In this document: in pieces, positions 1-56,185 of the stretch
Layout: each line of letters opens with the position of its first letter
Position numbering within the stretch: the stretch's first letter is position 1
Virus record (IMG/VR): IMGVR_UViG_3300036857_000088
Location: 1-56,185 of that record
Source of the DNA: a virus
Strand: one strand, 5' to 3'
DNA: 56,185 bases
Notes under the pieces: generated by a model
The model's database searches: none
What the model was told of the DNA's origin: nothing
What the model saw: only the letters and a program-made list of their open reading frames with translations
Translations under genes and position numbers: made by a program

Positions 1-503
1 CCGTGTACCTCGACTCGGTCGCGCGTCGCGAGAAATCGCACAACGCTGCTGTCGCTGGTGCTAAGGCACGGTGGAAGCGACAGCCCGAACCGGCGACCAC
101 CGCGCCCGCGACGCCGACTCCGATCGTCTCGCCGCCCGTCGACTTCACCGTCACGACCAAGAACTACCCGGCGGTCGAGCAGTTCGCGAACGACCGGACC
201 GAGTACCGCGCGACGCTCGACCGGGCGCTCACGCGCGTGCTCAAGGGGCTCGGCCCCGACAGTCTCGCCGGCTTTGCTGCCGTCGTTGGTGCCGCGCTTC
301 AAGGCATGGACGGCCCGCAGCTCTCGTTCGCCGAGATGCACACCGCGCTCGCCGATTGGTGCGACAACAACGGCAGGCTCGAAAAGAATGCGCTGCGCGC
401 CTACTGGCGCGGCGCGAAATCGAACGGCGCGAACGCGTCGAACGGTCGCACCTCCTTCCGCCGCCCGCCGTCGAATGGCGCGGGCGATCACTTCGGACTC
501 TAA
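1..503 (+). CDS. Hypothetical replication-operon protein, 3' part of a gene split by the window edge
   Basis: The reading frame is open from base 1 and ends at a TAA at 501-503. Joined to the fragment at 56110-56185 it gives one in-frame 192-aa protein (25 residues, one Thr codon across the junction, 166 residues). A basic segment (residues AKARWKRQP) and a Pro/Ala/Thr linker precede a compact C-terminal region. I do not recognise the family. Its position directly before a DnaC-like loader suggests a replication-initiation or loader-partner role, which is inference. GTG at 3 is a possible internal start only if the molecule is not circular. Confidence 0.7.
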   Translation, partial: VYLDSVARREKSHNAAVAGAKARWKRQPEPATTAPATPTPIVSPPVDFTVTTKNYPAVEQFANDRTEYRATLDRALTRVLKGLGPDSLAGFAAVVGAALQGMDGPQLSFAEMHTALADWCDNNGRLEKNALRAYWRGAKSNGANASNGRTSFRRPPSNGAGDHFGL

Positions 504-518
504 CCCCTGAACCACCCG

Positions 519-1409
519 ATGGAATCCCGAGACAAAGGCCAGCCCACGCACATCGGTGCCGCTATGACGCTCGAAAAGCGCACCGGCGAGTGTGGCAACT
601 GCCACCACGACCTATCGCAGACCAAGTGGGGCAACATCTGGATGCCGCTCTACTGCGAGCCGTGCTACGCGACGCTCGAAGCCGCGCGCGAGAACCAAGA
701 ACGCGCCGACAAAGAAGCCGAACGCCGCACGCGCGCGCTCGACTCGCTCGACATCCCGCTCCTGTACCAAGACGCCACGCTCGACACGTTCGAGATTGCC
801 CACCGGCTCACGACCGGCGACGCGCTCGCCATCCACGAACGCGCCCAGCAGATCGAGAAGCAGGCCCGCGTGCTCCAGCTCGCGCGCCGGTATCTCGGCT
901 TGTGGGAGGAGCGGCGCGACCGGGACAAGCGATTCGAGTTCCCGCATATCGCGATCTTCGCCGGCGAGCCCGGCACCGGCAAGGGCCACATCGCGTGGGC
1001 TATCGCGCGCGCGGTCGCAGTGTGCCACGGCGACACGGTGAAGTTCGCCGTGCTGTCGGACGCCATCCGCGACATTCGCGAGGCGTGGAAGCAACGCGCT
1101 GGCGAAGGCCCGAGCGAGCGCGCCCGGCTCGAAGCGTACCGCCGTCCCCAACTCCTCATCATCGACGAGGTGTCGAAGCACGCGTTCCACGGCGAGCCCT
1201 CGCAGCACTTGTACGACCTCGTGGCATGGCGCGAGCAACGGCTCCAGCCGACCATCATCACGACCAACGAGAAGTCGAAAGACCTCGCCTCGTTGCTCGG
1301 CCCCGCGCTCGTCAGCCGCGCGAAGGGCTGGGGCGGCGTGTGGGACTTCGGCGAGGCGGACTACCGCGTGCAGCGGCGCGAGGCGCGACGCGCAGAGAGG
1401 GCCGCATGA
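519..1409 (+). CDS. DnaC-like helicase loader ATPase
   Basis: 296 aa. A zinc-ribbon-like N-terminus (CGNC near residue 25 and a CEPC pair near 50) leads into an AAA+ core with Walker A GEPGTGKGH (residues 149-157, K155) and Walker B LLIIDE (212-217). A TTN sensor-like motif follows near 248. The layout fits IstB/DnaC-type loaders, which place replicative helicase on DNA. The window has no helicase or DNA polymerase gene, so host enzymes are probably recruited. ATG at 564 is an alternative start. The stop overlaps the next start (ATGA). Confidence 0.85.
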   Translation: MESRDKGQPTHIGAAMTLEKRTGECGNCHHDLSQTKWGNIWMPLYCEPCYATLEAARENQERADKEAERRTRALDSLDIPLLYQDATLDTFEIAHRLTTGDALAIHERAQQIEKQARVLQLARRYLGLWEERRDRDKRFEFPHIAIFAGEPGTGKGHIAWAIARAVAVCHGDTVKFAVLSDAIRDIREAWKQRAGEGPSERARLEAYRRPQLLIIDEVSKHAFHGEPSQHLYDLVAWREQRLQPTIITTNEKSKDLASLLGPALVSRAKGWGGVWDFGEADYRVQRREARRAERAA

Positions 1410-2035
1410 GCCTCCTCTCCACCGCCCGCATGAAACGCTGCGAGCATTGCGGCCACGCCACGCTCACCCGACCGGATGAAACGCCGGTCGGTGACAAGGT
1501 GCTCATGGCGATCACCAAAGACCTCGACGGTGCCCCGCACGACTGTTGGGAGTTCTTCGAGGCGCTGTTCGGCCCCGAGGTGATCGACTCCGCGAAGGCG
1601 CTCGCCCACAAGCTCGGCGTGACGCCGTCGACACTCACGTCGCGCTTTTGGCGCGCTGGGTTGCCGTCGCCGAAGATGTACGTCACGCACGCGCTCCTCG
1701 TCCGCGCCGCGCATCTGCTCGAGCAACCCGACCTGTCCGTGTCGCGCGTCGCGCTCGAGCTGCACCAATCGTCGGCGCAGTCGTTCACGCGCACCATCCG
1801 CACGTTCACCGGCCTCACCGCCGCGCAGTTCCGCAAAACCGTGAACGGCGACACCGCGCTCGACGTGTTCCGCCGCGAGCTGATTCTGCCGCACGTCGGC
1901 GCGCTCAAGGAGTTCCACCCGCTTCACGCCACCGAGCTGAACGCCGGCGGCGCCACCAAGCGCGAGACGGCCGCCGAGAAGTCGGCCCTCGCGTACGCCA
2001 ACCACATCCCCGATACCGGAGAAGCAGTCGCATGA
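1406..2035 (+). CDS. AraC-type HTH transcription regulator
   Basis: 209 aa, starting at an ATG that overlaps the loader stop. A CxxC pair sits at 12-15. Residues 61-90 (AKALAHKLGVTPSTLTSRF) and 110-143 (SVSRVALELHQSS ... FTGLTAAQF) match the two helix-turn-helix units of an AraC/XylS DNA-binding domain, including the Phe-x-Arg ending. No sensor domain is visible. Because it lies in the early replication operon, it is a candidate activator of the late (family A) promoters, whose -35 element departs from TTGACA. That role is inference. Confidence 0.7.
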   Translation: MSLLSTARMKRCEHCGHATLTRPDETPVGDKVLMAITKDLDGAPHDCWEFFEALFGPEVIDSAKALAHKLGVTPSTLTSRFWRAGLPSPKMYVTHALLVRAAHLLEQPDLSVSRVALELHQSSAQSFTRTIRTFTGLTAAQFRKTVNGDTALDVFRRELILPHVGALKEFHPLHATELNAGGATKRETAAEKSALAYANHIPDTGEAVA

Positions 2036-2496
2036 GGATACTGGAATTGATGCAGCCGAACGACAGCGGGCGCTCGCTCGTGCCCAACACCTCGCCGTGG
2101 CCCGATTACTACGGCGACGTGCGGCGGTTCAACATCGCCACGTCGGGCACCGAGCACGCCCGCGCGAGCGTCGGGTTCCCCGACAACCCGCAAGTCACCG
2201 AGACGCGGCTCAAGCTCATCGAGGAAGAAGTCACCGAGCTGCGCGAGGCGATCGAGGCGGGCGACATCGTCGAAGTGGCGGACGCGCTCGCCGACATCCT
2301 GTACGTCACCTTCGGCGCGTTCGCCGCGTTCGGGATCGACCCGGCCGACGTTCACCGCGAGGTGCATCGCTCGAACATGGCGAAGCTCGTCGACGGCAAG
2401 GTCATTCGCCGGGGCGACGGGAAGGTGCTCAAGCCCGAAGGCTGGACGCCGCCCGACATCGCCGCCGAGCTACGGAAGCAAGGCGCGGACGTGTAA
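2032..2496 (+). CDS. MazG/HisE-like NTP pyrophosphohydrolase
   Basis: 154 aa; ATGA overlap with the previous stop. Residues 58-118 form an all-alpha NTP-PPase (phosphoribosyl-ATP pyrophosphohydrolase-like) domain with metal-binding EExxE at 65-69 and ExxD...D at 81, 84 and 88. Such phage enzymes hydrolyse nucleoside triphosphates to monophosphates, in nucleotide-pool control or alarmone removal; the substrate cannot be read from sequence. It is followed by a coupled exonuclease gene. Confidence 0.8.
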   Translation: MRILELMQPNDSGRSLVPNTSPWPDYYGDVRRFNIATSGTEHARASVGFPDNPQVTETRLKLIEEEVTELREAIEAGDIVEVADALADILYVTFGAFAAFGIDPADVHREVHRSNMAKLVDGKVIRRGDGKVLKPEGWTPPDIAAELRKQGADV

Positions 2497-3248
2497 TGCT
2501 GCTCCTCGTCGACGGGTCCAATATCCTCATGCGTTGCGCGTTCGGCGGTGATACGCCGCCCGAACGCTCGACGCCGATCGCTGTCTCGCTCATCGAGCAC
2601 GCCGCGAACCAGCTCAAGGCGACCCATCTCGTCATCGCGATGGACTCGTCGACGGCGCCGTCGTGGCGGAAGCTCGAGTACGACGCGTACAAGGCCCACC
2701 GCAAAACCTCGACGGCGCCGTGGCTCACGTTCGGCCGCATGGCGTTCGCCGAGCGCGGGTGGCACATGGAGGAGCACGCCGGGTTCGAGGCCGACGACGT
2801 GCTCGCGACGATCGCCACGCGAGCGCCGGTCAACACCACGGTGCTGTCGAGCGACAGCGATTTGTTGCCGCTCGTGTCGCGCGGGATCACCGTTGTCCGC
2901 CCGATGCCGGGCGGCCAGCTCCGCGCGAAGTCGCCGGCCGACGTGACGGCGAAGTACGACATCCCCGCGCCGTCGCTGCTCGTCGATTGGAAGGCGATGG
3001 TGGGCGAGCCGGGCGATGGCGTGCCCGGCGTCCCCGGGATCGGCCCGCGTCGCGCGTCGACGCTCCTGAAAGTGTGGGGGCCGCTCGAGTCGATCATCAC
3101 CGCCGGCCAAGGCAACATGGACAAGCACTCGGCGATCGTCGCCGAGCATGCCGATGTGGCGCGACGCGCGCTCCGTCTCGTGACACTTCGCACCGACGCG
3201 CCGGTCCCCCCGATCACGCCCAAACTCTGCCGGCTGTTAGCCGGTTAG
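2496..3248 (+). CDS. 5'-3' exonuclease / flap endonuclease
   Basis: 250 aa; TAATG overlap. It has the PIN-like FEN fold motifs: D6 near the N-terminus, D50, YKAHR (66-70) in the arch region, EADD (98-101), DSD (120-122), and a helix-hairpin-helix with GVPGIGPRRA (178-188) after D174. This is the length and order of Pol I 5'-nuclease and T5-type FEN proteins, which remove RNA primers and flaps. It is the last gene of the replication operon. Confidence 0.9.
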   Translation: MLLLVDGSNILMRCAFGGDTPPERSTPIAVSLIEHAANQLKATHLVIAMDSSTAPSWRKLEYDAYKAHRKTSTAPWLTFGRMAFAERGWHMEEHAGFEADDVLATIATRAPVNTTVLSSDSDLLPLVSRGITVVRPMPGGQLRAKSPADVTAKYDIPAPSLLVDWKAMVGEPGDGVPGVPGIGPRRASTLLKVWGPLESIITAGQGNMDKHSAIVAEHADVARRALRLVTLRTDAPVPPITPKLCRLLAG

Positions 3249-3284
3249 CATGTTCTAATTTTCGCGTAAATTTTCCCCGATTTC

Positions 3285-3316
3285 CTGCTGACATCTGTTG
3301 CGCTCGGTGGTAGATA
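3285..3316 (+). promoter_or_regulatory. Family A promoter A1
   Basis: CTGCTGAC (3285-3292), 18 nt, then TAGATA (3311-3316). This is the same element and exact spacing seen at seven other sites. It drives the gene at 3358 and the RecU-like operon. The leader has no attenuator. Confidence 0.7.
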
Positions 3317-3357
3317 GTGCCCCATACGGAATACGCCTGTTCTCACCGAGCGCACAC

Positions 3358-3618
3358 ATGGACACCGACAAGAACGAGAACGTCGACCCGAAAGTCCGTC
3401 GCCTCCCACCCAAGCTGCCCGAGGGCGGCGTGTTCGTCGCAACGGACCGCGTGGTGAAGGGCGAGGACGGCAAGTGGATGCGTCAGCGATTCCAGCGCAT
3501 CAACCCGAGCCGCCGCGCCGCGAAGGAATTGGGCCTCACCGGCCGCCAGCTCAAGAAGCTCCGCCGCGCCGCCAACCGTGCCGCTCGCACGGCCACGTTA
3601 GATAACCCGGCCAAGTGA
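3358..3618 (+). CDS. Small basic hypothetical protein
   Basis: 86 aa, rich in Lys/Arg, with RRAAKELGLTGRQLKKLRRAANRAAR in the second half, which suggests nucleic-acid binding. The start at 3358 was chosen because it follows the leader ...ACCGAGCGCACACATG, which resembles other start contexts here; an ATG-like start at 3298 lies inside the promoter and is rejected. It is the first gene of the A1 operon. Confidence 0.6.
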   Translation: MDTDKNENVDPKVRRLPPKLPEGGVFVATDRVVKGEDGKWMRQRFQRINPSRRAAKELGLTGRQLKKLRRAANRAARTATLDNPAK

Positions 3619-4316
3619 CACGGCGCAGGAAAGCCGCCGCCGCGACGGTGCTCGACATCGCGCAGGGACGCGTTCCGAAGAAAGACCCGGGCGCGCAGCT
3701 CGCCGGCGCGCTCGCGCGCAAGTCCGGCATCGCACTCGAGGCGGCGCTCGCGCTCATCAACGATTGGTACGATAAGCACGGCGTCGCCGCCATCGAGAAG
3801 GTCAACCCGCCCGTGCATGGCTGGGGCGATTCGCTCCACGTGGGCGCGTCGACGGTCGACTACACCGGCACAATCAAGGTCATGCCGCCCCGGTACGAGG
3901 ACGCCGCGCTCCGTCGCGGCATCGCGTTCGACGCGAAGAAGGTGACGGGCGCCGCGTCGTTCGGCCTCGATCACGTTGGCGCCGGGAAGAACTACGCGAA
4001 GAACCGCATGCGCCTCGCGGCGCAGATCAACTATCTCCGTGGGCTCCGCGACCGCCACGGATACGTCGTCGGGTTCCTGCTCTACTGCGACGACCTTGAG
4101 ACGGCGTGGTGGATCGGCGCCGAGCATCTCGACGCGCTCGCACGAGGCGAATCGGTCGCGATCCGTACCAAACCCCGCGCGACGAAGGCCGATCCGACAC
4201 CCGCCGTCGTGCATCATCACCCGCACATCGCTGCTCCGCTCGACCGCGCCGCCATTCCGCAGATCGGAACGCGTCGCCCGTTGCTCGATTACCTCAGTCT
4301 CACCGTCCCGAGATGA
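3615..4316 (+). CDS. RecU-like Holliday-junction resolvase
   Basis: 233 aa, GTG start overlapping the previous TGA. Motifs match the RecU/PRFA endonuclease fold: VDYTG (D82), IAFDAKK (D106, K108), and HVGAGKNYAKNRMRLAAQINYL with Q137, followed by the YVVGFLLYC strand. RecU-type enzymes cleave four-way junctions, helping to resolve recombination or replication intermediates before packaging. Residues 1-75 are a phage-specific extension. Confidence 0.72.
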   Translation: MTRRRKAAAATVLDIAQGRVPKKDPGAQLAGALARKSGIALEAALALINDWYDKHGVAAIEKVNPPVHGWGDSLHVGASTVDYTGTIKVMPPRYEDAALRRGIAFDAKKVTGAASFGLDHVGAGKNYAKNRMRLAAQINYLRGLRDRHGYVVGFLLYCDDLETAWWIGAEHLDALARGESVAIRTKPRATKADPTPAVVHHHPHIAAPLDRAAIPQIGTRRPLLDYLSLTVPR

Positions 4317-4771
4317 CCGCACCGACTATGCAAAACCAAGGACTCTCGCTCGTCCGCGACGCGTCCGCCCGCTTCCACGGCTGGGCGTCGCTGCATGACA
4401 TGGTCTGCCCCCGTGGGCATCACATCCGCCAAGATGCGCTCGTGCTCGACCACGGCGCGATCCGATGCACCTGCCGCGATCCGCTCAACACCGGCGACGC
4501 CACCGGCCGCGCGCGACACGCCGCCGGGTTCGGCCCCGAGTGCGGCACGTGGCTCTACGTCATCGGCTCGCTGACGTGGAACGTCCACATCGACGAGAAC
4601 GGCACCGAGCACATCGAGGTCGGCGACAGCGTGTACGTCGCCGAGGTCACGCGCGCCGAGCTGACGCAGATACGCGCGCAGCGCATGTCGGTCGACAGGG
4701 TCGTCGCCTTCCTTGGCCTGCCGCGCTACACGTCGACGGGCCGCAACGGTCGAAAGCTGGGGGACAAATGA
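4313..4771 (+). CDS. Hypothetical protein with Cys/His-rich segment
   Basis: 152 aa; ATGA overlap with the resolvase. CPRGH, CTCRD and PECG segments between residues 25 and 80 suggest a metal site. An acidic beta-rich stretch (HIDENGTEHIEVGDSVYVAEV) follows. Not recognised. ATG at 4328 is an alternative start. Confidence 0.55.
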   Translation: MTAPTMQNQGLSLVRDASARFHGWASLHDMVCPRGHHIRQDALVLDHGAIRCTCRDPLNTGDATGRARHAAGFGPECGTWLYVIGSLTWNVHIDENGTEHIEVGDSVYVAEVTRAELTQIRAQRMSVDRVVAFLGLPRYTSTGRNGRKLGDK

Positions 4772-5070
4772 CAACGCGCATCGGGTGGCCGCTCATCTGG
4801 ACGCTCATCGGACTTCTCATCGTGCTGTGCGAAGGGATCGCGGTCGGTCAGGCGCGACCGGGCGACACGCTCAGTGAGACGATTCGGAACTTTGTCCGGT
4901 TCGACGCGATCGGGCGCTTGATCTTCTTGCCGCTGTGGTGCTGGCTGACGTGGCATTGGGTGCTTCGGCCTCAGCCCGACACGACGGCATCGTGGCGCGA
5001 CGTGGTCGCACTCGTGCTCGGGCTCGCGTGGGCGCTCGTCGAGCTGTGGAAATACCCGAAGGGTCTATAA
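4768..5070 (+). CDS. Small membrane protein
   Basis: 100 aa; ATGA overlap, with GGGGGAC upstream. Three hydrophobic segments are visible: roughly residues 6-25, 47-65 and 76-92. Last gene before the A2 promoter. Function unknown; it could be an auxiliary holin or an exclusion protein. Confidence 0.6.
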   Translation: MTTRIGWPLIWTLIGLLIVLCEGIAVGQARPGDTLSETIRNFVRFDAIGRLIFLPLWCWLTWHWVLRPQPDTTASWRDVVALVLGLAWALVELWKYPKGL

Positions 5071-5072
5071 TC

Positions 5073-5104
5073 CTGCTGACTCGTTCGTCCCGGCGCCCTA
5101 AATT
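5073..5104 (+). promoter_or_regulatory. Family A promoter A2
   Basis: CTGCTGAC (5073-5080), 18 nt, TAAATT (5099-5104). It sits directly after the membrane-protein stop and drives the modification cassette through an attenuated leader. Confidence 0.75.
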
Positions 5105-5108
5105 GCCC

Positions 5109-5127
5109 GGGACAACACAGTGACCGG
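5109..5127 (+). promoter_or_regulatory. Conserved leader box of family A operons
   Basis: GGGACAACACAGTGACCGG starts about where transcription should begin. Near-identical boxes occur at 8561, 23969 and 38024, each between a family A promoter and a terminator hairpin. Possible RNA or DNA target for an antiterminator (inference). Confidence 0.6.
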
Positions 5128-5133
5128 CCCCGG

Positions 5134-5179
5134 CCCCGCCTCGATGCGCCACGCGCTCGACGGCGGGGTTCGTCTTTTT
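5134..5179 (+). terminator. Leader terminator / attenuator
   Basis: Stem CCCCGCC (5134-5140) with GGCGGGG (5162-5168), then TTCGTCTTTTT. It lies between promoter A2 and the first start codon (5191), so it would block the operon unless regulated. Confidence 0.65.
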
Positions 5180-5190
5180 ACCCTGCGACC

Positions 5191-5805
5191 ATGACCGTTT
5201 CGAGCATTCCCTTTCGTTCGCCGCCCGTCACGTGGAACAATGGCCGGTACGACATCGCCATCGGCGTCGTCCCGGTCACGTGGCTTAAAGAGGCCGAGTA
5301 CAACCCGCGCACGATGTCGGACCAAGGCCGCGACGCACTCGAGCGAGGGCTCGACGCGTTCGGCATCGTCGACACGCTCATCGCCTGCGAGGACGGACAC
5401 CTCTTGGGCGGCCACCAGCGCCTCATCTCCGAGCGTCGCCGCGGCGCCATCGACGTGCCGGTGTTCGTCGTGTTCGGGCTCACGCTCGAGCAACGGCAGA
5501 CGGTCAACATCCTGCTGAACAACCCGAGCGCCCAAGGTCAGTGGGACTTGCCCAAGCTGACCGCGATCCTCTCCGAGCTGGACGCCAACGGGTTCGACGC
5601 GACGCTCACCGGGTTCACGCACGAGGAGCTGGCGAAGCTGTTGGGCCACGAAGGCCCGCAGATGGAGGAGCCGGGCGACGCCGACAGCGAAATCATCGAC
5701 GCGACCTTCGACGTGGTCGTGTCATGCGCGAGCGAGGCCGACCAGCGCGAGCTACTCGAGCGACTCACGGGGGAGGGGCTCAAATGCCGCGCGCTCACGT
5801 TGTAA
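5191..5805 (+). CDS. ParB-like nuclease-domain protein
   Basis: 204 aa. Residues 20-110 carry the ParB/Srx N-terminal fold: EYNPR (36-40), a helix with LERGLDAFGIVDTLI, then GHLLGGHQRL (69-78), and QRQTVNILLNNPSAQGQWDL. There is no HTH or dimerisation domain, so it is not a plasmid partition protein. Stand-alone ParB-fold proteins in phages often neighbour DNA-modifying genes. It overlaps the next gene by 22 nt and belongs to the A2 operon. Confidence 0.8.
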   Translation: MTVSSIPFRSPPVTWNNGRYDIAIGVVPVTWLKEAEYNPRTMSDQGRDALERGLDAFGIVDTLIACEDGHLLGGHQRLISERRRGAIDVPVFVVFGLTLEQRQTVNILLNNPSAQGQWDLPKLTAILSELDANGFDATLTGFTHEELAKLLGHEGPQMEEPGDADSEIIDATFDVVVSCASEADQRELLERLTGEGLKCRALTL

Positions 5806-6917
5806 GAACGTCGCCCGTCGTTCGGACGGGCCGCGTGCAGCAAGTCGAGGGCATGTTCGACGTGCCGCCGTCCGAGAAGTCGACCGTCGAGTGGGACGTG
5901 AACCTGCCGCTCGACGAGCAGCCGTGGCACGTGGGGCTCATCGTCGGGCCGTCCGGCTCGGGCAAGTCGACCGTCGCGCGCGAGCTGTTCGGCGGCGACA
6001 TGGTGGGCGCGCTCGAATGGCCGAGCGACCGCGCCATCATCGACGCGTTCCCGAGCGACATGGGGACGCGCGAGGTCGTGGCTGCGCTCAACTCGGTGGG
6101 CTTGGGCTCACCGCCGGCGTGGCTCCGCCCGTTTCACGTTCTCTCAAATGGCGAGCAGTTTCGGGCGACCGTCGCGCGAGCACTCGCCGAGCGCCGCGAC
6201 CGCATGACGGTCATCGACGAGTTCACGTCGGTCGTCGATCGCCGCGTGGCGCAGATCGGAAGCGCCGCCGTCGCCAAGGCGGTGCGTCGCGCCAACCAAC
6301 GGTTCGTCGCCGTCACGTGCCACTACGACGTGCTCGATTGGCTCCAGCCGGATTGGGTGTTCGAGCCCCACGCCAACAGCTTCGCTTGGAGGTCGGTTCA
6401 ACCCCGCCCCAAGCTCAGTCTCGAGGTCCGTCGGGTCGATCGCGCCGCATGGCGCGTGTTTAAGCACCATCACTATCTGAGCGGCGAGTTGCTCGCGAGC
6501 GCGAAGTGCTACGGCGGGTTCATCGACGACCAGTGCGTCGCGTTCGCCGCCGTGCGCGTGTTCCCGCACGCGCATCGCACCAACATCATCATGGGCCACC
6601 GGCTCGTCGTCCAGCCCGATTGGCAGGGGTTAGGGATCGGTGGCCGCATCGACGACGCGCTCGGCGCGTTCCTGTATCAACGCGGGTGGGCGTACCACAA
6701 CGTCGTCGCGCACCCCGCGATGAAAGCCTACTACTCGCGGTCGCCGCGGTGGAAGCTCCACTCCGCGTCGGTCAAGCCGTCGACGGGCCGACGCTCGACG
6801 ATTTCGCTCGGCAAGTCGAACAACGACCCGCGCAAGCTCTCCACGTCCACGTTCGTGTATGTGCCGCCTGCTGGCACGCCGCGCCCGACCGAGCGCGTGC
6901 CGTATGCGACGCTCTAA
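5784..6917 (+). CDS. ABC-ATPase fused to GNAT acyltransferase domain (Mom-like candidate)
   Basis: 377 aa. The N-terminal ABC-type ATPase has Walker A GPSGSGKST (55-63), signature-like LSNGE (120-124), Walker B MTVIDE (141-146) and an H-loop His180. The C-terminal GNAT domain (about 213-330) begins FKHHHYLSG (227-234), has the acyl-CoA pyrophosphate loop QGLGIGGR (281-288), then HPAM and SRSPRWK (318-324). The HHYLxG start recalls phage Mu Mom, a GNAT-fold DNA adenine modifier; this similarity is from memory. ATPase-GNAT fusions next to ParB genes recur in phages. No membrane segment, so it is not a transporter. Confidence 0.75.
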   Translation: MPRAHVVRTSPVVRTGRVQQVEGMFDVPPSEKSTVEWDVNLPLDEQPWHVGLIVGPSGSGKSTVARELFGGDMVGALEWPSDRAIIDAFPSDMGTREVVAALNSVGLGSPPAWLRPFHVLSNGEQFRATVARALAERRDRMTVIDEFTSVVDRRVAQIGSAAVAKAVRRANQRFVAVTCHYDVLDWLQPDWVFEPHANSFAWRSVQPRPKLSLEVRRVDRAAWRVFKHHHYLSGELLASAKCYGGFIDDQCVAFAAVRVFPHAHRTNIIMGHRLVVQPDWQGLGIGGRIDDALGAFLYQRGWAYHNVVAHPAMKAYYSRSPRWKLHSASVKPSTGRRSTISLGKSNNDPRKLSTSTFVYVPPAGTPRPTERVPYATL

Positions 6918-6928
6918 CCCATAGGCCG

Positions 6929-7303
6929 ATGAAAACCTTTGTCAGCTCGAAAATCCACGGCATCCGCGTCACGGACAAAGCGGTCCGCTATCACGGCTCG
7001 GTGTCGATCTGCCCGCACCTCATGCGGCGCGCCAACATTCAGGAATACGAACAGGTCCACCTCGTGAACCTGACGAACGGCGAGCGTTGGATCACGTACG
7101 CGATCCCGGCCGAAAGCGTCGGCGCGTTCACGCTGAACGGCGGCGGTGCTCGGCGCGGTGAAATCGGCGACGAGTTCGTCATCATGGCCTACGAGACGAC
7201 CGAGCACTACGTGCCGGCGCGCGTCGTTCACACCGACGACCAGAACAACATCCGCCGCGAGTTCGACTACATCGCCGGCGAGTCGGGACCGCGCGAGGGC
7301 TAG
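6929..7303 (+). CDS. panD: Aspartate 1-decarboxylase (PanD)
   Basis: 124 aa, the normal length of PanD. Every hallmark is present: K8 in SSKIH, Y21-H-G-S24 at the self-cleavage site (Gly23-Ser24 gives the pyruvoyl group), NGERWITYAI with R53 and Y57, NGGGA at 70-74, and GDEFVIMAY. PanD turns L-aspartate into beta-alanine, a CoA precursor. Start ATG at 6929, 11 nt after the GNAT stop. A phage copy beside a CoA-transferase and a CoA-dependent acyltransferase suggests beta-alanine is made for that cassette; boosting host CoA is the alternative. Maturation in some bacteria needs a GNAT protein (PanZ), so help from the adjacent GNAT domain is possible. Confidence 0.9.
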   Translation: MKTFVSSKIHGIRVTDKAVRYHGSVSICPHLMRRANIQEYEQVHLVNLTNGERWITYAIPAESVGAFTLNGGGARRGEIGDEFVIMAYETTEHYVPARVVHTDDQNNIRREFDYIAGESGPREG

Positions 7304-7304
7304 C

Positions 7305-8024
7305 GTGAGTCTCCGCGTTCTCGAGCTGGGCAACTACGTCGCGCCCGCGTATGCGGGCATGATCCTCGCCGAGCAGGGCGCCGAGGTGGTGAAGTGGACG
7401 GCTACGGGCCGCGATCCCATCCTCACGCTCAAGAAGGGCCGCGAGCTGTGGGCGTGGATCAACCACAAGAAGCGCCTGTTCGACGTTCACCCGCGCACGC
7501 TCGTCGAGCGCCCGTGGGGGCCGATGTCGCCCGACATCATCATCGACAACTTCCGCCCGTCGACGCTCGCCAAATGGGGCATCGACCCGGCCGCGCTCGC
7601 GAAGCAGCACGGTGTCGTGTGGGTGTCACTCCGATCGGAAGTCGGCGAGGTGTCGTTCGACATCCTCGCGCAGCATCGGGCGTGGCGTCACATCGCGCCG
7701 TGGATGCCGTTCTATATCGGTGACACTGCCGCGGGCCTCTGGCTCGCCTTCAAGGCGCTCGCGATGCTCGACCGAGGCCGATACGGGCATTACCCGATCG
7801 GTCACGCCACGTCGCTCGCCAAGCTCGTCGAGGGAGAGCTGGTCGTCGATCGGCCGACGCCAAGCTCCCCCGATCAAGTCGCGTGGGATTGCGACCGCTA
7901 CGGCGTTTCTGGCGACGAGGCGATCGTCGAGTACGGCGACGAGTGGTTCGTCGAACCAGCGCGACATGCTGCGTGGCAGCGCACGCACCTGTGGCACGAC
8001 GGCACCGGGCGCATGACGATCTAG
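7305..8024 (+). CDS. Short class III (CaiB/BaiF-type) CoA-transferase
   Basis: 239 aa, GTG start. The N-terminus VLELGNYVAPAYAGMILAEQGAEVVKW is typical of the family. IIIDNFRP (78-84) follows, then a strand and FDILAQ (118-123), where D119 sits at the usual catalytic Asp position, and FYIGDTAAGLWLA (137-148). Full family members have about 400 residues; this one lacks much of the small domain, yet keeps the active-site region and ends in a neat stop next to the convergent ASCH gene. It would move CoA between carboxylic acids. Acceptor unknown; beta-alanine from PanD is a natural guess. Confidence 0.75.
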   Translation: MSLRVLELGNYVAPAYAGMILAEQGAEVVKWTATGRDPILTLKKGRELWAWINHKKRLFDVHPRTLVERPWGPMSPDIIIDNFRPSTLAKWGIDPAALAKQHGVVWVSLRSEVGEVSFDILAQHRAWRHIAPWMPFYIGDTAAGLWLAFKALAMLDRGRYGHYPIGHATSLAKLVEGELVVDRPTPSSPDQVAWDCDRYGVSGDEAIVEYGDEWFVEPARHAAWQRTHLWHDGTGRMTI

Positions 8025-8491
8025 TCGGCGACCAACGTCGCGAAGCGAAGCGCAAGCGCGAACCGCAGGATTCCCGGCACCGACCAAAGTCCCTGTGCGC
8101 CGCCGACGAGCGCCGCCGGATCAACGCGCCGCACGTCGCCCAAGCGCCACGCGTACCGCGACCCGTTGAAGTCGCAATACTGCCACTGCGCCATACGCTC
8201 GCGCAGATCAATCTCGTCGGCCTCGAGCACGTCGATGACCGACGCCACGGCGATGATGGCGCCGAACGCCAGCTCCGCCGGGTCGATGTCGAGCTGGGAG
8301 CAGGCCATGCGCTCGGCGACGCCGAAGCCGCGCCCCGCGTGGATCGCGAGCGGGCCGCGGTAATGCGTCGACCACGAGCGCGACTCGAGCCACTTGCGGC
8401 CGGTGGCGATGCAGTGAGCCCACGGCTGACGGACGGTCAAAGCGTGCGTGGGGAACGCTGGAGGAGGAAGTGGTTGCATGTGACGCAACAT
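8021..8491 (-). CDS. ASCH-domain protein
   Basis: 156 aa (152 if the second ATG is used). LTVRQPWAHCIATGRKWLESRSW, THYRGPLAIHAG and a beta core ending in RRVDP are typical ASCH (PUA-like) features. ASCH domains bind RNA or other nucleic acids, and some process nucleosides. It is the only minus-strand gene in the left half and converges on the modification cassette (4-nt overlap), so it may be expressed at a different time. I see no strong promoter upstream. A reader or anti-defence role is speculation. Confidence 0.8.
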   Translation of the reverse strand: MLRHMQPLPPPAFPTHALTVRQPWAHCIATGRKWLESRSWSTHYRGPLAIHAGRGFGVAERMACSQLDIDPAELAFGAIIAVASVIDVLEADEIDLRERMAQWQYCDFNGSRYAWRLGDVRRVDPAALVGGAQGLWSVPGILRFALALRFATLVAD

Positions 8492-8525
8492 ATGGATTCC
8501 GGCGCACGCGTCAATTTCGATCTTC

Positions 8526-8557
8526 CTGCTGACCCGGGCGCGTCGACCGCGTAGATT
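8526..8557 (+). promoter_or_regulatory. Family A promoter A3
   Basis: CTGCTGAC (8526-8533), 18 nt, TAGATT (8552-8557). Drives the appendage-protein cluster through an attenuated leader. Confidence 0.75.
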
Positions 8558-8560
8558 GTC

Positions 8561-8580
8561 GGGGACAACTCAGTGACCGA
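8561..8580 (+). promoter_or_regulatory. Conserved leader box of family A operons
   Basis: GGGGACAACTCAGTGACCGA, matching the box at 5109 except at a few positions. Confidence 0.6.
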
Positions 8581-8584
8581 TTCC

Positions 8585-8622
8585 GGCCCGTTGCCGCTCC
8601 CCGAGCGGCCGCGGGCCTTTTT
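8585..8622 (+). terminator. Strong leader terminator / attenuator
   Basis: Outer stem GGCCCG (8585-8590) with CGGGCC (8612-8617), inner stem GCCGCTC (8593-8599) with GAGCGGC (8603-8609), then TTTTT. It stands 24 nt before the first start codon. Confidence 0.8.
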
Positions 8623-8646
8623 CGTCTCCCCTCCCCTCCCCCGCCA

Positions 8647-9384
8647 ATGTCTATCGTCTCGTCGGACCTTCAGTTCTTTTCCGTCGCGAGCGTGCCGACC
8701 GATGACGTTTCCACGTCCGGCGGCGCGATCGACACCACGTCCCGAGCTGCTCTGACGCAGCTCACCGCCAACGCCGCCATCGCGGTCGTGTCGGACGGCG
8801 CGGACACCCGGACCGTGACGGTGCGCGGTCGACTCACCACGGGCGCGATCGACACCGAAGTGCTCACGCTCAACGGCACCACCGAGGTGCTCGGCGCCAA
8901 GACGTGGGAGCGCGTGCTCTCGCTGACGGCGTCCGCCACGAGCGGCACGCGGACGATCACGTGCAAGCAGGGTTCGGGCGGCTCGACGGTCGCGACGATC
9001 GTCCCGAACGAAACCAAGCGCCACATCCAGTTTCAGGGCGCCAGCTCGGGCGCGTCGCCGAGCACTCGCTACGAGAAGCAGTTCGCCAAGAACGGCAACG
9101 GCACGTTGTCGTTGCTGGGCGCGCAGATCACGCTCACGGCAGACCCGGCGAGCAAGATCAAGATTGGGTGCGAGGCCGCCGTCGGTGGCACGACGAGCGT
9201 GGCGAACCGCCTCACGGCGCCCGCGTCGGTGACGTTCGTCGACGACAACGTCGCGATCGGCGTCCCGGGCACCGACCTCGCCGCCGGCGCCGCGTGCCCC
9301 GTGTGGGTGCAACAGTCGCTCGCCGCGAACGACGGCGCGCAAAAGTCGACGTTCACGTTGCAGCTCGCCGGCACCACGGTCTAA
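8647..9384 (+). CDS. Putative virion protein
   Basis: 245 aa, rich in Thr, Ser, Ala and Gly, with alternating beta-like strands (RTVTVRGRLTTGAIDTEVLTLNG). Low charge and composition match tail or appendage proteins. First gene of the A3 operon. The exact role is not recognised. Confidence 0.55.
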   Translation: MSIVSSDLQFFSVASVPTDDVSTSGGAIDTTSRAALTQLTANAAIAVVSDGADTRTVTVRGRLTTGAIDTEVLTLNGTTEVLGAKTWERVLSLTASATSGTRTITCKQGSGGSTVATIVPNETKRHIQFQGASSGASPSTRYEKQFAKNGNGTLSLLGAQITLTADPASKIKIGCEAAVGGTTSVANRLTAPASVTFVDDNVAIGVPGTDLAAGAACPVWVQQSLAANDGAQKSTFTLQLAGTTV

Positions 9385-9668
9385 TGACCCGCGCCGACGC
9401 AGAACAGACGATCCGCGCGACGACGCGCACGTGCCGCGGGCCGATCGAGCCCGAGGCCGCGCGCGTGCGCGACGCGCTCCTCGAGGACGGCCGTGTGGAT
9501 GAAGCGGCCGACGAGGACAAGGCCGGCCGCGCTCGCGGATGCGGCGCCGACTTCAACGACATCGTGTGCGCCGGTCCGCTCGACGGCTCGACGTGCACGT
9601 ACACGTGCCCCCGCTGTGGCGTCACGGGCGAGTACATCGCGCCGTGCTTCACCCTTGGACCGAGCTAA
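9384..9668 (+). CDS. Small zinc-ribbon-like protein
   Basis: 94 aa, start overlapping the previous TAA. The acidic helical N-terminus precedes Cys residues at CGADFNDIVC and CTYTCPRCG, consistent with a C-terminal zinc ribbon. Function unknown. Confidence 0.55.
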   Translation: MTRADAEQTIRATTRTCRGPIEPEAARVRDALLEDGRVDEAADEDKAGRARGCGADFNDIVCAGPLDGSTCTYTCPRCGVTGEYIAPCFTLGPS

Positions 9669-9673
9669 CTCTC

Positions 9674-10117
9674 ATGCCAGTTTACACGATTGAATCCGGT
9701 AACATCTCGCTCGCGGCCGGCACGGCGCTGACGGCGTTGCAGCTCACCACGCCGTCCACGCGCCGCGGCGAATTGATCGAGCTGGGCATTTCGTTCTCGG
9801 ACACGACCGCGACGGACGCGCCCGGGCTCATCGAGCTGCGCACGCAGTCGACGGCGGGCACGTCGTCGTCGTTCACGCCCTCGCCGGACGATCCGGCCGA
9901 GCCGGCGTCGCTGTGCACGGCGCGCAACACGTTCACCGCGGAGCCGACCGACGTGGCGCTCATGTACCCCGGCCCGTGGCGACTGACGCCGGTGGGCGGA
10001 CTGTTCGTGTACCAGTTCGACGGCAAAAAGATTCCCATTTCGACGAGCGTCGGCGTTCGACTGACCTACCCCAACAACCAGTCGAACGTCCGCGTGTACC
10101 TCAAGTTCAAAGAGTAG
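9674..10117 (+). CDS. Putative virion-associated protein
   Basis: 147 aa, beta-rich, beginning MPVYTIESGNISLAAGTALTALQL; no charged clusters. It probably forms a small jelly-roll or decoration protein. It sits between appendage-type genes in the same operon. Confidence 0.5.
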   Translation: MPVYTIESGNISLAAGTALTALQLTTPSTRRGELIELGISFSDTTATDAPGLIELRTQSTAGTSSSFTPSPDDPAEPASLCTARNTFTAEPTDVALMYPGPWRLTPVGGLFVYQFDGKKIPISTSVGVRLTYPNNQSNVRVYLKFKE

Positions 10118-10121
10118 TCCC

Positions 10122-10811
10122 GTGCCTCGTCGGGGCATTCTGACGCGGTCGCGGTTCGGTGCCTCCGCGACCGCGCCGGCTCTCCGCACGTTCAACGCCA
10201 GTCTGTCGTCGGGCACGGAAAACCCGTTGTCCGAGGGCGGCGTTTGGGTCAACGGCGGAACCGTTGGCGGTAGTTGGTACAACTTCCGCAAAAGCGGCGG
10301 CAAGTGCTGGGGCTTGCAAGTTCTCGACGAGCGCGACGCCACCGCGCTCGTTGCCGGCGGCACGTGGGCGACCACCCCGTGGTCGAACCGGCAGTACGCG
10401 ACGGCCACGGTCTACATCGACGGCAACCCTTCGGCGTACTTGCCCGAACTCGAGCTACGGCTCCGCTCGAACATTTCATCGGGCTTTAATAACGGTTATG
10501 AAATCGACTGGCCGATCGCCGGCGGGTTGCAAATCGTCCGGTGGAACGGCGGCGCCGGGTCGTACAACATCCTTCAAGGTGGCTACTCGTCGCCCGCGTT
10601 CACGACCGGCGACGTGGTGTATGCGGAAATCGTTGGCAACATCATCACGGCGAAGGTGAACGGCACGACCGTCGCCACGCTCGACGTATCGCTGTTCGAC
10701 GGCTCCGTCATCGCGAACGGCTCGCCGGGCATGGGCCACAATCACGTCGGCGCGATCGACGGCAGCGAAGCCTTGTACGGCTTTACCGCGTTCGCGGCGG
10801 GCGAGTTATGA
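10122..10811 (+). CDS. Lectin-like (concanavalin-type fold) virion protein
   Basis: 229 aa, GTG start. Its strand pattern (YATATVYIDG, LELRLRSN, GYEIDW, VVYAEIVGNIITAKVNGTTVATLDVS) is that of LamG/concanavalin-like sugar-binding domains. Likely a receptor- or surface-binding appendage. A family relationship to the next gene is plausible from the pattern. Confidence 0.55.
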   Translation: MPRRGILTRSRFGASATAPALRTFNASLSSGTENPLSEGGVWVNGGTVGGSWYNFRKSGGKCWGLQVLDERDATALVAGGTWATTPWSNRQYATATVYIDGNPSAYLPELELRLRSNISSGFNNGYEIDWPIAGGLQIVRWNGGAGSYNILQGGYSSPAFTTGDVVYAEIVGNIITAKVNGTTVATLDVSLFDGSVIANGSPGMGHNHVGAIDGSEALYGFTAFAAGEL

Positions 10812-11653
10812 GCATGCGAATGGGCGGCGCCGCGCGCTCGCGGTTCGGGTACTCGCTCGCCTTGCCCTCGAGCGGTGAGCCAACGCCGAGCGGCACGATT
10901 CTGTTCGACATGCGCGCCGGCGGCGCTCAAGACCTGCAAGCGATGACCACGACGGCGCAGGTTGACGCCGCGTTCACGGCCACGGGTGGCGACTTCAATG
11001 ATTCGCAAAACCTCTGCACGACCGCCATTGACCTGAACTACAACGGGAGCGGGAAGCACGCGATCCGGTTCGACTGGTTGCAGAACCTGTCAGGCAGTGG
11101 GCCGACAGGTACAGACAGCACGACGCTCACCTACTTCCACACCCCCGGCCCGCCGAGTAATCCGTTCTGCTTCTCATACATCGGCCATCTCGGCAAGACG
11201 CCGACCGGCGGCGGGCTGGGAAGCGTTGGCGTTTTCAATCCCGTGGATTTCACGGGCGGCAAAAAGCAAGTGCTGTTCTATCGCGCCAACGATGATGGAA
11301 CCGACCGGCTGTACTTGGTCTGGCCGGCACAAGACCCGGCCGACCAAAACTTCACGTGGTCGATCGACGGAAGAAACTTTAATGACGAATTTCTAGGGAT
11401 CGACTTCGGTGTCGGCGTCGACGTGCGCTGGACGTACCGTCTCACGGCCGCGTCAAGTTCGTCGGCGTCTGACGGCAAAATCGAAGTGTGGCGGAACGGC
11501 GTGAAGGTGATCGACGAGCAACACGCGGCCGGTGGCAGTCCGAACGGCATCGGGAATCTCGGCTTTCAGCAAGTCGAACTCTGCACGACTCGCCGTCGTG
11601 TGTTGCAAGACGAGTCGGAGTACATGACGGACCTCGTCGCGTGGAAGCCGTAG
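10808..11653 (+). CDS. Lectin-like virion protein
   Basis: 281 aa; ATGA overlap. It contains ILFDMRAGG, an Asn/Gly-rich core, and strands such as WTYRLTAASSSSASDGKIEVWRNG(V)KV, again the pattern of LamG-type beta sandwiches. Part of the appendage cluster upstream of terminase, an unusual place for adhesins. Confidence 0.5.
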   Translation: MSMRMGGAARSRFGYSLALPSSGEPTPSGTILFDMRAGGAQDLQAMTTTAQVDAAFTATGGDFNDSQNLCTTAIDLNYNGSGKHAIRFDWLQNLSGSGPTGTDSTTLTYFHTPGPPSNPFCFSYIGHLGKTPTGGGLGSVGVFNPVDFTGGKKQVLFYRANDDGTDRLYLVWPAQDPADQNFTWSIDGRNFNDEFLGIDFGVGVDVRWTYRLTAASSSSASDGKIEVWRNGVKVIDEQHAAGGSPNGIGNLGFQQVELCTTRRRVLQDESEYMTDLVAWKP

Positions 11654-11654
11654 C

Positions 11655-13802
11655 ATGAGTCTGCCCGTCATTATCCAGACCGTAACCCCCACGCCCGCGG
11701 ACGGCCAGCCGTCCCTGTCGTTCACGTTCACGAGCGTCGCGGTCGGCCACCGCATCGTCATTGCCGCGCAACGGTTCGACAATGGCAATGACGTAGCGCT
11801 CGTCTTGGGAGACTGCACGAAAACGGGGGGCACGGCCACTCTCGGCCCAATCTCGTTGGACGTGGGCGCGCACACCCCCACGACGAACCCCTGTCAGGCC
11901 GCCGTCTGGTCCGTGTTGGTGACCGGCGCCGGCTCGCTCACCATGCAAGTCGCTGGCAACCACACCAACGACTTCTTTATGGCCACGGGGTACGAGGTGA
12001 GCAGCCTGGATGGGACGCTCGCCGTTGTCGGCACGCCGAGCAGCAATTTCGCCACGACGGGCACCTCGCCTGCCACCTCTGGCAACACGACGCCGGGCGT
12101 TGATGCCCTGCTCATCGCCGCGGTGGCGACCGATCTGGACGCGACGCTGTCGGTGGCCATGGGCAACGGGTTCACGCAGGACTATGCCGTTACCGACGCG
12201 AGTACACACCAAACGGGTTCGACGGGTCACCTCTTACAGAGTGGCGGCGCGGCTATTGGCGGTTCATGGACACTCAGCGGCACCGGGTTCCGCGGCTGGG
12301 CGGCCGTCGTCGTCGCATACGGCGTCGCGGGCGGCGGCGGTGGCGGCGGATCGTCCGCGCCGCCGCGTAAGCCGACGCAAGTCAAGCGCGTGCGCCGAAG
12401 GGCGGCGCCGCGGAAGGCGCCCACGCTGTTGTTCGCCGTGGCGCCGTCCCTCAACATCGTGTCGGCGACCAGCTCGAGCCCGACCGAGTCGCTCGCGTCC
12501 GGCGTTGCCGGGTCGCGGACGATCGCGACCGAGTCCATCGCGGCCGGCATTGTTAGCGCGAGCGTGAGCGCCACCGAGTCGGTGGTGTCAGGCATCACCG
12601 CATCGACGGCGAGCCCGCACGAATTGCTCGCGTCGGCCGTCGCCACGACGACGCTGGCAACCGAGTCGCTCGCCGGACCAGTCGGCACGATCGCGCCGGC
12701 CACCGAATCGCTCGCGCTCGCGTCGTTCGCGCTCGTGACGCCGCACGAGTGGACTATGTCCATTGCCGGCACCGTCGCGTCGCCGACCGAGTCAACGCTC
12801 GGCGTCGCCGGCACCGAAGTCGCGCCGTGGGAAGCCGGCGGCACCACGGTCGCGCCGTTCAAGCCGGTGCACCAAGTCAAGCGCAAGCCACGCAAGGCGC
12901 CGCGCAAGCCGACCCTCGTGTTGTTCACGCTCGTGCCCGCGAACGCGACGGTGTCGGCGACCAGCTCGAGCGCGTACGAGTGGACCGCGCCGATCGTCAC
13001 CGTCGCACGCCCGAGCCCCACCGAGTCGCTCGGTCCGTCCGCGCTCGCCACCGTCACGTCGGCCACCGAGTCGCTCGCACGAGCGGCCGGCACGGCCACG
13101 TCGCCCGACGAGTCGGTGCTCGGCGTCAACGCGCTCGAGCTGTCGCCGCACGAGTCGACCGCGCCGTCGAACGCGGTGTCGGGCTCCGAGGTCACGCCGT
13201 TCGAGTCGGTCGGGCCGATCGCGAACGCCGTTGCGGCGCCGACCGAGTCGGTGTCATCGGCAAGCGCCACCACGATCGCGCCGGACGAGTCGATCGCGTC
13301 GCCCATCGGCACGAGCGACACCGCGACCGAGTCGCTGTCGTTGCCGGCGGGTGCCACCGTCACGCCGTTCGAGTCGACCGCGTCGTCGACTGGCGGGGTG
13401 GCCGGGTCTGTCGTCACGCCGTTCGAGGTGCTCACGCCCACGGCTGGCGCGCTCGCGATCCCGAGCGAGTCGGCCAGTCAGCTCGCCGGCGCGAACGTCA
13501 CGGCGTTCGATTCGCTCGCGAGCATCGCAGGGGCGACGACCGGCGCGCACGAGTCGATTGGCCGCACGATGGCCGCCGCCGCGAGCGCCACCGAGTCGCT
13601 TGGCGGTGTCCGGTCGCCCGCGTTCGTGTCGGCCATGGAATGGCTCGGCCGCATGACGGCGACGATCGTCGGCGCGTTCGAGCTACCGCCGCCGCCGTCC
13701 ACGCAAATCATGCGCGCGCTCGCCGTGCGCGTACTCACCCGCGGCGTCTACGTCCGCACCCTCACGCGACCCGTGCGCTTGCACAACATCACCGAGGTGT
13801 AA
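11655..13802 (+). CDS. Large repetitive virion or surface protein
   Basis: 715 aa. Residues 1-225 form a beta-rich domain ending in a Gly run (GGGGGGG). Residues from about 230 to 680 consist of two modules, each opened by a very basic segment (QVKRVRRRAAPRKAP and QVKRKPRKAPRKP) and then many degenerate repeats of about 15-16 residues built on T-E-S-(L/I/V)-x. The basic C-terminus (VLTRGVYVRTLTRPVRL) closes it. Length variation by repeat gain or loss is expected. Role inferred from position: appendage or fibre. Confidence 0.6.
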   Translation: MSLPVIIQTVTPTPADGQPSLSFTFTSVAVGHRIVIAAQRFDNGNDVALVLGDCTKTGGTATLGPISLDVGAHTPTTNPCQAAVWSVLVTGAGSLTMQVAGNHTNDFFMATGYEVSSLDGTLAVVGTPSSNFATTGTSPATSGNTTPGVDALLIAAVATDLDATLSVAMGNGFTQDYAVTDASTHQTGSTGHLLQSGGAAIGGSWTLSGTGFRGWAAVVVAYGVAGGGGGGGSSAPPRKPTQVKRVRRRAAPRKAPTLLFAVAPSLNIVSATSSSPTESLASGVAGSRTIATESIAAGIVSASVSATESVVSGITASTASPHELLASAVATTTLATESLAGPVGTIAPATESLALASFALVTPHEWTMSIAGTVASPTESTLGVAGTEVAPWEAGGTTVAPFKPVHQVKRKPRKAPRKPTLVLFTLVPANATVSATSSSAYEWTAPIVTVARPSPTESLGPSALATVTSATESLARAAGTATSPDESVLGVNALELSPHESTAPSNAVSGSEVTPFESVGPIANAVAAPTESVSSASATTIAPDESIASPIGTSDTATESLSLPAGATVTPFESTASSTGGVAGSVVTPFEVLTPTAGALAIPSESASQLAGANVTAFDSLASIAGATTGAHESIGRTMAAAASATESLGGVRSPAFVSAMEWLGRMTATIVGAFELPPPPSTQIMRALAVRVLTRGVYVRTLTRPVRLHNITEV

Positions 13803-13813
13803 CGAGGTTCCCC

Positions 13814-14176
13814 ATGGCAAAGCCGGTCATTTCCCCGCTCAACGACTTGGACCTCGAGGTGCGGCTCGAGGCCATCGGCAACGATGGCAAGCCGGTGCCG
13901 CTCACGTCCGGCCCGGTCGGCGCGTTCGTCGCGCTCGACAAGACCTCGACCACGCCGCCGGCCGACGCGTCGCTCGTCGCCACGTGCACGTACACCGGCG
14001 CCAAGGGCAAGTGGAAGCTCAGTTTTGCCGGCAGCTCGTTCCAGCCCGCGCTCTTGGCTACGCTGTTTGGCGGTGTGGGCGCGCCGGCGCCGGTCATCAT
14101 CATCGAGGTGCCGCAAAGCGTCCGCCGGTACATCGAGTGCACGTACGCCGACGCGGCGCCGGCCGTCGTCGAGTAG
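13814..14176 (+). CDS. Hypothetical virion-associated protein
   Basis: 120 aa, beta-rich, starting MAKPVISPLNDLDLEVRLEAIGNDG. Composition like a small Ig-like or adaptor protein. Last gene of the A3 operon. Confidence 0.5.
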   Translation: MAKPVISPLNDLDLEVRLEAIGNDGKPVPLTSGPVGAFVALDKTSTTPPADASLVATCTYTGAKGKWKLSFAGSSFQPALLATLFGGVGAPAPVIIIEVPQSVRRYIECTYADAAPAVVE

Positions 14177-14221
14177 GCCGCGTGCCGCGGACGTTCCGTT
14201 GCACGCAATACTGTGACTTTG

Positions 14222-14253
14222 CTGCTGACATCCGCGTGCCGCGGCGTTTCATT
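14222..14253 (+). promoter_or_regulatory. Family A promoter A4 (weaker -10)
   Basis: CTGCTGAC (14222-14229), 18 nt, TTCATT (14248-14253). No leader box or terminator follows. Drives the nucleotidase-to-terminase operon. Confidence 0.55.
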
Positions 14254-14311
14254 GCGGGGGCGGATTTCAGCATTCCCTAAACCGTCACACCCGAACCCGA
14301 CACCGAGACGC

Positions 14312-15367
14312 ATGACCCGACACCAGCCCGACACCGAACGACCGCTTGCCGGCAAGACGATCGCCGTCGACGTGGATTGCGTGTGTTGCGACCTCATGCC
14401 CGCGTGGCTCGAGGCGTACAACCGGACGTACGACGACGCGCTCATGCCGGCCCAAGTGACGGATTGGGACATCACCAAGTTCGTGAAACCGGCGTGCGGT
14501 GCACGCGTGTACGAGCTGCTCACGCCCGAGCTGTGGTACAAAGCCAAGCCGATCGCCGGCGCCCTCATCGGCGTCGAGACGCTCCGCCAGCTCGGCGCGC
14601 GCGTCGTGTTCGTCACCGCCACGTCGATCAACACCGCCGGCGTCAAGCTCGCGTGGCTCCGCCACCATGGGTTCTTGCCCCACGACGGCAAGCCGTACTC
14701 GCTCGACTACATCGAGGCCAACGACAAGTCGATGATCCGCGCCGACGCGATCATCGACGACAAGCTGGAGACGTGCGAGAACTTCAACGGCATCGGCGTC
14801 GTGTTCACCGCCCCGCACAACGAGGGCCGCGACATCGGCATCGGCATGCGCCGCGCCGACTCATGGGCGTCGATCCCCGGCATGATGGTCGCCGCGCTCG
14901 CACCGGGCTCGCTGGTCAACCGCGCCTGTCTCTGTGGCGCCGTGGCGATGCCGGGCTCCAACAAGTGCCCGACCTGCACGCGCCCCCAGCACAAACTCAC
15001 CGGCGCCGGGTTCGTGCCGCTCAACCCGTCGTACGAGACGGGCAAGGAGAAGAAGCCCGAGACGGTGCTCGAAGAAGCGCAGCGGTTGGTGTACGGCGAC
15101 CGCGAGGCCGCCTACTCGCACCCGTTCAACGACTTTCTCCGCATCGCGCGCGTGTGGTCCGGCTACTTGGACGGCGTCAACATCACGCCCGGCGACGTGG
15201 CGCAGATGATGGTGATGCTCAAGAGCTGCCGCGCTCGCGTCGACATCGTCCACAACCGCCCGGTCAAGCGCGACACGCTCGTCGACATCGCCGGGTATGG
15301 GGAGTGCGCCCGCCGTGTGAGCGAGCGCGAGGCCGAGTTGCGCCAGAAGGACGAGGAGGCCGCATGA
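14312..15367 (+). CDS. HAD-family 5'-nucleotidase fused to a DUF6378-like domain
   Basis: 351 aa. Residues 15-190 resemble phage 5'(3')-deoxyribonucleotidases: IAVDVDCVCCD (HAD motif I), VVFVTATS (motif II) and AIIDD (motif IV). A zinc-ribbon linker follows (CLCG ... CPTC, about 209-228). Residues 255-340 (YSHPFNDFLRIARVWSGYL ... DIAGYGECARR) match the helical domain I know as DUF6378. The nucleotidase removes 5'-phosphate from (d)NMPs, fitting the MazG-like enzyme at 2032. Fusion of the parts is the notable feature. Confidence 0.65.
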   Translation: MTRHQPDTERPLAGKTIAVDVDCVCCDLMPAWLEAYNRTYDDALMPAQVTDWDITKFVKPACGARVYELLTPELWYKAKPIAGALIGVETLRQLGARVVFVTATSINTAGVKLAWLRHHGFLPHDGKPYSLDYIEANDKSMIRADAIIDDKLETCENFNGIGVVFTAPHNEGRDIGIGMRRADSWASIPGMMVAALAPGSLVNRACLCGAVAMPGSNKCPTCTRPQHKLTGAGFVPLNPSYETGKEKKPETVLEEAQRLVYGDREAAYSHPFNDFLRIARVWSGYLDGVNITPGDVAQMMVMLKSCRARVDIVHNRPVKRDTLVDIAGYGECARRVSEREAELRQKDEEAA

Positions 15368-15528
15368 AGCGAGTCAAGCATCGCGTCGGCCAGCTCGTGC
15401 TCGTCGCCGTCGCCACCGCGCTCGTCCCGCCGTTCCTCGCGTTCGGCATGCTCGTTGGCGTTGGTCGCGCCGTGGTCAGCACGATGGGCGACTACATCGA
15501 CGCGGTCACCCTCGTCCTCCGAAGCTGA
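15364..15528 (+). CDS. Small single-pass membrane protein
   Basis: 54 aa; ATGA overlap. Basic N-terminus (MKRVKHR) then a hydrophobic stretch of about 25 residues. Unknown. Confidence 0.5.
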   Translation: MKRVKHRVGQLVLVAVATALVPPFLAFGMLVGVGRAVVSTMGDYIDAVTLVLRS

Positions 15529-15532
15529 TCCG

Positions 15533-15664
15533 ATGCGCTGCCTCTGCGATCCCGACCGCCCGTGCAAGACGTGCCGTCAGGCGGAAACTATTGCGTGGTG
15601 CGTCATGGCCGCCGGCATCATGCTCGGGCTCGGGCTCGCGCTGTTGATCCACGGAGTCGGGTGA
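15533..15664 (+). CDS. Small Cys-rich membrane protein
   Basis: 43 aa. Four Cys in CLCDPDRPCKTC suggest a metal knuckle, followed by one membrane helix (AAGIMLGLGLALLIHG). Its TGA overlaps the next ATG. Unknown. Confidence 0.5.
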   Translation: MRCLCDPDRPCKTCRQAETIAWCVMAAGIMLGLGLALLIHGVG

Positions 15665-16203
15665 TGGCTGACAAACCCGGACGCCCGGGCGGACCCGACG
15701 AGCTGTCCGACGAGGCGCGGAAGGCGCTGTTCAACGCCGCCCGCGTCCCCGGCATGTCGCGCGACGTGGCGGCGATCACCGCGGGCATCCACCCGCGGAC
15801 GCTCTACACGTGGCTCGCCAAGGGCAAGACTGACAGTAAGGCAGCTTCCGTCCAGCAGTACCGCCAATTTCGCCATGATTTCTTGAAGGCGGAAGCGGAG
15901 GCCGAAGCCGCCGCGCTCGCGCTCATCTCGAAGGCCGGTCAACCGCGCACGGTCACCAAGACGAAGCACGGGAAGCGCGACGGCAAAGACTTCGAGGAGA
16001 CGACGATCGAGCGCGAGGAAGGCGATTGGCGCGCGCTCGCGTGGATTCTCGAGCGACGGAAGCCGCACAAGTTCGGCCGCCGTGACCACATGACGCACGC
16101 GGGCGATGACAACCGCCCGGTCAAGTTCGTGCTCGATACCGGCGGCAAGCCGGACCTCACCAAGCCCCGCCGGCGGCCCGACGAACCCGGCGACGACGAA
16201 TAA
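15664..16203 (+). CDS. terS: Terminase small subunit-like DNA-binding protein
   Basis: 179 aa. HTH region SRDVAAITAGIHPRTLYTWLAKG (about 30-52) and the following helical RQFRHDFLKAEAEAEAAALALI are typical of small terminases that recognise pac/cos DNA. An acidic-basic tail ends PRRRPDEPGDDE. The large subunit lies about 0.6 kb downstream, after two small genes. Confidence 0.75.
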   Translation: MADKPGRPGGPDELSDEARKALFNAARVPGMSRDVAAITAGIHPRTLYTWLAKGKTDSKAASVQQYRQFRHDFLKAEAEAEAAALALISKAGQPRTVTKTKHGKRDGKDFEETTIEREEGDWRALAWILERRKPHKFGRRDHMTHAGDDNRPVKFVLDTGGKPDLTKPRRRPDEPGDDE

Positions 16204-16221
16204 CCTCCACCGAGACGCACC

Positions 16222-16473
16222 GTGGGAAAGCTCCGAGTCCTCAAGACCAACCGCCGCGCTGGCGAAGCCCGCACGCCCGCGCCGAACGTCGCCAAGCCCG
16301 CCGACGTGGTGGCGGCGATCTTCACTCGCAAATGGGAAGCGACCGAGAAGCCGCGCGCCGACGAGACGCAGCACGACTATTACATCCGAGGGCTCGGCTG
16401 GCTCGGCACCGTCGAAGGTGCCAAGGCGCTCGAGGATTCGATCCGCGAGGCGCTCACGCTGTTGAACGCGTAG
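16222..16473 (+). CDS. Small hypothetical protein
   Basis: 83 aa, GTG start after CCACCGAGACGCACC, the start-proximal motif common in this genome. Helical C-terminus. Unknown; lies between the terminase subunits. Confidence 0.55.
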   Translation: MGKLRVLKTNRRAGEARTPAPNVAKPADVVAAIFTRKWEATEKPRADETQHDYYIRGLGWLGTVEGAKALEDSIREALTLLNA

Positions 16474-16477
16474 CGCC

Positions 16478-16783
16478 ATGCCGACCTTCAACGAGCTACC
16501 CGACCTCCTGCTCGCCATCTACTGCTTCGACGACACCGTGTGGCCGTGCGATCCGGCCGACGAGAAGCTCGTGCGCGGGATCATGCGCGAGCACTTCGCT
16601 ACGCAGGAGGACATGCTCATTGACGTGACGCTCATCGACGGCTCCGAGATGACGCTGCGCGCGTCGAACATCGCCGAGTGGCGCCTGTCGACCAGCGAAC
16701 ACCGACGACGCTCGCACCGGCTCGAGGAGGAGATGGACGCCGAGGGCAAGGGCGACGGGTGGCGCGAGCGCGAGGACGACTAG
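16478..16783 (+). CDS. Small hypothetical protein
   Basis: 101 aa; acidic, with a charged helical C-terminus (HRRRSHRLEEEMDAEG). Unknown; co-transcribed with terminase. Confidence 0.55.
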   Translation: MPTFNELPDLLLAIYCFDDTVWPCDPADEKLVRGIMREHFATQEDMLIDVTLIDGSEMTLRASNIAEWRLSTSEHRRRSHRLEEEMDAEGKGDGWREREDD

Positions 16784-16786
16784 CGC

Positions 16787-18070
16787 GTGGCGTCGCTGTT
16801 GACGAAGGACGAACGGCGATGGCGCCGGAAGGCTCGGCTCATCACGTACGAGCGCCCGTGGGTGTACGAGAAGCAGGCGGCGTTCCTGTTCACGCCCGCC
16901 ATCTACTCCGTCGTCGAGGCCACGACCAAGTCGGGCAAGACCACCGGCTGCTGCATCTGGCTCAACGAGAAGGCCGCGCTCGAGGGGTTCGTCGGGTGGA
17001 ACGGCTGGTGGGTCGCCCCGATCCGCGCGCAAGCGAAGATCGCGTACGACCGTTTCAAAATGTGGATGGCGAAGTTCGGCGACCTGTTCCGGTTCAACGA
17101 CACGGAGCTGTCGGTGCTCTACCCGAACGGCGCCAAGCTCTGGTTCAAATCCGCCGACCACCCGGACGGGTTGTACGGCGACGACGTGTACGCCGCGGTG
17201 TTCGACGAGGCGACGCGCGCCAAGGAAGCGGCGTGGCACGCGCTGTACTCGACGCTCACGTTCACCGAGGGCCAAGTCCGCATCATCGGCAACGTGCGCG
17301 GCTCGAAGAATTGGGCCTTCAAGCTCGCCCGGCGCGCCGAGGGCGGCGAGGCCGATATGTACCACGCGCGGCTCACCGCGTGGGACGCCGTCGAGGCGGG
17401 CATCCTCAAGCGCGAAGTGGTCGATCGCGCCCAGCGCATGCTCCCCGAGGTCGTGTTCAACGAGCTGTATCTCGCCATCCCGAGCGAGGACGGATCGAAC
17501 CCGTTCGGCGTCGGCGCCATCCGCAAGTGCATGATGGAGAAGCTCGCCCCCGGGCCGACCGTGGCGCACGGCGTCGACCTCGCCAAGTCGTTCGATTGGG
17601 CCACGGACATCGGCCTCAATCGCGAGAAGCGCATGTCGTTCTACGATCGGTGGCAGGGGCCGTGGGAGACGACCACGTCCCGCGTCATGCGGAACGTCGG
17701 CACCGCGCTCGCGACGGTCGACGCGTCCGGCGTCGGTGACCCGATCGTCGAACGCCTCGCGTCGGGCCGCTCGAACTACACCGGGTTCAAGATCACCGGC
17801 GCCTCACGCCAACCGCTGCTCGAAGGGCTCGCCGTCGCAATCAGCGAGCGCGCGCGCGACAACGACCCGTGGTTGTGGGCCGGCGACAACGACGTGCTCA
17901 AGTCGGAGCTGGAGTCGTTCGAGTACGTGGTCACGCCCGGCGGCGCCGTCCGCTACGAGGTGCCCGAGGGCATGCACGACGACACCGTGTTCGGCCTCGC
18001 GCTCGCGCTCGAGCAGTTCCGCACGCTCGGCCGACTGCCGACGCGCGGCGCTCGAGCCGTCACGTTCTAA
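16787..18070 (+). CDS. terL: Terminase large subunit
   Basis: 427 aa, GTG start. The ATPase has an atypical Walker A EATTKSGKTTG (44-54) and Walker B VYAAVFDEA (134-142, D140 E141). The RNase H-like nuclease has D264 in HGVDLAKS, D312 in TVDASG and D398/D399 in MHDDTVF. It translocates and cuts DNA during packaging. The stop codon lies in an inverted repeat shared with the convergent gene. Confidence 0.9.
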   Translation: MASLLTKDERRWRRKARLITYERPWVYEKQAAFLFTPAIYSVVEATTKSGKTTGCCIWLNEKAALEGFVGWNGWWVAPIRAQAKIAYDRFKMWMAKFGDLFRFNDTELSVLYPNGAKLWFKSADHPDGLYGDDVYAAVFDEATRAKEAAWHALYSTLTFTEGQVRIIGNVRGSKNWAFKLARRAEGGEADMYHARLTAWDAVEAGILKREVVDRAQRMLPEVVFNELYLAIPSEDGSNPFGVGAIRKCMMEKLAPGPTVAHGVDLAKSFDWATDIGLNREKRMSFYDRWQGPWETTTSRVMRNVGTALATVDASGVGDPIVERLASGRSNYTGFKITGASRQPLLEGLAVAISERARDNDPWLWAGDNDVLKSELESFEYVVTPGGAVRYEVPEGMHDDTVFGLALALEQFRTLGRLPTRGARAVTF

Positions 18071-18101
18071 GTGGGAAGAAACGCCGACGGCGTTCCCACT
18101 T
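18069..18101 (+). terminator. Bidirectional terminator between convergent genes
   Basis: AAGTGGGAA (18069-18077) pairs with TTCCCACTT (18093-18101), with an inner CGCCG/CGGCG stem. It overlaps the stop codons of both flanking genes. The U-tract is weak on both strands. Confidence 0.6.
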
Positions 18102-18273
18102 ACTCGGTGGGGACGCTCGTCGGGAGGGGCTTGCCCGCACCGAGGTGCGGGTGCTTCTGGCACGGGTTCGGGCCACGGGCGGTCACGACACGCCAGAGGC
18201 ATCGGGGGTCCGCGCAGTAGCACTCGGGGTGCTCCTCTTTGTGGGCGCGAACCTTGGCGGCGACGTTTGACAT
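18100..18273 (-). CDS. Small Cys-containing protein
   Basis: 57 aa, read on the minus strand: starts MSNVAAKVRA, has CYC at 18-20 and Cys at 25 and 38 with nearby His residues, so a zinc site is likely. Ends PTSVPTE. Its family B promoter (-10 at 18280-18285) places the transcript start near the ATG, so the mRNA would be leaderless. Unknown function; moron-like. Confidence 0.6.
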   Translation of the reverse strand: MSNVAAKVRAHKEEHPECYCADPRCLWRVVTARGPNPCQKHPHLGAGKPLPTSVPTE

Positions 18274-18279
18274 GCAATC

Positions 18280-18307
18280 AATTTATTGCGTCGGCCGGAA
18301 AGCACAA
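18280..18307 (-). promoter_or_regulatory. Family B promoter on the minus strand
   Basis: On the minus strand: TTGTGC (18307-18302), 16 nt containing the dyad TTCCGGCCGACGCAA (18300-18286), then TAAATT (18285-18280). Same architecture as the plus-strand copies. It points into the 57-aa gene. Confidence 0.7.
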
Positions 18308-18364
18308 TCTAGCAACGGCGCGTTTACCGTCGCTGTGAACGTCGGTCACCCGTCGGTTCGCTAG

Positions 18365-18392
18365 TTGTTCTTTCCGTACAGTGCAATAGATT
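18365..18392 (+). promoter_or_regulatory. Family B promoter with operator dyad
   Basis: TTGTTC (18365-18370), TTCCGTACAGTGCAA (18372-18386), TAGATT (18387-18392). Divergent from the minus-strand copy about 60 bp away. Confidence 0.7.
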
Positions 18393-18407
18393 GATACACA
18401 CGTGATA

Positions 18408-18423
18408 TGTGCCACGTGGCACA
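18408..18423 (+). promoter_or_regulatory. 16-bp perfect palindrome next to leader hairpin
   Basis: TGTGCCACGTGGCACA. An identical copy lies at 41889, in both cases preceded by GATA and directly abutting a CCGAGAA hairpin. It could be a DNA operator or an RNA stem-loop. Confidence 0.65.
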
Positions 18424-18440
18424 ATGGGCCGAGAACCCAT
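18424..18440 (+). promoter_or_regulatory. CCGAGAA-loop RNA hairpin H1
   Basis: Stem ATGGG/CCCAT around the loop CCGAGAA; ends 23 nt before the TTG start at 18464. One of eight copies with invariant loop and changed stem. Confidence 0.75.
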
Positions 18441-18463
18441 CTTCACCCGCACCAAGACACCAC

Positions 18464-19114
18464 TTGCTCAAGAATGGACCCAACCCCGGCCAGCGCCGCG
18501 ACACGCAGCGTTCCAAAGTGTACGCCGCCGGCCGCGCGATCGAGCTGCCGTACAAGCACGGCGTCTGCCCCGATCCGAAGCTCCGCGACATCGAGCAGTG
18601 CCAAGCGTTCGTCACGAAGCTCCAGCAGTCGGCGTGGTATCGCCGCACGTTCCCGCAGCACCGTCGCCCCGTCACCGTCAAGCACGGCGGCGGTTGTTCG
18701 TCCGCTCGTGCGTGCGGCTCTGGCATGATCGAGTTGCCCGCGTGGTCCCGCCAGAAGGCGGTGATCCTCCACGAGCTGGCGCACTGCATCCTCACGGCGA
18801 AGCACGACCGACGCGCCGCCGACCACGGCTGGGAGTTCTGCGCGATCCACCTCCAGCTCGTCCAGCACGTCATGGGGCTCGAGGCGGCCGCGAAGCTCAA
18901 GGCCGCGTTCAAGTCGCACGGCGTGCGCTTCCGCCCGAAGCGGGTCGTGATCCTCACGCCCGAGCAACGCGCCGCCGCTGCCGAACGGTTCGCCGCATAC
19001 CGCGCCGCGAAAGCCGCGGCGATCAACCCACCCGCGCCGATGCCGGCGCCGGTGGGCACCGCCACCCCCGACCGGAGATTCGACATCGCGCTCGCCCGCG
19101 CCGATTCGTGCTAG
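18464..19114 (+). CDS. Zinc metalloprotease-like protein
   Basis: 216 aa from TTG. HELAH (103-107) followed by H121 in ADHGWEFC is a zincin metal site; CPDP, GGGC and ARAC lie upstream. An in-frame ATG at 18407 exists but would translate through the palindrome and the leader hairpin. The TTG lies after AGACACCAC, the same context as the ATG at 19197, with the standard spacing from the hairpin, so I choose TTG. Ala/Pro-rich C-terminus. Family B control suggests expression from the prophage or early; substrate unknown. Confidence 0.7.
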   Translation: MLKNGPNPGQRRDTQRSKVYAAGRAIELPYKHGVCPDPKLRDIEQCQAFVTKLQQSAWYRRTFPQHRRPVTVKHGGGCSSARACGSGMIELPAWSRQKAVILHELAHCILTAKHDRRAADHGWEFCAIHLQLVQHVMGLEAAAKLKAAFKSHGVRFRPKRVVILTPEQRAAAAERFAAYRAAKAAAINPPAPMPAPVGTATPDRRFDIALARADSC

Positions 19115-19143
19115 TTGTGCCGTTCCGTCTGACGCAATAGATT
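19115..19143 (+). promoter_or_regulatory. Family B promoter with operator dyad
   Basis: TTGTGC (19115-19120), TTCCGTCTGACGCAA (19123-19137, the consensus dyad), TAGATT (19138-19143). Confidence 0.75.
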
Positions 19144-19156
19144 GATTGACGTTCAC

Positions 19157-19173
19157 ACGGCCCGAGAAGCCGT
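19157..19173 (+). promoter_or_regulatory. CCGAGAA-loop RNA hairpin H2
   Basis: Stem ACGGC/GCCGT around CCGAGAA; ends 23 nt before the ATG at 19197. Confidence 0.75.
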
Positions 19174-19196
19174 TCACCATTCACCCGAGACACCAC

Positions 19197-19430
19197 ATGA
19201 TTCTGGATTGCTGCACCTTCAAGTACGGCGTGAACAACGAGCCGTACGACCACAGGAGCGAGTCGATCGTCGCCGCCCACGTGGTCAACTTCCGCCCGTG
19301 CTTGGGCGCGACCGAGGTCTACCTGTCCACCGGCCTCGTTCGGTACGTCACCGTCACCGCCGACCAGTTTGGCGGGTTCCTCGTGGACGCGCTCAAGGGC
19401 GAGCGCCAGCGCGTCGAGGTGGACCCATGA
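19197..19430 (+). CDS. Small hypothetical protein
   Basis: 77 aa starting MILDCCTFKYG. The start at 19197 follows CCCGAGACACCAC and fits the hairpin spacing. First gene of a six-gene B-promoter operon ending at 20867. Unknown. Confidence 0.6.
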   Translation: MILDCCTFKYGVNNEPYDHRSESIVAAHVVNFRPCLGATEVYLSTGLVRYVTVTADQFGGFLVDALKGERQRVEVDP

Positions 19431-19810
19431 GCGCCTTCACCATCGGCCAGCGCGTCGAGTGGCAGAACGCGACGCTCGGCTGGGTGCCCGCCACCGTGCT
19501 CGACATCGGCATCCGCGTCAAGATTCAGCCGGATCACCGCCCGTCGCCGTGTTGGGTGGGCGTCGATCACCTTCGCCCGCGCCTCATCGCTCGCGGCGAT
19601 TTGCCCGAGATGACCGAGGCGCGGCGCACCATCTTCCGCAACTGCGCCGACGCGCTCGACGAGGGCCGCCGCGCCGACATCTGGTACGACGCGCACGACT
19701 ACGGCGACACCGCCAAGGCCGAGCAGATCGAGGACACGCAGAACGCGATGGAGCAGGCCGCCGCGCTCCTCCGCTCGTTCTCGGACCCGATCACACCGGA
19801 GGGCCGCTGA
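19427..19810 (+). CDS. Hypothetical protein
   Basis: 127 aa; ATGA overlap. The N-terminal half is SH3-like in pattern (IGQRVEWQNATLGWVPATVLDIG). The C-terminal half is helical and acidic. Unknown. Confidence 0.55.
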   Translation: MSAFTIGQRVEWQNATLGWVPATVLDIGIRVKIQPDHRPSPCWVGVDHLRPRLIARGDLPEMTEARRTIFRNCADALDEGRRADIWYDAHDYGDTAKAEQIEDTQNAMEQAAALLRSFSDPITPEGR

Positions 19811-19812
19811 CC

Positions 19813-20025
19813 ATGCCCAAGTTCACCGTGTGGGTCGGCAAAGAGGTCGCCTTCAACGCCGAGGTCGAAGTCGAGGCGGCGTCCGCCGAGGAGGCCGAGG
19901 ACATCGCGCTCGAGATGGACATTCCCGCGGAGAAGTGGGAGGAGGGCGATTGGGAATCCGCGCGCCACGTGCAGGACGTGCTCGAGCCCGAGGGCTACGA
20001 GGAGGAGGGCGACGACGATGCGTGA
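19813..20025 (+). CDS. Small very acidic protein
   Basis: 70 aa. VTVWVGKEV-like strands, then a run of Glu/Asp (EVEVEAASAEEAEDIALEMD ... EEEGDDDA). The sequence pattern and acidity suggest a DNA mimic or a partner-binding protein, which is inference. Overlaps the next gene by 8 nt. Confidence 0.55.
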   Translation: MPKFTVWVGKEVAFNAEVEVEAASAEEAEDIALEMDIPAEKWEEGDWESARHVQDVLEPEGYEEEGDDDA

Positions 20026-20512
20026 CTATACCGTGACGGTCACCATCGAGATGACCGCCGAGAACGACGACGAGCTGGCGCACGCCGTGACGCGCGCGCT
20101 CCGCTCCGTCGACGATGCCGAAGGTGTGGGCGATGTCACGTGGGAGTTCGAGGACCACGGCTCGACCGCGTGGCGTTTCGCTGTTGGCGATCGGGTTCGC
20201 CTGACTGCCGACGACGTGACGGCGCCGATCTACGACCACACCGACCCCGAAGTGCTCACGCAGCTCGCCACCGAGGGCGCCGTGCCACGTGGCGCCGTGG
20301 GTGAGGTCATTCAAATCGTCGGCGACGACCAAGAGGCGCACGACTCCGAGATGATTTGCGACATGCGCTGGACCGACGACGGCAAGCCGCGCAGCGCCAT
20401 CATTTACTTGGGCGGCGATAGCTGCTTGGAAGCGGCGTGTCCCGCTGGCGACGCGTGCCCCGGCAACTGCCAACCCGAGCATATGTGCCCGGGGAGCACC
20501 GGGCGATGCTGA
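20018..20512 (+). CDS. Hypothetical protein with Cys-rich C-terminus
   Basis: 164 aa. The N-terminus (YTVTVTIEMTAENDDELAHAV) resembles the preceding acidic protein in strand-helix layout. FAVGDRVRLT and GAVGEVIQI suggest an SH3-like barrel. Five Cys lie in the last 30 residues. Unknown. Confidence 0.5.
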   Translation: MRDYTVTVTIEMTAENDDELAHAVTRALRSVDDAEGVGDVTWEFEDHGSTAWRFAVGDRVRLTADDVTAPIYDHTDPEVLTQLATEGAVPRGAVGEVIQIVGDDQEAHDSEMICDMRWTDDGKPRSAIIYLGGDSCLEAACPAGDACPGNCQPEHMCPGSTGRC

Positions 20513-20700
20513 CACGCAAGCCGCGAAAGGGCGATCGGCTTCGCTGGCCCGGCGGGCCGATCTACACCGTGGTCAAGACGCCCGAGGATCACGCGTGGAT
20601 TTGCTGGATACAGCGCGACGGCATGGACCCGACGTGTTTCATCTGGCGCTTCAACGAGGGGTTCAACACCGTCGCCGAAATCGTCGAGGAGGCCGCGTGA
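20506..20700 (+). CDS. Small hypothetical protein
   Basis: 64 aa; start inside the end of the previous gene. Begins MLTRKPRKGDRLRWPGGPIYTVV, an SH3-like pattern. Unknown. Confidence 0.5.
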   Translation: MLTRKPRKGDRLRWPGGPIYTVVKTPEDHAWICWIQRDGMDPTCFIWRFNEGFNTVAEIVEEAA

Positions 20701-20867
20701 GCGACAAGCGCGTATACGTGTGCGGCGGCACGCCGACGCCCGAGGCGCGCGCCGAGTTGGAAGCGTTCGGCGTCCATCTGCTCGACCATCGCGACGCGCC
20801 CGTCGCCACGTGTCGCTTCTGCCGCGAGCGCGAGGCCAAGACCAAAGCCAAGACCAAGGCGCCGTAA
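20697..20867 (+). CDS. Small protein with CxxC and Lys-rich tail
   Basis: 56 aa, GTGA overlap. CRFC near the C-terminus is followed by an alternating K-T-K-A run. Last gene of the moron-like block. Confidence 0.5.
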   Translation: MSDKRVYVCGGTPTPEARAELEAFGVHLLDHRDAPVATCRFCREREAKTKAKTKAP

Positions 20868-20891
20868 CGCGCAACAAATTGCTAGAAAATC

Positions 20892-20923
20892 AAAGGTCAG
20901 TGGCCCCGAGCTGCTGACCTTTT
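20892..20923 (+). terminator. Intrinsic terminator overlapping promoter A5
   Basis: AAAGGTCAG (20892-20900) pairs with CTGACCTTT (20914-20922), ending in TTTT. Closes the moron operon. The right arm contains the CTGCTGAC of the next promoter. Confidence 0.75.
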
Positions 20924-20942
20924 GACGTTTTGGCGCGACATT
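20911..20942 (+). promoter_or_regulatory. Family A promoter A5 (weak -10)
   Basis: CTGCTGAC (20911-20918), 18 nt, GACATT (20937-20942). The expected transcript start falls at or near the portal ATG (20948), so the message would be leaderless. The -10 is poor and the -35 lies in a terminator arm, so confidence is limited. Confidence 0.45.
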
Positions 20943-20947
20943 TCGCC

Positions 20948-22828
20948 ATGACTGCTCCGCAAACGATCACGAACCCCGGCGGCGCGCCCATCGGCCCCGT
21001 GCAGGGCGGCACGCTTCTCAGCGGCCGCGAGAATTACAAAGCCGTCAACGCCCGCAAGCAGTCGTGGCTCGAGTACGTCCACCCGTTCTACCACGACAAC
21101 GTCGACCGCTGGGCGTACGCGCGCGACTATTACACCGGCAACGTCGTCGACCCCTCGCGCGTCGCGCAATACTTGATCCGCCGCGCCGCTGGCGAGACGG
21201 ACCCCGCGTACGACGAGCGATGCAAGCTCGCCGACTACACCAACCACTTCGCGCAAGTCGTCGAATCGCTCGCCGGCCGACTGTTCGCGGTCGAGGGCGA
21301 CGCCAACCGGCGATTTATGAACGACGCCGGCATTGGCTTGGGCGATCCCACGGACCCGGCCACGGCGATCGGTCGCTTGTGGCGCCGCGCGTCGCCCGAG
21401 GGCGAGGGCTACCTCACCGTGTGGAAGCAGCTCGCCATCGAGCTGTGCGTCTCGCCGATGGCGTGGTGTATGGTCGACGTGGTGAACGGCCAGCCGCTCA
21501 TCCGCGTGTTCCCGCCGAGCATGGTCACGAACTGGATCGAACTGCCGACCGGCCCCGAGATTGTGATGATTGAGGCGGTCGACGATCGCCCGTCGCTCTC
21601 CGCGCCGCCGGTGTTCGGGCTCCAGTATATCCACATGCAGCCGAGCGGGTGGCAGCGGTACACGATCGACGTGCAGGGGCGCGAGAACAAGGTAGAAGGC
21701 CCGAGCGGCGCCGGCACGTGGCGCTACACCGCGCCGGACGGACGCCCGTCGCTCCCGATCTTCCGCGTCCAGCTTCCGATGCGCCGCAACGTCGGCTACC
21801 TGCTCGCGCGCAAGGCGGCGTCGATCTTCAACCTCGAGTCGTCGCGCGACAACCTGCTCCGCGTCGCGAACCATCCGCGGCTCGTCATCGCGGCGGACGA
21901 CGACCACTTCGACACGATCACCGACGAGCTGTCGCAGGGCGGCAACGCCATGCAGGAAGTCGTGGGCATCACGTCGAACGGCCATCGCTACATCGTGCCG
22001 TCGAGCGACCCGGCGAAGATCGCCACCGATGTCATCCTCGAGAAGATCAAGGATTTCCACAACACGGCGCACCGGGAGTACGACGACGCCGCGCCCGCGG
22101 TCCGCACGGCGACGCAGGTTCGCCAAGACGTGCAGTCCGGCGAGGGCGCGTTCCTCCAGCTCCTCAAGGCGGGGCTCGACGACGCCGAGAACAACGCGCT
22201 GTGGCGCATCGAGCAAGCTCTCAAGCCGAACGACAAGAAGTATTGGTACGTGTCGAACGTCGAGCGATCGGACAACTTCATGCCGAACGATCCCGACGCG
22301 GTGCTCGAGAAGTCCGTGTCGCTCGTGTTCGGCGCTGGCAAGCCGGTCCCGGTCGGCCGCACCGCGAAGCTCGCGCTCGTGAAGGAAGTCGCGACGCAAC
22401 GCTCGCTCGAGTACGACGAGGATCAAGCCGAGGCGGCCATCGCGGTGTCGGAAATCGAAATGGCGATCGCCAACGCGACCACCAACGGCATCGTCGTGCC
22501 GGACGTGGTCAAGGTGGCGCTGTTCCTCTGCGTGCTCGCGGCGTCCGGGTTGATCGACGCCGAGGTGGCGATGGACACGCTCGAAGGCATCTCGGACACG
22601 CTCATGCAGCTCGTGCAGACGACGCCGATCCTCGCCGGGGCCAAGCCGGTCGCGGACGAGGAGGACGAAGGCATGGCGAGTGGCGCGCCGTCGGACGGTG
22701 GCGGCGACGACACGGGTGTGGCGATCGGCTCGGGCGGCGTGGCCGGCAACGGCATCACGCCCGACCAAAGCGTCATCGGTGCGACGGCCCCGCCGCTCGC
22801 ACTCGGTGGTGCGACGCAAATACCGTAG
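20948..22828 (+). CDS. Portal protein
   Basis: 626 aa. The N-terminal YVHPFYHDNVDRWAYARDYYTG and the ADYTNHFAQVVESLAGRLF segment match portal proteins of the DUF4055 type. The long central helical part (VRTATQVRQDVQSGEGAFLQLLKAGLDDAENN) and a disordered Gly-rich tail are usual for portals. It forms the dodecameric DNA channel at the head vertex. The ATG at 20948 is preferred over one at 20930. Terminase lies upstream, separated by the moron block. Confidence 0.8.
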   Translation: MTAPQTITNPGGAPIGPVQGGTLLSGRENYKAVNARKQSWLEYVHPFYHDNVDRWAYARDYYTGNVVDPSRVAQYLIRRAAGETDPAYDERCKLADYTNHFAQVVESLAGRLFAVEGDANRRFMNDAGIGLGDPTDPATAIGRLWRRASPEGEGYLTVWKQLAIELCVSPMAWCMVDVVNGQPLIRVFPPSMVTNWIELPTGPEIVMIEAVDDRPSLSAPPVFGLQYIHMQPSGWQRYTIDVQGRENKVEGPSGAGTWRYTAPDGRPSLPIFRVQLPMRRNVGYLLARKAASIFNLESSRDNLLRVANHPRLVIAADDDHFDTITDELSQGGNAMQEVVGITSNGHRYIVPSSDPAKIATDVILEKIKDFHNTAHREYDDAAPAVRTATQVRQDVQSGEGAFLQLLKAGLDDAENNALWRIEQALKPNDKKYWYVSNVERSDNFMPNDPDAVLEKSVSLVFGAGKPVPVGRTAKLALVKEVATQRSLEYDEDQAEAAIAVSEIEMAIANATTNGIVVPDVVKVALFLCVLAASGLIDAEVAMDTLEGISDTLMQLVQTTPILAGAKPVADEEDEGMASGAPSDGGGDDTGVAIGSGGVAGNGITPDQSVIGATAPPLALGGATQIP

Positions 22829-22850
22829 TTCCCACGCTGTCAACTAGGAC

Positions 22851-22878
22851 CGCCGGCTCGAGCCCTCTTGAGCCGGCG
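22851..22878 (+). terminator. Hairpin after portal gene
   Basis: CGCCGGCTC (22851-22859) pairs with GAGCCGGCG (22870-22878), followed by CGTTCGTTT. The T-tract is weak. Confidence 0.55.
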
Positions 22879-22885
22879 CGTTCGT

Positions 22886-22900
22886 TTCCGTACAATGCAA
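22886..22900 (+). promoter_or_regulatory. Operator dyad (family B variant)
   Basis: TTCCGTACAATGCAA, close to the copy at 18372. It is followed by GATATG rather than a good -10, and the lipoprotein start overlaps it, so it may be a repressor site without its own strong promoter. Confidence 0.5.
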
Positions 22901-22903
22901 GAT

Positions 22904-23353
22904 ATGCGATCACTTTCACTCTTTTCCGTCCTCGCGCTCGCCGCGGTCGCGTGCGTACCGGCTGGCGTCCCACCGACCAACCCGGGCGGCCCCGAGCTGT
23001 CAGCTCTCAGTGTCGCGGTGCCAGCTCCGCCGGCGGCCGCGCTCGAGCGAGTCAAGGCGGCGTTCGTCACCGAGGGACTCCCGATCGCCGACGCCTCTAG
23101 CGGCGGCACGGTGACCTCAGCGCCCGTCCAGCTCACGCACGTCGCCGGCATCGGCACTCTCACGGTGCTGTACCGGGCGACCGTGCTCTCACAGGGCAAA
23201 GACTCGGCGCGCGTCGTGCTCTCGGGCGAGACGCGATCGGACGTAAGCGGGTCGACGCCCAACGTCCGACCGCTCACGAGCCACCAGCAGTCGACGACAG
23301 AAGGCCACGGCTGGGCCAAGCTCGAGCGCATCGCCGCCGACCTCAAGCCGTAG
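22904..23353 (+). CDS. Phage lipoprotein
   Basis: 149 aa from ATG 22904 (22895 also possible). Signal MRSLSLFSVLALAAVAC with lipobox LAAVAC. The mature part is Pro/Ser/Thr-rich with a central fold (LERVKAAFVTEGLPIADA). Lipoproteins expressed by temperate phages often block superinfection or remodel the surface; that role is inference. Confidence 0.65.
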   Translation: MRSLSLFSVLALAAVACVPAGVPPTNPGGPELSALSVAVPAPPAAALERVKAAFVTEGLPIADASSGGTVTSAPVQLTHVAGIGTLTVLYRATVLSQGKDSARVVLSGETRSDVSGSTPNVRPLTSHQQSTTEGHGWAKLERIAADLKP

Positions 23354-23393
23354 CGTTCCTCCCCGCGCAAAGAGTTGCGGTTCTTGCAACTCG

Positions 23394-23425
23394 TTGCTGA
23401 CATGGCGACCCGGCGATTTTATACT
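23394..23425 (+). promoter_or_regulatory. Family A promoter A6
   Basis: TTGCTGAC (23394-23401), 18 nt, TATACT (23420-23425), the best -10 of the family. The leader to 23518 has a CTCGGA/TCCGAG stem but no T-tract. Confidence 0.7.
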
Positions 23426-23517
23426 CGGGCTCCCGCTCGGAGCGTGGGGTCACACGCGATCCTGGTTCCGAGTGGCGCCTGCCGCGACACCTCGCCGTTG
23501 ACAGGGGAACTACGCAC

Positions 23518-23772
23518 ATGGAACTCACCGACTACCGAGCCTACCTACGGCGCGCCGAGGACGCGCGCACCGTCACCGAGCTGCGTCGCATCGCCGACGA
23601 CGCCAAAGCCGCGTACCCGGACGACCCGGACGCCGAGCTGATTGACCAGACGTGTTTCACGTACGCCGCTGCGCTCATCGAGCGCCAAGCCGAACGGAAC
23701 GCCGCTCGTGCGAGCGCGAGTACGTTCGCCATCGACCTCACCGACCAGTTTCCTCGACTCCGCCTCGTGTAG
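23518..23772 (+). CDS. Small hypothetical helical protein
   Basis: 84 aa: helical, MELTDYRAYLRRAEDARTV, acidic middle. The ATG follows GGGGAACTACGCAC. Unknown; monocistronic between promoter A6 and the repeat array. Confidence 0.55.
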   Translation: MELTDYRAYLRRAEDARTVTELRRIADDAKAAYPDDPDAELIDQTCFTYAAALIERQAERNAARASASTFAIDLTDQFPRLRLV

Positions 23773-23815
23773 TAGTAGGAGTTGTTGTAATGGTGACGGT
23801 GACGGTGAAGGGCAT

Positions 23816-23881
23816 AGCGTCCGCATTGCGACCGCTATGCGATGGCAGTGCCGACGCAATGCGACCGCATACCGATCGCAT
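23816..23881 (+). repeat. Tandem array of six 11-bp units (array I)
   Basis: Units from 23816: AGCGTCCGCAT, TGCGACCGCTA, TGCGATGGCAG, TGCCGACGCAA, TGCGACCGCAT, ACCGATCGCAT. The consensus is a 10-bp palindrome-like TGCGRYCGCA plus one base. A TAGTAGTAG and three GGTGAC-like triplets lie just upstream, as in array II. It ends 15 bp before promoter A7. An ORF of 37 codons (ATG 23790) crosses it but looks like a by-product. This, the A7 promoter and its leader fill the 331-bp gap before 24104. Confidence 0.75.
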
Positions 23882-23896
23882 CTTTCTCGCGACGAG

Positions 23897-23929
23897 CTGC
23901 TGACTTTGGGCGCTCCGCAGATTTAGATT
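23897..23929 (+). promoter_or_regulatory. Family A promoter A7
   Basis: CTGCTGAC (23897-23904), 18 nt, TTAGAT (23923-23928); TAGATT at 23924 has 19-nt spacing. Drives the scaffold, capsid and tail operon. Confidence 0.7.
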
Positions 23930-23968
23930 AGCAACACGGTTCACCCGCCGTCGTTGTTCGGGTGCAGA

Positions 23969-23984
23969 CAATTCAGTGACCGGC
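23969..23984 (+). promoter_or_regulatory. Conserved leader box of family A operons
   Basis: ACAATTCAGTGACCGG. Compared with the other copies, about 30 nt holding a CACCCG/CGGGTG stem are inserted between promoter and box. Confidence 0.6.
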
Positions 23985-23992
23985 TTGGAAGC

Positions 23993-24038
23993 CCGGCCCT
24001 TTCGCTCACACGAGCGCGAGGCCGGGTTTCGTCGTTTC
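23993..24038 (+). terminator. Leader terminator / attenuator
   Basis: CCCGGCC (23993-23999) pairs with GGCCGGG (24021-24027), inner CGCTC/GAGCG, then TTTCGTCGTTT. Confidence 0.65.
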
Positions 24039-24103
24039 GGGGCACAAGCCACCCGACCGACCGCCACGGAAAAGGCGTGGAACCAGACGAGACACCGACC
24101 CAC

Positions 24104-24883
24104 ATGGCCCGCTTCAAAGCGATGGCGTTCGTCAACGGCGCCGAAACCGAAGTCGAGTTGGACGACACGCTGTTCATCACGCAGGAGACGCACCGCGCGC
24201 GCATGACGCGGACGATCAACGATCGCCTCGCGAAGCAGGCCGTCAATCTCCGCAAGGAGCTGCTCGCGGACGGCGACTTCCAGAAAGAGGCCATGAAGGC
24301 GGCGGGCGTCGACCCGACGAAGATCGCGACCGGCGCCGGGCTCACCGAGGCCGACGTGGCGAGACTGCAAGCGGAGTGGCGCACGAAGGAGTTGGACCCG
24401 GTCAAGGCGCAGCTCGCGACCGCGACCGACACGCTGTCGAAGGACCGCACGCGCACGAAGTCGTCTCAGCTCGAGGCGGCGCTCGGCGACGCGGGCGTGA
24501 AGAAGGCGGTACGGAAGCGCATCGCCGAAATCGAGGCCGCTCGCTTCGAGTTCGACGACAAGTCGGGCCAGTTCGCGCAGCGGGGCGAGGACGGCGAGTT
24601 CCTGTTCTCGACGAAGGCGACGCAGACCATGCCGTTCGTCGGCATCGAGGAGTTCGCGACCGCATGGGCCGCGAACCCGGAGAACGTCGATTTCGTCGAG
24701 CAGCAGACGCAGAAGGGTCCGAACGTCGGCGCACCGCCGCCGAAGGGCAGCACGCAGAACAGCGGCACGCCGCCGACCGGCTTGTTCCGATCGACGATGG
24801 ACGCCGCCACGAAGTCGAAGTTCATCGGCGAGCACGGGCTCGAGAAGTTCCGCGCCCTGCCGCTTGCACCAACGGCCGCGTAA
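24104..24883 (+). CDS. Capsid scaffolding protein
   Basis: 259 aa, charged and helical throughout, with no Trp-rich core except one segment (FATAWAANPENVDF). Gly/Pro-rich linker (GPNVGAPPPKGSTQNSGTPPTG) and a short C-terminal helix. Size, composition and position directly before the capsid gene fit scaffolding proteins that guide procapsid assembly. Confidence 0.75.
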   Translation: MARFKAMAFVNGAETEVELDDTLFITQETHRARMTRTINDRLAKQAVNLRKELLADGDFQKEAMKAAGVDPTKIATGAGLTEADVARLQAEWRTKELDPVKAQLATATDTLSKDRTRTKSSQLEAALGDAGVKKAVRKRIAEIEAARFEFDDKSGQFAQRGEDGEFLFSTKATQTMPFVGIEEFATAWAANPENVDFVEQQTQKGPNVGAPPPKGSTQNSGTPPTGLFRSTMDAATKSKFIGEHGLEKFRALPLAPTAA

Positions 24884-24945
24884 TCGGCGCACCGCGGCGC
24901 GCCACTCACGCAACCATCACCACACCACACCGGGAGTAATCGACA

Positions 24946-25926
24946 ATGGCCGCGGGAACGGTAACCGACTTCAAAGTCTACGACGAGCAGTATTTCGGCG
25001 GGCAGTACGAGCGGCTCGTCCAGAACATCGTCGCCTTCAACGGCGCGTCGAACGGCGCTCTCCTGCTCGTCACCGAGCTGGTCGAGGGCAACTTCGAGCG
25101 CGAATCGTTCATGGCGATGATTTCGGGGCTCATCTCGAGCCGCGACAACACGTCGATCGCCGCAGTGACCGACGCCAAGACCACGCAGGGCGAGCTGGTC
25201 GGCGTGAAGGTCAACAAGCGCATCGGCCCCGTCGCCGACACGCTCGACAAGTGGAAGAAGATCAGCGCCGACCCGGCTCTGTTCAGCTTCTACGTGGGCG
25301 AGATGGTCGCCGACCAGAAGCTCCAGAACATGGTCAACACGGCCATCATGGTCGTCGAGGCGGCCATCGGCAACATCTCCGCGGGCGCGTTCTCGACCGA
25401 CAAGTCGGCCGACACGACCCCGACCATGACGCACACGCACCTGAACGACGCGCAGCGTCCGATGGGCGACCAAGCCGGCCGGCTGGCGATGTACGTCATG
25501 CACTCGAAGCCGTACTTCGACCTCATCGGACAGGCGCTCGGCGACAAGATTTTCAACGTCGCCGACGTGGTCATCCGCAACGGCACGGTCGCGACGCTCG
25601 GCAAGCCGACGCTCGTGATCGACGCGCCGTCGCTGTTCGTGACGGGCACGCCGAACAAGTACGCGACGCTGGCGCTGGTGCCGGGGGCGGTCGAGGTCAA
25701 GGAGTCCGAGCCGGATTCGTTGATCTTCCAGCCGGTCACCGGCCTCGCGAACCTCGTCTATCGGTTGCAGGGCGAGTACGCGTACAACGTCTCCGTCAAG
25801 GGGATGAAGTACGACACCACGCAGGGCGCCAACCCGAACGACACGGTGCTCGGCACCGCGGCGACGTGGATTCTCGCCGCGACGGACGGCAAGAACGGCC
25901 CGGGCACGAAGCTGCTCACCACGTGA
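24946..25926 (+). CDS. Major capsid protein
   Basis: 326 aa. Begins MAAGTVTDFKVYDEQYFGGQYERLVQNIVAFN. Contains an E-loop-like segment (RESFMAMISGLISSRDNTS), a helical spine and a beta-rich domain (FVTGTPNKYATLALVPGAVEV), as in HK97-fold capsids. Preceded by the scaffold gene and followed by connectors, which supports the call more than any single motif. Confidence 0.8.
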   Translation: MAAGTVTDFKVYDEQYFGGQYERLVQNIVAFNGASNGALLLVTELVEGNFERESFMAMISGLISSRDNTSIAAVTDAKTTQGELVGVKVNKRIGPVADTLDKWKKISADPALFSFYVGEMVADQKLQNMVNTAIMVVEAAIGNISAGAFSTDKSADTTPTMTHTHLNDAQRPMGDQAGRLAMYVMHSKPYFDLIGQALGDKIFNVADVVIRNGTVATLGKPTLVIDAPSLFVTGTPNKYATLALVPGAVEVKESEPDSLIFQPVTGLANLVYRLQGEYAYNVSVKGMKYDTTQGANPNDTVLGTAATWILAATDGKNGPGTKLLTT

Positions 25927-25944
25927 TCCCGGCGTAGCACCCGC

Positions 25945-25990
25945 CCACGGGCTCGGGCTCGAATCAACCGAGCGCCGAGCCCGTGGTCTT
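25945..25990 (+). terminator. Terminator after capsid gene
   Basis: CCACGGGCTCGG (25945-25956) pairs with CCGAGCCCGTGG (25975-25986), with inner GCTCG/CGAGC, then TCTTTC. Probably leaky, lowering connector expression relative to capsid. Confidence 0.7.
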
Positions 25991-26030
25991 TCACGTTCAC
26001 AATTCACGAAACCAGAACCCTCTCATCGTC

Positions 26031-26528
26031 ATGCGGATCGGCATTTTCGGCAACACGACCACCCCGGCGCTCAAAGCCGCCGCCGCGCTCGTCGTCGCGT
26101 GCGGTAGCTCGCCGTGCTGGCGCTCCGACCGGCACTATCGGTCGAACGACCACCTCGAGCATTTCGACGCCGTCGTCGTCGACCTCGATTCGCTCACGCA
26201 CGCGCCGGTCGCCGATGCGTACGATCACGCGGGCGTCCCGCTGTTCTTTGTCGAGGGCGCGAGCGAGGCGCTCCCGTCGGAGCTGTACCGCTTCTTCGGC
26301 ATCGACTCGGACGCGCCGCTCCGCGAGCGCGAGGACGCAGCGATGGGCCGCCAGCTCGTCGCGATCCTCTTGAGTCACGCCGGTGAGCGCGGCGTGTCCG
26401 AGGGCGCCGTCGAGACGCTCCATCGCATCATCGCCGAGCGCGATCTGTTCGAGAAGGCCGAGCACGCGCGCAAGCGCCCGGGCCGGAACGTCAAGCCGGC
26501 GTACGTCGACGCGGCTCCCACGGAGTAG
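26031..26528 (+). CDS. Hypothetical protein between capsid and connectors
   Basis: 165 aa. MRIGIFGNTTTPALKAAAALVVACG and FDAVVVDLDSL suggest an alpha/beta Rossmann-like fold. A Lys/Arg-rich tail follows. ATG 26031 is chosen because an upstream start (25983) lies in the terminator. Role unknown. Confidence 0.55.
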   Translation: MRIGIFGNTTTPALKAAAALVVACGSSPCWRSDRHYRSNDHLEHFDAVVVDLDSLTHAPVADAYDHAGVPLFFVEGASEALPSELYRFFGIDSDAPLREREDAAMGRQLVAILLSHAGERGVSEGAVETLHRIIAERDLFEKAEHARKRPGRNVKPAYVDAAPTE

Positions 26529-26534
26529 CGCCAC

Positions 26535-26990
26535 ATGGCCGACGGCTACTTCCGCACCGACCCGACCGAGGACAACGACCTCGCGCTCCTCCCGCCCGCG
26601 ATCCGCGACTATGCCGACATGGCGAACGTCGCCGCGAGCGCCGAGGAGGACGTGCTCGCAGAGTTCACGCGCGATCGGATCGACGACGGCGGGCTCGCCG
26701 TGATCCTCGACGAGAACACGCCCGTCGAGCGGTTCGTGTGGCTCAAGGGCTACGCGCCCGATCCGTTCGACGCCGAGGACGCGTTCGTCGCCGCATACCG
26801 CCGCGAAATCGCCAACGTGATCCGCTGGCGCATCGCGCGCGACGACAAGAAGCCGAACGTCGACAGCGAGACGGCCAGCAGCTCGCGCACGACGCGCTCG
26901 TACCGCTCGGACGCCGAGGAGCGATTCCCGCCCGACTTCGGGCGCGCGCTCAAGTTTTTCATCATCGGCCGCGTCAGGTGGGGCATCTGA
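26535..26990 (+). CDS. Head-tail connector protein
   Basis: 151 aa, acidic N-terminus and amphipathic helices (FDAEDAFVAAYRREIANVIRWRI). Position after capsid and before the next two morphogenesis genes fits gp6/gp15-type adaptors. No sequence-level certainty. Confidence 0.55.
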   Translation: MADGYFRTDPTEDNDLALLPPAIRDYADMANVAASAEEDVLAEFTRDRIDDGGLAVILDENTPVERFVWLKGYAPDPFDAEDAFVAAYRREIANVIRWRIARDDKKPNVDSETASSSRTTRSYRSDAEERFPPDFGRALKFFIIGRVRWGI

Positions 26991-27562
26991 TGGCGACCGC
27001 CGCCGAGCCGCTCCGCATTGGCGCGACGATCGACCTCGCCGACTTCTACAAGACGATGGCCGCCGTGGCACGCCATTGCTCCGACCTGTCGCCGGTGTTC
27101 GAGAAGATCGACGCCAACCTCACCGATCTGCTCAAGCAGCAGTTCGCGTCGCAGGGCCGCACGTTCGGCACGCCGTGGGCGCCGGCATCGCCCGCCACGC
27201 TCGCCGTGCGTCACGCGGACGGCATCGGTGGCACGCAGGCGTTGGTCGCCACGGGCGGGCTCCGCGCGTCGTTCACCACACCCGGCGCACCCGGGTCCAT
27301 CCGCATCATCGACGCGCTTCGCTACGTGCGCGGCTCCGACTACAAGTCGTCGACCGGCGTGCCGCTGGCGACGATGCTCCAGACGGGATTCATCTCGCGC
27401 ACCATGCCGGTGTTCGGCAAGAGTGGTCGCGCGCTGTTCATTCGCCGACCGGACGGCCCCAAGCGCATCCCCGGTCGCCCGATCCTGCCCGCGACCATGC
27501 CCGCCCCCGTGGTTCGCACGTGGGAGGGCTACGTGGCGCAATTCCTCCTCGACGGGGAGTAG
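26990..27562 (+). CDS. Phage virion morphogenesis / tail completion protein
   Basis: 190 aa; TGATG overlap. It has a helical FEKIDANLTDLLKQQFASQGRTFGTPWAPASPATLA segment, then GGLRASFT and RPILPATMP, a pattern I associate with Mu gpG-like tail completion proteins. These join heads to tails. Confidence 0.7.
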   Translation: MATAAEPLRIGATIDLADFYKTMAAVARHCSDLSPVFEKIDANLTDLLKQQFASQGRTFGTPWAPASPATLAVRHADGIGGTQALVATGGLRASFTTPGAPGSIRIIDALRYVRGSDYKSSTGVPLATMLQTGFISRTMPVFGKSGRALFIRRPDGPKRIPGRPILPATMPAPVVRTWEGYVAQFLLDGE

Positions 27563-27564
27563 CC

Positions 27565-28128
27565 ATGCAGCTCGAGACGGTCACCGCCTACTGCGATTGG
27601 CTCAACGGCAAAGACGGCGCCGGCGATCCGACCGGGCTGGGGGTCAACGACATCCTCGCCACGTTCGACGCGACGGTGCTGAATCCGCTCGACACCAGCG
27701 CGCCGACGCCGGTCGACTCGATCGTCGACCCGTACCGCGACGACAACTGTGCGGCGTTCAACACGCCGAACGTCATGCGCGCGCTGTACGTCATGCCCGA
27801 CGGCCCGGTCGTCGCCGAGGGCTCGGCCGGTCAGACCAATCGCAAGGCTGCATCGCTCGCGATGACGGTGCGCGTCATCGTGCGCTCCGCCCGCACCGCA
27901 GCGACGTGGCGCTGGCTCGAGTACGTCATTCGTGCCATCGGCATGTCCACCGCCGCGTTCAACGATGACACGACAACGGCAAAGGCGGCCCGCACGCGCG
28001 CCCACATCACCGTCGTGGCGGCGAACAAGGTCACCTATGGCACGTGGAACGAGGCGGTCGGCGACGCCACCGCCATCGGCATTTTCGCGCTGGATTTTGA
28101 GGTTCGTGACACCCGTCCGCGCCGGTAG
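27565..28128 (+). CDS. Tail terminator-like protein
   Basis: 187 aa, alpha/beta with a central segment (LAMTVRVIVRSARTAATWRWLEYVIRAIG). The position between tail completion and major tail protein is that of tail terminators, which cap the tail tube. Call rests mainly on order. Confidence 0.6.
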   Translation: MQLETVTAYCDWLNGKDGAGDPTGLGVNDILATFDATVLNPLDTSAPTPVDSIVDPYRDDNCAAFNTPNVMRALYVMPDGPVVAEGSAGQTNRKAASLAMTVRVIVRSARTAATWRWLEYVIRAIGMSTAAFNDDTTTAKAARTRAHITVVAANKVTYGTWNEAVGDATAIGIFALDFEVRDTRPRR

Positions 28129-28185
28129 CGCGCGCTTCGACATTCCCCTTCCCCGCTCACCCAACGGACACCGGAGTAACGATCC

Positions 28186-29166
28186 ATGAGAGTTCTCAAC
28201 AACTTCGCGCTCCTCGCGAAGATCGAAGCGACTCGGAACACGTACGCGAATCCGGCGGCAGCGACCGACGGCCTCGCCATCCCGACCATCCCCGACGTGT
28301 CGATGGACTACATGCACGACGGGAAGCGGAACGGCACCTTCGGCGCGCCGATCGGGCTCGCCGGTGTCGGTCAGTCGGGCCGCTACGGCAAGGTGAACGT
28401 CGAGGCCGAGTTCGCCGGCATCGGCGGCGCCACGCCGATCTACGACGCGACGCACGTGCCGAGCGCGCACACGCTGCTCCGTGGCGCGGGCTACGACGTG
28501 GCGTTCACCAGCTCGGACGCGATCTACACGCCGTCGCCCACGGGCACGGACGTGTCGCTGTCGCTCGAGTGCTACTACCGCCAGCTCAAGGCCGAGTTGG
28601 CCGGCGCGATCGGCGAGTTGAAGATCGACTCCGACGCGGGCGCGATCCCGAAGGCGCAGTTCGCGTACTCGGGGTTGATGCCGGTGCTCCCGACGCAGAC
28701 GCCCATTCCGGCTATCACGTATGAGAACGCGCAGATCACCGATCCGGCGAAGGCCGAGGCCGCGCTCATCACGGTCGGCGGGTACGTCATCGGCAAATGG
28801 AAGTCGTTTTCGTTCGCCGACAACCGGAACATCGGCGCGCGTGCGATGGACAACACCACGGGGCTCCACGGCGGGTTCGCCGACGGCGCCACGCGGGACA
28901 TCACGATGCAAGTCGTGATCGAGGCCGAGGACTTGGCGAACTACAACGCGTACCAGATTCGCGAGCTGGCGACGCGCGGCGCGTTCTCGCTCAACGTCGG
29001 TGCCGCCGCTGGGCTCCGCTACCAGATCACGAGCCCCAAGGCCGTGCTCACCGCCGTGCCCGAGCAGGACGACAACAACGTCGCGATGTGGTCCCTGTCG
29101 TACCAGTTCTTCCCGTCGGCGCTCGGCCTGTGGGACGCCGTCTCGATCGTGTTCCCGCACACGTAA
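28186..29166 (+). CDS. Major tail tube protein
   Basis: 326 aa, beta-rich, few Cys, starting MRVLNNFALLAKIEATRNTYANP, with many Gly/Ala/Ser. Good spacing from GGAGTAACG upstream. Position before the tail assembly chaperone pair supports the call. At 326 aa it may carry an extra surface domain. Confidence 0.75.
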   Translation: MRVLNNFALLAKIEATRNTYANPAAATDGLAIPTIPDVSMDYMHDGKRNGTFGAPIGLAGVGQSGRYGKVNVEAEFAGIGGATPIYDATHVPSAHTLLRGAGYDVAFTSSDAIYTPSPTGTDVSLSLECYYRQLKAELAGAIGELKIDSDAGAIPKAQFAYSGLMPVLPTQTPIPAITYENAQITDPAKAEAALITVGGYVIGKWKSFSFADNRNIGARAMDNTTGLHGGFADGATRDITMQVVIEAEDLANYNAYQIRELATRGAFSLNVGAAAGLRYQITSPKAVLTAVPEQDDNNVAMWSLSYQFFPSALGLWDAVSIVFPHT

Positions 29167-29180
29167 GCAGGAGTCAGCCC

Positions 29181-29612
29181 GTGGCGTTCAACGCAGACGC
29201 ATGGGTCGAAGCGACCACGCCGCCGGAATTTCAGGTCCGGCGGCGTCGGTTCGTCGGTCGCATTCTCTCCGCCGACGAGTGGTTTCGGCTCCACGCGAAC
29301 AAAAACAAAGTGTTGGCCGGCGTCGAGGCGGCGAAGGTGTCGCCCGCTGGGCACGACTCGCGCGCGATCTTGCGCGACGTTCGGAACACCACGCGCGACT
29401 TCATCGCGTCGTGGTTCCCCGCCCCGTGGTATGCTCGCCCGGTCGTGTGGGTGTTCGGCAACGGATGGAACCCCGCATGGCGCTGCTTCAAGCGCCTGCC
29501 CGAGAAGGTCCAGCTCGAGGCCATCAAGGATTTTTGCGAGTGCCAGCGGAATGCGATGCCGTACCCCGTCGGAGCGGGCGAGGGGACGGCTCCGCTGGCA
29601 CCGGCGACGTAG
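29181..29612 (+). CDS. Tail assembly chaperone, short (G-like) product
   Basis: 143 aa, GTG start after GCAGGAG. Helical, with EVQLEA-like segments near the end. Between major tail protein and tape measure this is the G position. The downstream reading frame (to 29914) has no start codon, so a G-T fusion by -1 frameshift is expected. Confidence 0.7.
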   Translation: MAFNADAWVEATTPPEFQVRRRRFVGRILSADEWFRLHANKNKVLAGVEAAKVSPAGHDSRAILRDVRNTTRDFIASWFPAPWYARPVVWVFGNGWNPAWRCFKRLPEKVQLEAIKDFCECQRNAMPYPVGAGEGTAPLAPAT

Positions 29613-29914
29613 AGGGCAAGCGAGGTGGCACGCCGCTCGGGTCGCTCATCTGGCGGTTCATCCATCACTACGGGTGGGCCGCATATGAGAATCCGTATTG
29701 GCGTCGCTACACGCGCGACGGCGTCATCCCGTTCAAGCTGTTCATCCTCGCCGTGGCGTCGATTCGGCACCAGCGCGCCGAGGACGAGCTTATGCACTCG
29801 CACGCGGGCGCGTTCGCGCAGGCGACCGCGATGGGCGGCACCAAAGACCCGAAGATCAAGAAGCACACGCGCCAACTCATCCGCACGGCCTACCCCGAGG
29901 ACATGAGCGAGTAG
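29181..29914 (+). CDS. Tail assembly chaperone, frameshifted (GT-like) product
   Basis: About 244 aa if the ribosome moves -1 near the end of the short gene. The second frame is open from well before 29612 and encodes GGTPLGSLIWRFIHHYGW ... TAYPEDMSE without any usable ATG, GTG or TTG after the first stop. Candidate slip sites in the zero frame are T-TTT-TGC (29531-29537), C-CCC (29564-29567) and G-GGG (29582-29585); none is a textbook heptamer. The fusion chaperones tape measure during tail assembly. Confidence 0.65.
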
Positions 29915-29918
29915 ACCA

Positions 29919-32198
29919 ATGTCGCAAAACATCGGTGTGGAAATCCTCATCACGGCGAAGAACTTGGCGAACAACGCCATCGACTCCGCCAAGGAGAAGA
30001 TCGACGGCGTCAAGGAGTCGGTCGGCGAGCTGCGCGAAGTGCTCGGCGAGCTGGGCATCGCGCTCGGGTTCGCCGAAATCACCAAGTCGATCGTCGAAAC
30101 CAACGCCGAGTACCAGAAGCTCGTCGGCCAGCTCACCGTGCTCACCGGCTCGGCCAAGACCGCCGCCGCGGCGTTCGAGCAGCTCGACAAGTTCGCCGGC
30201 AAGACGCCGTTCGATTCGGCCGATTGGGTGCGGGCGTTCATCACGCTCAAGAACCAAGGGATCGACCCGACCATCGAGACGCTCAAGGCGTTCGGCAACA
30301 TCGCCGCCCTGAGTGGCGAGAACGTCGCCGACTTCACGACGAGCGTCCAAAGCGCCGCCGAGGGAAACTACCGCGCGCTCCGCCAGTTCGGCATTAACAT
30401 GATCGCCGACGGCGACCACCTCGTCGCGACGTTCCGCGGGCAGAAAACGTCGATCGGGAACGACGCCAAGGACATCGTCGACTATCTCCAGCAGCTCGGC
30501 AACACGAAGTTCGCCGGGGCGATGGACGAACAGGCGCACACGCTCGAGGGTTCGTGGACGCGGCTCAAGGGCGCCGCTGAAACGCTCGCCATCTCGATCG
30601 GCAAGGCGGGGCTCTCGAAGGACTTGGACGACGCCGCCGAGTCGATGATTAAGTTCGCCGACCAAGCGAACGCGGTGAACCAGCTCACGGTCCAGTACAC
30701 GGCTTTCAAGATCGTGCTGCTGACGATCTTCGACGCGCTCAAGATCGCGGCAATGGTGTTCATCGTCCCCATCGTCGCCGTCGCCGACACGGTGTCCGCG
30801 GTCATCCACGGCATCGTCGGCACCGTGGCGAACGGGCTCGGACTCATCGGCACGGCGGTCGACGCGTTCACCGGCGGCAAGACCAACATCGGCAAGGCGC
30901 TCAACAATTTCGCGTCGGGGCAGTTCAACTCGGCCGCGGACGATTTCATCGGCATCAAAAACTCGGCGAAGGCGCTCGTCGACGACATCACGACGGGCTT
31001 GAAGAACGCGCAGGACCGCGAGACGCAGATCATCGCGCTCGCCGCCAAGGCGCAGCTCGCGACCAGCGCCGAGGGCGCGGGCGGGCCGATCGCGGGCACT
31101 GGCCTCGCGAACGCACCGTCGACCGACAACACGAAGCAAAGTTTCCTCGACGCCGAGCGGAAGAAGGCGCACCAGCAGTACATCGACGACCTCACGGCGC
31201 GCGCCGGCGTGCTCCGTCAGTACATCGCGCTCAACTACAACGCGATGGACTCGGCGAACGAGCTGGCGCGCGTGGAGCTGCAACTCGCCGCCGCCGTCCA
31301 GCGCGGCAACATGACGGACCAAGACCGGGTGAAGCTCCTCGACGCGCTCAAGGCGTCGCGCGACGCTCGGCAGCAAGCCGGGTTCCTGTCGCTCGACGAA
31401 ATCACGTCGCGCGACGCGAAGAACGACCTCCAGCAAGAAATCAACGGCTACGGCATGGCGCTCGTGTCGGCGAGCGGCAACGCGCTCCTCGCGCAGACGC
31501 ACTCGGTCGCCAAGATGATCGACGACGAGATTCAAAAGTTGCCGGCGATCGGTGGCACGATCGACGCCAACGGACGGCGCACGGGCGGCACGCTCCTCCC
31601 GCCGGGCACGAATCAGACGCTCGCGCAGTTCGCCGACGGCATTCGGCGCGCCGCGGGCGAGGGCCAGCGCCTCGACGACATCATCGGGCACATCGCCGTG
31701 TCGACGTTCGAGTCGTTCGGCGCGGCGACTGAGCGAGCGTTCGCGGCGTTCGCATCCGGCGCCGAGAAGGGCGGCAAGGCGTTCGAGTCGGCGATGCTCG
31801 GGGCACTCGCGTCGGTGGCGTCCGCGTTCGGCCAGTTCTTTATGAAGCGCGCCGAGGCCGACGCCGCCGCGGCGCTGTTCGACCTCGCCAACCCGCTCAC
31901 CGCCGCCAGCGCGGCCGCCGAGTTCGAGGCCGCAGCCGGGTGGACCGCCGCGGGCTTGGGCATGTTCGCCATCGCGGGCGCGCTCGGTGGGACGGCGTCA
32001 CGCGTCGGGAGCGCAGGCTCGGGCGGCGCGTCGAGCGCCTCGTCGGCCAACTCGTCGCTCTCCGGGTCGCAGGGCGACGCCACGCTCGTCGTCGAGGGCG
32101 GGTTCCTCGACATGAATGATCCGCGACAGGCGGACGCACTCGCCAACGCGCTGTCGCTGCTGTCGGGTCGTCGCGTCACGATCAAAAGCCGTAGCTGA
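29919..32198 (+). CDS. Tail tape measure protein
   Basis: 759 aa. Long helical N-terminal part (NLANNAIDSAKEKIDGVKESVGELREVLGELG), a hydrophobic central segment of about 50 residues (VLLTIFDALKIAAMVFIVPIV), then coiled regions and a Gly/Ser tail. It is the longest helical protein here and follows the G/GT pair. A tail of roughly 0.1 micrometre is implied by usual tape-measure scaling. Confidence 0.9.
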   Translation: MSQNIGVEILITAKNLANNAIDSAKEKIDGVKESVGELREVLGELGIALGFAEITKSIVETNAEYQKLVGQLTVLTGSAKTAAAAFEQLDKFAGKTPFDSADWVRAFITLKNQGIDPTIETLKAFGNIAALSGENVADFTTSVQSAAEGNYRALRQFGINMIADGDHLVATFRGQKTSIGNDAKDIVDYLQQLGNTKFAGAMDEQAHTLEGSWTRLKGAAETLAISIGKAGLSKDLDDAAESMIKFADQANAVNQLTVQYTAFKIVLLTIFDALKIAAMVFIVPIVAVADTVSAVIHGIVGTVANGLGLIGTAVDAFTGGKTNIGKALNNFASGQFNSAADDFIGIKNSAKALVDDITTGLKNAQDRETQIIALAAKAQLATSAEGAGGPIAGTGLANAPSTDNTKQSFLDAERKKAHQQYIDDLTARAGVLRQYIALNYNAMDSANELARVELQLAAAVQRGNMTDQDRVKLLDALKASRDARQQAGFLSLDEITSRDAKNDLQQEINGYGMALVSASGNALLAQTHSVAKMIDDEIQKLPAIGGTIDANGRRTGGTLLPPGTNQTLAQFADGIRRAAGEGQRLDDIIGHIAVSTFESFGAATERAFAAFASGAEKGGKAFESAMLGALASVASAFGQFFMKRAEADAAAALFDLANPLTAASAAAEFEAAAGWTAAGLGMFAIAGALGGTASRVGSAGSGGASSASSANSSLSGSQGDATLVVEGGFLDMNDPRQADALANALSLLSGRRVTIKSRS

Positions 32199-32223
32199 CT
32201 CGTTCCGTCAGGCGCAATATCTT
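32194..32223 (+). promoter_or_regulatory. Hybrid promoter (family A -35 with family B operator)
   Basis: GCTGAC (32194-32199) overlaps the tape-measure stop. An 18-nt spacer contains the dyad TTCCGTCAGGCGCAA (32203-32217), then TATCTT (32218-32223). Drives the 80-aa gene at 32262. Confidence 0.6.
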
Positions 32224-32261
32224 GAAGGTCACGGTTACCAGCCACCAACATCGAGGACATC

Positions 32262-32504
32262 ATGGACGGCAAGTGCATTAGCGACGAGATGTGGCGGGAG
32301 TACGAGTTCGGGGGGACGGTGTACCGCATCGACCACCCGCGCACGCTGTTCGTGGGCAACACCACGCACCGCGTCGTCGACGACAATGGCGTGGTGCATT
32401 GCGTCCCGGCGCCCGGCGTTCATCGCGTGCAGGGCACCGACAACATCGCCTCGTGCGTGCTCCGCTGGCACACGCGCCCCGGCGCGCACCCGGTCGCGTT
32501 CTAG
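32262..32504 (+). CDS. Small moron-like hypothetical protein
   Basis: 80 aa: MDGKCISDEMWREYEFGG, with five His in the C-terminal half. It has its own promoter inside the tail region, so it is probably an inserted accessory gene. Unknown. Confidence 0.6.
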   Translation: MDGKCISDEMWREYEFGGTVYRIDHPRTLFVGNTTHRVVDDNGVVHCVPAPGVHRVQGTDNIASCVLRWHTRPGAHPVAF

Positions 32505-32522
32505 TCTCTCGTCACCCTTCCT

Positions 32523-32987
32523 ATGTCCAACCGCGGCAAGGCGTTCAAGATTACGTGGGGCGACGCGTTCGCCAACACGCTCAACTGTGGATACCCGCTC
32601 GACTCGGCGAACGCGTACAGCGAGAGCCGCGACGGGTCCATCGACACGCAATATCTGTCCGGTGTCGAAGATGCGTGGCTCACCGGCGTCGACCAGTATT
32701 TGACCGGCGACGTGCGCTGGATTCCACGCGTGGACATCACGACGCCCGAAGGCAACGCGTACACGGGCTGGGAAGGGTCGACGGGCTGGCGCGCGTTCCT
32801 CGAATGGGCGCGTGCCAAGAACGTGTTCAACTTCTACCCCGACCCCGTCGGGGCGCCGACGACGTTCCAACCCTGCTACCTCGTCGAGCCGAGCAAAGGC
32901 CCGTCGGGGCTCGAGGCCGACTTCACGCGTAAGCTGTCGCCGTTCACGATCCGCACGTCGGACGGTTCGGTGTTCACGGGATACTAA
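32523..32987 (+). CDS. Distal tail protein candidate
   Basis: 154 aa; aromatic, beta-rich. Directly follows the tape-measure and precedes the large tip protein with a TAATG overlap, the place of minor/distal tail proteins. Confidence 0.55.
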   Translation: MSNRGKAFKITWGDAFANTLNCGYPLDSANAYSESRDGSIDTQYLSGVEDAWLTGVDQYLTGDVRWIPRVDITTPEGNAYTGWEGSTGWRAFLEWARAKNVFNFYPDPVGAPTTFQPCYLVEPSKGPSGLEADFTRKLSPFTIRTSDGSVFTGY

Positions 32988-35900
32988 TGTCGATTCTCAC
33001 CCCGGCGTACCGGCTCACGGTCTACGCTCCGCGCTCGGTCGACCCTACGGAGTCGACCGTTCTCACGCCCCGCGCTGGCTCCGCGCATTCGGACCCGTTC
33101 AAGATCGCGACGGTCCAAGGCGTCACCGGGTTCCAGCCGTATCTCAACTCGCTGCCGATGGGCCGACGCTCGCGCATCGACCCGCTCAAGAAAACGACGG
33201 ACATCGGGTCGCTGACCTTCAAGCTCGGCGACAAGATGCTCACCGACAACGCGCACCGTTGGGTGACGGCGTTCACGGGCGACACCGCCGGCGAGCTGGT
33301 GCTCACGGGCCGCCTCATCGTCGTCGAGGAGTCGCTCGACTTCGCCCCGACGAGCCCCGGCACGGCGACGTGGACGCGCTATTTCACCGGGCGCATCGTC
33401 CAGCCGCAGCTCGCGGACCGGCTCAACTTCCAACTCACCGCGAACGAGATGACCGACGATCTGTCGGTCAACGTGTTCGTGGGTTCCCCGGCGTCGACTG
33501 TCTCGAGCTACGCGTTTCAGTCGCACCTCTACCCGCTCGGGCTGTTGCAGGCGTACGGCCCCTTCCCCGTCGTCGCCAAGGCCAAGGGCCACATCGCGGC
33601 GCCGCAGCTCGCGGGCTACGACGCGTTCTCGCTCACGGTCGACAAGGACCAACCGAACCCCGAGCGCCTCATCGCGCCGCGCGTGCTCATCGACGGGCTC
33701 TTGTCGCCGCAACCGTCGTTCAAAACACACCTCGTCATCACGCGCCTCGACGACAGCACGACAACCGAGTGGGAGCTGCCCCGAGCGATCAACTGGTCCA
33801 CGTCGCTCGAGAAGCTCGCCGCCGCACAGGTCACGGGCGCCACGCCGGCCACCGTGCCGCCGAACGGCACCGCCGTCGAGTTCTACATCAAGCCCATGAA
33901 GTACGCGGTGAGCGAGACGCTCCCGCTGCTCATCAACGACGTGCATCCGGTCACGTTCATCCGGCACTTGCTGTCGGGTGCGTACGGCATTCTCGACGCG
34001 TCGGGCAACCCGACGTGGTCGATCGGGACCGACTCCGCATCGTTCGCCGCGCTCGAGGCCGACCCGTCGTTCCCGACGTGGCGCTCGTTCGAGACGGCCA
34101 TCGCGAAGCTCAACGACACCGTCGAGGCGGTGTGTCGGCACGCGAACCTCGCGTACTATCCGAACGAGTTCGGGCAGATCGTCATTTGCGACTTGCGCCG
34201 GTCCTCGCTCATCACGCCCGTGGGCACGCTCACGTCGGCGGACATGGACACGGGCAGCGTGCCCACGTGGGCGCCCGACGCCACGCAGGCCGTTTCGTCC
34301 ATCCAGATCACGTACCACGTCGAGCAGCAGATCGCCGACAGCGATTTGCCCAAGCCGTTCCAGCAGCTCCCCGCGTTCGAGCAGGCGCGCGACCACGCGC
34401 CGGACATCGCGCCGGTCAAGATCACAGAGCCGTATGACGAGGTGCTCGAGACGTTGCAAGCGGGTTCGCGCGTCGGCGACGTGAAGGGCAACACCGAACA
34501 GTTCGACGATCGCGGCGCTCGCTATGGGCTCACCGGGCCACCGAGCCCGAACGGTCAGCCGTCCGTCGTCGAAACGCTCGACGGACAGGCGCGCCCGCTC
34601 GTCGTCCAGAACCAGCTCGCCGCCGTCGCGTCCGAGCTGCGCGCCCCGTACGCGCTCGGCCCCGTCGCGATGTCGGTGTCGTACAAGCGAGCGGCCGCGT
34701 CGGGGTTCACGACGGGCAAATGGTGCGTCGTTCAGGTCGACGAGATTCCAGATGCCGCGTCGAACACGCGCGGTGGTGCGCGTCTCGCGCTCATCACGGG
34801 CCGCACCGAGAACGGACCCACGGTGCAGCTCGACCTCCTCGACGCTGGCGCCAACGCCGTCGCGGTGACGCCGACGATCGGCACGCCGACCTCGCCGGGC
34901 GCCAACACGCTCAACGATTCGGTCACGCTCAACGCCGCTGGCGATCCCGTGCTGTTCATGGTCGCCATCACCGACACGGGCACGGTGACGCGGCCCGCCG
35001 ACACGTCGGCGCTGTGGAAGTTCTCGCCCGCACCGATCACGGCGTCGGGCACCGCGGTGGTCGACAAGCTCCCGAGCGGCGGGCGTGCGTGGGTGCGCGC
35101 GCGATCGTTCCCGGGTGGCGGCGCCGGGTTCAAGCTCCCGAGCGCGTGGGTGTATCCGAGCGGCACCGGCTACGTCGACTTGCCCGGCATCGCCGCCATC
35201 ACGGGCCTCGCCGGGACCGATGACTCGGGCGACTTCGACCTCACGTGGACGCCGGGCGACAGCATCAACCGGATTGAGATTTTCCTCACGACCGGCGCCA
35301 CGATGCCGACGACGTTCCTCGACATCCTTCGGTTGACGCGCCTCGAGGCCGGGTCCACGCACTTCGCGCTCGGCCCGCTCGTGCTCGGTCAGCAGTATAC
35401 CGTGGGCGTCCGCGCGTTCGACGGATACGGCGGCGTTGGCCCGATGGCGACGCTCACGTTCACACAAGCCTCATCGCCCGCGCTCGATGACCCGGTGTTC
35501 CCGACCGCCTTCGCGTGCTCGACGAACAGCAACGGCTTTGTGCTCGACGGCACGTACGGGCTCGCGGTCATCGCCGCCGAGGTGCCGGGCTACGTCGAGT
35601 TCCAAGAGGAGTTGGAGACGGGCGTCGGCACCGGCTCGTACGGTCCTGCCACCACGATCGGCCGCGCCGTCGCCATGCTCGGCGATTGGACCAAAATCGT
35701 GCGCGTCGCACCGAACGACGGACTCCGCAGGCGCATGAGCGCGCGCTCGATCCTCGACCCCGCGGCGCCGTCGGGATACACCGATCCGGTCGACGTGACG
35801 CCGTGGAAGCCGCTCGGGTTGGGGCCGATCCCGACGACGCTCGCCGTCGAGGTGACGGTGTTGCCGGCGAGCCCGCCGACCGACGAGGGCTTGCGGCTCC

Positions 35901-37549
35901 ACTTTCAGGTGGCGTGCGTCGATCCGCTCGGCTCCGTCTGTCAGGTCGAGATTTTCGACCTGTCGTCCGGCAGTTCGGTGAACAGCGGCCCAGCCGTGGG
36001 CACGCTCGCAGCGAACGACACGCAGTGGAAGGTGAATCTCCCGGCGGCTGGCTCGAGCCCCGCGTTGATGACCGTTCGCGGCGTCTCGCCGGACGGGCGG
36101 ACGGCGGACAAGATCGTGGTGCTTCCGGCGGCGCAATTAGTAAACGCGCAATGTATCGCGCACATGGCGTCCGCCAGCGATACGCAGATCACCGTGACGG
36201 TGGACGCGAACAACCCGACCGGCACGACGCCGCAAGTCGAGTTGGTCAGCATCACGGGCGACGCGACCGTGGCATCCGGCGCGAGCATTGGCGTGCTCGT
36301 GGCGGCCGGTAGCTCGTGGGTGTTCAACCGTGGGGCGACGAGCAGCCCGCCGTCGCAGGCGCGATTCCGAGCGACCGGCGCGGGGTACATCGACGACGAC
36401 GACTTGATCGTCATTCCGCAGAAGGGCGCCGGCACGATGGAGCTGTCCGTGGTCGCGAGCGTGCAGGCAAACGCGCAGCTCCAGATGACGGTGCGCGTCA
36501 CCGTCAACGACGCAGTCCCGCAGGCCGGGTCGTACATCACGATCGACGCGCCGGCGCTGACGCACATCCCGAGCATCACGCCGAACACGCCGCAGACGGT
36601 CGCCAACGGCGGGTTCGTCGACTACGTGATCGACCGGCCCGACTTCGGCACCGGCGTCGGCGGTGTAACGTGGACCGCGCACGCGGCGAACCGCGTCGAC
36701 GACAGCGACGTTATCACCGTCACGGAAAAACCGCGCGACACGATCCCGGGCCGCCTCACGATCAGCAAAGCGCAGTACAACAGCGGCACGGGCAAGATGC
36801 AGGTCTGGTTCCGCCTGTTCGAGACGACGAGCGCCGGGGTCGAGAACGAGATGACCTCGCAGGCGATTTGGGTGGGCGGTGGCGCCGACCACACGCTGAC
36901 CGCAATCGCCAAGGACGTAGCGACGGGCAGCTCGGTGTTGCCGACCTTCAACCCCGGATCGTTCCCCGGCACGAACAACTACGACACGGGCGTCCCGGGC
37001 TGGTTGCTCGAGTGGACGGCGACCGCGGCACAGTCGTGGCTACTCACGCTCGAGGTCGAAAAAATCTTCCTGTGGACCGGCACCGCGCTCAGTCCGATGC
37101 CGGTCCTGTCGCTGTCGATCGCAATTCCCGGTGCGGGCGGTGGCACGACGACGGTCGACGCAGGAACGACGACGACGGGCGCAGCCGGCACGAGCGCCAG
37201 CGTCTCGAACGTCGGCACGACCACGAATGCCGTTTTCAACTTCACGATTCCGCGGGGCAACACCGGCGCGACCGGACCCACCGGCCCATCGGGTACGAAC
37301 GGCACGAACGGCACGAACGGCTCTCAGTGGTACGCTGGAAGCGGCGCCCCGGGGAGCCCCGGCCCGGGCGTGGACAACGATTTTTACCTCGACGTGTTGA
37401 CCGGCAACGTCTACAAGAAGATCAGCGGCACGTATACGCTCGAGGGCAACATCAAGGGCGCGACCGGCCCGAACTACCCCGTCACGGTGTCGACCTCACC
37501 GGCGAGCGGCACCGGATCGACCGGCCAACTCTGGATTCAGTATTCGTAA
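32987..37549 (+). CDS. Tail tip / central fibre protein with collagen-like segment
   Basis: 1520 aa, the largest gene. The first ~600 residues look like a tail hub domain (TSLEKLAAAQ, VRHANLAYYPNEFGQIVICDL). Residues 640-1400 contain several Ig- or FN3-like beta repeats. Near 1423-1450 lies a collagen-like stretch with Gly-X-Y triplets (GATGPTGPSGTNG), then a small terminal domain. Likely mediates receptor contact and host range. Confidence 0.75.
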   Translation: MSILTPAYRLTVYAPRSVDPTESTVLTPRAGSAHSDPFKIATVQGVTGFQPYLNSLPMGRRSRIDPLKKTTDIGSLTFKLGDKMLTDNAHRWVTAFTGDTAGELVLTGRLIVVEESLDFAPTSPGTATWTRYFTGRIVQPQLADRLNFQLTANEMTDDLSVNVFVGSPASTVSSYAFQSHLYPLGLLQAYGPFPVVAKAKGHIAAPQLAGYDAFSLTVDKDQPNPERLIAPRVLIDGLLSPQPSFKTHLVITRLDDSTTTEWELPRAINWSTSLEKLAAAQVTGATPATVPPNGTAVEFYIKPMKYAVSETLPLLINDVHPVTFIRHLLSGAYGILDASGNPTWSIGTDSASFAALEADPSFPTWRSFETAIAKLNDTVEAVCRHANLAYYPNEFGQIVICDLRRSSLITPVGTLTSADMDTGSVPTWAPDATQAVSSIQITYHVEQQIADSDLPKPFQQLPAFEQARDHAPDIAPVKITEPYDEVLETLQAGSRVGDVKGNTEQFDDRGARYGLTGPPSPNGQPSVVETLDGQARPLVVQNQLAAVASELRAPYALGPVAMSVSYKRAAASGFTTGKWCVVQVDEIPDAASNTRGGARLALITGRTENGPTVQLDLLDAGANAVAVTPTIGTPTSPGANTLNDSVTLNAAGDPVLFMVAITDTGTVTRPADTSALWKFSPAPITASGTAVVDKLPSGGRAWVRARSFPGGGAGFKLPSAWVYPSGTGYVDLPGIAAITGLAGTDDSGDFDLTWTPGDSINRIEIFLTTGATMPTTFLDILRLTRLEAGSTHFALGPLVLGQQYTVGVRAFDGYGGVGPMATLTFTQASSPALDDPVFPTAFACSTNSNGFVLDGTYGLAVIAAEVPGYVEFQEELETGVGTGSYGPATTIGRAVAMLGDWTKIVRVAPNDGLRRRMSARSILDPAAPSGYTDPVDVTPWKPLGLGPIPTTLAVEVTVLPASPPTDEGLRLHFQVACVDPLGSVCQVEIFDLSSGSSVNSGPAVGTLAANDTQWKVNLPAAGSSPALMTVRGVSPDGRTADKIVVLPAAQLVNAQCIAHMASASDTQITVTVDANNPTGTTPQVELVSITGDATVASGASIGVLVAAGSSWVFNRGATSSPPSQARFRATGAGYIDDDDLIVIPQKGAGTMELSVVASVQANAQLQMTVRVTVNDAVPQAGSYITIDAPALTHIPSITPNTPQTVANGGFVDYVIDRPDFGTGVGGVTWTAHAANRVDDSDVITVTEKPRDTIPGRLTISKAQYNSGTGKMQVWFRLFETTSAGVENEMTSQAIWVGGGADHTLTAIAKDVATGSSVLPTFNPGSFPGTNNYDTGVPGWLLEWTATAAQSWLLTLEVEKIFLWTGTALSPMPVLSLSIAIPGAGGGTTTVDAGTTTTGAAGTSASVSNVGTTTNAVFNFTIPRGNTGATGPTGPSGTNGTNGTNGSQWYAGSGAPGSPGPGVDNDFYLDVLTGNVYKKISGTYTLEGNIKGATGPNYPVTVSTSPASGTGSTGQLWIQYS

Positions 37550-37969
37550 ATGGCGACTTTCTTATGGGTCGCGCGACCGGGCGACGGCGCATATCGACAA
37601 GCGATCGGCATGTGGGTCTATACCGGCGGCGCGTGGCACGCGGTCACGAAACAGTGGATATGGAGCGGCGGCGCGTGGCGGCTCGGGTACGATGGCACGG
37701 CGCCGGTGTTGACAACGATCGTCGTCTCGCCGAACCCGGCGTCCGTCGCCGCGGGTCAAACGGTGGATTTCAGCGCCGAAGGCTTCGACCAGTTCGGGGC
37801 GGACATGGGCGCGGTCAGTCCGTCGTGGGCCGTCAGCGGCACGTCGTCGATCGACTCGTCCGGTCACTGCACCACCGATTCGGGCGTGACCGGGGTGGAG
37901 ACTGACACCGTGACCGCGACCATCGGCTCGGTTGTCGGAACGGCGAGCCTCACCGTGAGCGGCCCGTAG
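37550..37969 (+). CDS. Big_2-type Ig-like tail accessory protein
   Basis: 139 aa. Residues 1-50 carry repeated Trp/Gly motifs (MWVYTGGAWHAV, QWIWSGGAWRL). Residues 55-138 are a bacterial Ig-like (Big_2) domain with VSPNPASVAAGQTVDFSAEGFDQFG. Start directly follows the tip stop. Probably a virion surface module. Confidence 0.7.
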   Translation: MATFLWVARPGDGAYRQAIGMWVYTGGAWHAVTKQWIWSGGAWRLGYDGTAPVLTTIVVSPNPASVAAGQTVDFSAEGFDQFGADMGAVSPSWAVSGTSSIDSSGHCTTDSGVTGVETDTVTATIGSVVGTASLTVSGP

Positions 37970-37976
37970 CGATTCG

Positions 37977-38008
37977 CTGCTGACTCAGTTCGTGTTCGCA
38001 GTTAATCT
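37977..38008 (+). promoter_or_regulatory. Family A promoter A8
   Basis: CTGCTGAC (37977-37984), 18 nt, TAATCT (38003-38008). Drives the lysis operon. Confidence 0.7.
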
Positions 38009-38020
38009 TGAGGCATGTAG

Positions 38021-38038
38021 GACACAACGCATTGACCG
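38021..38038 (+). promoter_or_regulatory. Conserved leader box of family A operons
   Basis: GACACAACGCATTGACCG, the most diverged of the four boxes. Confidence 0.55.
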
Positions 38039-38045
38039 TCATCCG

Positions 38046-38079
38046 GCCCCGCGCGCTCACCCGAGCGCCGGGGCTTTTT
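38046..38079 (+). terminator. Leader terminator / attenuator
   Basis: GCCCCG (38046-38051) pairs with CGGGGC (38069-38074), inner CGCTC/GAGCG, then TTTTT. Ends 12 nt before the first lysis-operon start. Confidence 0.75.
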
Positions 38080-38091
38080 GCGCTCCCGACC

Positions 38092-38400
38092 ATGACCGTA
38101 GAACCCACCGTCACGTCGATCCTCGAGGCCATCTTCGCCGGCGTTGGTGTGCTGGCGGTGTTGGGTTCCCCGTTCCTCGCGGCGCTCGCGCGCTCGACGG
38201 TCCACAAGCATGTCGCCGACGCGCCCACGGTCATCGCGCTCACCGATCGCGTGAAAGCGACCGAGAGCTGGCAGAGTGAACACGGCGAGGACGTGAAGGA
38301 CATCCCGCGCATGGCGGACGTGCTGACGCGGCTCGACAAAACGCTCGAAGGGCTCACCAACATGCTCGTGCGAGCCGGGTTCGCCAAGCCGAGCGAATGA
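38092..38400 (+). CDS. Membrane protein of lysis operon
   Basis: 102 aa. One hydrophobic segment (ILEAIFAGVGVLAVLGSPFLAAL) then a soluble helical tail with coiled-coil potential. ATG 38092 is taken because an upstream start lies in the leader. Possible holin partner or antiholin. Confidence 0.6.
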   Translation: MTVEPTVTSILEAIFAGVGVLAVLGSPFLAALARSTVHKHVADAPTVIALTDRVKATESWQSEHGEDVKDIPRMADVLTRLDKTLEGLTNMLVRAGFAKPSE

Positions 38401-38768
38401 TGGACGAGGCGAAGATCACCACCGCCCTCTCGAAAGCCGCGGACACGCTCCGCGGCAAACTCGCCTCTGGCGCGCGCGCCGCGATCACGTACCTCGCCGG
38501 GTTCGCTGAAATCCACGCCGAGCAAAGCATGACGCGCTTGCTCGCGTTCCTGTTCGGCATCGTCGGGTGTGTGATCGGCCTCGCTGGCTCGACGGTCGCC
38601 GTGTACGCCGTCGTGAGTGCGTACAAGCACGGCATGCCAGCCCGCGAAGCATTCGAGGGCGTCGCCGGCATCATCACGCAGCTCGGCGTCCTCGCCGGCG
38701 CCTTCATCACGTCGGGCGCGGTGGCGCTGCTCATCCGCTCGAAACACGACGACACCACCGCCCAATGA
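38397..38768 (+). CDS. Holin candidate
   Basis: 123 aa; start codons at 38397 and 38400 overlap the previous stop (a dual start, as in some holins). Two membrane segments: LLAFLFGIVGCVIGLAGSTVAVYAVV and ITQLGVLAGAFITSGAVALLI, with a charged tail. Position before the endolysin supports the call. Confidence 0.65.
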   Translation: MMDEAKITTALSKAADTLRGKLASGARAAITYLAGFAEIHAEQSMTRLLAFLFGIVGCVIGLAGSTVAVYAVVSAYKHGMPAREAFEGVAGIITQLGVLAGAFITSGAVALLIRSKHDDTTAQ

Positions 38769-39172
38769 AACGCATCGCTCGCAGGCTGCTCCTCGTCGTC
38801 ACCGCGCTCATGGGCGCCGTCGTCGTCGCGACGTGCGTGGGTCGCATTCCGCCCGACGATCCAGCGCCGGACGCGTCGGGCGTCACCATCCGCGTCGAGA
38901 ATCACGACTACTACGAGGCGGACGTGTGGCTCTTGAACGGCGAGGCGCAGGTTCAAAAGCTCGGCACCGTCATGGCGAACTCGAAGCACACGTTCGTCAT
39001 CAATGAGCATCTCATCATGGGCCAGCAGATCGCGCTCTACGCGCGCGAGCGGTTCGACGGCACGACCTACAAGACGGACCCGTTCGGCGTCGTGCCGGGC
39101 ATGGGGTTCATCTGGCGGATCGGCTACGTGAGGGGACAGGGGGCGCTTTTCCCGCTGTTCGCTGAACGGTGA
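38765..39172 (+). CDS. Lipoprotein or secreted lysis-operon protein
   Basis: 135 aa; ATGA overlap. Signal MKRIARRLLLVVTALMGAVVVATC with a possible lipobox VVATC. The mature part is beta-rich (VTIRVENHDYYEADVWLLNGEAQ). Could be an outer-membrane spanin subunit or a surface factor; I cannot decide. Confidence 0.55.
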   Translation: MKRIARRLLLVVTALMGAVVVATCVGRIPPDDPAPDASGVTIRVENHDYYEADVWLLNGEAQVQKLGTVMANSKHTFVINEHLIMGQQIALYARERFDGTTYKTDPFGVVPGMGFIWRIGYVRGQGALFPLFAER

Positions 39173-39786
39173 GCATCGTCCCGCCCGCCCGCCCCGAGAT
39201 GTCGCGCGACGATGTGGTCGCGCTCGCGTCCGCGCTGGGCCTCACCGCCAAGACGTTCATGCTCGGGCGCCGAGGCTATTACCGCGACACGATGGGCAAG
39301 CCCGGCGAGAACGACATCGGGCTCTACGACGACGCGATCTTCTACGTCTCGCCGTCGCTGTTCCTCGCGGTGAACGCGAACACCGACCCGACCAGCGAGT
39401 GGCCGGGCATGGCGACGCTCACGCCCGGCATCTGGCCGTGGACGCGCGTCATTCACAATCTCTCAAAAGACCCGAAGGAGCACCCGCATTACGCCGCGTT
39501 CGGGCAAGCCGCCGACGTGATCGTGTCCCGCTGGGGCTCGAGCGCCATCGGTTACGGCATCCACGACGAGCGCGGGTTCTGTCTCGCCAACGGACTGTGG
39601 CGCGGCCAGTTCGGCATCCACATGCACCGCGGCGGCGACAACACCACGACGAGCGAAGGCTGTCAGACGATCCCGCCCGAGCAGTGGAACGGATCGACCG
39701 GCTTCTACGCGCTCGTCGACCTCGATTTGAAACGCTACGGCATCACGTCGTGGCCGTACCTCCTCACCGCGCGCGACAGCGCATAA
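39169..39786 (+). CDS. Putative endolysin with H...SxGC motif
   Basis: 205 aa, GTG start overlapping the previous TGA. Residues 149-167 (GIHMHRG ... TTSEGCQTI; H151/H153, S162, C165) resemble the active-site signature of L,D-transpeptidase-like (YkuD/DUF) enzymes that phages use on peptidoglycan. Its place in a holin-like operon favours cell-wall cleavage. Enzyme class is not certain. Confidence 0.6.
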   Translation: MSIVPPARPEMSRDDVVALASALGLTAKTFMLGRRGYYRDTMGKPGENDIGLYDDAIFYVSPSLFLAVNANTDPTSEWPGMATLTPGIWPWTRVIHNLSKDPKEHPHYAAFGQAADVIVSRWGSSAIGYGIHDERGFCLANGLWRGQFGIHMHRGGDNTTTSEGCQTIPPEQWNGSTGFYALVDLDLKRYGITSWPYLLTARDSA

Positions 39787-39792
39787 GGCACC

Positions 39793-40605
39793 ATGACCAC
39801 CCCCGAGAAGCCCAACATCCCGCAGGAAATCGAAAGCATCGCCACGGCCGCCGAGGCCGAGGCCCGCGCGCTCTACGCGCGCCGTCCGCCCAACTACGTG
39901 CTCGCGCTCATCCTCGTGGCGCTCGCGTTCGTGTTCGGACTCGCCTTCGCGGCGTCCCGCGCCAACGCTCGCGTCGATGCCGCGCAGGCCGCCACCAAGC
40001 AGCTCGTCGTCATCGCCGCGCAGCAGGACAGCGTCATCCATCGCGACTCGATCACCCGCGACTCGCTCGTCGCGAACGCCGCCGCTGACCGCGCGCAGCT
40101 CGTCGCTGCCGCCAACGCTGCGAGCGCGCGAGCAACGATCCATCTGAGGTTCGGCCCCAACGCCGGTACACACAGCGAGCCGCATGGCGCGCCGGGAGCC
40201 GTGGTGCCCGACTCTCAGATGCACCCCGACACGACCCAACGGTTGCTGTCGATCGACTCCACGTGGCACACCATCTACGTCAACGATGACTCGCTCACGC
40301 CGCACTACGTCGACGGCACCATCGCGGACATCCTGCACGTGTTGGTGAACATGCAGGTCGAGTACGCCGAGTTTCGAGATTCCGCACTCACGACCGTGAA
40401 CGCGGACGCCGCGGCGCTCGCGCAAGACTCGGCGTCGATCGCCGACCTCAACGCGCGCCTCGTCACGGCTCAAACGGAAGTCAAAGCGACGCGCGCCATG
40501 ATCCCCGGCCGCGCCTCGCGCTGGTGGCACGATGTGAAGGTGGCGGGCGTCACCCTCGCCGGCGCGGGCGCCGTCAAGCTCGCGCTCTCTCTCCTCCATC
40601 CATAG
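39793..40605 (+). CDS. Inner-membrane spanin-like protein
   Basis: 270 aa. A membrane helix at residues 34-55 (YVLALILVALAFVFGLAFAAS) is followed by long helical repeats with D-S patterns (IHRDSITRDSLVANAAADRAQL). The N-in, C-out layout with a coiled coil fits an i-spanin or a structural peptidoglycan-crossing protein. Ends with a second weak hydrophobic segment. Confidence 0.55.
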   Translation: MTTPEKPNIPQEIESIATAAEAEARALYARRPPNYVLALILVALAFVFGLAFAASRANARVDAAQAATKQLVVIAAQQDSVIHRDSITRDSLVANAAADRAQLVAAANAASARATIHLRFGPNAGTHSEPHGAPGAVVPDSQMHPDTTQRLLSIDSTWHTIYVNDDSLTPHYVDGTIADILHVLVNMQVEYAEFRDSALTTVNADAAALAQDSASIADLNARLVTAQTEVKATRAMIPGRASRWWHDVKVAGVTLAGAGAVKLALSLLHP

Positions 40606-40609
40606 GACC

Positions 40610-40789
40610 ATGCCGTACATCGGTGAGAACCAACGGCGCGAGCCGAATCTGTACCGTCCCGATCATGTCAGCTCGTTCACGACGTGGCGCTGCTCGAATC
40701 CAGCGTGCCGCGTCTGGACGAAGCCGAGTCTCGCCGCGGTGCCGGGCACGTGCAACGAGTGCGGCACGCCCAAGCCGGCAAACCAGTGA
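40610..40789 (+). CDS. Small zinc-ribbon protein
   Basis: 59 aa: MPYIGENQRREPN, then CSNPAC (28-33) and CNEC (48-51), a four-Cys zinc ribbon. TGA overlaps the GTG of the phosphoesterase gene. Confidence 0.65.
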   Translation: MPYIGENQRREPNLYRPDHVSSFTTWRCSNPACRVWTKPSLAAVPGTCNECGTPKPANQ

Positions 40790-41715
40790 GCCGCGTCGAT
40801 CGCAAGGCGCTGGACACCGCGATCGACAACACACCCGACCCGCTCATCGACAAGCACGTGCGGCCGTTGACGTTCGCGCCGGCCGCACCAGCGATCCGCG
40901 TCGGCGGCAAGTTCGTGCGCGCGGGCCTGTACGGCGACTCGCATTTCCCCTTCGCCGATCGCCGAGCGATCCGCGTCGTGCAAAGCGTGTTCGTCGATTA
41001 TGGGCCGGACGTGCTCGTCCACATGGGCGACCTCCTCGACTGCTACACGCTGTCGCGCTACGACAAGAACCCGGACCGGAAGGAGACGCTCCAAGACGAA
41101 ATCGACCAAGCGCGGCTCCACCTCGCCGAGATGCGCGACCTGTTCCCCAACGCGCGGTTCGTCTACCTCGAAGGGAACCACGAGGACCGGCTCCGCCGCA
41201 TCCTGTGGAATCTCGAGGGACCGGCGGCGGTGCTCGCGCAGCTCACGGCGTTCAAGAAGGCGATCACGTGGCCCGCGTTGCTCGGGCTCGAGAAGCTCCA
41301 CATCGAGTTCGTGCCGTACGCCGAACAGGCGCGTCACTCGTTCCTGCCCAAGTTCATCATCAAGCACGGCACGGTCGTGCGCTCGCGCTCGGCCTACACC
41401 GCCAACGGCGAGCACGCGAAGTACGGAAAGAGTGGCGCGAGCGGACACACGCACCGACTCGGCGCCTTCTACCACCGCGATCACAACGGCAACCACGTGT
41501 GGCTGGAGACGGGATGCACATGCCGGCTGGACCCGGAGTACACCGTGGACCCCGATTGGCAGCAGGGTGCCATCATGGTGACGTTCGACAAGGCGACGGG
41601 CGCGCCCGAGGCGAGGCCCATCTACATCCACGAGGGCTCGACCGTGTTCGGTGGCGAGCGGTACAGCGCGGACGCGCGCCGAGGCAAGACCGCAAAGCGC
41701 CGACGCGTCGCGTAG
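40786..41715 (+). CDS. Calcineurin-like metallophosphoesterase
   Basis: 309 aa from GTG (coupled to the previous stop; an ATG at 40684 would overlap the zinc-ribbon gene). Metal-binding motifs in order: GDSH (50-53), GDLLD (81-85), GNHEDR (130-135) and GHTHR (220-224). Such phage enzymes act as phosphodiesterases or 3'-5' nucleases/repair factors (compare Mre11/SbcD). No partner ATPase adjacent. Confidence 0.85.
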   Translation: MSRVDRKALDTAIDNTPDPLIDKHVRPLTFAPAAPAIRVGGKFVRAGLYGDSHFPFADRRAIRVVQSVFVDYGPDVLVHMGDLLDCYTLSRYDKNPDRKETLQDEIDQARLHLAEMRDLFPNARFVYLEGNHEDRLRRILWNLEGPAAVLAQLTAFKKAITWPALLGLEKLHIEFVPYAEQARHSFLPKFIIKHGTVVRSRSAYTANGEHAKYGKSGASGHTHRLGAFYHRDHNGNHVWLETGCTCRLDPEYTVDPDWQQGAIMVTFDKATGAPEARPIYIHEGSTVFGGERYSADARRGKTAKRRRVA

Positions 41716-41762
41716 TAGTAGTCGTGTAGTTAAGTGAAGGTGACGATGACGATGAATAGCAT

Positions 41763-41839
41763 AGCGGTCGCATTGCCATCGCAGTGCGGCCGCTTTGCGT
41801 TCGCAGTGCGGTCGTAATGCGGTCGCATTCCGGTCGCAC
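41763..41839 (+). repeat. Tandem array of seven 11-bp units (array II)
   Basis: Units from 41763: AGCGGTCGCAT, TGCCATCGCAG, TGCGGCCGCTT, TGCGTTCGCAG, TGCGGTCGTAA, TGCGGTCGCAT, TCCGGTCGCAC. Same period, palindromic core and upstream context (TAGTAGTAG, then GGTGACGATGACGATGAA) as array I. It ends 5 bp before the -35 of the next family B promoter. Confidence 0.8.
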
Positions 41840-41844
41840 CATAG

Positions 41845-41873
41845 TTGCGCCGTTCCGTCTTACGCAATAGATT
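41845..41873 (+). promoter_or_regulatory. Family B promoter with operator dyad
   Basis: TTGCGC (41845-41850), TTCCGTCTTACGCAA (41853-41867), TAGATT (41868-41873). Confidence 0.75.
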
Positions 41874-41888
41874 GATCCTCGTTCGATA

Positions 41889-41904
41889 TGTGCCACGTGG
41901 CACA
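41889..41904 (+). promoter_or_regulatory. 16-bp perfect palindrome next to leader hairpin
   Basis: TGTGCCACGTGGCACA, identical to 18408-18423 and in the same position. Confidence 0.65.
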
Positions 41905-41923
41905 ACGGGACCGAGAATCCCGT
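41905..41923 (+). promoter_or_regulatory. CCGAGAA-loop RNA hairpin H3
   Basis: Stem ACGGGA/TCCCGT around CCGAGAA; ends 22 nt before the ATG at 41946. Confidence 0.8.
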
Positions 41924-41945
41924 CAGACGCTTCATCCCGAGAGAC

Positions 41946-42104
41946 ATGCACATCCCGATTGAGCACCTCCCCCCGATCACCGAGGCCGAGCTACAGCAGC
42001 TCGTCGACCGCGGCATCGTGGAAAAGAAGGTCGAGGACGGCAAGACGTTCGTCTGCCTCACCGCGAAGGGCTGGAAGCTGACCGATTACATGGACCGCCG
42101 ATGA
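41946..42104 (+). CDS. Small winged-helix-like protein
   Basis: 52 aa: ITEAELQQLVDRGIVEKKVEDGKTFVCLTAKGW has the helix-wing pattern of small DNA-binding domains. ATG follows CCCGAGAGAC. First gene of a six-gene B operon. Confidence 0.55.
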   Translation: MHIPIEHLPPITEAELQQLVDRGIVEKKVEDGKTFVCLTAKGWKLTDYMDRR

Positions 42105-42358
42105 TGGCGCACGTCCACGACGCCGTCGCGGTCATCCGGCGCCAACCCATAGGTGTGAAGGTGTACGCCGTCGACCCGGTCACGGGCGACATGACACCGA
42201 AGCCGAACGCGACGGGCACGCTCGCCGATTGCTTCGACGAGCACGACACCGAAATCCTCGAGGCCCATAGCGAGCTGTCGAAGGTCGGTCGCTACTGGAC
42301 CGGGTTCGCCGACCGGCTGTTCCTCATCATGCTCGACCGATCGCAGGAGCCCGCATGA
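42101..42358 (+). CDS. Small hypothetical protein
   Basis: 85 aa; ATGATG overlap with the previous stop. Contains ADCFDEHDTEILEAHSELSKVG. Unknown. Confidence 0.55.
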   Translation: MMAHVHDAVAVIRRQPIGVKVYAVDPVTGDMTPKPNATGTLADCFDEHDTEILEAHSELSKVGRYWTGFADRLFLIMLDRSQEPA

Positions 42359-42753
42359 GCGACAGCATCCTCGATGGCGGGCGCCCACACCCGCAGTCGT
42401 ACCGACCCGACCTCCCGCTGTCGCAGACGCCGCAGACGCGGCCCGTGTACGATCGCGAGGGCCACCTCGTCGGCGCCAACGCCACGTCGTCGCTCGCCGC
42501 GTGGGCCGACGACATCGTCCGCCAGCTCTCGCGCAGCAAGCCCGCGCCGAGCAAGGCGAAGGTGCAGGGCTACCGGCCCGACCTCCCGACGTTCGGGTTC
42601 ACGTGCGCGCAGCTCCAGAAGGTGACGCCCGCCGACACCGTCTACTGGCTCGAGCATCCGCTCACGTACGACGAGGCGTCCACCGGCCCGACGTTCGGCT
42701 GGGGCTCGTCCGGCGTCAGCGCGTACGGCCGCCTGAAAGGCAAGCGCCGATGA
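42355..42753 (+). CDS. Hypothetical protein
   Basis: 132 aa; ATGA overlap. Two copies of a YRPDLP motif (residues about 16 and 74) suggest an internal repeat. Unknown. Confidence 0.55.
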   Translation: MSDSILDGGRPHPQSYRPDLPLSQTPQTRPVYDREGHLVGANATSSLAAWADDIVRQLSRSKPAPSKAKVQGYRPDLPTFGFTCAQLQKVTPADTVYWLEHPLTYDEASTGPTFGWGSSGVSAYGRLKGKRR

Positions 42754-42926
42754 CACAAAAACCGAAGGTCGACCCGGGCGCGCTCGCGCGATGTCCGAAG
42801 TGCGGCATCCTCGATCGCCCGGGGCGCCATCTCTGCAAACCCGAAAACGTCGCGCGACTCGCTCGCGAGCGCGAGGCGTTCCAACCCCTCACCGTGCGGA
42901 ACGCGTCGCACGTCAACGAATCCTAA
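42750..42926 (+). CDS. Small zinc-knuckle protein
   Basis: 58 aa; ATGA overlap. CPKCG with a downstream HLC gives a possible CxxC-HxC zinc site, then a helical tail. Confidence 0.55.
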   Translation: MTQKPKVDPGALARCPKCGILDRPGRHLCKPENVARLAREREAFQPLTVRNASHVNES

Positions 42927-42928
42927 TC

Positions 42929-43168
42929 ATGCCCAAGCCCTTCAAGCCCGTCACCATCACCGTGCCCGACGAGCACGGGAACACCATCAACGTCACGCTC
43001 ACCGAGCAAGGGGTCGTCTATCGTCGACCCCGGAAGCGCGAGACGTTCCTCCTCCCCCACGCGGCCGGCGAGACGCGGGCGATCACGCTCGCCGCTGGCA
43101 TCGGCCAAGCGCGCACCGGCGGGAACAACGTGAAGCGCGGCGTGCTCGCCACCGGGAGCGGCCGGTAA
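42929..43168 (+). CDS. Small hypothetical protein
   Basis: 79 aa. Beta-rich N-terminus (VTITVPDEHGNTINVTLTEQG) and a basic middle (YRRPRKRE). Unknown. Confidence 0.55.
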   Translation: MPKPFKPVTITVPDEHGNTINVTLTEQGVVYRRPRKRETFLLPHAAGETRAITLAAGIGQARTGGNNVKRGVLATGSGR

Positions 43169-43386
43169 TGCGTCAGCGAATCGGTCGCTTCACCCGAGCC
43201 TCGTGCTGTCGTGGCAAGCATCGGTTCAGCGCCGCCAAGGCGAAGCGGATGGCCGAGCGCGAGAGCGGCCGGTCCGGCGAGGACTTGCACGCGTACGTCT
43301 GCCCGTTCTGCAAGCACTGGCACATCGGACACCGTCGACCCTATCGCGAGACTGAACCCGGAGACGCCATGCGCCGCCCAGCGTAA
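43168..43386 (+). CDS. Small basic zinc-finger-like protein
   Basis: 72 aa; TAATG overlap. RFTRASCCRGKHRFSAAKAKRMAE then YVCPFCKHWHIGH: a CxxC-HxxH-type finger. Last gene of its operon. Confidence 0.6.
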   Translation: MRQRIGRFTRASCCRGKHRFSAAKAKRMAERESGRSGEDLHAYVCPFCKHWHIGHRRPYRETEPGDAMRRPA

Positions 43387-43462
43387 TCGCGGCTACTCGC
43401 CCCGTGGCACCTCGACGCCGATGCCGACCCGTCACCCGGGCGGCATTCGCGTTTTCTCATAG

Positions 43463-43490
43463 TTGTGCTTTCCGCCGAATGCAATAGATT
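43463..43490 (+). promoter_or_regulatory. Family B promoter with operator dyad
   Basis: TTGTGC (43463-43468), TTCCGCCGAATGCAA (43470-43484), TAGATT (43485-43490). A weak terminator-like ATGCCG/CGGCAT stem with TTTTC precedes it. Confidence 0.7.
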
Positions 43491-43505
43491 GATTGTCACG
43501 CAGCA

Positions 43506-43524
43506 CGGCCGCCGAGAACGGCCG
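43506..43524 (+). promoter_or_regulatory. CCGAGAA-loop RNA hairpin H4
   Basis: Stem CGGCCG/CGGCCG around CCGAGAA; ends 26 nt before the ATG at 43551. Confidence 0.8.
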
Positions 43525-43550
43525 AACCCAAACCCTTTACCCCGAGAGAC

Positions 43551-44156
43551 ATGGCCCAATACGCCATCGACACACCCGACGGCCGCGTCGCGGCCTGTGG
43601 CCGCTGTAAGACCAAGGCGGCAACGCGCTACCTGCCCAGCAAGAAGGCCCGCACCTATTGCGACACGTGCTGGCCGAAAGACTCGAGCCTCTGGAACCGA
43701 CTCGTTCGCATCACCCAGCCGATCAAGCTCCGCGCCGACGCCGTGGTGCTCGCGCCGAGCAAGCCCCAGCCGAAACCCAAGCCCCAGCCGACCAAGGTCG
43801 AGCCGTTCGACGCGTCGCCGATCGGCAAGATGCTCGACGAGACGCTGGCGCGGCAGGCCGAGGAGGTCCGCGAGCTGTTCCGTGGGTACGACGACGGAAT
43901 GCTCATGGCAGCGAGCAAGACCCGCGAGCTGCTCACCGCGCTCGGCGCCAAGACGATCGAGGACGCCACGACCACCGCGACCACGCAGGCCGAACTCATC
44001 GTCGAGCAAAAGACGCACATCCGCTCGCTCGAGTCGCGCATCGCGCAGCTCCGCGCCGACCTCGAATACGCGAAGGGCATGGAACGCGAGGCGATCGAGG
44101 AAAACGCCCGCCTGTCCGCACGACTCAAGGGCGCTCCCGCCTACGCGTCGCACTAA
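43551..44156 (+). CDS. Zinc-ribbon plus coiled-coil protein
   Basis: 201 aa. CGRC...CDTC (residues 16-40) forms a zinc ribbon. A basic Pro/Lys linker (KPQPKPKPQP) and a long coiled coil (RSLESRIAQLRADLEYAKGMEREAIEENARLSARL) follow. Monocistronic with its own promoter, hairpin and terminator. Unknown; it may be part of the MoxR-VWA group downstream. Confidence 0.6.
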   Translation: MAQYAIDTPDGRVAACGRCKTKAATRYLPSKKARTYCDTCWPKDSSLWNRLVRITQPIKLRADAVVLAPSKPQPKPKPQPTKVEPFDASPIGKMLDETLARQAEEVRELFRGYDDGMLMAASKTRELLTALGAKTIEDATTTATTQAELIVEQKTHIRSLESRIAQLRADLEYAKGMEREAIEENARLSARLKGAPAYASH

Positions 44157-44176
44157 CCTCGTTCTGGAACACTCAG

Positions 44177-44208
44177 CGCCGACCTCACCCGTCGGCGTTC
44201 GAGTTTTC
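44177..44208 (+). terminator. Intrinsic terminator
   Basis: CGCCGAC (44177-44183) pairs with GTCGGCG (44191-44197), then TTCGAGTTTTC. It abuts the next promoter. Confidence 0.7.
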
Positions 44209-44211
44209 TAG

Positions 44212-44239
44212 TTGCGCTTTCCGTCAGACGCAATAGATT
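44212..44239 (+). promoter_or_regulatory. Family B promoter with operator dyad
   Basis: TTGCGC (44212-44217), TTCCGTCAGACGCAA (44219-44233), TAGATT (44234-44239). Confidence 0.75.
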
Positions 44240-44271
44240 GATTGTCACGCAGGACGCAGGACGGCGACCGA

Positions 44272-44290
44272 GAATCGCCGAACCCATAAC
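44272..44290 (+). promoter_or_regulatory. CCGAGAA-loop RNA hairpin H5
   Basis: Stem CGGCGA/TCGCCG around CCGAGAA; ends 25 nt before the ATG at 44316. Confidence 0.8.
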
Positions 44291-44315
44291 CCTTTCCCCG
44301 AGACACGCACCCTCT

Positions 44316-45434
44316 ATGTCATCCGCTCCGACCCCCATGTCCACCCTTCGCGACGGCGTCGCCGCGTCGCTCATCGGCCGCGAGAAGGAAGCGTCGATTC
44401 TGACGCTCGCCTTGATCGCCCGCGAGCACGCGCTCCTCGTCGGCCCGCCGGGCACGGGCAAGTCCAACCTCTGCCGCAACGCGGCGAGCATGATCGACGG
44501 CGCCCGCTACTGCGAGCGTCTCCTCTCCCCGACCACCGCGCCCGAAATGATTTGGGGGCCGGTGTCCATCTCCGCGCTTCGCGAAGATCGGTACGAGCAC
44601 GTCACCGCCGGCTACGCCGCCGACGCCCACATCCTCTATCTCGACGAGGTGGGTCGTGCGTCGCCCGCGATCCTCGACACGCTGCTGCACCTCCTTGGCC
44701 CCGAGCGTCAGGCGCTCGTCGGCACCAAGCAAGTCAAGGCGCCGCTCGTCGCGGCGATCGGTTCGGCGAACACGTGGCCCGAGGACGCGGCCATGCTCGA
44801 CCGTTGGACGCTCCGCGCCAACGTCCAGTACCTCAGCGCCGGCAACCGCCGCTCGCTGCTCACCTTCGCCCCGCCGGTGCTCAAGACGGTGGCGACGCTC
44901 GCTGACCTCGACGCCGCGCACGACATGGCGAAGTCGATCAAGTGGGCGCCCGGCACGCTCGACGTGCTCGAGATGATCCTCGCCGACTTGGACGAGGCGG
45001 GCATCACCGTGTCCGACCGCCGTCTCCGCTCCGCCGACAAGATCGCCCGCGCCGCCGCCGTGCTCCGTGGCTCGAGCGAGGTCGAGACGATGGACCTCGA
45101 GACGCTCCAGTGGGTGCTGTGGTCAGTGCCGGACCAAGCGCCGATCGCCGGCCAGAAGGTCGTCGCTCGCGCGAACCCCGTGGGTGCTCGGCTCGACTCG
45201 ATGCTCGCCGAGGTCGACGAGGTCAAGCGTGCTGCCGTTGACGCGCCGACGCGCATCGACGCCGCCACGAAGATCGGCGCCATTCTCGCCGAAGCACAGA
45301 AGCTCGCCGCGAAGCCCGGCCAGAACGGGCGCGCCGCGAAGGTCGTGAAGTACGTCCAGAACGAGCACATTCGGATTCAGGGCGCGATCTTGGGGCTCCC
45401 CGCCGACAAGATCGAAGCCATGCTCGCCGCGTAA
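44316..45434 (+). CDS. MoxR/RavA-type AAA+ ATPase
   Basis: 372 aa. Walker A GPPGTGKS (43-50), Walker B ILYLDE (106-111), sensor-1 GSAN (149-152) and R163 in MLDRW; the LLSPTTAPEMIWGP insert before Walker B is typical of MoxR/RavA proteins. These work with VWA-domain partners as remodelling chaperones; a VWA gene follows at once, as in ravA-viaA. ATG 44316 is chosen by hairpin spacing and CCCGAGACAC context. Target unknown. Confidence 0.85.
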   Translation: MSSAPTPMSTLRDGVAASLIGREKEASILTLALIAREHALLVGPPGTGKSNLCRNAASMIDGARYCERLLSPTTAPEMIWGPVSISALREDRYEHVTAGYAADAHILYLDEVGRASPAILDTLLHLLGPERQALVGTKQVKAPLVAAIGSANTWPEDAAMLDRWTLRANVQYLSAGNRRSLLTFAPPVLKTVATLADLDAAHDMAKSIKWAPGTLDVLEMILADLDEAGITVSDRRLRSADKIARAAAVLRGSSEVETMDLETLQWVLWSVPDQAPIAGQKVVARANPVGARLDSMLAEVDEVKRAAVDAPTRIDAATKIGAILAEAQKLAAKPGQNGRAAKVVKYVQNEHIRIQGAILGLPADKIEAMLAA

Positions 45435-45447
45435 CCCGCCCACGAGG

Positions 45448-45479
45448 CGCCCGCCGCAAACCACCGCGACGGGCGTCTT
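45448..45479 (+). terminator. Probable terminator between MoxR and VWA genes
   Basis: CGCCCG (45448-45453) pairs with CGGGCG (45470-45475), then TCTTG. The T-tract runs into the next -35. Confidence 0.5.
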
Positions 45480-45505
45480 GTGCTTTCCGTCACACGCAAT
45501 AAATT
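45478..45505 (+). promoter_or_regulatory. Family B promoter with operator dyad
   Basis: TTGTGC (45478-45483), TTCCGTCACACGCAA (45485-45499), TAAATT (45500-45505). The expected start of transcription is at or near the ATG at 45513, so no leader hairpin is present. Confidence 0.7.
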
Positions 45506-45506
45506 G

Positions 45507-46916
45507 ATGTCTATGCACAACGCCGAACTTTCCCAACTCCTGAACGACGGCGCGACCGCGGCAGAATCGGTCGCCATCGTCGACGTGTCACCCCTCGCGA
45601 CGACCCCCGAGGAATCCAAGACGGTGCTCAAGTGCGACCGCTGGACGCGGCGCACGGGTGACCGGCTCGCGGCCGAGTGGACCGAGCTGGGTGCTGTGGG
45701 CACCAACGAGCACGACGGCAACATCGCCGCCGACGCGATCGAGACGCTCCTGTCGTCGTCGCCGAAGGCGGCTGACCGACCGGCCGATCCCGCCCGCGCG
45801 AAGTGGTGGAATCAGCTCATGCAGTCCCCCGAGTGCGCCGGGCTCCGCGCGCGCACCGTGTCGTCGCCGGCCATCGCCGAAATCGCCGCCGCGGAACTCG
45901 TGAAGCAATGGCTCCAGTACGAGGCCGCGACGCCCGAGAAGTCCGAAGGCGAAGGCGACGGTGACGGTGATGGCGAGGAATCGCCCGAGGAGACGGTGCG
46001 TCGGATTCGCTCGACGCGTTCCGCGGTCGGTGAGGCGACCGCCGCGGCGGAAGATGCCGAGAATTGCGGCGCCGGGCTCGGGTTGGACACCAGCTCCACC
46101 GTCGACAGTGGCAAGCTCGCGAGCGCCACGCGACGGATGCGGAAATCGACCAACCTCGCGCGCATCATGCGAATGGCGGGGCGCTTCGCGCAGAAGGCCG
46201 CCGCGCTCCAGAAGCAACGGACCGACCTCCCCGGCATGGAAGTGACGGGCGTCGAGCTGTCGGGCGACCTCTCGCGCACGCTCCCGCTCGAGTCGGCGCT
46301 CGTCGCCGGCGCGGTGCCGGAACTCGAGCTGCTCGCCATGATGCGCCTCGCGCAGCGACGCTCGCTGTCGTACAAGCGCGTGGCGCGGACGCCCGTGGCA
46401 ATGGGGCCAATCGTCGTCAGCGTCGACGAATCCGGCTCGATGTACGGCGCCAAGGTCGAGGCGGCGAAGGGACTCGCGCTCGCTATGGCGTCGATCGCCC
46501 GCGCGCAGAAGCGCCCGTTCTTGCTCGCCGGGTACACGAACCACCAGCGCATCCGCGTTGCCGATCCGACCACCGACGGCATCGTCGCGTGGTGCGAGGC
46601 GTTCCTCTCGGGTGGCTCCGACCTCGACATGCCGCTCGAGTCGATCCGGCCGCACTGGCCGAAGGGCAAGATTGGCGCGCGCGCCGACCACATCATCATC
46701 GGCGACGCCGAAATCGACGCGGCGACGCCTCAGTTCCTCGACGACTACCGCGCGTGGGCGAAGCAGATGAACGTCCGCACGTTCTCGATCATCGTGGGTG
46801 GCGCTCGCCCGGGCGCACTCGGTGCCGTCTCCGACGGTGGCGTGTGGTGCCTGCCCCAGCTCGACCTCGATAACCCCGCCGTCGACGCCCTTCTGTCCTT
46901 GGGGCCGACGGCGTGA
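45507..46916 (+). CDS. VWA-domain protein (ViaA/CoxE-like)
   Basis: 469 aa from ATG 45507, or 467 from ATG 45513 if leaderless. The N-terminal half is helical with an acidic low-complexity run (EGEGDGDGDGEES, about 147-159). The C-terminal VWA domain has the MIDAS DESGS (307-311) and FLSGGSDLD later. It is the expected metal-binding partner of the MoxR ATPase just upstream, yet it has a separate promoter. Confidence 0.8.
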   Translation: MSMHNAELSQLLNDGATAAESVAIVDVSPLATTPEESKTVLKCDRWTRRTGDRLAAEWTELGAVGTNEHDGNIAADAIETLLSSSPKAADRPADPARAKWWNQLMQSPECAGLRARTVSSPAIAEIAAAELVKQWLQYEAATPEKSEGEGDGDGDGEESPEETVRRIRSTRSAVGEATAAAEDAENCGAGLGLDTSSTVDSGKLASATRRMRKSTNLARIMRMAGRFAQKAAALQKQRTDLPGMEVTGVELSGDLSRTLPLESALVAGAVPELELLAMMRLAQRRSLSYKRVARTPVAMGPIVVSVDESGSMYGAKVEAAKGLALAMASIARAQKRPFLLAGYTNHQRIRVADPTTDGIVAWCEAFLSGGSDLDMPLESIRPHWPKGKIGARADHIIIGDAEIDAATPQFLDDYRAWAKQMNVRTFSIIVGGARPGALGAVSDGGVWCLPQLDLDNPAVDALLSLGPTA

Positions 46917-46925
46917 GCACGACCC

Positions 46926-46990
46926 GCGTACCGTGTGGGGCGATCACCGGGCACTTCCGCACCGGGCGCCACTGAGGCCACACGGTACGC
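46926..46990 (+). terminator. Long inverted repeat, probable terminator
   Basis: GCGTACCGTGTGG (46926-46938) pairs perfectly with CCACACGGTACGC (46978-46990) over a 39-nt loop; TTTTGTC follows within 20 nt. Confidence 0.55.
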
Positions 46991-47014
46991 GCTCGCACTC
47001 GCCCAACTTTTGTC

Positions 47015-47042
47015 TTGTGCTTTCCGTGGGACGCAATAAATT
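47015..47042 (+). promoter_or_regulatory. Family B promoter with operator dyad
   Basis: TTGTGC (47015-47020), TTCCGTGGGACGCAA (47022-47036), TAAATT (47037-47042). Confidence 0.75.
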
Positions 47043-47063
47043 GATCGTCACGCAGTAATCACC

Positions 47064-47080
47064 GCGCGCCGAGAACGCGC
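47064..47080 (+). promoter_or_regulatory. CCGAGAA-loop RNA hairpin H7
   Basis: Stem GCGCG/CGCGC around CCGAGAA; ends 24 nt before the ATG at 47105. The flanks GTCACGCAG and AAACCCTT are shared with H4 and H5. Confidence 0.75.
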
Positions 47081-47104
47081 TCACTCAAACCCTTGACACC
47101 ACTT

Positions 47105-48001
47105 ATGACCAACTCACCCGCAGGTTTCATCGTTTCGTGGAAAGTCCCGGCGTCCGTCTCGCTCGACGGCCTCCGGTCCGGCATCACCTCCGCCGGGTTC
47201 GACGCGTACGACATGGCGCCGGACCTCCCGCACGTCTCGCTCGTCTCGCGCGCCGCGGCGTACATCGCCAAGGTCACGAGCGACCCGAACACCCGGAAGC
47301 TCGCGCGCAAGGTGTCCCACATGACGCGCCAGATCACGCGCGAGACGGCAGATCACGCCGACGGCCTCGCGTACACCAAGGAAGCGGCGATCCGCTTCGA
47401 CGACGTGACCGGCACGCTCGTGTCCGACGAGCCGTCCATCGCTGCCATGCTGCCCGAGACGGCGGCGCACGTGTTCAACACCCGGACGGCGAACGACATC
47501 ACCCGGATCGTTCAGCGGATCGTGAACGAGGCGGGGTCCGACCTCATCCCGGTGCGCGAGCAGGGCGGCGCGTACTTCATCCCGCTCGGCCACAACGTCA
47601 TCTCGAAGATTGCCACGATGCTGTCCGCGATCGGTGGCGAGATGTCGACCTTCGCCTGCACCATCGGCCACGGTCACGAGGCGTCGAAGGCCGCCGAGCA
47701 GTCCGTGGCGAACGTCATCACCGACTACCTCCTCAAGCAGATCGGCGACCTCAGAAAGTCCGTCGACGAGCTGAATGAGACGGGCATCCGGTCCGACGTG
47801 AAATCCCGCCGCTTGACCCGCGTCGCCGAGCTGCGCGAGCGAATCGGCGCGTACGCGTCGCTCATCTCGGCGCAGTCCGGCAAGCTGAACGACGCGCTGG
47901 CATCGGCCGAGGTGGCGCTTCTCGCGAAGCTCACCGCCCCGACGCACGAGCCCGAGGCGACGCCCGAGCCGACCCCCGAGCCCGTCCCGCAAGCCGCGTA
48001 A
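47105..48001 (+). CDS. Hypothetical protein next to MoxR-VWA pair
   Basis: 298 aa. Alpha/beta N-terminus (FIVSWKVPASVSLDGLRSGI), a helical middle and long C-terminal helices, ending in Pro-Glu-Thr repeats. It may match a phage family (DUF6744-like) that I recall beside AAA genes. Probably a third component or substrate adaptor of the MoxR-VWA system. Confidence 0.55.
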   Translation: MTNSPAGFIVSWKVPASVSLDGLRSGITSAGFDAYDMAPDLPHVSLVSRAAAYIAKVTSDPNTRKLARKVSHMTRQITRETADHADGLAYTKEAAIRFDDVTGTLVSDEPSIAAMLPETAAHVFNTRTANDITRIVQRIVNEAGSDLIPVREQGGAYFIPLGHNVISKIATMLSAIGGEMSTFACTIGHGHEASKAAEQSVANVITDYLLKQIGDLRKSVDELNETGIRSDVKSRRLTRVAELRERIGAYASLISAQSGKLNDALASAEVALLAKLTAPTHEPEATPEPTPEPVPQAA

Positions 48002-48020
48002 GCTGTGATCCCGATTACCA

Positions 48021-48048
48021 TGTGGCGCTAAGATTCCTTAGCGCCACA
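48021..48048 (+). terminator. Perfect 12-bp-stem hairpin
   Basis: TGTGGCGCTAAG (48021-48032), ATTC, CTTAGCGCCACA (48037-48048). No T-run, so it is a terminator needing help, or a protein-binding dyad. Confidence 0.65.
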
Positions 48049-48089
48049 CTGGCATCTAGATTCTTTAGCGGATTTTTAGTACAGTGCGT

Positions 48090-48124
48090 GGGCGCCCTTA
48101 ATGACTGGAGGGCGCCCATTTTTT
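48090..48124 (+). terminator. Strong intrinsic terminator
   Basis: GGGCGCCC (48090-48097), 12-nt loop, GGGCGCCC (48110-48117), then ATTTTTT. Closes the accessory block before the repressor region. Confidence 0.85.
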
Positions 48125-48190
48125 CCCCGATTCCCACCTTTCTTGCACGCGCGTGCCGTCGCAGGCCGCGAACGCCACCCCAACCGAAAA

Positions 48191-48652
48191 GTGACCGCCC
48201 CAACCCGCGACGCACACGCCGGCCCCGCCGAGTGGTACGTCGTTGCCGAAGGTGTCCATGTCCTCCGACTTGCCACCCGCCACGGCAACCGGATCGACAT
48301 ATGTGCTCGATGTTCATGCGGCGCCCTCGTGCTGCCGAGCTTCACCGTTGACTCGCCCGAGGCTGTCGACATCGCCGTCCGTGCGGCGAACACGCTCACG
48401 AGCATCGCAAAGCGCGATTGCGAAGCCGGTGTGCCGAGCGCGCCCGGGTGCCGCCGGGCGAAGGCCGCACGCGAGCGCGACGACGCGGACCCGAGGGCGA
48501 GGCGCGAGAGTGCTCGCGAAATGCTCGAGGTGATTCAGACGCGCATCGCGATCGCCGAGCAGCTCCGCGACCACTACGCCCGACAGGCGACCGGCACTAA
48601 CGGGGCTTCCGACGCCCGCCGGCGCGTGCTGCCATTATATCCGTCAGGGTAA
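48191..48652 (+). CDS. Hypothetical protein with Cys site and helical tail
   Basis: 153 aa from GTG 48191; a start at 48101 would lie within the terminator loop and is rejected. CARCSCG near residue 39 suggests a metal site. The C-terminal half is helical (REMLEVIQTRIAIAEQLRDHYARQ). Its 3' end overlaps the repressor gene tail-to-tail by 56 nt. No clear promoter upstream; less certain than its neighbours. Confidence 0.45.
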   Translation: MTAPTRDAHAGPAEWYVVAEGVHVLRLATRHGNRIDICARCSCGALVLPSFTVDSPEAVDIAVRAANTLTSIAKRDCEAGVPSAPGCRRAKAARERDDADPRARRESAREMLEVIQTRIAIAEQLRDHYARQATGTNGASDARRRVLPLYPSG

Positions 48653-48965
48653 AGTTGCGCGTCGACAGCCCGGGCGCCTTGCTCGCGTCACCGTACGAGA
48701 GCCAGCCCGGGTCGACCTTTCCCTTCACGAGCGAGCAAATCGCGAGAATCGTCGCGGGCTCGCTCGGGTGCGTGCCCGACTCCCATCGGCTCACGGTCGA
48801 CGCCGAGTAGGGCGTGTCCTTCCCTTCCGCCTCCGCGAGCAGCTCACCCAGCTCGGCGTGCGTGACGTGGCGATCCATGATCTGGCTCAAGAGCATGTGA
48901 ACCAGCGTCATCCGCTCGCCGAACGCCGCGCCCATCACGCGGCTCGCATCGAATTGCTTGGGCAT
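48597..48965 (-). CDS. XRE-type HTH regulator, immunity repressor candidate
   Basis: 122 aa from ATG 48965. HTH_3 pattern: MLLSQIMDRHVTHAELGELL, then TPYSASTVSRWESGTHPSEPATILAIC with WESG, the usual XRE turn. Only XRE gene and the only minus-strand gene in the right half; transcribed away from the early operon across a region with two dyads (49010 and 49055). With an integrase present it is the best candidate for the lysogeny repressor that binds the dispersed TTCCGTC-N-GACGCAA sites (inference). Confidence 0.75.
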   Translation of the reverse strand: MPKQFDASRVMGAAFGERMTLVHMLLSQIMDRHVTHAELGELLAEAEGKDTPYSASTVSRWESGTHPSEPATILAICSLVKGKVDPGWLSYGDASKAPGLSTRNFTLTDIMAARAGGRRKPR

Positions 48966-49002
48966 TGAATCAGAGGAGTGTAAAAAAGGGCGGACGCGCA
49001 TC

Positions 49003-49030
49003 TTGCGCGTTCCGTGCCACGGAATAAATT
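49003..49030 (+). promoter_or_regulatory. Family B promoter with perfect-palindrome operator
   Basis: TTGCGC (49003-49008), TTCCGTGCCACGGAA (49010-49024, a perfect 7-1-7 palindrome), TAAATT (49025-49030). Lies between the repressor gene and the rightward operon, about 45 bp upstream of the repressor start, suited to autoregulation. Confidence 0.75.
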
Positions 49031-49054
49031 GATTCTCACGGGCGCGATGACGCG

Positions 49055-49069
49055 TTCCGTCGTACCCAA
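49055..49069 (+). promoter_or_regulatory. Second operator dyad without promoter
   Basis: TTCCGTCGTACCCAA, followed by CAAGTT instead of a -10. Located 31 bp beyond the first operator. Confidence 0.6.
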
Positions 49070-49109
49070 CAAGTTGCACCGAAACCCCAACCCCCGCAAC
49101 TCCCCCTTA

Positions 49110-49253
49110 ATGCGCTACGTCCTGCTCGTCCTCGTCTACGCGCTCGCTTGGCTCTGGTTTCACCGGAGCGGCCGCCGGGATCGGACCGAGTCGATGTTCC
49201 ACGACCCCCGCGATGACCAAGCGTTTCGCCGTACGCGCGGGTTCGACCCCTAA
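49110..49253 (+). CDS. Small membrane protein
   Basis: 47 aa. MRYVLLVLVYALAWLWFHRSG is a single membrane helix; the rest is charged. First gene after the operator region. Unknown. Confidence 0.5.
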   Translation: MRYVLLVLVYALAWLWFHRSGRRDRTESMFHDPRDDQAFRRTRGFDP

Positions 49254-49261
49254 AACGAGCG

Positions 49262-49290
49262 CGGCGCCAAGGCCGAGAACCTTGACGCCG
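49262..49290 (+). promoter_or_regulatory. CCGAGAA-loop RNA hairpin H8
   Basis: Inner stem AAGG/CCTT around CCGAGAA (49273-49279), outer stem CGGCG/CGCCG with a small internal loop. It is not directly after a promoter and lies 77 nt before the Gp157 ATG. A 4-codon ORF (ATG 49327, stop 49341) lies between. Confidence 0.65.
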
Positions 49291-49367
49291 CAATCCCGAG
49301 AGACGCGGGACACCACGTCCGCGCTCATGTCCAGAAGCTAACCCAACATCCCGAGACGCACAACCCG

Positions 49368-49940
49368 ATGACACAACCCGCGTACGAACCTGCCGCCCGA
49401 CACGAGGCCGGCAATCTCAAACTGTACGAGGCGACCGACGCGCTCGACATCGTCGCCGAGATGCTCGCCGAAACCGAGGGCGAGCTGACACCCGAAATCG
49501 AGGAGTTGCTCGCTCGCGCCGGCGCCGACTTCAACGCCAAGGCCGAACGCGTCGCGCTCAAGGTGCGCGAGCTGGTGCTCGAGGCGGACGCTGTGAAGGC
49601 GGAAGCCGACCGACTCGCCGCGCGCGCTCGCGCTCGCAAAAATGCTGCCGAGTCACTCCGCGCCTATCTCTGCCGCGAGATGCAACGCGCCGATCGCCCG
49701 AAGATCAAGGGCGAGCTGGTGAGCCTCAGCGTGCAACGCAACCAACCGAAGCTCGTCGGCGCCGACACGCTCGACGACACCTATCTCGCGGGGCTCGGCG
49801 ACGCGTTCGTCACCGTCACGCGAAAGCTCAACGCGCGCGCCGTGCTCGAGCTTTGGAAGCGCGAAGGCGGCACCGCACTCGCCACCCTGCCGACGACGTG
49901 TTACGTCGACGACTCGGGCGCCCACGTGGTGATCCGCTAA
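49368..49940 (+). CDS. Gp157-family protein
   Basis: 190 aa. NLKLYEATDALDIVAEMLAETEGELTPEIEELL, then helices with E/K/R heptads (KVRELVLEADAVKAEADRLAARARARKNAAESLRAYL) and the C-terminal VSLSVQRNQPKL strand: the siphovirus Gp157 pattern. The family commonly precedes recombination ATPases and SSB, as here. Its biochemical role is unclear. Confidence 0.8.
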   Translation: MTQPAYEPAARHEAGNLKLYEATDALDIVAEMLAETEGELTPEIEELLARAGADFNAKAERVALKVRELVLEADAVKAEADRLAARARARKNAAESLRAYLCREMQRADRPKIKGELVSLSVQRNQPKLVGADTLDDTYLAGLGDAFVTVTRKLNARAVLELWKREGGTALATLPTTCYVDDSGAHVVIR

Positions 49941-50032
49941 TGCTGACCGCCGCGCTGGTGTACCTCGCCGTGGCGTTCCCCGTCGCCATGCTCGTCGGCT
50001 GGATGCTCGAGCGACAGGGCGACGACGACTAG
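49940..50032 (+). CDS. Mini membrane peptide
   Basis: 30 aa, TAATG overlap: MLTAALVYLAVAFPVAMLVGW is one membrane span, then an acidic tail (GDDD). Coupled to Gp157. Confidence 0.5.
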   Translation: MLTAALVYLAVAFPVAMLVGWMLERQGDDD

Positions 50033-50035
50033 TCC

Positions 50036-50071
50036 GTTGCACGCGCGAGCGCCGACGCGTGTGCAACATTT
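50036..50071 (+). terminator. Terminator after mini peptide
   Basis: GTTGCAC (50036-50042) pairs with GTGCAAC (50061-50067), with an inner GCG/CGC step, followed by ATTTTCC. A degenerate operator-like TTCCGTTCGGCGCAC starts at 50071. Confidence 0.6.
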
Positions 50072-50115
50072 TCCGTTCGGCGCACGTTGTTCCTTTTGCA
50101 TCACAAACCCCCAAC

Positions 50116-50136
50116 GCGACCGGGTGAGCCGGTCGC
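50116..50136 (+). promoter_or_regulatory. Leader hairpin with GTGAG loop
   Basis: GCGACCGG/CCGGTCGC with loop GTGAG, 14 nt before the ATG at 50151. Similar place to the CCGAGAA hairpins but a different loop and a longer stem; possibly a control element for the ATPase gene. Confidence 0.5.
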
Positions 50137-50150
50137 TCCAATGAGGCACC

Positions 50151-51047
50151 ATGACCGCTCAGTTCAAGAAGGCGACCCGCGACTCCGTCAAGCTCAAGGT
50201 GGGCATCGACGGGCCGAGCGGGTCGGGCAAGACCGATGGCGCGCTCGCCATCGCCAAGGGCATCACCAACGGCGGCCACATCGCCGTCATCGACTCGGAG
50301 AACGAGTCGGCCAGCTACTACGCCGATCGGTACGACTTCGACACCGTACCGCTCGAAAATGGCGACGCCACCGCGCTCGGGAAGCTCATCACGCTCGCCG
50401 TCGACGAGAAGTACGACGCGCTCGTGATCGACTCGCTGTCCCACGTGTGGCTGTCGATCCTCGCCGCGAAGGACGCGTACAACGCGTCGAACCCGAGCCA
50501 GAACAGCTACACGACGTGGGGGATGCCGCAGTTCGGGCCGCGCTGGGAGAAGCTCATGCGGCACATCCTGAACGCGCCCATTCACATCGTCGCGACCATG
50601 CGCTCGAAGCAGGCGTACGAGCTGGTGGACAACGAGCGCGGGAAGAAGGCGCCTGTGAAGCTCGGGCTCCAGCCGCAAGTGCGCGACGGCGCCGAGTACG
50701 AGTTCGGCCTCGTGTTCAGCGTGAACATCCAGCACCGCGCCGTGGCGACGAAGGATCGCACCGGCCTGTTCTCCCCCGACGAGCTGGTCGACCTCCGCTC
50801 GCGCGAGCTGCACTCGAAGCTCATCGAGTGGATGAACACCGAGACGCCCGCGACGGACGAAGCGGTCGCGCATCTCACGTCGCTCGCCGAGAACCCGGCG
50901 GTCAGCGAGAGCGCGCGTGAAGTGATCGCCGCGCTCGTCGGCCAAACCAAGCCGGGCGCCGCGAAGGTCCGCAGGTACACCGAACGACTCGAGGCCATCA
51001 TCGCCGCCGGCACGACCGTGTCGACGGCGCCGGCCGATGCCGCATAA
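50151..51047 (+). CDS. Sak4-like RecA-family ATPase (single-strand annealing recombinase)
   Basis: 298 aa. Walker A GPSGSGKT (21-28), ENE motif near 50, Walker B ALVIDS (90-95), then PRWEKLMRHIL and IVATMRSK strands: the RecA-like AAA (PF13479-type) found in phages as Sak4. Such enzymes pair with a phage SSB, present next door, in strand annealing and repair. C-terminal 80 residues are helical. Confidence 0.8.
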   Translation: MTAQFKKATRDSVKLKVGIDGPSGSGKTDGALAIAKGITNGGHIAVIDSENESASYYADRYDFDTVPLENGDATALGKLITLAVDEKYDALVIDSLSHVWLSILAAKDAYNASNPSQNSYTTWGMPQFGPRWEKLMRHILNAPIHIVATMRSKQAYELVDNERGKKAPVKLGLQPQVRDGAEYEFGLVFSVNIQHRAVATKDRTGLFSPDELVDLRSRELHSKLIEWMNTETPATDEAVAHLTSLAENPAVSESAREVIAALVGQTKPGAAKVRRYTERLEAIIAAGTTVSTAPADAA

Positions 51048-51062
51048 CCCGAGCACATTCAA

Positions 51063-51548
51063 ATGTCCAAAAGTCTCAACAGCGTTTCATTGATCGGCAA
51101 CGTCGGCGCGGACCCCGAGGTGCGTTCCACCACGGGCGGCAATCGCGTCGCCACGCTCTCGCTCGCCACGTCCGAATCGTGGAAGGATCGCGCGGGCGTC
51201 AAGCAGGAAAAGACGCAGTGGCACCGGCTCGTCGTGTGGGACACGCTCGCCGACGTGGTCGAGAAATACGTCTCGAAGGGCGACAAGCTGTACGTCCAAG
51301 GCAAGATCGAATACCGGCAGTGGGAGGACAACGAGGGCAACAAGCGGTACTCGACCGAGATTCGCGTTATGAATCTCATTATGCTCGGCGGCAAGAACGG
51401 GAGCCGCGACATGGACGGCCCGCCCGCCGATCGCGCGAGCAGCAAGCCACAGCGCGCCGCCCCGGCGAAGGCCGCGAAGCAGCAGGACATGGACTTCGAG
51501 GATTTCCCGAACGCGCTCGCCGACGAAGATGACGACTTGCCGTTCTAG
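51063..51548 (+). CDS. ssb: Single-stranded DNA-binding protein
   Basis: 161 aa. N-terminal OB fold: LNSVSLIGNVGADPEVRSTTGGNRVATLSLAT, WHRLVVWDTLADVVEKYVSKGDKLYVQGKIEYRQW. A Lys/Ala/Gln-rich linker and the canonical acidic tip DEDDDLPF follow, which docks host or phage repair proteins. Start ATG 51063. Confidence 0.95.
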   Translation: MSKSLNSVSLIGNVGADPEVRSTTGGNRVATLSLATSESWKDRAGVKQEKTQWHRLVVWDTLADVVEKYVSKGDKLYVQGKIEYRQWEDNEGNKRYSTEIRVMNLIMLGGKNGSRDMDGPPADRASSKPQRAAPAKAAKQQDMDFEDFPNALADEDDDLPF

Positions 51549-51550
51549 CG

Positions 51551-51943
51551 ATGGCGCGCAGACCGAAGAAGGATCGCTCGTGGGACCGACCGTTCGCCAA
51601 GGCACCGGCGACGGCGGCTCCCGAGCCGGCACCGACGTGGCACCCCGGCGCCGATCACACTTGCACGCTCCCGCCCCCGGCCAACTGGCCCGACGCGCTC
51701 AAGCGATTCGTCGTCGCGATGGTGCTCGAGCACGAGGCGTCGACGTGGGAAGCATGGTGCTGGCCCTTTCACAAGAACACCAACCCGCAGGAACCGATGT
51801 GGATGGCCCTTCGCACCGCGGGCGCCTACGTGCGCGGCGGCGCGACGTGGAAAATCATCACCAACGAGGAGGCATGGGAGCTGTGCATAAGGACACTCGC
51901 GATGCGCTCCGAGCGGCATATGCCGTCGTCGGAGGCCGCGTGA
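51551..51943 (+). CDS. Hypothetical protein
   Basis: 130 aa. Basic N-terminus (MARRPKKDRSWDRPF), Pro/Ala linker, then a helical Trp-rich region (STWEAWCWPFHKNT). Coupled to the next gene by GTGA. Unknown. Confidence 0.55.
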   Translation: MARRPKKDRSWDRPFAKAPATAAPEPAPTWHPGADHTCTLPPPANWPDALKRFVVAMVLEHEASTWEAWCWPFHKNTNPQEPMWMALRTAGAYVRGGATWKIITNEEAWELCIRTLAMRSERHMPSSEAA

Positions 51944-52371
51944 AACTCATCACGTGCTCGGCCAAGGACGATTGCGTCAGCGGCGTGCCCGGTGGGTTCA
52001 AGGGGACGCGCGAGGAGTTCGGCGAGCGTCGCGACGGCAAGGTGAATCGCCGTTGCCAGCTCTGTCGACAGGCGCTCGCGTCAGCCGGTGGCCGTGAGCT
52101 GCACGCGCGCGAACCCGTCCAGCCGCGCGATTACAAGGCGCTCGCTGTCGTCGAACGCTGGTGTGGCATGAGGTATCGCGACACGAAAGCGTGGACGACG
52201 CCCGAGGCGATCCTGTGGCAGTGGCACTACGTCCACAAAGACGGATCGCAGGGCATCTCGCTTCAAGACGTGTGGACCGCCCGCATGATGCGACTCGCCG
52301 AACGCGCCCAACGGTGCGAGGCCGCGCGTCAGCGGATCAAAGACCGACAACTCAACAAGGAGGCTGCTTGA
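51940..52371 (+). CDS. Hypothetical Cys-rich protein
   Basis: 143 aa, GTG 51940 overlapping the previous TGA (ATG 51873 is a less likely start). Cys pattern C-x6-C ... CQLC in the first 50 residues suggests a zinc site; helical C-terminus. Unknown. Confidence 0.5.
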   Translation: MKLITCSAKDDCVSGVPGGFKGTREEFGERRDGKVNRRCQLCRQALASAGGRELHAREPVQPRDYKALAVVERWCGMRYRDTKAWTTPEAILWQWHYVHKDGSQGISLQDVWTARMMRLAERAQRCEAARQRIKDRQLNKEAA

Positions 52372-52562
52372 TTCACAGATGTGTTAGACCGGCATTACGA
52401 GCTACCCGACTGCTGCTGCTGTTCGCGGCGTTCATCGTGATCTGCAACGCGCTCGCGTGTTCGGACCCGACGGCGCCCCGAATGCCGCCCCCGCAACGCG
52501 GCGACACCACCGCGCACCATCCGCCGTGCAACGATTGCAAGCCGTGGGGCAAGCTGCCGTGA
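52368..52562 (+). CDS. Small lipoprotein from a TTG start
   Basis: 64 aa. The TTG at 52368 overlaps the upstream TGA and is 6 nt after AAGGAGG, the best Shine-Dalgarno of the region. Signal with lipobox LALAC, then a short Pro/His-rich tail with CNDC. Possible exclusion or surface lipoprotein. Confidence 0.6.
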   Translation: MIHRCVRPALRATRLLLLFAAFIVICNALACSDPTAPRMPPPQRGDTTAHHPPCNDCKPWGKLP

Positions 52563-52762
52563 GGCGCGCCGGAACAAGGCCGACGCTCGTCGACCCGGCC
52601 ACGCAGATCGAAAACCTCACGGTGCAAGTCAACCATTTCGCCGAGCTGCTCACGGCGTCGATGCAATCCGCGGCGCGCATCAAGGGCGAGCTGGAAGTGC
52701 TGCGCGACGAGTTCGCCGAGTACAAGCGACAGAACCCGCCGCGCCCGAGGGCCGAGCCGTGA
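52559..52762 (+). CDS. Small coiled-coil protein
   Basis: 67 aa, GTGA overlap. Heptad-rich helix (IENLTVQVNHFAELLTASMQSAARIKGELEVLRDEFAEYK). Unknown. Confidence 0.55.
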   Translation: MRRAGTRPTLVDPATQIENLTVQVNHFAELLTASMQSAARIKGELEVLRDEFAEYKRQNPPRPRAEP

Positions 52763-53133
52763 CGTGCGCCGGGTTCGTCATCACGCGCGGCAAGGCGACC
52801 GTGGTGCCATGCACGCGGAACGGCGTCCGCCCGCTGGGCGATCGGATGTACTGCGTCGCTCACCACCCGTTCTTGCTGGCCGATCGCGTGCGGCGCTTGA
52901 TTCGTCGACGGCGCGACCGGCTCGCCGGTGAGCTGGCGGCCGCCCACGGCAAGACGGTCGACGAGCTGCTCGTGCCCGAGCTGTCCAAGGTGCCGCTCCC
53001 GGGCGCGCTCACGCGCCAGAACGCGCGAACGCTCGAGCGCATCATCCGCCGCGACTTCCGCCCGCGCTCGAAGCACGAATGGCGCGGCGTCGAGATGGCG
53101 CTCGCGAACATGCTCGAAGCGGCGAACCCGTGA
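52759..53133 (+). CDS. Hypothetical basic protein
   Basis: 124 aa, GTGA overlap. CAGF...CTRNG...CVAHH near the N-terminus is a possible zinc motif; Arg-rich helix (ADRVRRLIRRRRDRLAGEL) follows. Possibly a nucleic-acid binder. Confidence 0.5.
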   Translation: MTCAGFVITRGKATVVPCTRNGVRPLGDRMYCVAHHPFLLADRVRRLIRRRRDRLAGELAAAHGKTVDELLVPELSKVPLPGALTRQNARTLERIIRRDFRPRSKHEWRGVEMALANMLEAANP

Positions 53134-53378
53134 CCGCCGCGGCGCAGGACGGTAAGTTCTGCCCGCATTGCGGCGCGAAGCTGCGTCGGCCCAAGCCGGC
53201 GCCCCGTTGCCCGTACACGCTCGACATTTTCGACACCACCGAGGCGCAGGATGCCGTACAAGAACAAGAATCGCCCGAACTGGTACGCGAACCTCCGACT
53301 CGAAAAGGGATGGTGGCGGTGCGCCGCGCTCCCCGCGAAGGCGACGCCCGCCGGGAAGAAGCTCGCCACGAAGATTGA
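53130..53378 (+). CDS. Small zinc-ribbon protein overlapping integrase
   Basis: 82 aa, GTGA overlap with the previous gene. FCPHCGAKLRR at 10-20. Its last 128 nt overlap the integrase start in another frame, so the C-terminus may be unconstrained. Confidence 0.45.
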   Translation: MTAAAQDGKFCPHCGAKLRRPKPAPRCPYTLDIFDTTEAQDAVQEQESPELVREPPTRKGMVAVRRAPREGDARREEARHED

Positions 53379-54435
53379 GCAGATGTGGGAGACGCTCGCG
53401 AGCGAGCACCGCGCGTGGGACGTGCTCGAGGCCGTGACCTCGCGCCGCTGGAAGCTCGGGCGACTCTACGACGAATACACGCGCGTCGGTGGCAACGTCG
53501 CCGACCTTCGGCGCCGGTTGAACGACGTGGACCTCGCGACGCTCCGCGACGGGTTCCTCCTCGTGTACGACAAGCAAGTGCGGAACGAGGACACCCGGAA
53601 GCGCATGCGCCGGCACTTGGCCGATCTGTTCGAGGCGCCGCTGCTCGCGTCGCACGCGACGCACGAGTTGCTGACCGCCCGCCTTTATGAGTACGGCGAC
53701 GTGAGCCCGAACACGCTCCGCACCGTTCATGCGTCGTGGTCCGAGTTCTTCGACTATGCGCTGCACGTCAAGCACGTGGTGCCGACCGACCCGATGGACC
53801 GCGTGCCGCGCCCGCCGCGCGAGAAGCTCCCGCCCCGGTTCTACGAGCTGGACGTGATTCACCAGATTGTCGAGTGGCAACCGACCGAGAAGCGCGCTGC
53901 GCTCATGGCCGTCGTGTACGGCACGGGCCTCGAGATTTCCGTGGCGCTCGCGATCACTCGCGGCGACATCGACCCGTCGAAAAAAAGCATCCGCTCGCCC
54001 GGCACCAAGGCGCACACGCGCGACCGCGTCGTCCGCGTCGACGATTGGGCGTGGCCCATCTTCTGGAAGTACGCCAAGACCATCACGCTCACCACGTCGG
54101 TCATCTTCGGCGACCTGAATCGCTGGACCGCAAGCGATTGGCACCGCAACACCGTCGGCGATGGCGAGCCCGGGTTCGCGAACCAGTGGCGATCGGCCGA
54201 GCCCCACGAAGGGCTCAAGCTCGAGACGCGCTACCCGATGTACAACGCTCGGCACGCGTGGGCCGCGCGCACACTCCGCGCTGGCGTGCCGGTCGAGGGC
54301 GTGCAAAAGCAGCTCGGGCACGTGACCGCGAAGGAGACGTTCGACACGTACGGCCAATTCTGTCCCGATGCTGCTGACAGGGACGCGTGGCAACGCCAAG
54401 TTGCGAAGGCGGAAAAGCGTCGGAGGAAAACGTGA
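53251..54435 (+). CDS. int: Tyrosine recombinase (integrase)
   Basis: 394 aa. Arm-binding N-terminus (MPYKNKNRPNWYANLRL), core-binding SAM-like domain (110-180) and a catalytic domain. Box II: YNARHAWAAR (331-340) with R334, then LGH (355-357) and nucleophile Y367 in TFDTYG. The box I Arg expected in GTG-L-R-I-S is Glu (E228); an Arg further on (R257 or R259) may take its place. The attP site lies about 0.9 kb downstream. Confidence 0.85.
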   Translation: MPYKNKNRPNWYANLRLEKGWWRCAALPAKATPAGKKLATKIEQMWETLASEHRAWDVLEAVTSRRWKLGRLYDEYTRVGGNVADLRRRLNDVDLATLRDGFLLVYDKQVRNEDTRKRMRRHLADLFEAPLLASHATHELLTARLYEYGDVSPNTLRTVHASWSEFFDYALHVKHVVPTDPMDRVPRPPREKLPPRFYELDVIHQIVEWQPTEKRAALMAVVYGTGLEISVALAITRGDIDPSKKSIRSPGTKAHTRDRVVRVDDWAWPIFWKYAKTITLTTSVIFGDLNRWTASDWHRNTVGDGEPGFANQWRSAEPHEGLKLETRYPMYNARHAWAARTLRAGVPVEGVQKQLGHVTAKETFDTYGQFCPDAADRDAWQRQVAKAEKRRRKT

Positions 54436-54674
54436 GCAGCCAGCCGCCCGAGGACTTGATCGTCACCGCGCTCCTCATCAACAGCGAGTACAAGACGATC
54501 GTGAGCATGACGCCGCGCGCGCTCGAGCCGGGGGAGACGCCCGATTGGCGGTACTACATCGGCGCCGCCGCGCGCCGGTTGTGGGGCCGGCTCGACTTCG
54601 AGACGCGCGTCGCGCTCTACGTGAACGCCTGCGAGGTGGCGCTCAAACTGTCGACGGTCAAGGACAAGCCGTGA
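54432..54674 (+). CDS. Small hypothetical protein
   Basis: 80 aa, GTGA overlap with integrase. Helical (LIVTALLINSEYKTIVSM; FETRVALYVNACEVALKL). Unknown; might be an excision or integration helper by position only. Confidence 0.5.
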   Translation: MSSQPPEDLIVTALLINSEYKTIVSMTPRALEPGETPDWRYYIGAAARRLWGRLDFETRVALYVNACEVALKLSTVKDKP

Positions 54675-54756
54675 CGCATTTTTTTGTCGCACCCGAGGCA
54701 CATATCTTTCCTGTGTTGGTCCGAGAGCCCCCTCACCGAGAGCCCGAGACACCACC

Positions 54757-55080
54757 GTGAAAGACACCTCGAAGAAAGGCACCCCGAAGCGCACTGCCCA
54801 CCGCCCGGGCTTTTGGAGGCGGGTCGAACGGAAGGCGCGCGAGAACAAGTTTCTCGCCTCAATCCTCGCACCACTCATTGTTGCCGTCCTCATCGCGCTC
54901 GTCGTCGAAGGCGTGCCGTGGGCGGTCAAGTGGAACCAGCACCGTCTCGAGGTTGCCGAGCGGCGCAACAGCCCTGACACGATCATCGCCTTTCGTCCGG
55001 CGCTCCCCGGGCGTCCGGCCGCGATGCTCGTTGTCCCGTCGGGCGAAATAAAAATCCGGCCCATCAAGACCACCCCGTGA
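54757..55080 (+). CDS. Membrane protein near attP
   Basis: 107 aa, GTG start after CCCGAGACACCACC. Very basic N-terminus, then one membrane helix (ASILAPLIVAVLIALVVEGV). A TTTTTG/TATCTT pair (54681, 54703) is a weak promoter candidate. Unknown. Confidence 0.5.
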   Translation: MKDTSKKGTPKRTAHRPGFWRRVERKARENKFLASILAPLIVAVLIALVVEGVPWAVKWNQHRLEVAERRNSPDTIIAFRPALPGRPAAMLVVPSGEIKIRPIKTTP

Positions 55081-55172
55081 CGCGCACCATTGACACGGAC
55101 GCGGAGCGACGCGCGCTCGAGATTCTCACGAGGCGCTCGCCCGTCGCGTCCGATGCCGCGCGCAAGATCGCC

Positions 55173-55198
55173 GAGGACTATCCATGAGGACTATCCAT
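55173..55198 (+). repeat. Exact 13-bp tandem duplication
   Basis: GAGGACTATCCAT at 55173-55185 and again at 55186-55198, with no spacer. Confidence 0.95.
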
Positions 55199-55321
55199 AT
55201 AGTATTGCTCAAGTCCAACGCGCCTACGAGCTGTGCGGCTGTCACGCGGGACTGACGCGCGCATATCTCGACTTCGCCGTGTGCATTGGCCGGGACGACC
55301 CGTGCGAACCCAATGCGCTCC

Positions 55322-55342
55322 GTGCTGACGCCCGTGCTGACG
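55322..55342 (+). promoter_or_regulatory. Integrase arm-type site pair, left
   Basis: GTGCTGACG at 55322-55330 and 55334-55342, period 12 bp. Same arrangement as two pairs right of the core. Confidence 0.65.
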
Positions 55343-55345
55343 GCG

Positions 55346-55360
55346 TTCCGCGCCACGGAA
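55346..55360 (+). promoter_or_regulatory. Operator dyad inside attP
   Basis: TTCCGCGCCACGGAA, one mismatch pair from a perfect palindrome and close to the site at 49010. No -10 follows. Confidence 0.55.
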
Positions 55361-55413
55361 CTAACCGGCAAACGAAAGCGGCCAACCCCAAGGGAGTCAA
55401 CCGCTTACGTGAT

Positions 55414-55454
55414 AGCAGGGGAGGGACTCGAACCCTCGACCCCGGCATTATGAG
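55414..55454 (-). other. attP core: 3' half of a tRNA(CAT) gene
   Basis: On the minus strand: anticodon loop CTCATAA (55454-55448), stem TGCCG, 5-nt variable loop, T-arm GAGGG-TTCGAGT-CCCTC (55437-55421), then acceptor half CCCTGCT and discriminator base. The 5' side of the anticodon stem is not complementary and no D-arm exists, so it is not a whole tRNA. This is the usual identity core of phages that integrate at a tRNA anticodon loop and rebuild the gene's 3' end. The 566-bp gap from 55188 to 55753 holds this core, arm sites, two extra dyads and a promoter. Confidence 0.85.
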
Positions 55455-55525
55455 AGCGGGTCCGAGCCAGTTAACCCTGTCGATTGACACTTCCCTCCCC
55501 ACCGGCTGACCCCGCGAGCCCCGCC

Positions 55526-55546
55526 GTGCTGACGGATGTGCTGACG
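55526..55546 (+). promoter_or_regulatory. Integrase arm-type site pair, right 1
   Basis: GTGCTGACG at 55526-55534 and 55538-55546, period 12 bp. Confidence 0.65.
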
Positions 55547-55549
55547 CAA

Positions 55550-55564
55550 TTCCGTCTGACGCAA
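55550..55564 (+). promoter_or_regulatory. Operator dyad inside attP
   Basis: TTCCGTCTGACGCAA, the exact consensus, followed by CAAGTTG and so not a promoter. Confidence 0.65.
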
Positions 55565-55599
55565 CAAGTTGCGTCGCCGTTCGACCTCCCGTTTCGGGC

Positions 55600-55620
55600 G
55601 TGCTGACGCTGGTGCTGACA
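55600..55620 (+). promoter_or_regulatory. Integrase arm-type site pair, right 2
   Basis: GTGCTGACG at 55600-55608 and GTGCTGACA at 55612-55620, period 12 bp. Confidence 0.65.
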
Positions 55621-55667
55621 CGGCGCTCGCCCATCTGAGTTTACTCAATTTCCCCTCTGGACTCACC

Positions 55668-55696
55668 TTGCGCTGTTCCGTCTGACGCAATACATT
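55668..55696 (+). promoter_or_regulatory. Family B promoter with operator dyad
   Basis: TTGCGC (55668-55673), TTCCGTCTGACGCAA (55676-55690), TACATT (55691-55696). Drives the replication operon that crosses the window junction. Confidence 0.75.
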
Positions 55697-55716
55697 GATT
55701 CGCACGATATTCGCAC

Positions 55717-55735
55717 GGGCGACCGAGAATCGCCC
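55717..55735 (+). promoter_or_regulatory. CCGAGAA-loop RNA hairpin H9
   Basis: Stem GGGCGA/TCGCCC around CCGAGAA; ends 18 nt before the ATG at 55754. Confidence 0.8.
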
Positions 55736-55753
55736 CTTCCCTGACACCACACT

Positions 55754-56113
55754 ATGACCGCCCACTTCTATGTAACTGCCGCCGACACTGTCGGCAAAAC
55801 GGCCCGCCTCGCCGGCCCGTTCGGCGACGAGCCGACCGCGCGCCGCTGGGTCCGGCCGACCCGCAAAGCCGCCCAACGGCTGACCACCCGCGCCTTCCGT
55901 TATCGGTTCGGCGTGACCGAGTTCCCGTCGCGCGTCGTGCGCCCGGGCATGCTCAACGCCCGGCTGGACATCCCGACCGACCAGCTCGTCGCTCCCGAGC
56001 CCAAGACGAAAGTCGTCTGCGAACGCTGCCATCTCCCGAAGGCCGAGTTCGAGGACGGCGTCGAGGGCCACTACGATTGCGCGCACCCGGCGTGGGTGAC
56101 GGTGGACGTATGA
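55754..56113 (+). CDS. Hypothetical protein with C-terminal Cys site
   Basis: 119 aa. Basic N-terminal half (WVRPTRKAAQRLTTRAFRYRFG) and a C-terminal CERC ... HYDCAHP that could bind zinc. First gene of the replication operon; ATGA overlap with the next. Unknown. Confidence 0.6.
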   Translation: MTAHFYVTAADTVGKTARLAGPFGDEPTARRWVRPTRKAAQRLTTRAFRYRFGVTEFPSRVVRPGMLNARLDIPTDQLVAPEPKTKVVCERCHLPKAEFEDGVEGHYDCAHPAWVTVDV

Positions 56114-56185
56114 ACCAACCGACCCAAGCCACCGAGGCGCTCGTCGCCGCCGTCACCGAAGCGGACTCCGCGCACGGCCAGCCGA
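56110..56185 (+). CDS. 5' part of the gene that continues at base 1
   Basis: ATG 56110 overlaps the previous TGA and encodes 25 residues (MNQPTQATEALVAAVTEADS...) plus one base, open to the edge. Joined to base 1 the frame continues into the protein at 1-503. Confidence 0.7.
   Translation, partial: MNQPTQATEALVAAVTEADSAHGQP

Follow-up and report, generated by a model that had tools for sequence, protein, structure and literature searches.

The window, by which we mean the whole 56,185-base IMG/VR virus record analysed here, encodes a terminase, a portal, a major head protein, a tape measure and an integrase, and its source is therefore a tailed, probably temperate phage; the virus infects bacteria. 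Between positions 5191 and 8024, four genes lie closely packed, head to tail, on one strand, and are met by a convergent gene:

5191..5805, plus strand: ParB/Srx-fold protein of 204 aa (phrog_620, 1.8e-31; ParB part of the DNA methyltransferase family phrog_498, 5.5e-29)
5802..6917, plus strand: ABC ATPase-GNAT fusion (phrog_11143, 7e-105; Pfam ABC_tran, 3.4e-06; GNAT families, 2e-05 to 6e-05)
6929..7303, plus strand: PanD-like pyruvoyl aspartate decarboxylase (Pfam Asp_decarbox, 1.2e-30)
7305..8024, plus strand: short class III (CaiB-type) CoA-transferase (CoA_transf_3, 8.8e-14, first half of the profile only)
8021..8491, minus strand: ASCH-domain protein, convergent (phrog_3193, 3.9e-30; ASCH Pfam, 0.00094, just under the cut-off)

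The ABC-GNAT gene starts with a GTG codon that overlaps the stop of the ParB gene; the CaiB-like gene likewise starts with GTG, and its stop and the ASCH gene overlap by 4 bases. The original prediction had read the four plus-strand genes as a candidate cassette for acyl-type DNA modification, and each of its gene assignments is backed by Pfam and/or PHROG matches. Its proposal of late expression from a promoter, A2, found no footing, as no promoter-like repeat copy or sigma-70 match fits: the window's 11-copy promoter-like repeat has zero copies between positions 1 and 18277, a sigma-70 scan gave no match ahead of 5191, and promoter matches around the cassette are at chance level only.

The product of the second gene combines an ABC ATPase with a GNAT domain, the fusion that characterizes phrog_11143, and its ATPase and CoA-binding (QGxGxG) motifs are intact, with conservation of the Walker A motif GPSGSGKS, the signature LSNGE, the Walker B motif IDE, H174 and the GNAT CoA loop QGLGIG. 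An AF2 model had a pLDDT of 86, and a Foldseek search with the full model returned ABC ATPases only among the best 50 matches listed. A homologue was found by tblastn in Tenacibaculum phage pT24 (33% identity, E 2e-48), which also serves as an example in passages from the Aravind group that already predict acylation of DNA bases by ABC-GNAT systems (PMC7824862). The cassette resembles these pT24-type systems in having the same fused protein and, in many relatives, a ParB-like neighbour, and differs from them in the presence of PanD and CoA-transferase genes, of which those passages make no mention. Until now, the ABC-GNAT family has been known by prediction, with no acyl group assigned to it.

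A ParB-like gene precedes the ABC-GNAT gene in most related loci, and many phage relatives of its product form part of genes for adenine-specific DNA methyltransferases; the protein is a probable DNA-targeting partner. In Arthrobacter phages, one syntenic slot behind a homologous ParB gene is occupied by Mom in Wyborn and by ABC-GNAT in EastWest (upstream gene 67% identical, ParB 62% over 118 residues, HTH 71%, clamp 54%). The same slot holds an annotated Mom in Zartrosa, an acetyltransferase in Timinator, and small ORFs or nothing in Jawnski and Abba, so that both the slot and the ParB partner are common to Mom (Wyborn, Zartrosa) and ABC-GNAT (EastWest). Because relatives of the ParB-like protein belong to DNA methyltransferases and the slot is shared with Mom, this gene context makes it very probable that the cassette modifies DNA. 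As those methyltransferases are specific for adenine, and adenine is also the base modified by Mu Mom, adenine N6 is favoured as the target over cytosine N4, the possible alternative.

Like Mu Mom (PF25680; PDB 8bv8), the ABC-GNAT protein contains a GNAT fold that is predicted to act on DNA and has HY(L)S at the start of the domain, and ParB-Mom gene pairs also exist. The HHYLxG string to which the original prediction had drawn attention is indeed present there, as HHHYLSGELL, its counterpart in Mu Mom being HYS. Unlike the cassette, Mom lacks an ABC ATPase domain, and no PanD or CaiB neighbour was present in the Mom loci examined. Formal membership of the Mom family had to be rejected, since PF25680 is absent from the Pfam matches of the window proteins, the ABC-GNAT HMM scored Mu Mom at -2.5 bits and hhalign of ABC-GNAT against Mom gave a non-significant probability of 36%.

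The PanD-like protein retains the self-processing Gly-Ser site and the active-site Lys, Arg, Thr, Tyr and Asn of PanD; indeed, Lys9, Gly24-Ser25, Arg54, Thr57, Tyr58 and Asn72 (E. coli numbering) are kept in essentially all intact cassette PanDs, and all residues known to bind aspartate are retained. Its Pfam score of 106.2 bits is well above the gathering score of 25 bits, whereas its score against the NCBIfam equivalog TIGR00223 is 75.5 bits with a cut-off of 106. In most cassette PanDs the pocket motif NGAA has become NGGG; planctomycete cassette PanDs keep NGAA. Because of the shortfall against TIGR00223 and the NGGG pocket, a substrate other than aspartate is possible.

In the short CaiB-type protein, D139 aligns with the catalytic D169 of E. 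coli Frc and CaiB, and this residue, the NxR part of an NFRP motif and a KLVEGEL stretch are invariant in 20 homologues. The match to CoA_transf_3 spans positions 4-179 of the 366-position profile, and an AlphaFold model (pLDDT 82) matches class III enzymes over about 200 residues, with Rv3272 as the best Foldseek match (E 7.6e-09). The protein thus shares with Frc, CaiB and Rv3272 an N-terminal, CoA-binding Rossmann half bearing the Asp169 equivalent, but at about 240 aa, against about 400 in class III enzymes, it has neither the small domain nor the C-terminal part, and it falls far from the NCBIfam equivalog cut-offs. As it lacks a C-terminal stretch of about 200 residues that known class III enzymes have, CoA transfer by the short protein is not assured from its sequence and model.

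The gene neighbours of the short CaiB suggest what its acceptor may be. In Actinopolyspora (L100), Promicromonospora (L101) and Actinobacteria bacterium OK074 (L103), a short CaiB gene follows not PanD but a PLP decarboxylase, and is itself followed by an aminobutyraldehyde-dehydrogenase-like gene. The decarboxylase belongs to PF00282 in L100 and L103, and its best NCBIfam match is glutamate decarboxylase (GAD; 279-355 bits, cut-off 380); for the dehydrogenase, run on L100 and L103, the nearest NCBIfam model is aminobutyraldehyde dehydrogenase (586 bits, cut-off 615). The decarboxylases of both types and the dehydrogenase would all give omega-amino acids, namely beta-alanine or GABA, and the association of short CaiB with two unrelated kinds of omega-amino-acid producer suggests that its acceptor is an omega-amino acid. 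Such GAD-CaiB operons are rare, and among 395 actinobacterial genomes surveyed, none other than the seed genome gave a short CaiB.

Comparison of the whole phage with phage records by megablast gave no close DNA relative. By tblastn, homologues of ABC-GNAT, PanD and CaiB were found at 48-53% identity in the isolated, sequenced temperate Rhodococcus phage Jace, in which ParB (gp85), ABC-GNAT (gp86), PanD (gp87) and CaiB (gp88) follow in the window order. As the same order occurs in Jace and about a dozen further viral or prophage loci, at approximately 50% protein identity, the four-gene grouping is not due to chance. The paper describing Jace assigns gp85-88 no role in DNA modification (PMC13313380), and among open papers we found none that connects phage DNA modification with PanD or a CoA-transferase. 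Viral contigs scanned with the window's single PanD and CaiB sequences gave no matches; with profile scans, short CaiB was detected at 13 viral loci and 10 bacterial ones. On contigs of sufficient length, ParB and ABC-GNAT come first and CaiB after them, with PanD between in most (loci L092, L096 and L097 end at contig ends), and a later scan added the module-bearing lineages L133 and the L147 group, the module being the PanD and CaiB genes. The exceptions are L094, which has CaiB and the GNAT signature described below and no PanD within its 87-kb contig, L102, with PanD upstream, L099, with a cassette-type PanD elsewhere in the genome, and three actinobacterial chromosomes with CaiB and no ABC-GNAT. 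In L105, both PanD and CaiB genes are present but frameshifted, which may reflect decay or an error in the MAG, and the GNAT signature is absent; in L005, which is sister to Jace, the space between ABC-GNAT and ASCH is taken by a membrane-type ORF, with no PanD or CaiB. Most ABC-GNAT relatives have no PanD or CoA-transferase beside them. The original prediction would have fallen had PanD and CoA-transferase been absent from all related cassettes, and this neighbourhood survey shows instead that the module recurs in Jace and in other viral and prophage loci.

The strongest evidence tying the GNAT domain to the module is residue covariation. Residues 265, 300 and 311 of the window GNAT domain differ from those in ABC-GNAT relatives without the module. 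When 13 ABC-GNATs with the module (L094 was counted on this side) were compared with 23 without it, a frequency difference of at least 0.8 was found at 5 of 168 GNAT columns and at 0 of 203 ABC columns. In this first set, N300 together with Y311 was present in 12/12 intact module loci and in 0/23 others, the frameshifted L105 being the exception. A fresh scan, in which module-free loci were taken if at least 1.3 kb lay downstream, provided an out-of-sample test: the two newly found module-bearing lineages both carry the signature and 0 of 53 new module-free loci do, giving 14/14 intact module loci and 0/76 module-free loci for the combined sets. In L153, an L147-like contig, a second ABC-GNAT gene follows CaiB and its product is without the signature; in L147, it is the first ABC-GNAT, adjoining PanD, that carries it. 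On the model, G265 lies in the strand before the CoA loop, N300 in the next strand and Y311 in the following helix, the region in which the acyl pocket of GNAT enzymes is generally formed, and in our reading Y311 replaces the usual motif-B tyrosine. The module-bearing proteins do not form one clade in the ABC-GNAT tree. Within one supported clade with ten members, four rows can be chosen in 210 ways, of which only 2 separate the GNAT columns so well, namely the module label and one true clade; the covariation is partly confounded by descent. Because its residues have coevolved with the module, the GNAT domain probably uses the product of PanD and CaiB.

What the substrates are, in which direction the pathway runs, what DNA product results and which biological role it has, we infer as follows. 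PanD would make beta-alanine by decarboxylating L-aspartate, the short CaiB-type enzyme would pass CoA from a host acyl-CoA to beta-alanine to give beta-alanyl-CoA, and the GNAT domain would transfer the beta-alanyl group to the exocyclic amine of a DNA base, with the fused ABC ATPase driving or positioning the GNAT domain and the ParB-like protein directing it. The likely benefit would be the shielding of phage DNA from host nucleases. That PanD and CaiB make an amino-acid group, beta-alanine on CoA, which ABC-GNAT attaches, appears from the sequences the most likely reading; we regard it as rather likely that the group transferred is beta-alanyl, and somewhat likely that the whole chain holds, i.e. 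that a phage beta-alanyl-CoA pathway feeds an ABC-GNAT DNA acyltransferase. The covariation, the replacement of PanD by a GAD-type enzyme and the exchange of Mom and ABC-GNAT in one slot all fit this pathway, so that the core of what was originally predicted has gained from them and from the recurrence of the cassette, and has shed the late promoter and the formal kinship with Mom. The CoA step itself is known chemistry, as a CoA-transferase makes beta-alanyl-CoA from beta-alanine after PanD in engineered E. coli (PMC13042692). That cascade likewise runs from aspartate through beta-alanine to beta-alanyl-CoA, but with a CoA-transferase of 42 kDa and with its product going to acrylate, not to DNA, and the likeness is one of chemistry. 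Moreover, beta-alanyl-CoA is the homologue of glycyl-CoA, which passages of PMC7824862 name as an example donor for Mom.

An unlikely variant retains this architecture and changes the group, with PanD acting on another acid (e.g. glutamate, giving GABA) or with the product rearranging in a Mom-like manner to an isomeric N-(carbamoylethyl) base. The NGGG pocket of most cassette PanDs would suit it, the GAD-type and aminobutyraldehyde-dehydrogenase-like partners of CaiB fit GABA equally well, and the carbamoylmethyl product of Mom is itself isomeric with a glycyl amide; yet the complete set of aspartate-binding residues and the ordinary NGAA pocket of the planctomycete cassette PanDs speak for aspartate. 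It is improbable that the short CaiB is a CoA-binding carrier or regulator, with the donor coming from host enzymes, as might be suggested by its missing C-terminal small domain and its distance from the equivalog cut-offs, given the invariance of the catalytic Asp, the NxR and KLVEGEL, and its links to decarboxylases in two contexts that are unrelated.

In bacteria, PanD supplies CoA synthesis, and PanD genes are also found in phage records away from such cassettes, so that PanD could be an auxiliary metabolic gene boosting pantothenate and CoA, with ABC-GNAT using an ordinary acyl-CoA and CaiB unrelated. We consider this highly improbable, because PanD and short CaiB stay with ABC-GNAT across distant phages, GNAT residues change in step with them and another decarboxylase replaces PanD beside the same CaiB. 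Aminoacylation of a protein such as a nuclease or the RNA polymerase of the host, ParB having some other role, has a precedent in the phage GNAT Rac, which acetylates host RNA polymerase according to passages of PMC7824862, but is equally improbable in view of the DNA-modifying ParB partners and relatives, the genomic slot common with Mom and the prediction, in the same passages, that the ABC-GNAT family acts on DNA bases.

In more general terms, we see a little better than an even chance that omega-aminoacyl (beta-alanyl or GABA-type) DNA is made through a virus-encoded acyl-CoA pathway, and that short CaiB with GAD constitutes an unrecognised actinobacterial route to omega-aminoacyl-CoA; as far as could be found, neither this DNA modification nor its supply route has been described earlier. 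DNA modifications are a main means by which phages escape restriction and also supply new enzymes, and to our knowledge few are accompanied by virus-encoded synthesis of the transferred acyl donor. If the proposal is true, a basic aminoacyl group would add a primary amine and a positive charge to DNA, and such aminoacylated DNA would be useful for labelling and informative for studies of defence. The PanD/CaiB variant would also name a specific donor for the ABC-GNAT family and, since the isolated phage Jace carries this variant, the long-open question of ABC-GNAT function becomes directly testable there.

The convergent ASCH gene also recurs near ABC-GNAT. In the first set, which includes a few copies of one contig, 26 of 100 loci by raw count have it downstream of ABC-GNAT at a distance of no more than 4 kb, with none found upstream; in the second set, the raw counts are 10/48 downstream and 4 upstream. 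We considered whether the protein might be a YqfB-like deacylase, acting as an eraser, and rejected this, as its PDB matches are TTHA0113 and ASC-1, not YqfB, and KWLESR stands at the KxxTxR nucleophile position of YqfB (PMC6972931), which by eye is apparently not kept. The ASCH protein may instead read or regulate the modification.

In three actinobacterial genera, genes for a GAD-type decarboxylase and a short CaiB accompany an aminobutyraldehyde-dehydrogenase-like gene as a chromosomal three-gene set, which is possibly an unrecognised omega-aminoacyl-CoA route:

L100 (Actinopolyspora), 6739-10141, three-gene set
L101 (Promicromonospora), 6558-10188, three-gene set
L103 (Actinobacteria bacterium OK074), 1260-4905, three-gene set

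Among the related loci, L153 (3-3092; one lineage with L147) has the gene order ABC-GNAT, PanD, CaiB, second ABC-GNAT, the last without the acyl-pocket signature. L094 encodes a GNAT-only protein (6278-6901) between ParB and the full ABC-GNAT. At L099, ABC-GNAT and CaiB flank a LAGLIDADG homing-endonuclease gene (7016-7987), and the locus has no PanD.

An ASCH gene is convergent with the cassette in two cases:

Window, 8021-8491, ASCH gene
L082, 11193-11663, ASCH gene

In Rhodococcus phage Jace, there is overlap between the ASCH gene and gp89, which carries a helix-turn-helix protein annotation.

The promoter-like repeat TTCCGTCNGACGCAATANATTGA, absent from window 1-18277, has 11 copies at 18278-55698 (none expected from shuffles), several of them in intergenic gaps. 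A long ORF at window 11655-13802 contains short degenerate repeats (12459-13600), which translate into repeated (T/F)ES motifs.

Follow-up and report, generated by a model that had tools for sequence, protein, structure and literature searches.

The phage genome analysed here (IMG/VR record IMGVR_UViG_3300036857_000088; its full 56,185 nucleotides are called the window) probably carries an ATP-driven remodelling machine of three proteins, namely a MoxR ATPase, a VWA protein and a DUF6744 protein. The best explanation, which we hold tentatively, is an AAA+ machine of the RavA-ViaA type in which DUF6744 would be a dedicated third subunit, acting as adaptor or as client. Its role is most likely that of a lytic-phase chaperone, for which replication or recombination complexes of the phage would be the clients. 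The features of the region are collected in Table 1.

Table 1. Features of the MoxR-VWA-DUF6744 region, with positions in the window
Feature	Position	Strand	Detail or basis
Promoter/operator motif, zinc/coiled-coil gene	43463..43498	+	48.1 bits
Leader hairpin, loop CCGAGAA, zinc/coiled-coil gene	43506..43524	+	6-bp stem
Two-CxxC/coiled-coil protein	43551..44156	+	201 aa; from sequence
Terminator-like hairpin after zinc/coiled-coil gene	44175..44199	+	terminator scan
Promoter/operator motif, MoxR gene	44212..44247	+	53.9 bits
Leader hairpin, loop CCGAGAA, MoxR gene	44262..44280	+	6-bp stem
MoxR AAA+ ATPase, RavA-like	44316..45434	+	372 aa; PF20030, RavA model, Walker A
Promoter/operator motif, VWA gene	45478..45513	+	47.7 bits
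VWA protein, ViaA-like	45513..46916	+	467 aa; ViaA model, MIDAS, VWA fold
Promoter/operator motif, DUF6744 gene	47015..47050	+	51.8 bits
Leader hairpin, loop CCGAGAA, DUF6744 gene	47064..47080	+	5-bp stem
DUF6744 protein, divergent	47105..48001	+	298 aa; PF20529 below cut-off, full-length alignment with true members
Terminator-like hairpin after DUF6744 gene	48088..48119	+	terminator scan
HTH protein, candidate repressor for the palindrome	48597..48965	-	PF13560 E 1.4e-4 (below cut-off); phrog_4 repressor E 4e-4
Two motif copies beside HTH gene	49003..49083	+	47.9 and 31.3 bits

The MoxR, VWA and DUF6744 proteins

The preliminary description had proposed a MoxR-VWA system of four separately controlled genes. 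Its four open reading frames and their order stand, and the MoxR assignment is borne out by the best Pfam family of the protein, PF20030 (bpMoxR, E 1.5e-35). The AAA+ motifs are intact in the alignment, with the Walker A sequence GPPGTGKS conserved together with the regions that we take to be the LDE, sensor and arginine-finger motifs. The VWA partner is likewise upheld, despite matching no Pfam family, by a ViaA-like NCBIfam model (E 1.6e-12) and by the VWA fold of its predicted structure (best Z 16.4, 169 residues, rmsd 2.8). Its MIDAS motif D-x-S-x-S at 305/307/309 is invariant in all ten alignment rows, and the structure model stops at the VWA domain, without a C-terminal propeller. As a single-sequence query against viral_contigs, the VWA protein gave no confirmed match. 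An alternative ATG for its gene lies at 45507.

The pair resembles RavA-ViaA of Escherichia coli in its adjacent AAA+ MoxR and VWA genes and in the MIDAS of the VWA protein, and the model matches cover the ATPase core as well as the VWA domain and the stretch just before it. These matches support the earlier view of a chaperone-type pair, and tblastn gave matches annotated as ViaA. However, the scores fall far below the equivalog cut-offs (103.2 against 681 bits for RavA and 47.4 against 500 bits for ViaA). Furthermore, the phage MoxR matches model positions 12-320 of 498 and ends at 372 aa, so that the C-terminal part of RavA, which is the LARA domain, is not seen, and the phage has an extra partner in DUF6744.

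This partner had been described as an unknown 298-aa protein; it is no isolated unknown. Its matches to PF20529 (22.6 bits, and 21.5 bits in a second search) lie below the Pfam gathering cut-off of 27. The protein aligns end to end with the DUF6744 protein of Moorella phage MTATph1 (206.6 bits) and over its full length with genome loci, 10 of 11 of which are above that cut-off, and it shares a VRxxGGxYFxP motif with DUF6744 members. Homology thus identifies it as a divergent DUF6744 protein. Its structure model (pLDDT 86.7) has no match in the PDB at E 0.001 or better, and four matches at that level in BFVD, one of them in halovirus HVTV-1. A second structure comparison gave a best Z of 10.2 (3nwi, 92 residues, rmsd 2.7). 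No function was inferred from this likeness because it falls mostly on the helical end, with a Z attainable by unrelated helical bundles; no clear look-alike was found among solved structures, and DUF6744 was not found in the literature searched.

The first gene of the region encodes a protein with two CxxC pairs. Its proposed membership of the system did not hold up, since tblastn found no homologue in the genomes G1, G2 or G3. Judged by sequence, it lies outside the conserved set and shares with the trio only the type of control.

Recurrence and genomic setting of the trio

The trio co-occurs across unrelated viruses and some bacteria. Megablast of the whole region against phages gave no match. 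At the protein level, the trio is 53-71% identical to that of two other phages (G1 and G2), in which its layout is more compact. In tblastx, 27 of 28 matches to G1 and 22 of 22 to G2 fall inside the trio, counts that stem from a run dropping short GC-rich matches, as a run with sum statistics gave hundreds outside it. In MTATph1 the three genes lie side by side. HVTV-1 carries a DUF6744 gene (69.5 bits) as well as AAA and VWA genes, with DUF6744 about 15 kb apart and an AAA protein that is not matched by the MoxR profile built here. Among 13 DUF6744 loci in bacterial genomes, both MoxR and VWA are present at seven and the VWA gene is truncated by the contig end at four more; one locus (L020) has neither within 16.8 kb. 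In one Gemmataceae genome DUF6744 is found at four separate places, with VWA at each, and one Gemmataceae locus (L021) adjoins a protein kinase gene. In planctomycetes, VWA is absent from five of ten DUF6744 places over the short flank examined, and in CL131 the other neighbour of the MoxR-VWA pair is not DUF6744.

Gene trees of the three proteins each group G0, G1 and G3 at 100% bootstrap and keep two Planctomycetota rows together. Within the former group they disagree, since the MoxR tree pairs G0 with G3 and the VWA and DUF6744 trees pair G1 with G3. On this sequence evidence, DUF6744 is the third member of a conserved MoxR-VWA set.

The set lies near DNA-metabolism genes in six of nine sampled neighbourhoods, in which selected ORFs were compared. 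These genes are Gp157, Sak4-like, SSB and integrase in this phage; a RecE-like exonuclease, a replication initiator and a polymerase exonuclease subunit in G1; RecT, primase, exonuclease and integrase in Kroppenstedtia; ribonucleotide reductase, UDG and Holliday resolvase in MTATph1; and DnaN in CL131 and Robertmurraya. No DNA-metabolism match was found among the selected ORFs of two neighbourhoods (L026 and L029). A tRNA scan found no tRNA.

Elsewhere in the window, a SprT-like gene (18407-19114) has a homologue in G1 (38.7% over 173 aa). PF10263 matches it below the cut-off, matches HVTV-1 above it and MTATph1 weakly, and has no match in G1, G2 or CL131; the gene was considered as a possible fourth member of the set.

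Promoter motif, candidate repressor and leader hairpins

A promoter-like motif with the palindrome TTCCGTNNNACGCAA occurs in about 15 copies genome-wide. Fifteen sites score at least 25.2 bits, the next best scoring 12.3 and reversed-sequence controls at most 5.3. The claim that each of the four genes has its own promoter and operator is sustained insofar as a motif lies upstream of each, far above chance. A sigma-70 scan of the region gave no promoters, so the promoter label is based on the recurrence of the motif and on its spacing. The further suggestion of special, individual control fails, as the same motif is spread over the whole genome. It was not found in viral_contigs, in 298 Gemmatimonadota genomes (up to two mismatches) or in G1, G2 and G3.

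The putative -35 and -10 elements flank the palindrome, and a bound repressor should therefore silence the genes. A candidate is the HTH protein, whose repressor matches are weak and whose divergent gene has two motif copies beside it, one being a perfect palindrome (TTCCGTGCCACGGAA). This protein would bind the palindrome and keep the genes off in the lysogen, and the lysogen expression suggested earlier is not supported. The sites recall the operators and stoperators of Cluster A mycobacteriophages, where many repressor-type sites are likewise spread over one temperate phage genome. However, the latter, as far as the available text describes them, are asymmetric 13-mers in promoters and intergenic spaces (PMC9283540), whereas the sites here are near-palindromic and lie within promoter-like motifs.

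Eight leaders, three of them in this region, carry a hairpin with an invariant CCGAGAA loop on differing, covarying stems. A hairpin in most of the four genes was thus correctly noted (three of four); the VWA gene is apparently leaderless, because its ATG (45513) coincides with the expected transcription start. Near the starts lie the boxes CCGAGA[GC]AC and GACACCAC, with no Shine-Dalgarno core, and Rfam 15 gave no gathering-score match for the leader hairpins in the window. Loop plus start box also match 64 viral loci elsewhere. These were rejected as further instances of the element and look like chance, because none has the operator core and one of the 64 has a CCGAGAA hairpin of at least five pairs.

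Start-associated sequences of Cluster K mycobacteriophages are similar in being short motifs repeated upstream of many starts. In the accessible parts of that report, about half of the copies have an upstream inverted repeat and the evidence for RNA pairing was judged to be slight (PMC3203893), whereas the inverted repeats of this phage covary as RNA stems around a fixed loop. A SAS/ESAS sequence of the GGGATAGGAGCCC type with 16S pairing was not found here, and the start boxes differ.

The idea of a terminator for every gene holds in part. Two classical ones follow the zinc/coiled-coil and DUF6744 genes; the stable hairpins after MoxR and VWA, like one before the zinc/coiled-coil gene, lack a T-run that passes the scan. 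The scan total of six does not exceed the chance expectation (4.9, sd 2.5).

Proposed function and alternatives

In the preferred reading, MoxR, VWA and DUF6744 would act as one complex, with an ATP-powered MoxR ring, VWA as MIDAS adaptor and DUF6744 either bringing the substrate or being it. The trio would target a protein complex of replication or recombination during the early lytic phase. A more far-reaching version, which we consider rather unlikely, is an undescribed MoxR-vWA ternary machine of bacterial and archaeal viruses that rebuilds such complexes, its genes being split under two layers of control. The genes, compact elsewhere, would have become single-gene units here; the repressor palindrome within each promoter would be the first layer, and a trans-acting factor reading the CCGAGAA loop of eight leader RNAs, and aiding translation starts that lack a Shine-Dalgarno sequence, the second.

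A conflict system against host defences or superinfecting phages, related to the MoxR-vWA ternary systems, is unlikely, although the trio is common to otherwise unrelated phages and DUF6744 has four places with VWA in one genome. The likeness to those systems extends to a MoxR, a VWA and a conserved third protein, with their bpMoxR as best model of the phage MoxR (Kaur et al. 2020, PMC7159879). However, the third protein is not VMAP, iSTAND, FtsH or a beta-propeller, as named in the available sections of that work, no effector domain or hypervariable region is seen, DUF6744 aligns end to end, the P-loop is GPPGTGKS instead of GXXXTAKS, and VWA has no C-terminal propeller. A defence role, as once suggested, also finds little in PADLOC, which gave nothing beyond P-loop-level matches to MoxR (the best at E 0.001, spanning 26 residues) and none to VWA or DUF6744. 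From where the operator lies, the genes are also expected to be silent in the lysogen.

It is equally improbable that the trio would be a virion-assembly chaperone. Such a role of a MoxR-vWA pair is reported for Acidianus two-tailed virus (ATV) and suggested for jumbo phages of group 2.2 in the accessible text of PMC7824862 and PMC7911831, and the phage MoxR matches include ATV proteins annotated as structural. These matches are weak, however (24% identity), and the trio adjoins recombination genes, away from the 16.8-32.2 kb block of head and tail genes (terminase, portal, capsid and tape measure). In addition, G1 and G2 share the trio and no similar head/tail gene, and a virion client would therefore be different proteins. 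ATV p618/p892 and the haloviral AAA-vWA pairs are comparable as viral pairs, and HVTV-1 even has DUF6744, albeit distant and with an unmatched AAA protein; a third component is not mentioned in the available portions of those two papers. Least probable is that the trio helps just one phage enzyme to mature, for instance ribonucleotide reductase or a metal-dependent nuclease, as RavA-ViaA or CoxD-CoxE do for one complex. Such a role would fit the RavA-ViaA similarity and the ribonucleotide reductase just upstream in MTATph1, but no one enzyme is a regular neighbour of the trio at the loci sampled, where DnaN appears just twice.

The eight different stems around one loop are strong evidence that something reads the RNA element. 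For DUF6744, until now an orphan family, the analysis provides a setting as the partner that recurs with a viral MoxR-VWA pair, from a halovirus to Planctomycetota, and with it a testable function.

Identity of the MoxR, VWA and DUF6744 proteins

The 56,185-base virus record carries integrase, portal, capsid, terminase and tape-measure genes and therefore represents a temperate tailed phage. The four ORFs listed in the preliminary description, namely the trio of MoxR ATPase, VWA and DUF6744 genes and a two-CxxC/coiled-coil gene, are all found in the sequence. The MoxR protein matches bpMoxR (PF20030) in a Pfam search (E 1.5e-35) and covers positions 12-320 of the 498 in the RavA model. The VWA protein matched no Pfam family in this search; similarity to the ViaA model reaches E 1.6e-12, and the structure predicted for the protein at mean pLDDT 78.9 shows a VWA fold over 169 residues (best Z 16.4, rmsd 2.8). 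MIDAS residues Asp305, Ser307 and Ser309 are invariant in 10 of 10 rows of alignment A8. The 298-aa protein is a weak match to DUF6744 (22.6 bits; Pfam cut-off 27).

Features of the phage record
Feature	Position (strand)	Remarks
ORF matching ATPase and GNAT acetyltransferase	5541-6917	Uncommon phage cargo
CoA-transferase family III-like ORF	7146-8024	Uncommon phage cargo
SprT-like gene	18407-19114	PF10263 match below cut-off; motif copy and CCGAGAA hairpin at its start or 5' of it
Palindrome TGTGCCACGTGGCACA, two identical copies	18408-18423; 41889-41904	In two leaders, each immediately 5' of a CCGAGAA hairpin
Array of 11-bp unit GCATTGCGACC	23812-23881	6.4 copies, iteron-like
Array of 11-bp unit GCATTGCGGTC	41759-41838	7.3 copies, iteron-like; stops just ahead of promoter motif at 41846
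Two-CxxC/coiled-coil gene	43551-44156 (+)	
MoxR ATPase gene	44316-45434 (+)	
VWA gene	45513-46916 (+)	
DUF6744 gene	47105-48001 (+)	
Inverted repeat GTGGCGCTAAG / CTTAGCGCCAC	48008-48072	Strong; 3' of DUF6744 gene; partial third TTAGCG copy
HTH gene	48597-48965 (-)	HTH matches weak

Distribution of the trio

DUF6744 is the third member of the MoxR-VWA set. In the Moorella phage MTATph1, a strong DUF6744 match (206.6 bits) is followed by bpMoxR and VWA genes. Searching genome_contigs with a DUF6744 alignment of four rows yielded 13 loci, seven of which hold both MoxR and VWA (L021, L024, L026, L028, L029, L030, L031), while in four more VWA is interrupted by the contig end (L022, L023, L027, L025); L019 begins within DUF6744, and L020 has neither partner within 16.8 kb. 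Gene 25 of halovirus HVTV-1 is likewise a DUF6744 gene (69.5 bits; profile E 7.9e-18), and a structural match to the phage protein bears this virus's name. HVTV-1 also encodes AAA_5 and VWA genes; its AAA protein was not recovered by our MoxR profile. CL131 is a counter-example, with a MoxR-VWA pair but LPD29 as neighbour instead of DUF6744. Among sampled genomes, DUF6744 matches occur in 6 of 294 from Planctomycetota and 2 of 298 from Gemmatimonadota. The planctomycete rows number 11 and, since two of them overlap, represent ten places; VWA lies within the short flank examined at five of these but not at the other five. The Gemmataceae genome G006 has four separate DUF6744 places (L021/L036, L042, L044, L045), each beside VWA and one near a protein kinase.

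The trio is a set that travels. Its three proteins share 71/59/59% identity with those of viral contig G1 (49,395 bases, 127-base end repeat) and 70/55/53-55% with those of viral contig G2; G3 is a shorter version of G2 that shows no differences across the matched stretches. Synteny links G1 to G2. Outside the set, this phage scarcely resembles either of them: tblastx places 27 of 28 matches with G1, and all 22 with G2, inside it. A gapped protein search adds one gene common with G1, the SprT-like gene, the only non-trio gene with a clear G1 homologue. The layout differs as well, with MoxR and VWA overlapping and DUF6744 close behind in G1, a MoxR-VWA gap of ~150-180 bases and a tight VWA-DUF6744 junction in G2/G3, and gaps of 78 and 188 bases, each with separate control elements, in this phage. 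All three gene trees, flagged with long-branch warnings, group this phage with G1 and G3 (100% bootstrap) and keep the Planctomycetota pair together; within the former group the MoxR tree conflicts with the other two.

No mention of DUF6744, and no paper combining MoxR, von Willebrand and bacteriophage genome, was found in the literature searched. The four MoxR-vWA ternary systems described in sections of PMC7159879 have third proteins other than DUF6744, and the cyanophage paper (PMC9964418) reports a MoxR gene, with VWA unmentioned in the portions available.

Control elements

An iterated matrix, seeded from the four sites of the reported ORFs, finds 15 promoter/operator-like sites of at least 25.2 bits in the record, the next best reaching 12.3 and reversed-sequence controls 5.3. 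A stricter pattern (up to 3 mismatches) has 12 matches in this phage and none in G1, G2 or G3. The core TTCCGTNNNACGCAA, near-palindromic and with perfect arms at 49010, sits between TTGYGC and TARATT; since a sigma-70 scan did not call these as promoters, we infer their -35 and -10 roles from sequence. Two motif copies adjoin the divergent HTH gene, whose product is a natural candidate repressor for the palindrome.

CCGAGAA, the invariant hairpin loop, lies within a stem of at least 5 pairs at 8 of 21 plus-strand and 0 of 2 minus-strand occurrences (background 1,222 in 112,310 positions). The eight left arms are all distinct, and 44 of 48 possible pairs form, a number equalled in 6 of 100,000 partner shufflings; seven hairpins stand shortly after a motif copy. 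Two boxes recur near start codons: GACACCAC, with 11 plus-strand copies and 1 on the minus strand, and CCGAGA[GC]AC, with 6 and 0. Shine-Dalgarno-like words are absent from the stretch checked at the four reported genes and those at 49368 and 55754, as at many other genes of this phage. Two genes appear leaderless, their ATG lying 27-28 bases from where the core begins: the VWA gene (45513) and an ORF on the minus strand that starts at 18273.

Phage G001 has a 12-bp GTCCACCGGAC-type unit arrayed at two places (L012 16805-16875; L013 7768-7853), one within the replication initiator ORF and the other just upstream of the MoxR gene, a possible link of the trio to replication control; G2 has none. 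In the phage of this record, the inverted repeat 3' of the DUF6744 gene could serve for attachment or regulation.

Neighbourhoods and proposed function

DNA-metabolism genes, which are common in phages, lie nearby in six of nine neighbourhoods sampled through selected ORFs. This phage has Gp157, Sak4-like, SSB and integrase genes; G1 exonucleases, a replication initiator and a polymerase exonuclease subunit; MTATph1 ribonucleotide reductase, UDG and Holliday resolvase; CL131, with its pair lacking DUF6744, DnaN; Robertmurraya DnaN, HNH and methylase; and Kroppenstedtia RecT, primase, exonuclease and integrase. A protein kinase gene lies at the Gemmataceae locus, and none of the six ORFs tried at the Paenibacillus and Peptococcaceae loci matched a DNA-metabolism gene. 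RavA-ViaA and related pairs have a known chaperone role, as described in parts of PMC7824862, PMC7159879 and PMC7911831.

The explanatory chain as a whole, from parts to client, is held at a confidence just short of even, the identity of the parts being much more certain than that of the client. Given the DNA-metabolism neighbours and this chaperone role, a role in remodelling replication or recombination complexes during the lytic phase is favoured for the trio over virion assembly or conflict.

Follow-up and report, generated by a model that had tools for sequence, protein, structure and literature searches.

A probable attP core at the tRNA-Met anticodon loop in a phage record linked to Gemmatimonadota

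Results

Positions 55,414 to 55,454 of the virus record IMGVR_UViG_3300036857_000088 very probably (probability about 0.94) belong to the attP core of a temperate Gemmatimonadota phage, whose tyrosine integrase acts at the anticodon loop of tRNA-Met. The whole 56,185-nucleotide stretch analysed is referred to as the window. This reading is built on the following observations: an identity block, its boundary, a match to attB, a neighbouring integrase, and a junction and an arm-repeat geometry that both recur.

Core sequence and extent

Read on the minus strand from 55454 to 55414, the segment comprises, in order, an anticodon loop (CTCATAA), a 3' anticodon stem (TGCCG), a variable loop (GGGTC), a T arm (GAGGG TTCGAGT CCCTC) and an acceptor 3' strand (CCCTGCT), and is followed by A. 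The original prediction, that these 41 bp represent the 3' half of a tRNA(CAT) with every element fitting, is borne out by this reading and by six exact matches in tRNA genes. The 5' half is indeed missing. A hidden, degenerate 5' half upstream of the core was considered and rejected, the bases 5' of the core being no more tRNA-like than random window sequence (0.14-0.48 of random pieces score as well). No whole tRNA gene was called in the window by ARAGORN or Rfam, as expected for half a gene. The core is present once in the window (next best match 24/42), and the 101-nt region as a whole has an unremarkable RNA fold (z -1.27).

The original prediction named as bacterial attB a tRNA-Met or CAT-type Ile gene ending CCCTGCT, which could be sought through its exact 41-bp 3' part. 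A scan of 84,980 species genomes returned the exact 41-mer in only six stretches. All were Gemmatimonadota MAGs, and each match lay inside an intact, ARAGORN-called tRNA-Met gene ending CCCTGCT(A). Confined in this way, the match is not attributable to chance. The bacterial gene reads GGCAGGGTAGCTCAG(G/C)TGGTTAGAGCACGGCA, then CTCATAATGCCGGGGTCGAGGGTTCGAGTCCCTCCCCTGCTA. Identity to these genes covers 43 bp (55412-55454: the 41 bp plus the discriminator A and one T), or 44 bp against one genome, so that the 41 bp are confirmed within a slightly longer block. The attP core is accordingly placed at 55412..55454 on the minus strand, from C32 to one base past discriminator A73. Identity extends leftward beyond C32 by 0 bases in all six genes and ends on the right 1-2 bases past the discriminator base. 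Of 395 Gemmatimonadota genomes sampled, 72 contained the 42-mer with two or fewer mismatches.

In three of the six genomes with the exact 41-mer there is another CAT gene, whose anticodon stem differs (AGCAGCGGACTCATAATCCG). Judged against E. coli tRNAs, this other gene resembles tRNA-Ile(CAT) and the target resembles elongator Met. Since a separate Ile-CAT-like gene exists in these genomes, the predicted integration target is the elongator tRNA-Met, which settles the choice between Met and Ile-CAT that had been left open. On the evidence of the MAGs, the host phylum would be Gemmatimonadota, for which only six characterised species are reported (PMC11271474). No close relatives of the window region were found in the phage collection searched.

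The integrase and its relatives

A tyrosine integrase of 394 aa is encoded at 53251..54435 on the plus strand, convergent with the core (PF00589, E=2.7e-7; PHROG_1 integrase, E=4e-25; AlphaFold model mean pLDDT 87.6). It is the sole PF00589 match in the record. The model matches XerA, lambda Int, HP1 Int and Cre, with YopR, MrpR and SroF also among the structure matches. A small ORF (54387-54674) overlaps the integrase stop codon and has no Pfam match; it is possibly a recombination directionality factor.

Relatives of the integrase were found in 25 of the 395 Gemmatimonadota genomes. The closest adjoin intact tRNA-Met genes, and integration elsewhere was not seen among them; some of the more distant members have Leu, Gly, Asn or Gln genes nearby. 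The nearest of the relatives that neighbour tRNA-Met is only 44% identical. A single-sequence search returned no relatives in virus contigs, and none were found in plasmids. Phage records gave three weak matches (23-25% identity). A related integrase and the same kind of core are both present in a second virus contig, L104.

Integrated elements with a rebuilt tRNA and a displaced fragment, the classic pattern left by tDNA islands (PMC4383910), are seen for these relatives. In genome G330, the integrase follows an intact tRNA-Met, and an orphan 3' half that starts at CTCATAA lies 9.2 kb away. The element has sharp ends, and a scan of ten of its ORFs found no recombinase other than the clade integrase. 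The same arrangement spans 5.4 kb in G380, where the integrase is split across two reading frames, and 2.3 kb in G386, where integrase remnants are present. Five more genomes (G110, G297, G047, G215 and G030) contain orphan halves; the tRNA match runs 3-4 bases further left in G215 and G030. Altogether, nine further orphan halves, of which eight are in genomes and one is in a virus contig, start within 0-4 bases of CTCATAA. This segment (55448..55454, minus strand), which is also the left limit of identity in the six attB genes, is therefore the probable 7-bp overlap (crossover) segment. Integration into the anticodon loop, as originally proposed, agrees with homology that starts exactly at C32 and with a junction shared by relatives of the same integrase clade. 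No lysogen of this exact phage was found.

Two of the relatives have an open frame running across the tRNA-Met 3' half on the opposite strand (L021, 1150-2469; L020, 2384-2710). In L021 this is the integrase frame itself, an arrangement described for the Mx8 and SSV integrases (PMC4383910). Four virus contigs (L008-L011) were rejected as att sites, complete tRNA-Met genes being present. These genes have T arm and acceptor sequence in common with the core, and L011 also has a tmRNA gene.

Probable arm-type sites

Direct repeats of 9 bp form three pairs with 12-bp spacing, distributed over both sides of the core. The probable arm-type pairs lie on the plus strand at 55321..55342 on the integrase side (GTGCTGACG CCC GTGCTGACG), at 55525..55546 on the other side (GTGCTGACG GAT GTGCTGACG) and, as a probable further pair, at 55599..55620 (GTGCTGACG CTG GTGCTGACA). 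The window contains six exact copies of GTGCTGACG, five of them between 55322 and 55608, and one single-mismatch copy at 55612. A 9-mer this frequent in the core region was obtained in 0 of 2000 shuffles; an equally frequent 9-mer occurs elsewhere in the window (about 12401-13741). The latter is repeated five times at 12401-13741, a region that overlaps a 42-bp tandem repeat at 12620-12717. About seven 11-bp units (GCATTGCGGTC) form a separate tandem array at 41759-41838.

The geometry recurs in relatives. L104 has AAGCACCA pairs, again spaced at 12 bp, to either side of its core. In G330, 16 kb of sequence contain exactly three copies of the 8-mer CGGTACCA, each at an arm position. G297, which has the closest integrase, carries TGGCACCA and TGGCACTA 12 bp apart on both sides. 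The spacing thus recurs at orphan sites with different motifs. A pair (at least 8/9) was present 5' of the core at 7 of 10 orphan sites and at 3.4% of random positions; the other repeat periods from 9 to 16 gave 0-3 sites. Scan range and period were chosen after the first cases, which makes the enrichment somewhat optimistic, and period 12 still stands out from 9-16. Five loci have their best 3'-side pairs beginning 111-113 bases from the start of the core, and three of these pairs reach only 7/9. The arm-repeat pattern by itself has matches in 42 virus contigs. By analogy with lambda, the paired repeats are probably arm-type sites for the integrase N-terminal domain.

Free-phage attP or prophage junction

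The stretch could instead be a prophage junction (a displaced 3' half of attL type) with bacterial DNA on one side, and not the attP of a free phage. The far-end junctions of the integrated relatives are orphan halves of exactly this look, and the record is classed as linear. We nevertheless judge this very improbable. The window integrase occupies the flank on which a junction would have host DNA, and probable arm sites are found on both sides of the core. In the genomes with integrated relatives the integrase is 3' of an intact tRNA, whereas in the window it is 3' of a half without its 5' part, and so neither prophage junction fits. L104 has its integrase on the opposite side of its core, which means that integrase placement varies across the wider clade; the case for attP is drawn from the closest relatives and from the arm repeats on both sides. 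In addition, the window ends (56110-56185 and 1-503) can be joined in frame to give a single ORF of 192 aa; its ATG overlaps the stop codon of the preceding ORF, 55754-56113. The joined ORF had no informative family match. The end-joining suggests that the record is a closed circle although it is classed as linear.

Catalytic residues

The fold and the Lys, Arg-II, His and Tyr positions (K253, R334, H357 and Y367) place the integrase in the tyrosine recombinase superfamily. The canonical RKHRH pentad is incomplete, box I lacking Arg-I. This position is E228 in the window protein and Glu or Asp across its clade, and an alignment of PDB profiles pairs the clade Glu with the Arg of XerA and XerD. 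XerC/D-like proteins of Gemmatimonadota have Arg here, and Gordonia phage Schmidt, the source of one of the three weak phage matches, has the canonical Arg. An alignment of 11 sequences gave invariant columns including K253, R257, R259, R334, H357 and Y367. The extra invariant R257 lies in GTKxxxRDR, four positions beyond the conserved Lys.

Catalysis normally depends crucially on Arg-I (PMC4499138), and a moved Arg-I has precedents in IntDOT and IntDes (PMC8138268). In both, as in the window integrase, the canonical Arg-I is absent from its usual place. IntDes, reported only from Desulfovibrio, resembles the window protein further in that its first His is also Tyr (Y331 in the window protein), a comparison made from the text description (PMC8138268). 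The window integrase differs from both in its acidic residue at the Arg-I position and in its candidate substitute, R257, after the Lys. Tentatively, and with the balance leaning against it, the clade may be active with R257 taking over the role of the replaced Arg-I, a solution unlike that of IntDOT. Because of the Glu at the Arg-I position, integrase activity is not certain from sequence alone. In the literature on natural Arg-I variants, no paper about this integrase clade was found.

The same Glu could indicate a fossil: a tRNA 3' half caught by chance or retained from an old integration and no longer used, with an integrase that is inactive or a DNA-binding regulator of the YopR/MrpR type. 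Catalytically retired recombinase folds do exist, YopR, MrpR and SroF among the structure matches. The chance of this is very slim, given that 43 bp of the core are identical to present-day attB genes, that the clade keeps the Lys, Arg-II, His and Tyr positions, and that the G330 element is sharp-ended with the clade integrase as the one recombinase found in the ten ORFs scanned. That the host tRNA is destroyed on integration and a phage-borne one substitutes for it, as known in actinobacteriophages with a common core of about 10 bp (PMC10865867), is close to impossible here, contradicted by a 43-bp identity that rebuilds the gene and by a window in which no tRNA gene was found.

Discussion

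The features expected of an anticodon-loop attP are present in the window, namely a tRNA 3' fragment, identity from the anticodon loop to the 3' end of the gene, and a nearby tyrosine integrase. Because identity runs from C32 to past the discriminator base, integration would rebuild the tRNA gene. In the proposed mechanism, the tyrosine integrase would recombine the 7-bp CTCATAA of attP with the identical segment of the host elongator tRNA-Met. The host 5' half would be joined to the phage-borne 3' half, giving a full tRNA-Met that has the integrase immediately downstream, and the 3' half native to the host would be displaced to the far prophage end. The integrase N-terminal domain would bind the arm-type repeat pairs on both sides of the core, as in lambda. 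A canonical attachment site has a 7-bp overlap with flanking core sites, to which the anticodon stem-loop corresponds, and the strand-exchange positions are placed by analogy with SSV1 and lambda (PMC8371274). Arm binding by the integrase and lysogeny by this phage itself are likewise inferred.

Lambda-type recombination by a tyrosine integrase at an anticodon loop is a known kind of mechanism; what is new is this member. An anticodon-loop ('A') class of tRNA attachment sites for tyrosine integrases was reportedly set out by Williams in 2002. In this class, as in the window, attP carries a 3' tRNA fragment that begins in the anticodon loop and the gene is rebuilt. The displaced fragment marks the far end and the integrase adjoins the rebuilt gene, likewise seen here in the relatives. 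The window differs from the class in host phylum and integrase clade, and in nothing of principle. The Islander database holds 2083 islands with anticodon-centred sites (PMC4383910). As for lambda Int, the core has short direct repeats to either side, present here as a sequence pattern, and residues 1-375 of the model can be superposed on full-length lambda Int (1z1b, Z 18.6, rmsd 10.3 over 316). Unlike lambda-type sites, the putative arm sites are 9-bp units paired with a 3-bp gap, and their motif varies among relatives.

The active site of the integrase is the part most worth attention at the bench, and the clade provides a testable case of tyrosine recombinases coping without the canonical Arg-I. 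A classic integration strategy is here documented for a poorly known host phylum, and an environmental phage record is tied to Gemmatimonadota. The defined attP/attB pair together with the integrase is a possible integration vector for Gemmatimonadota hosts.
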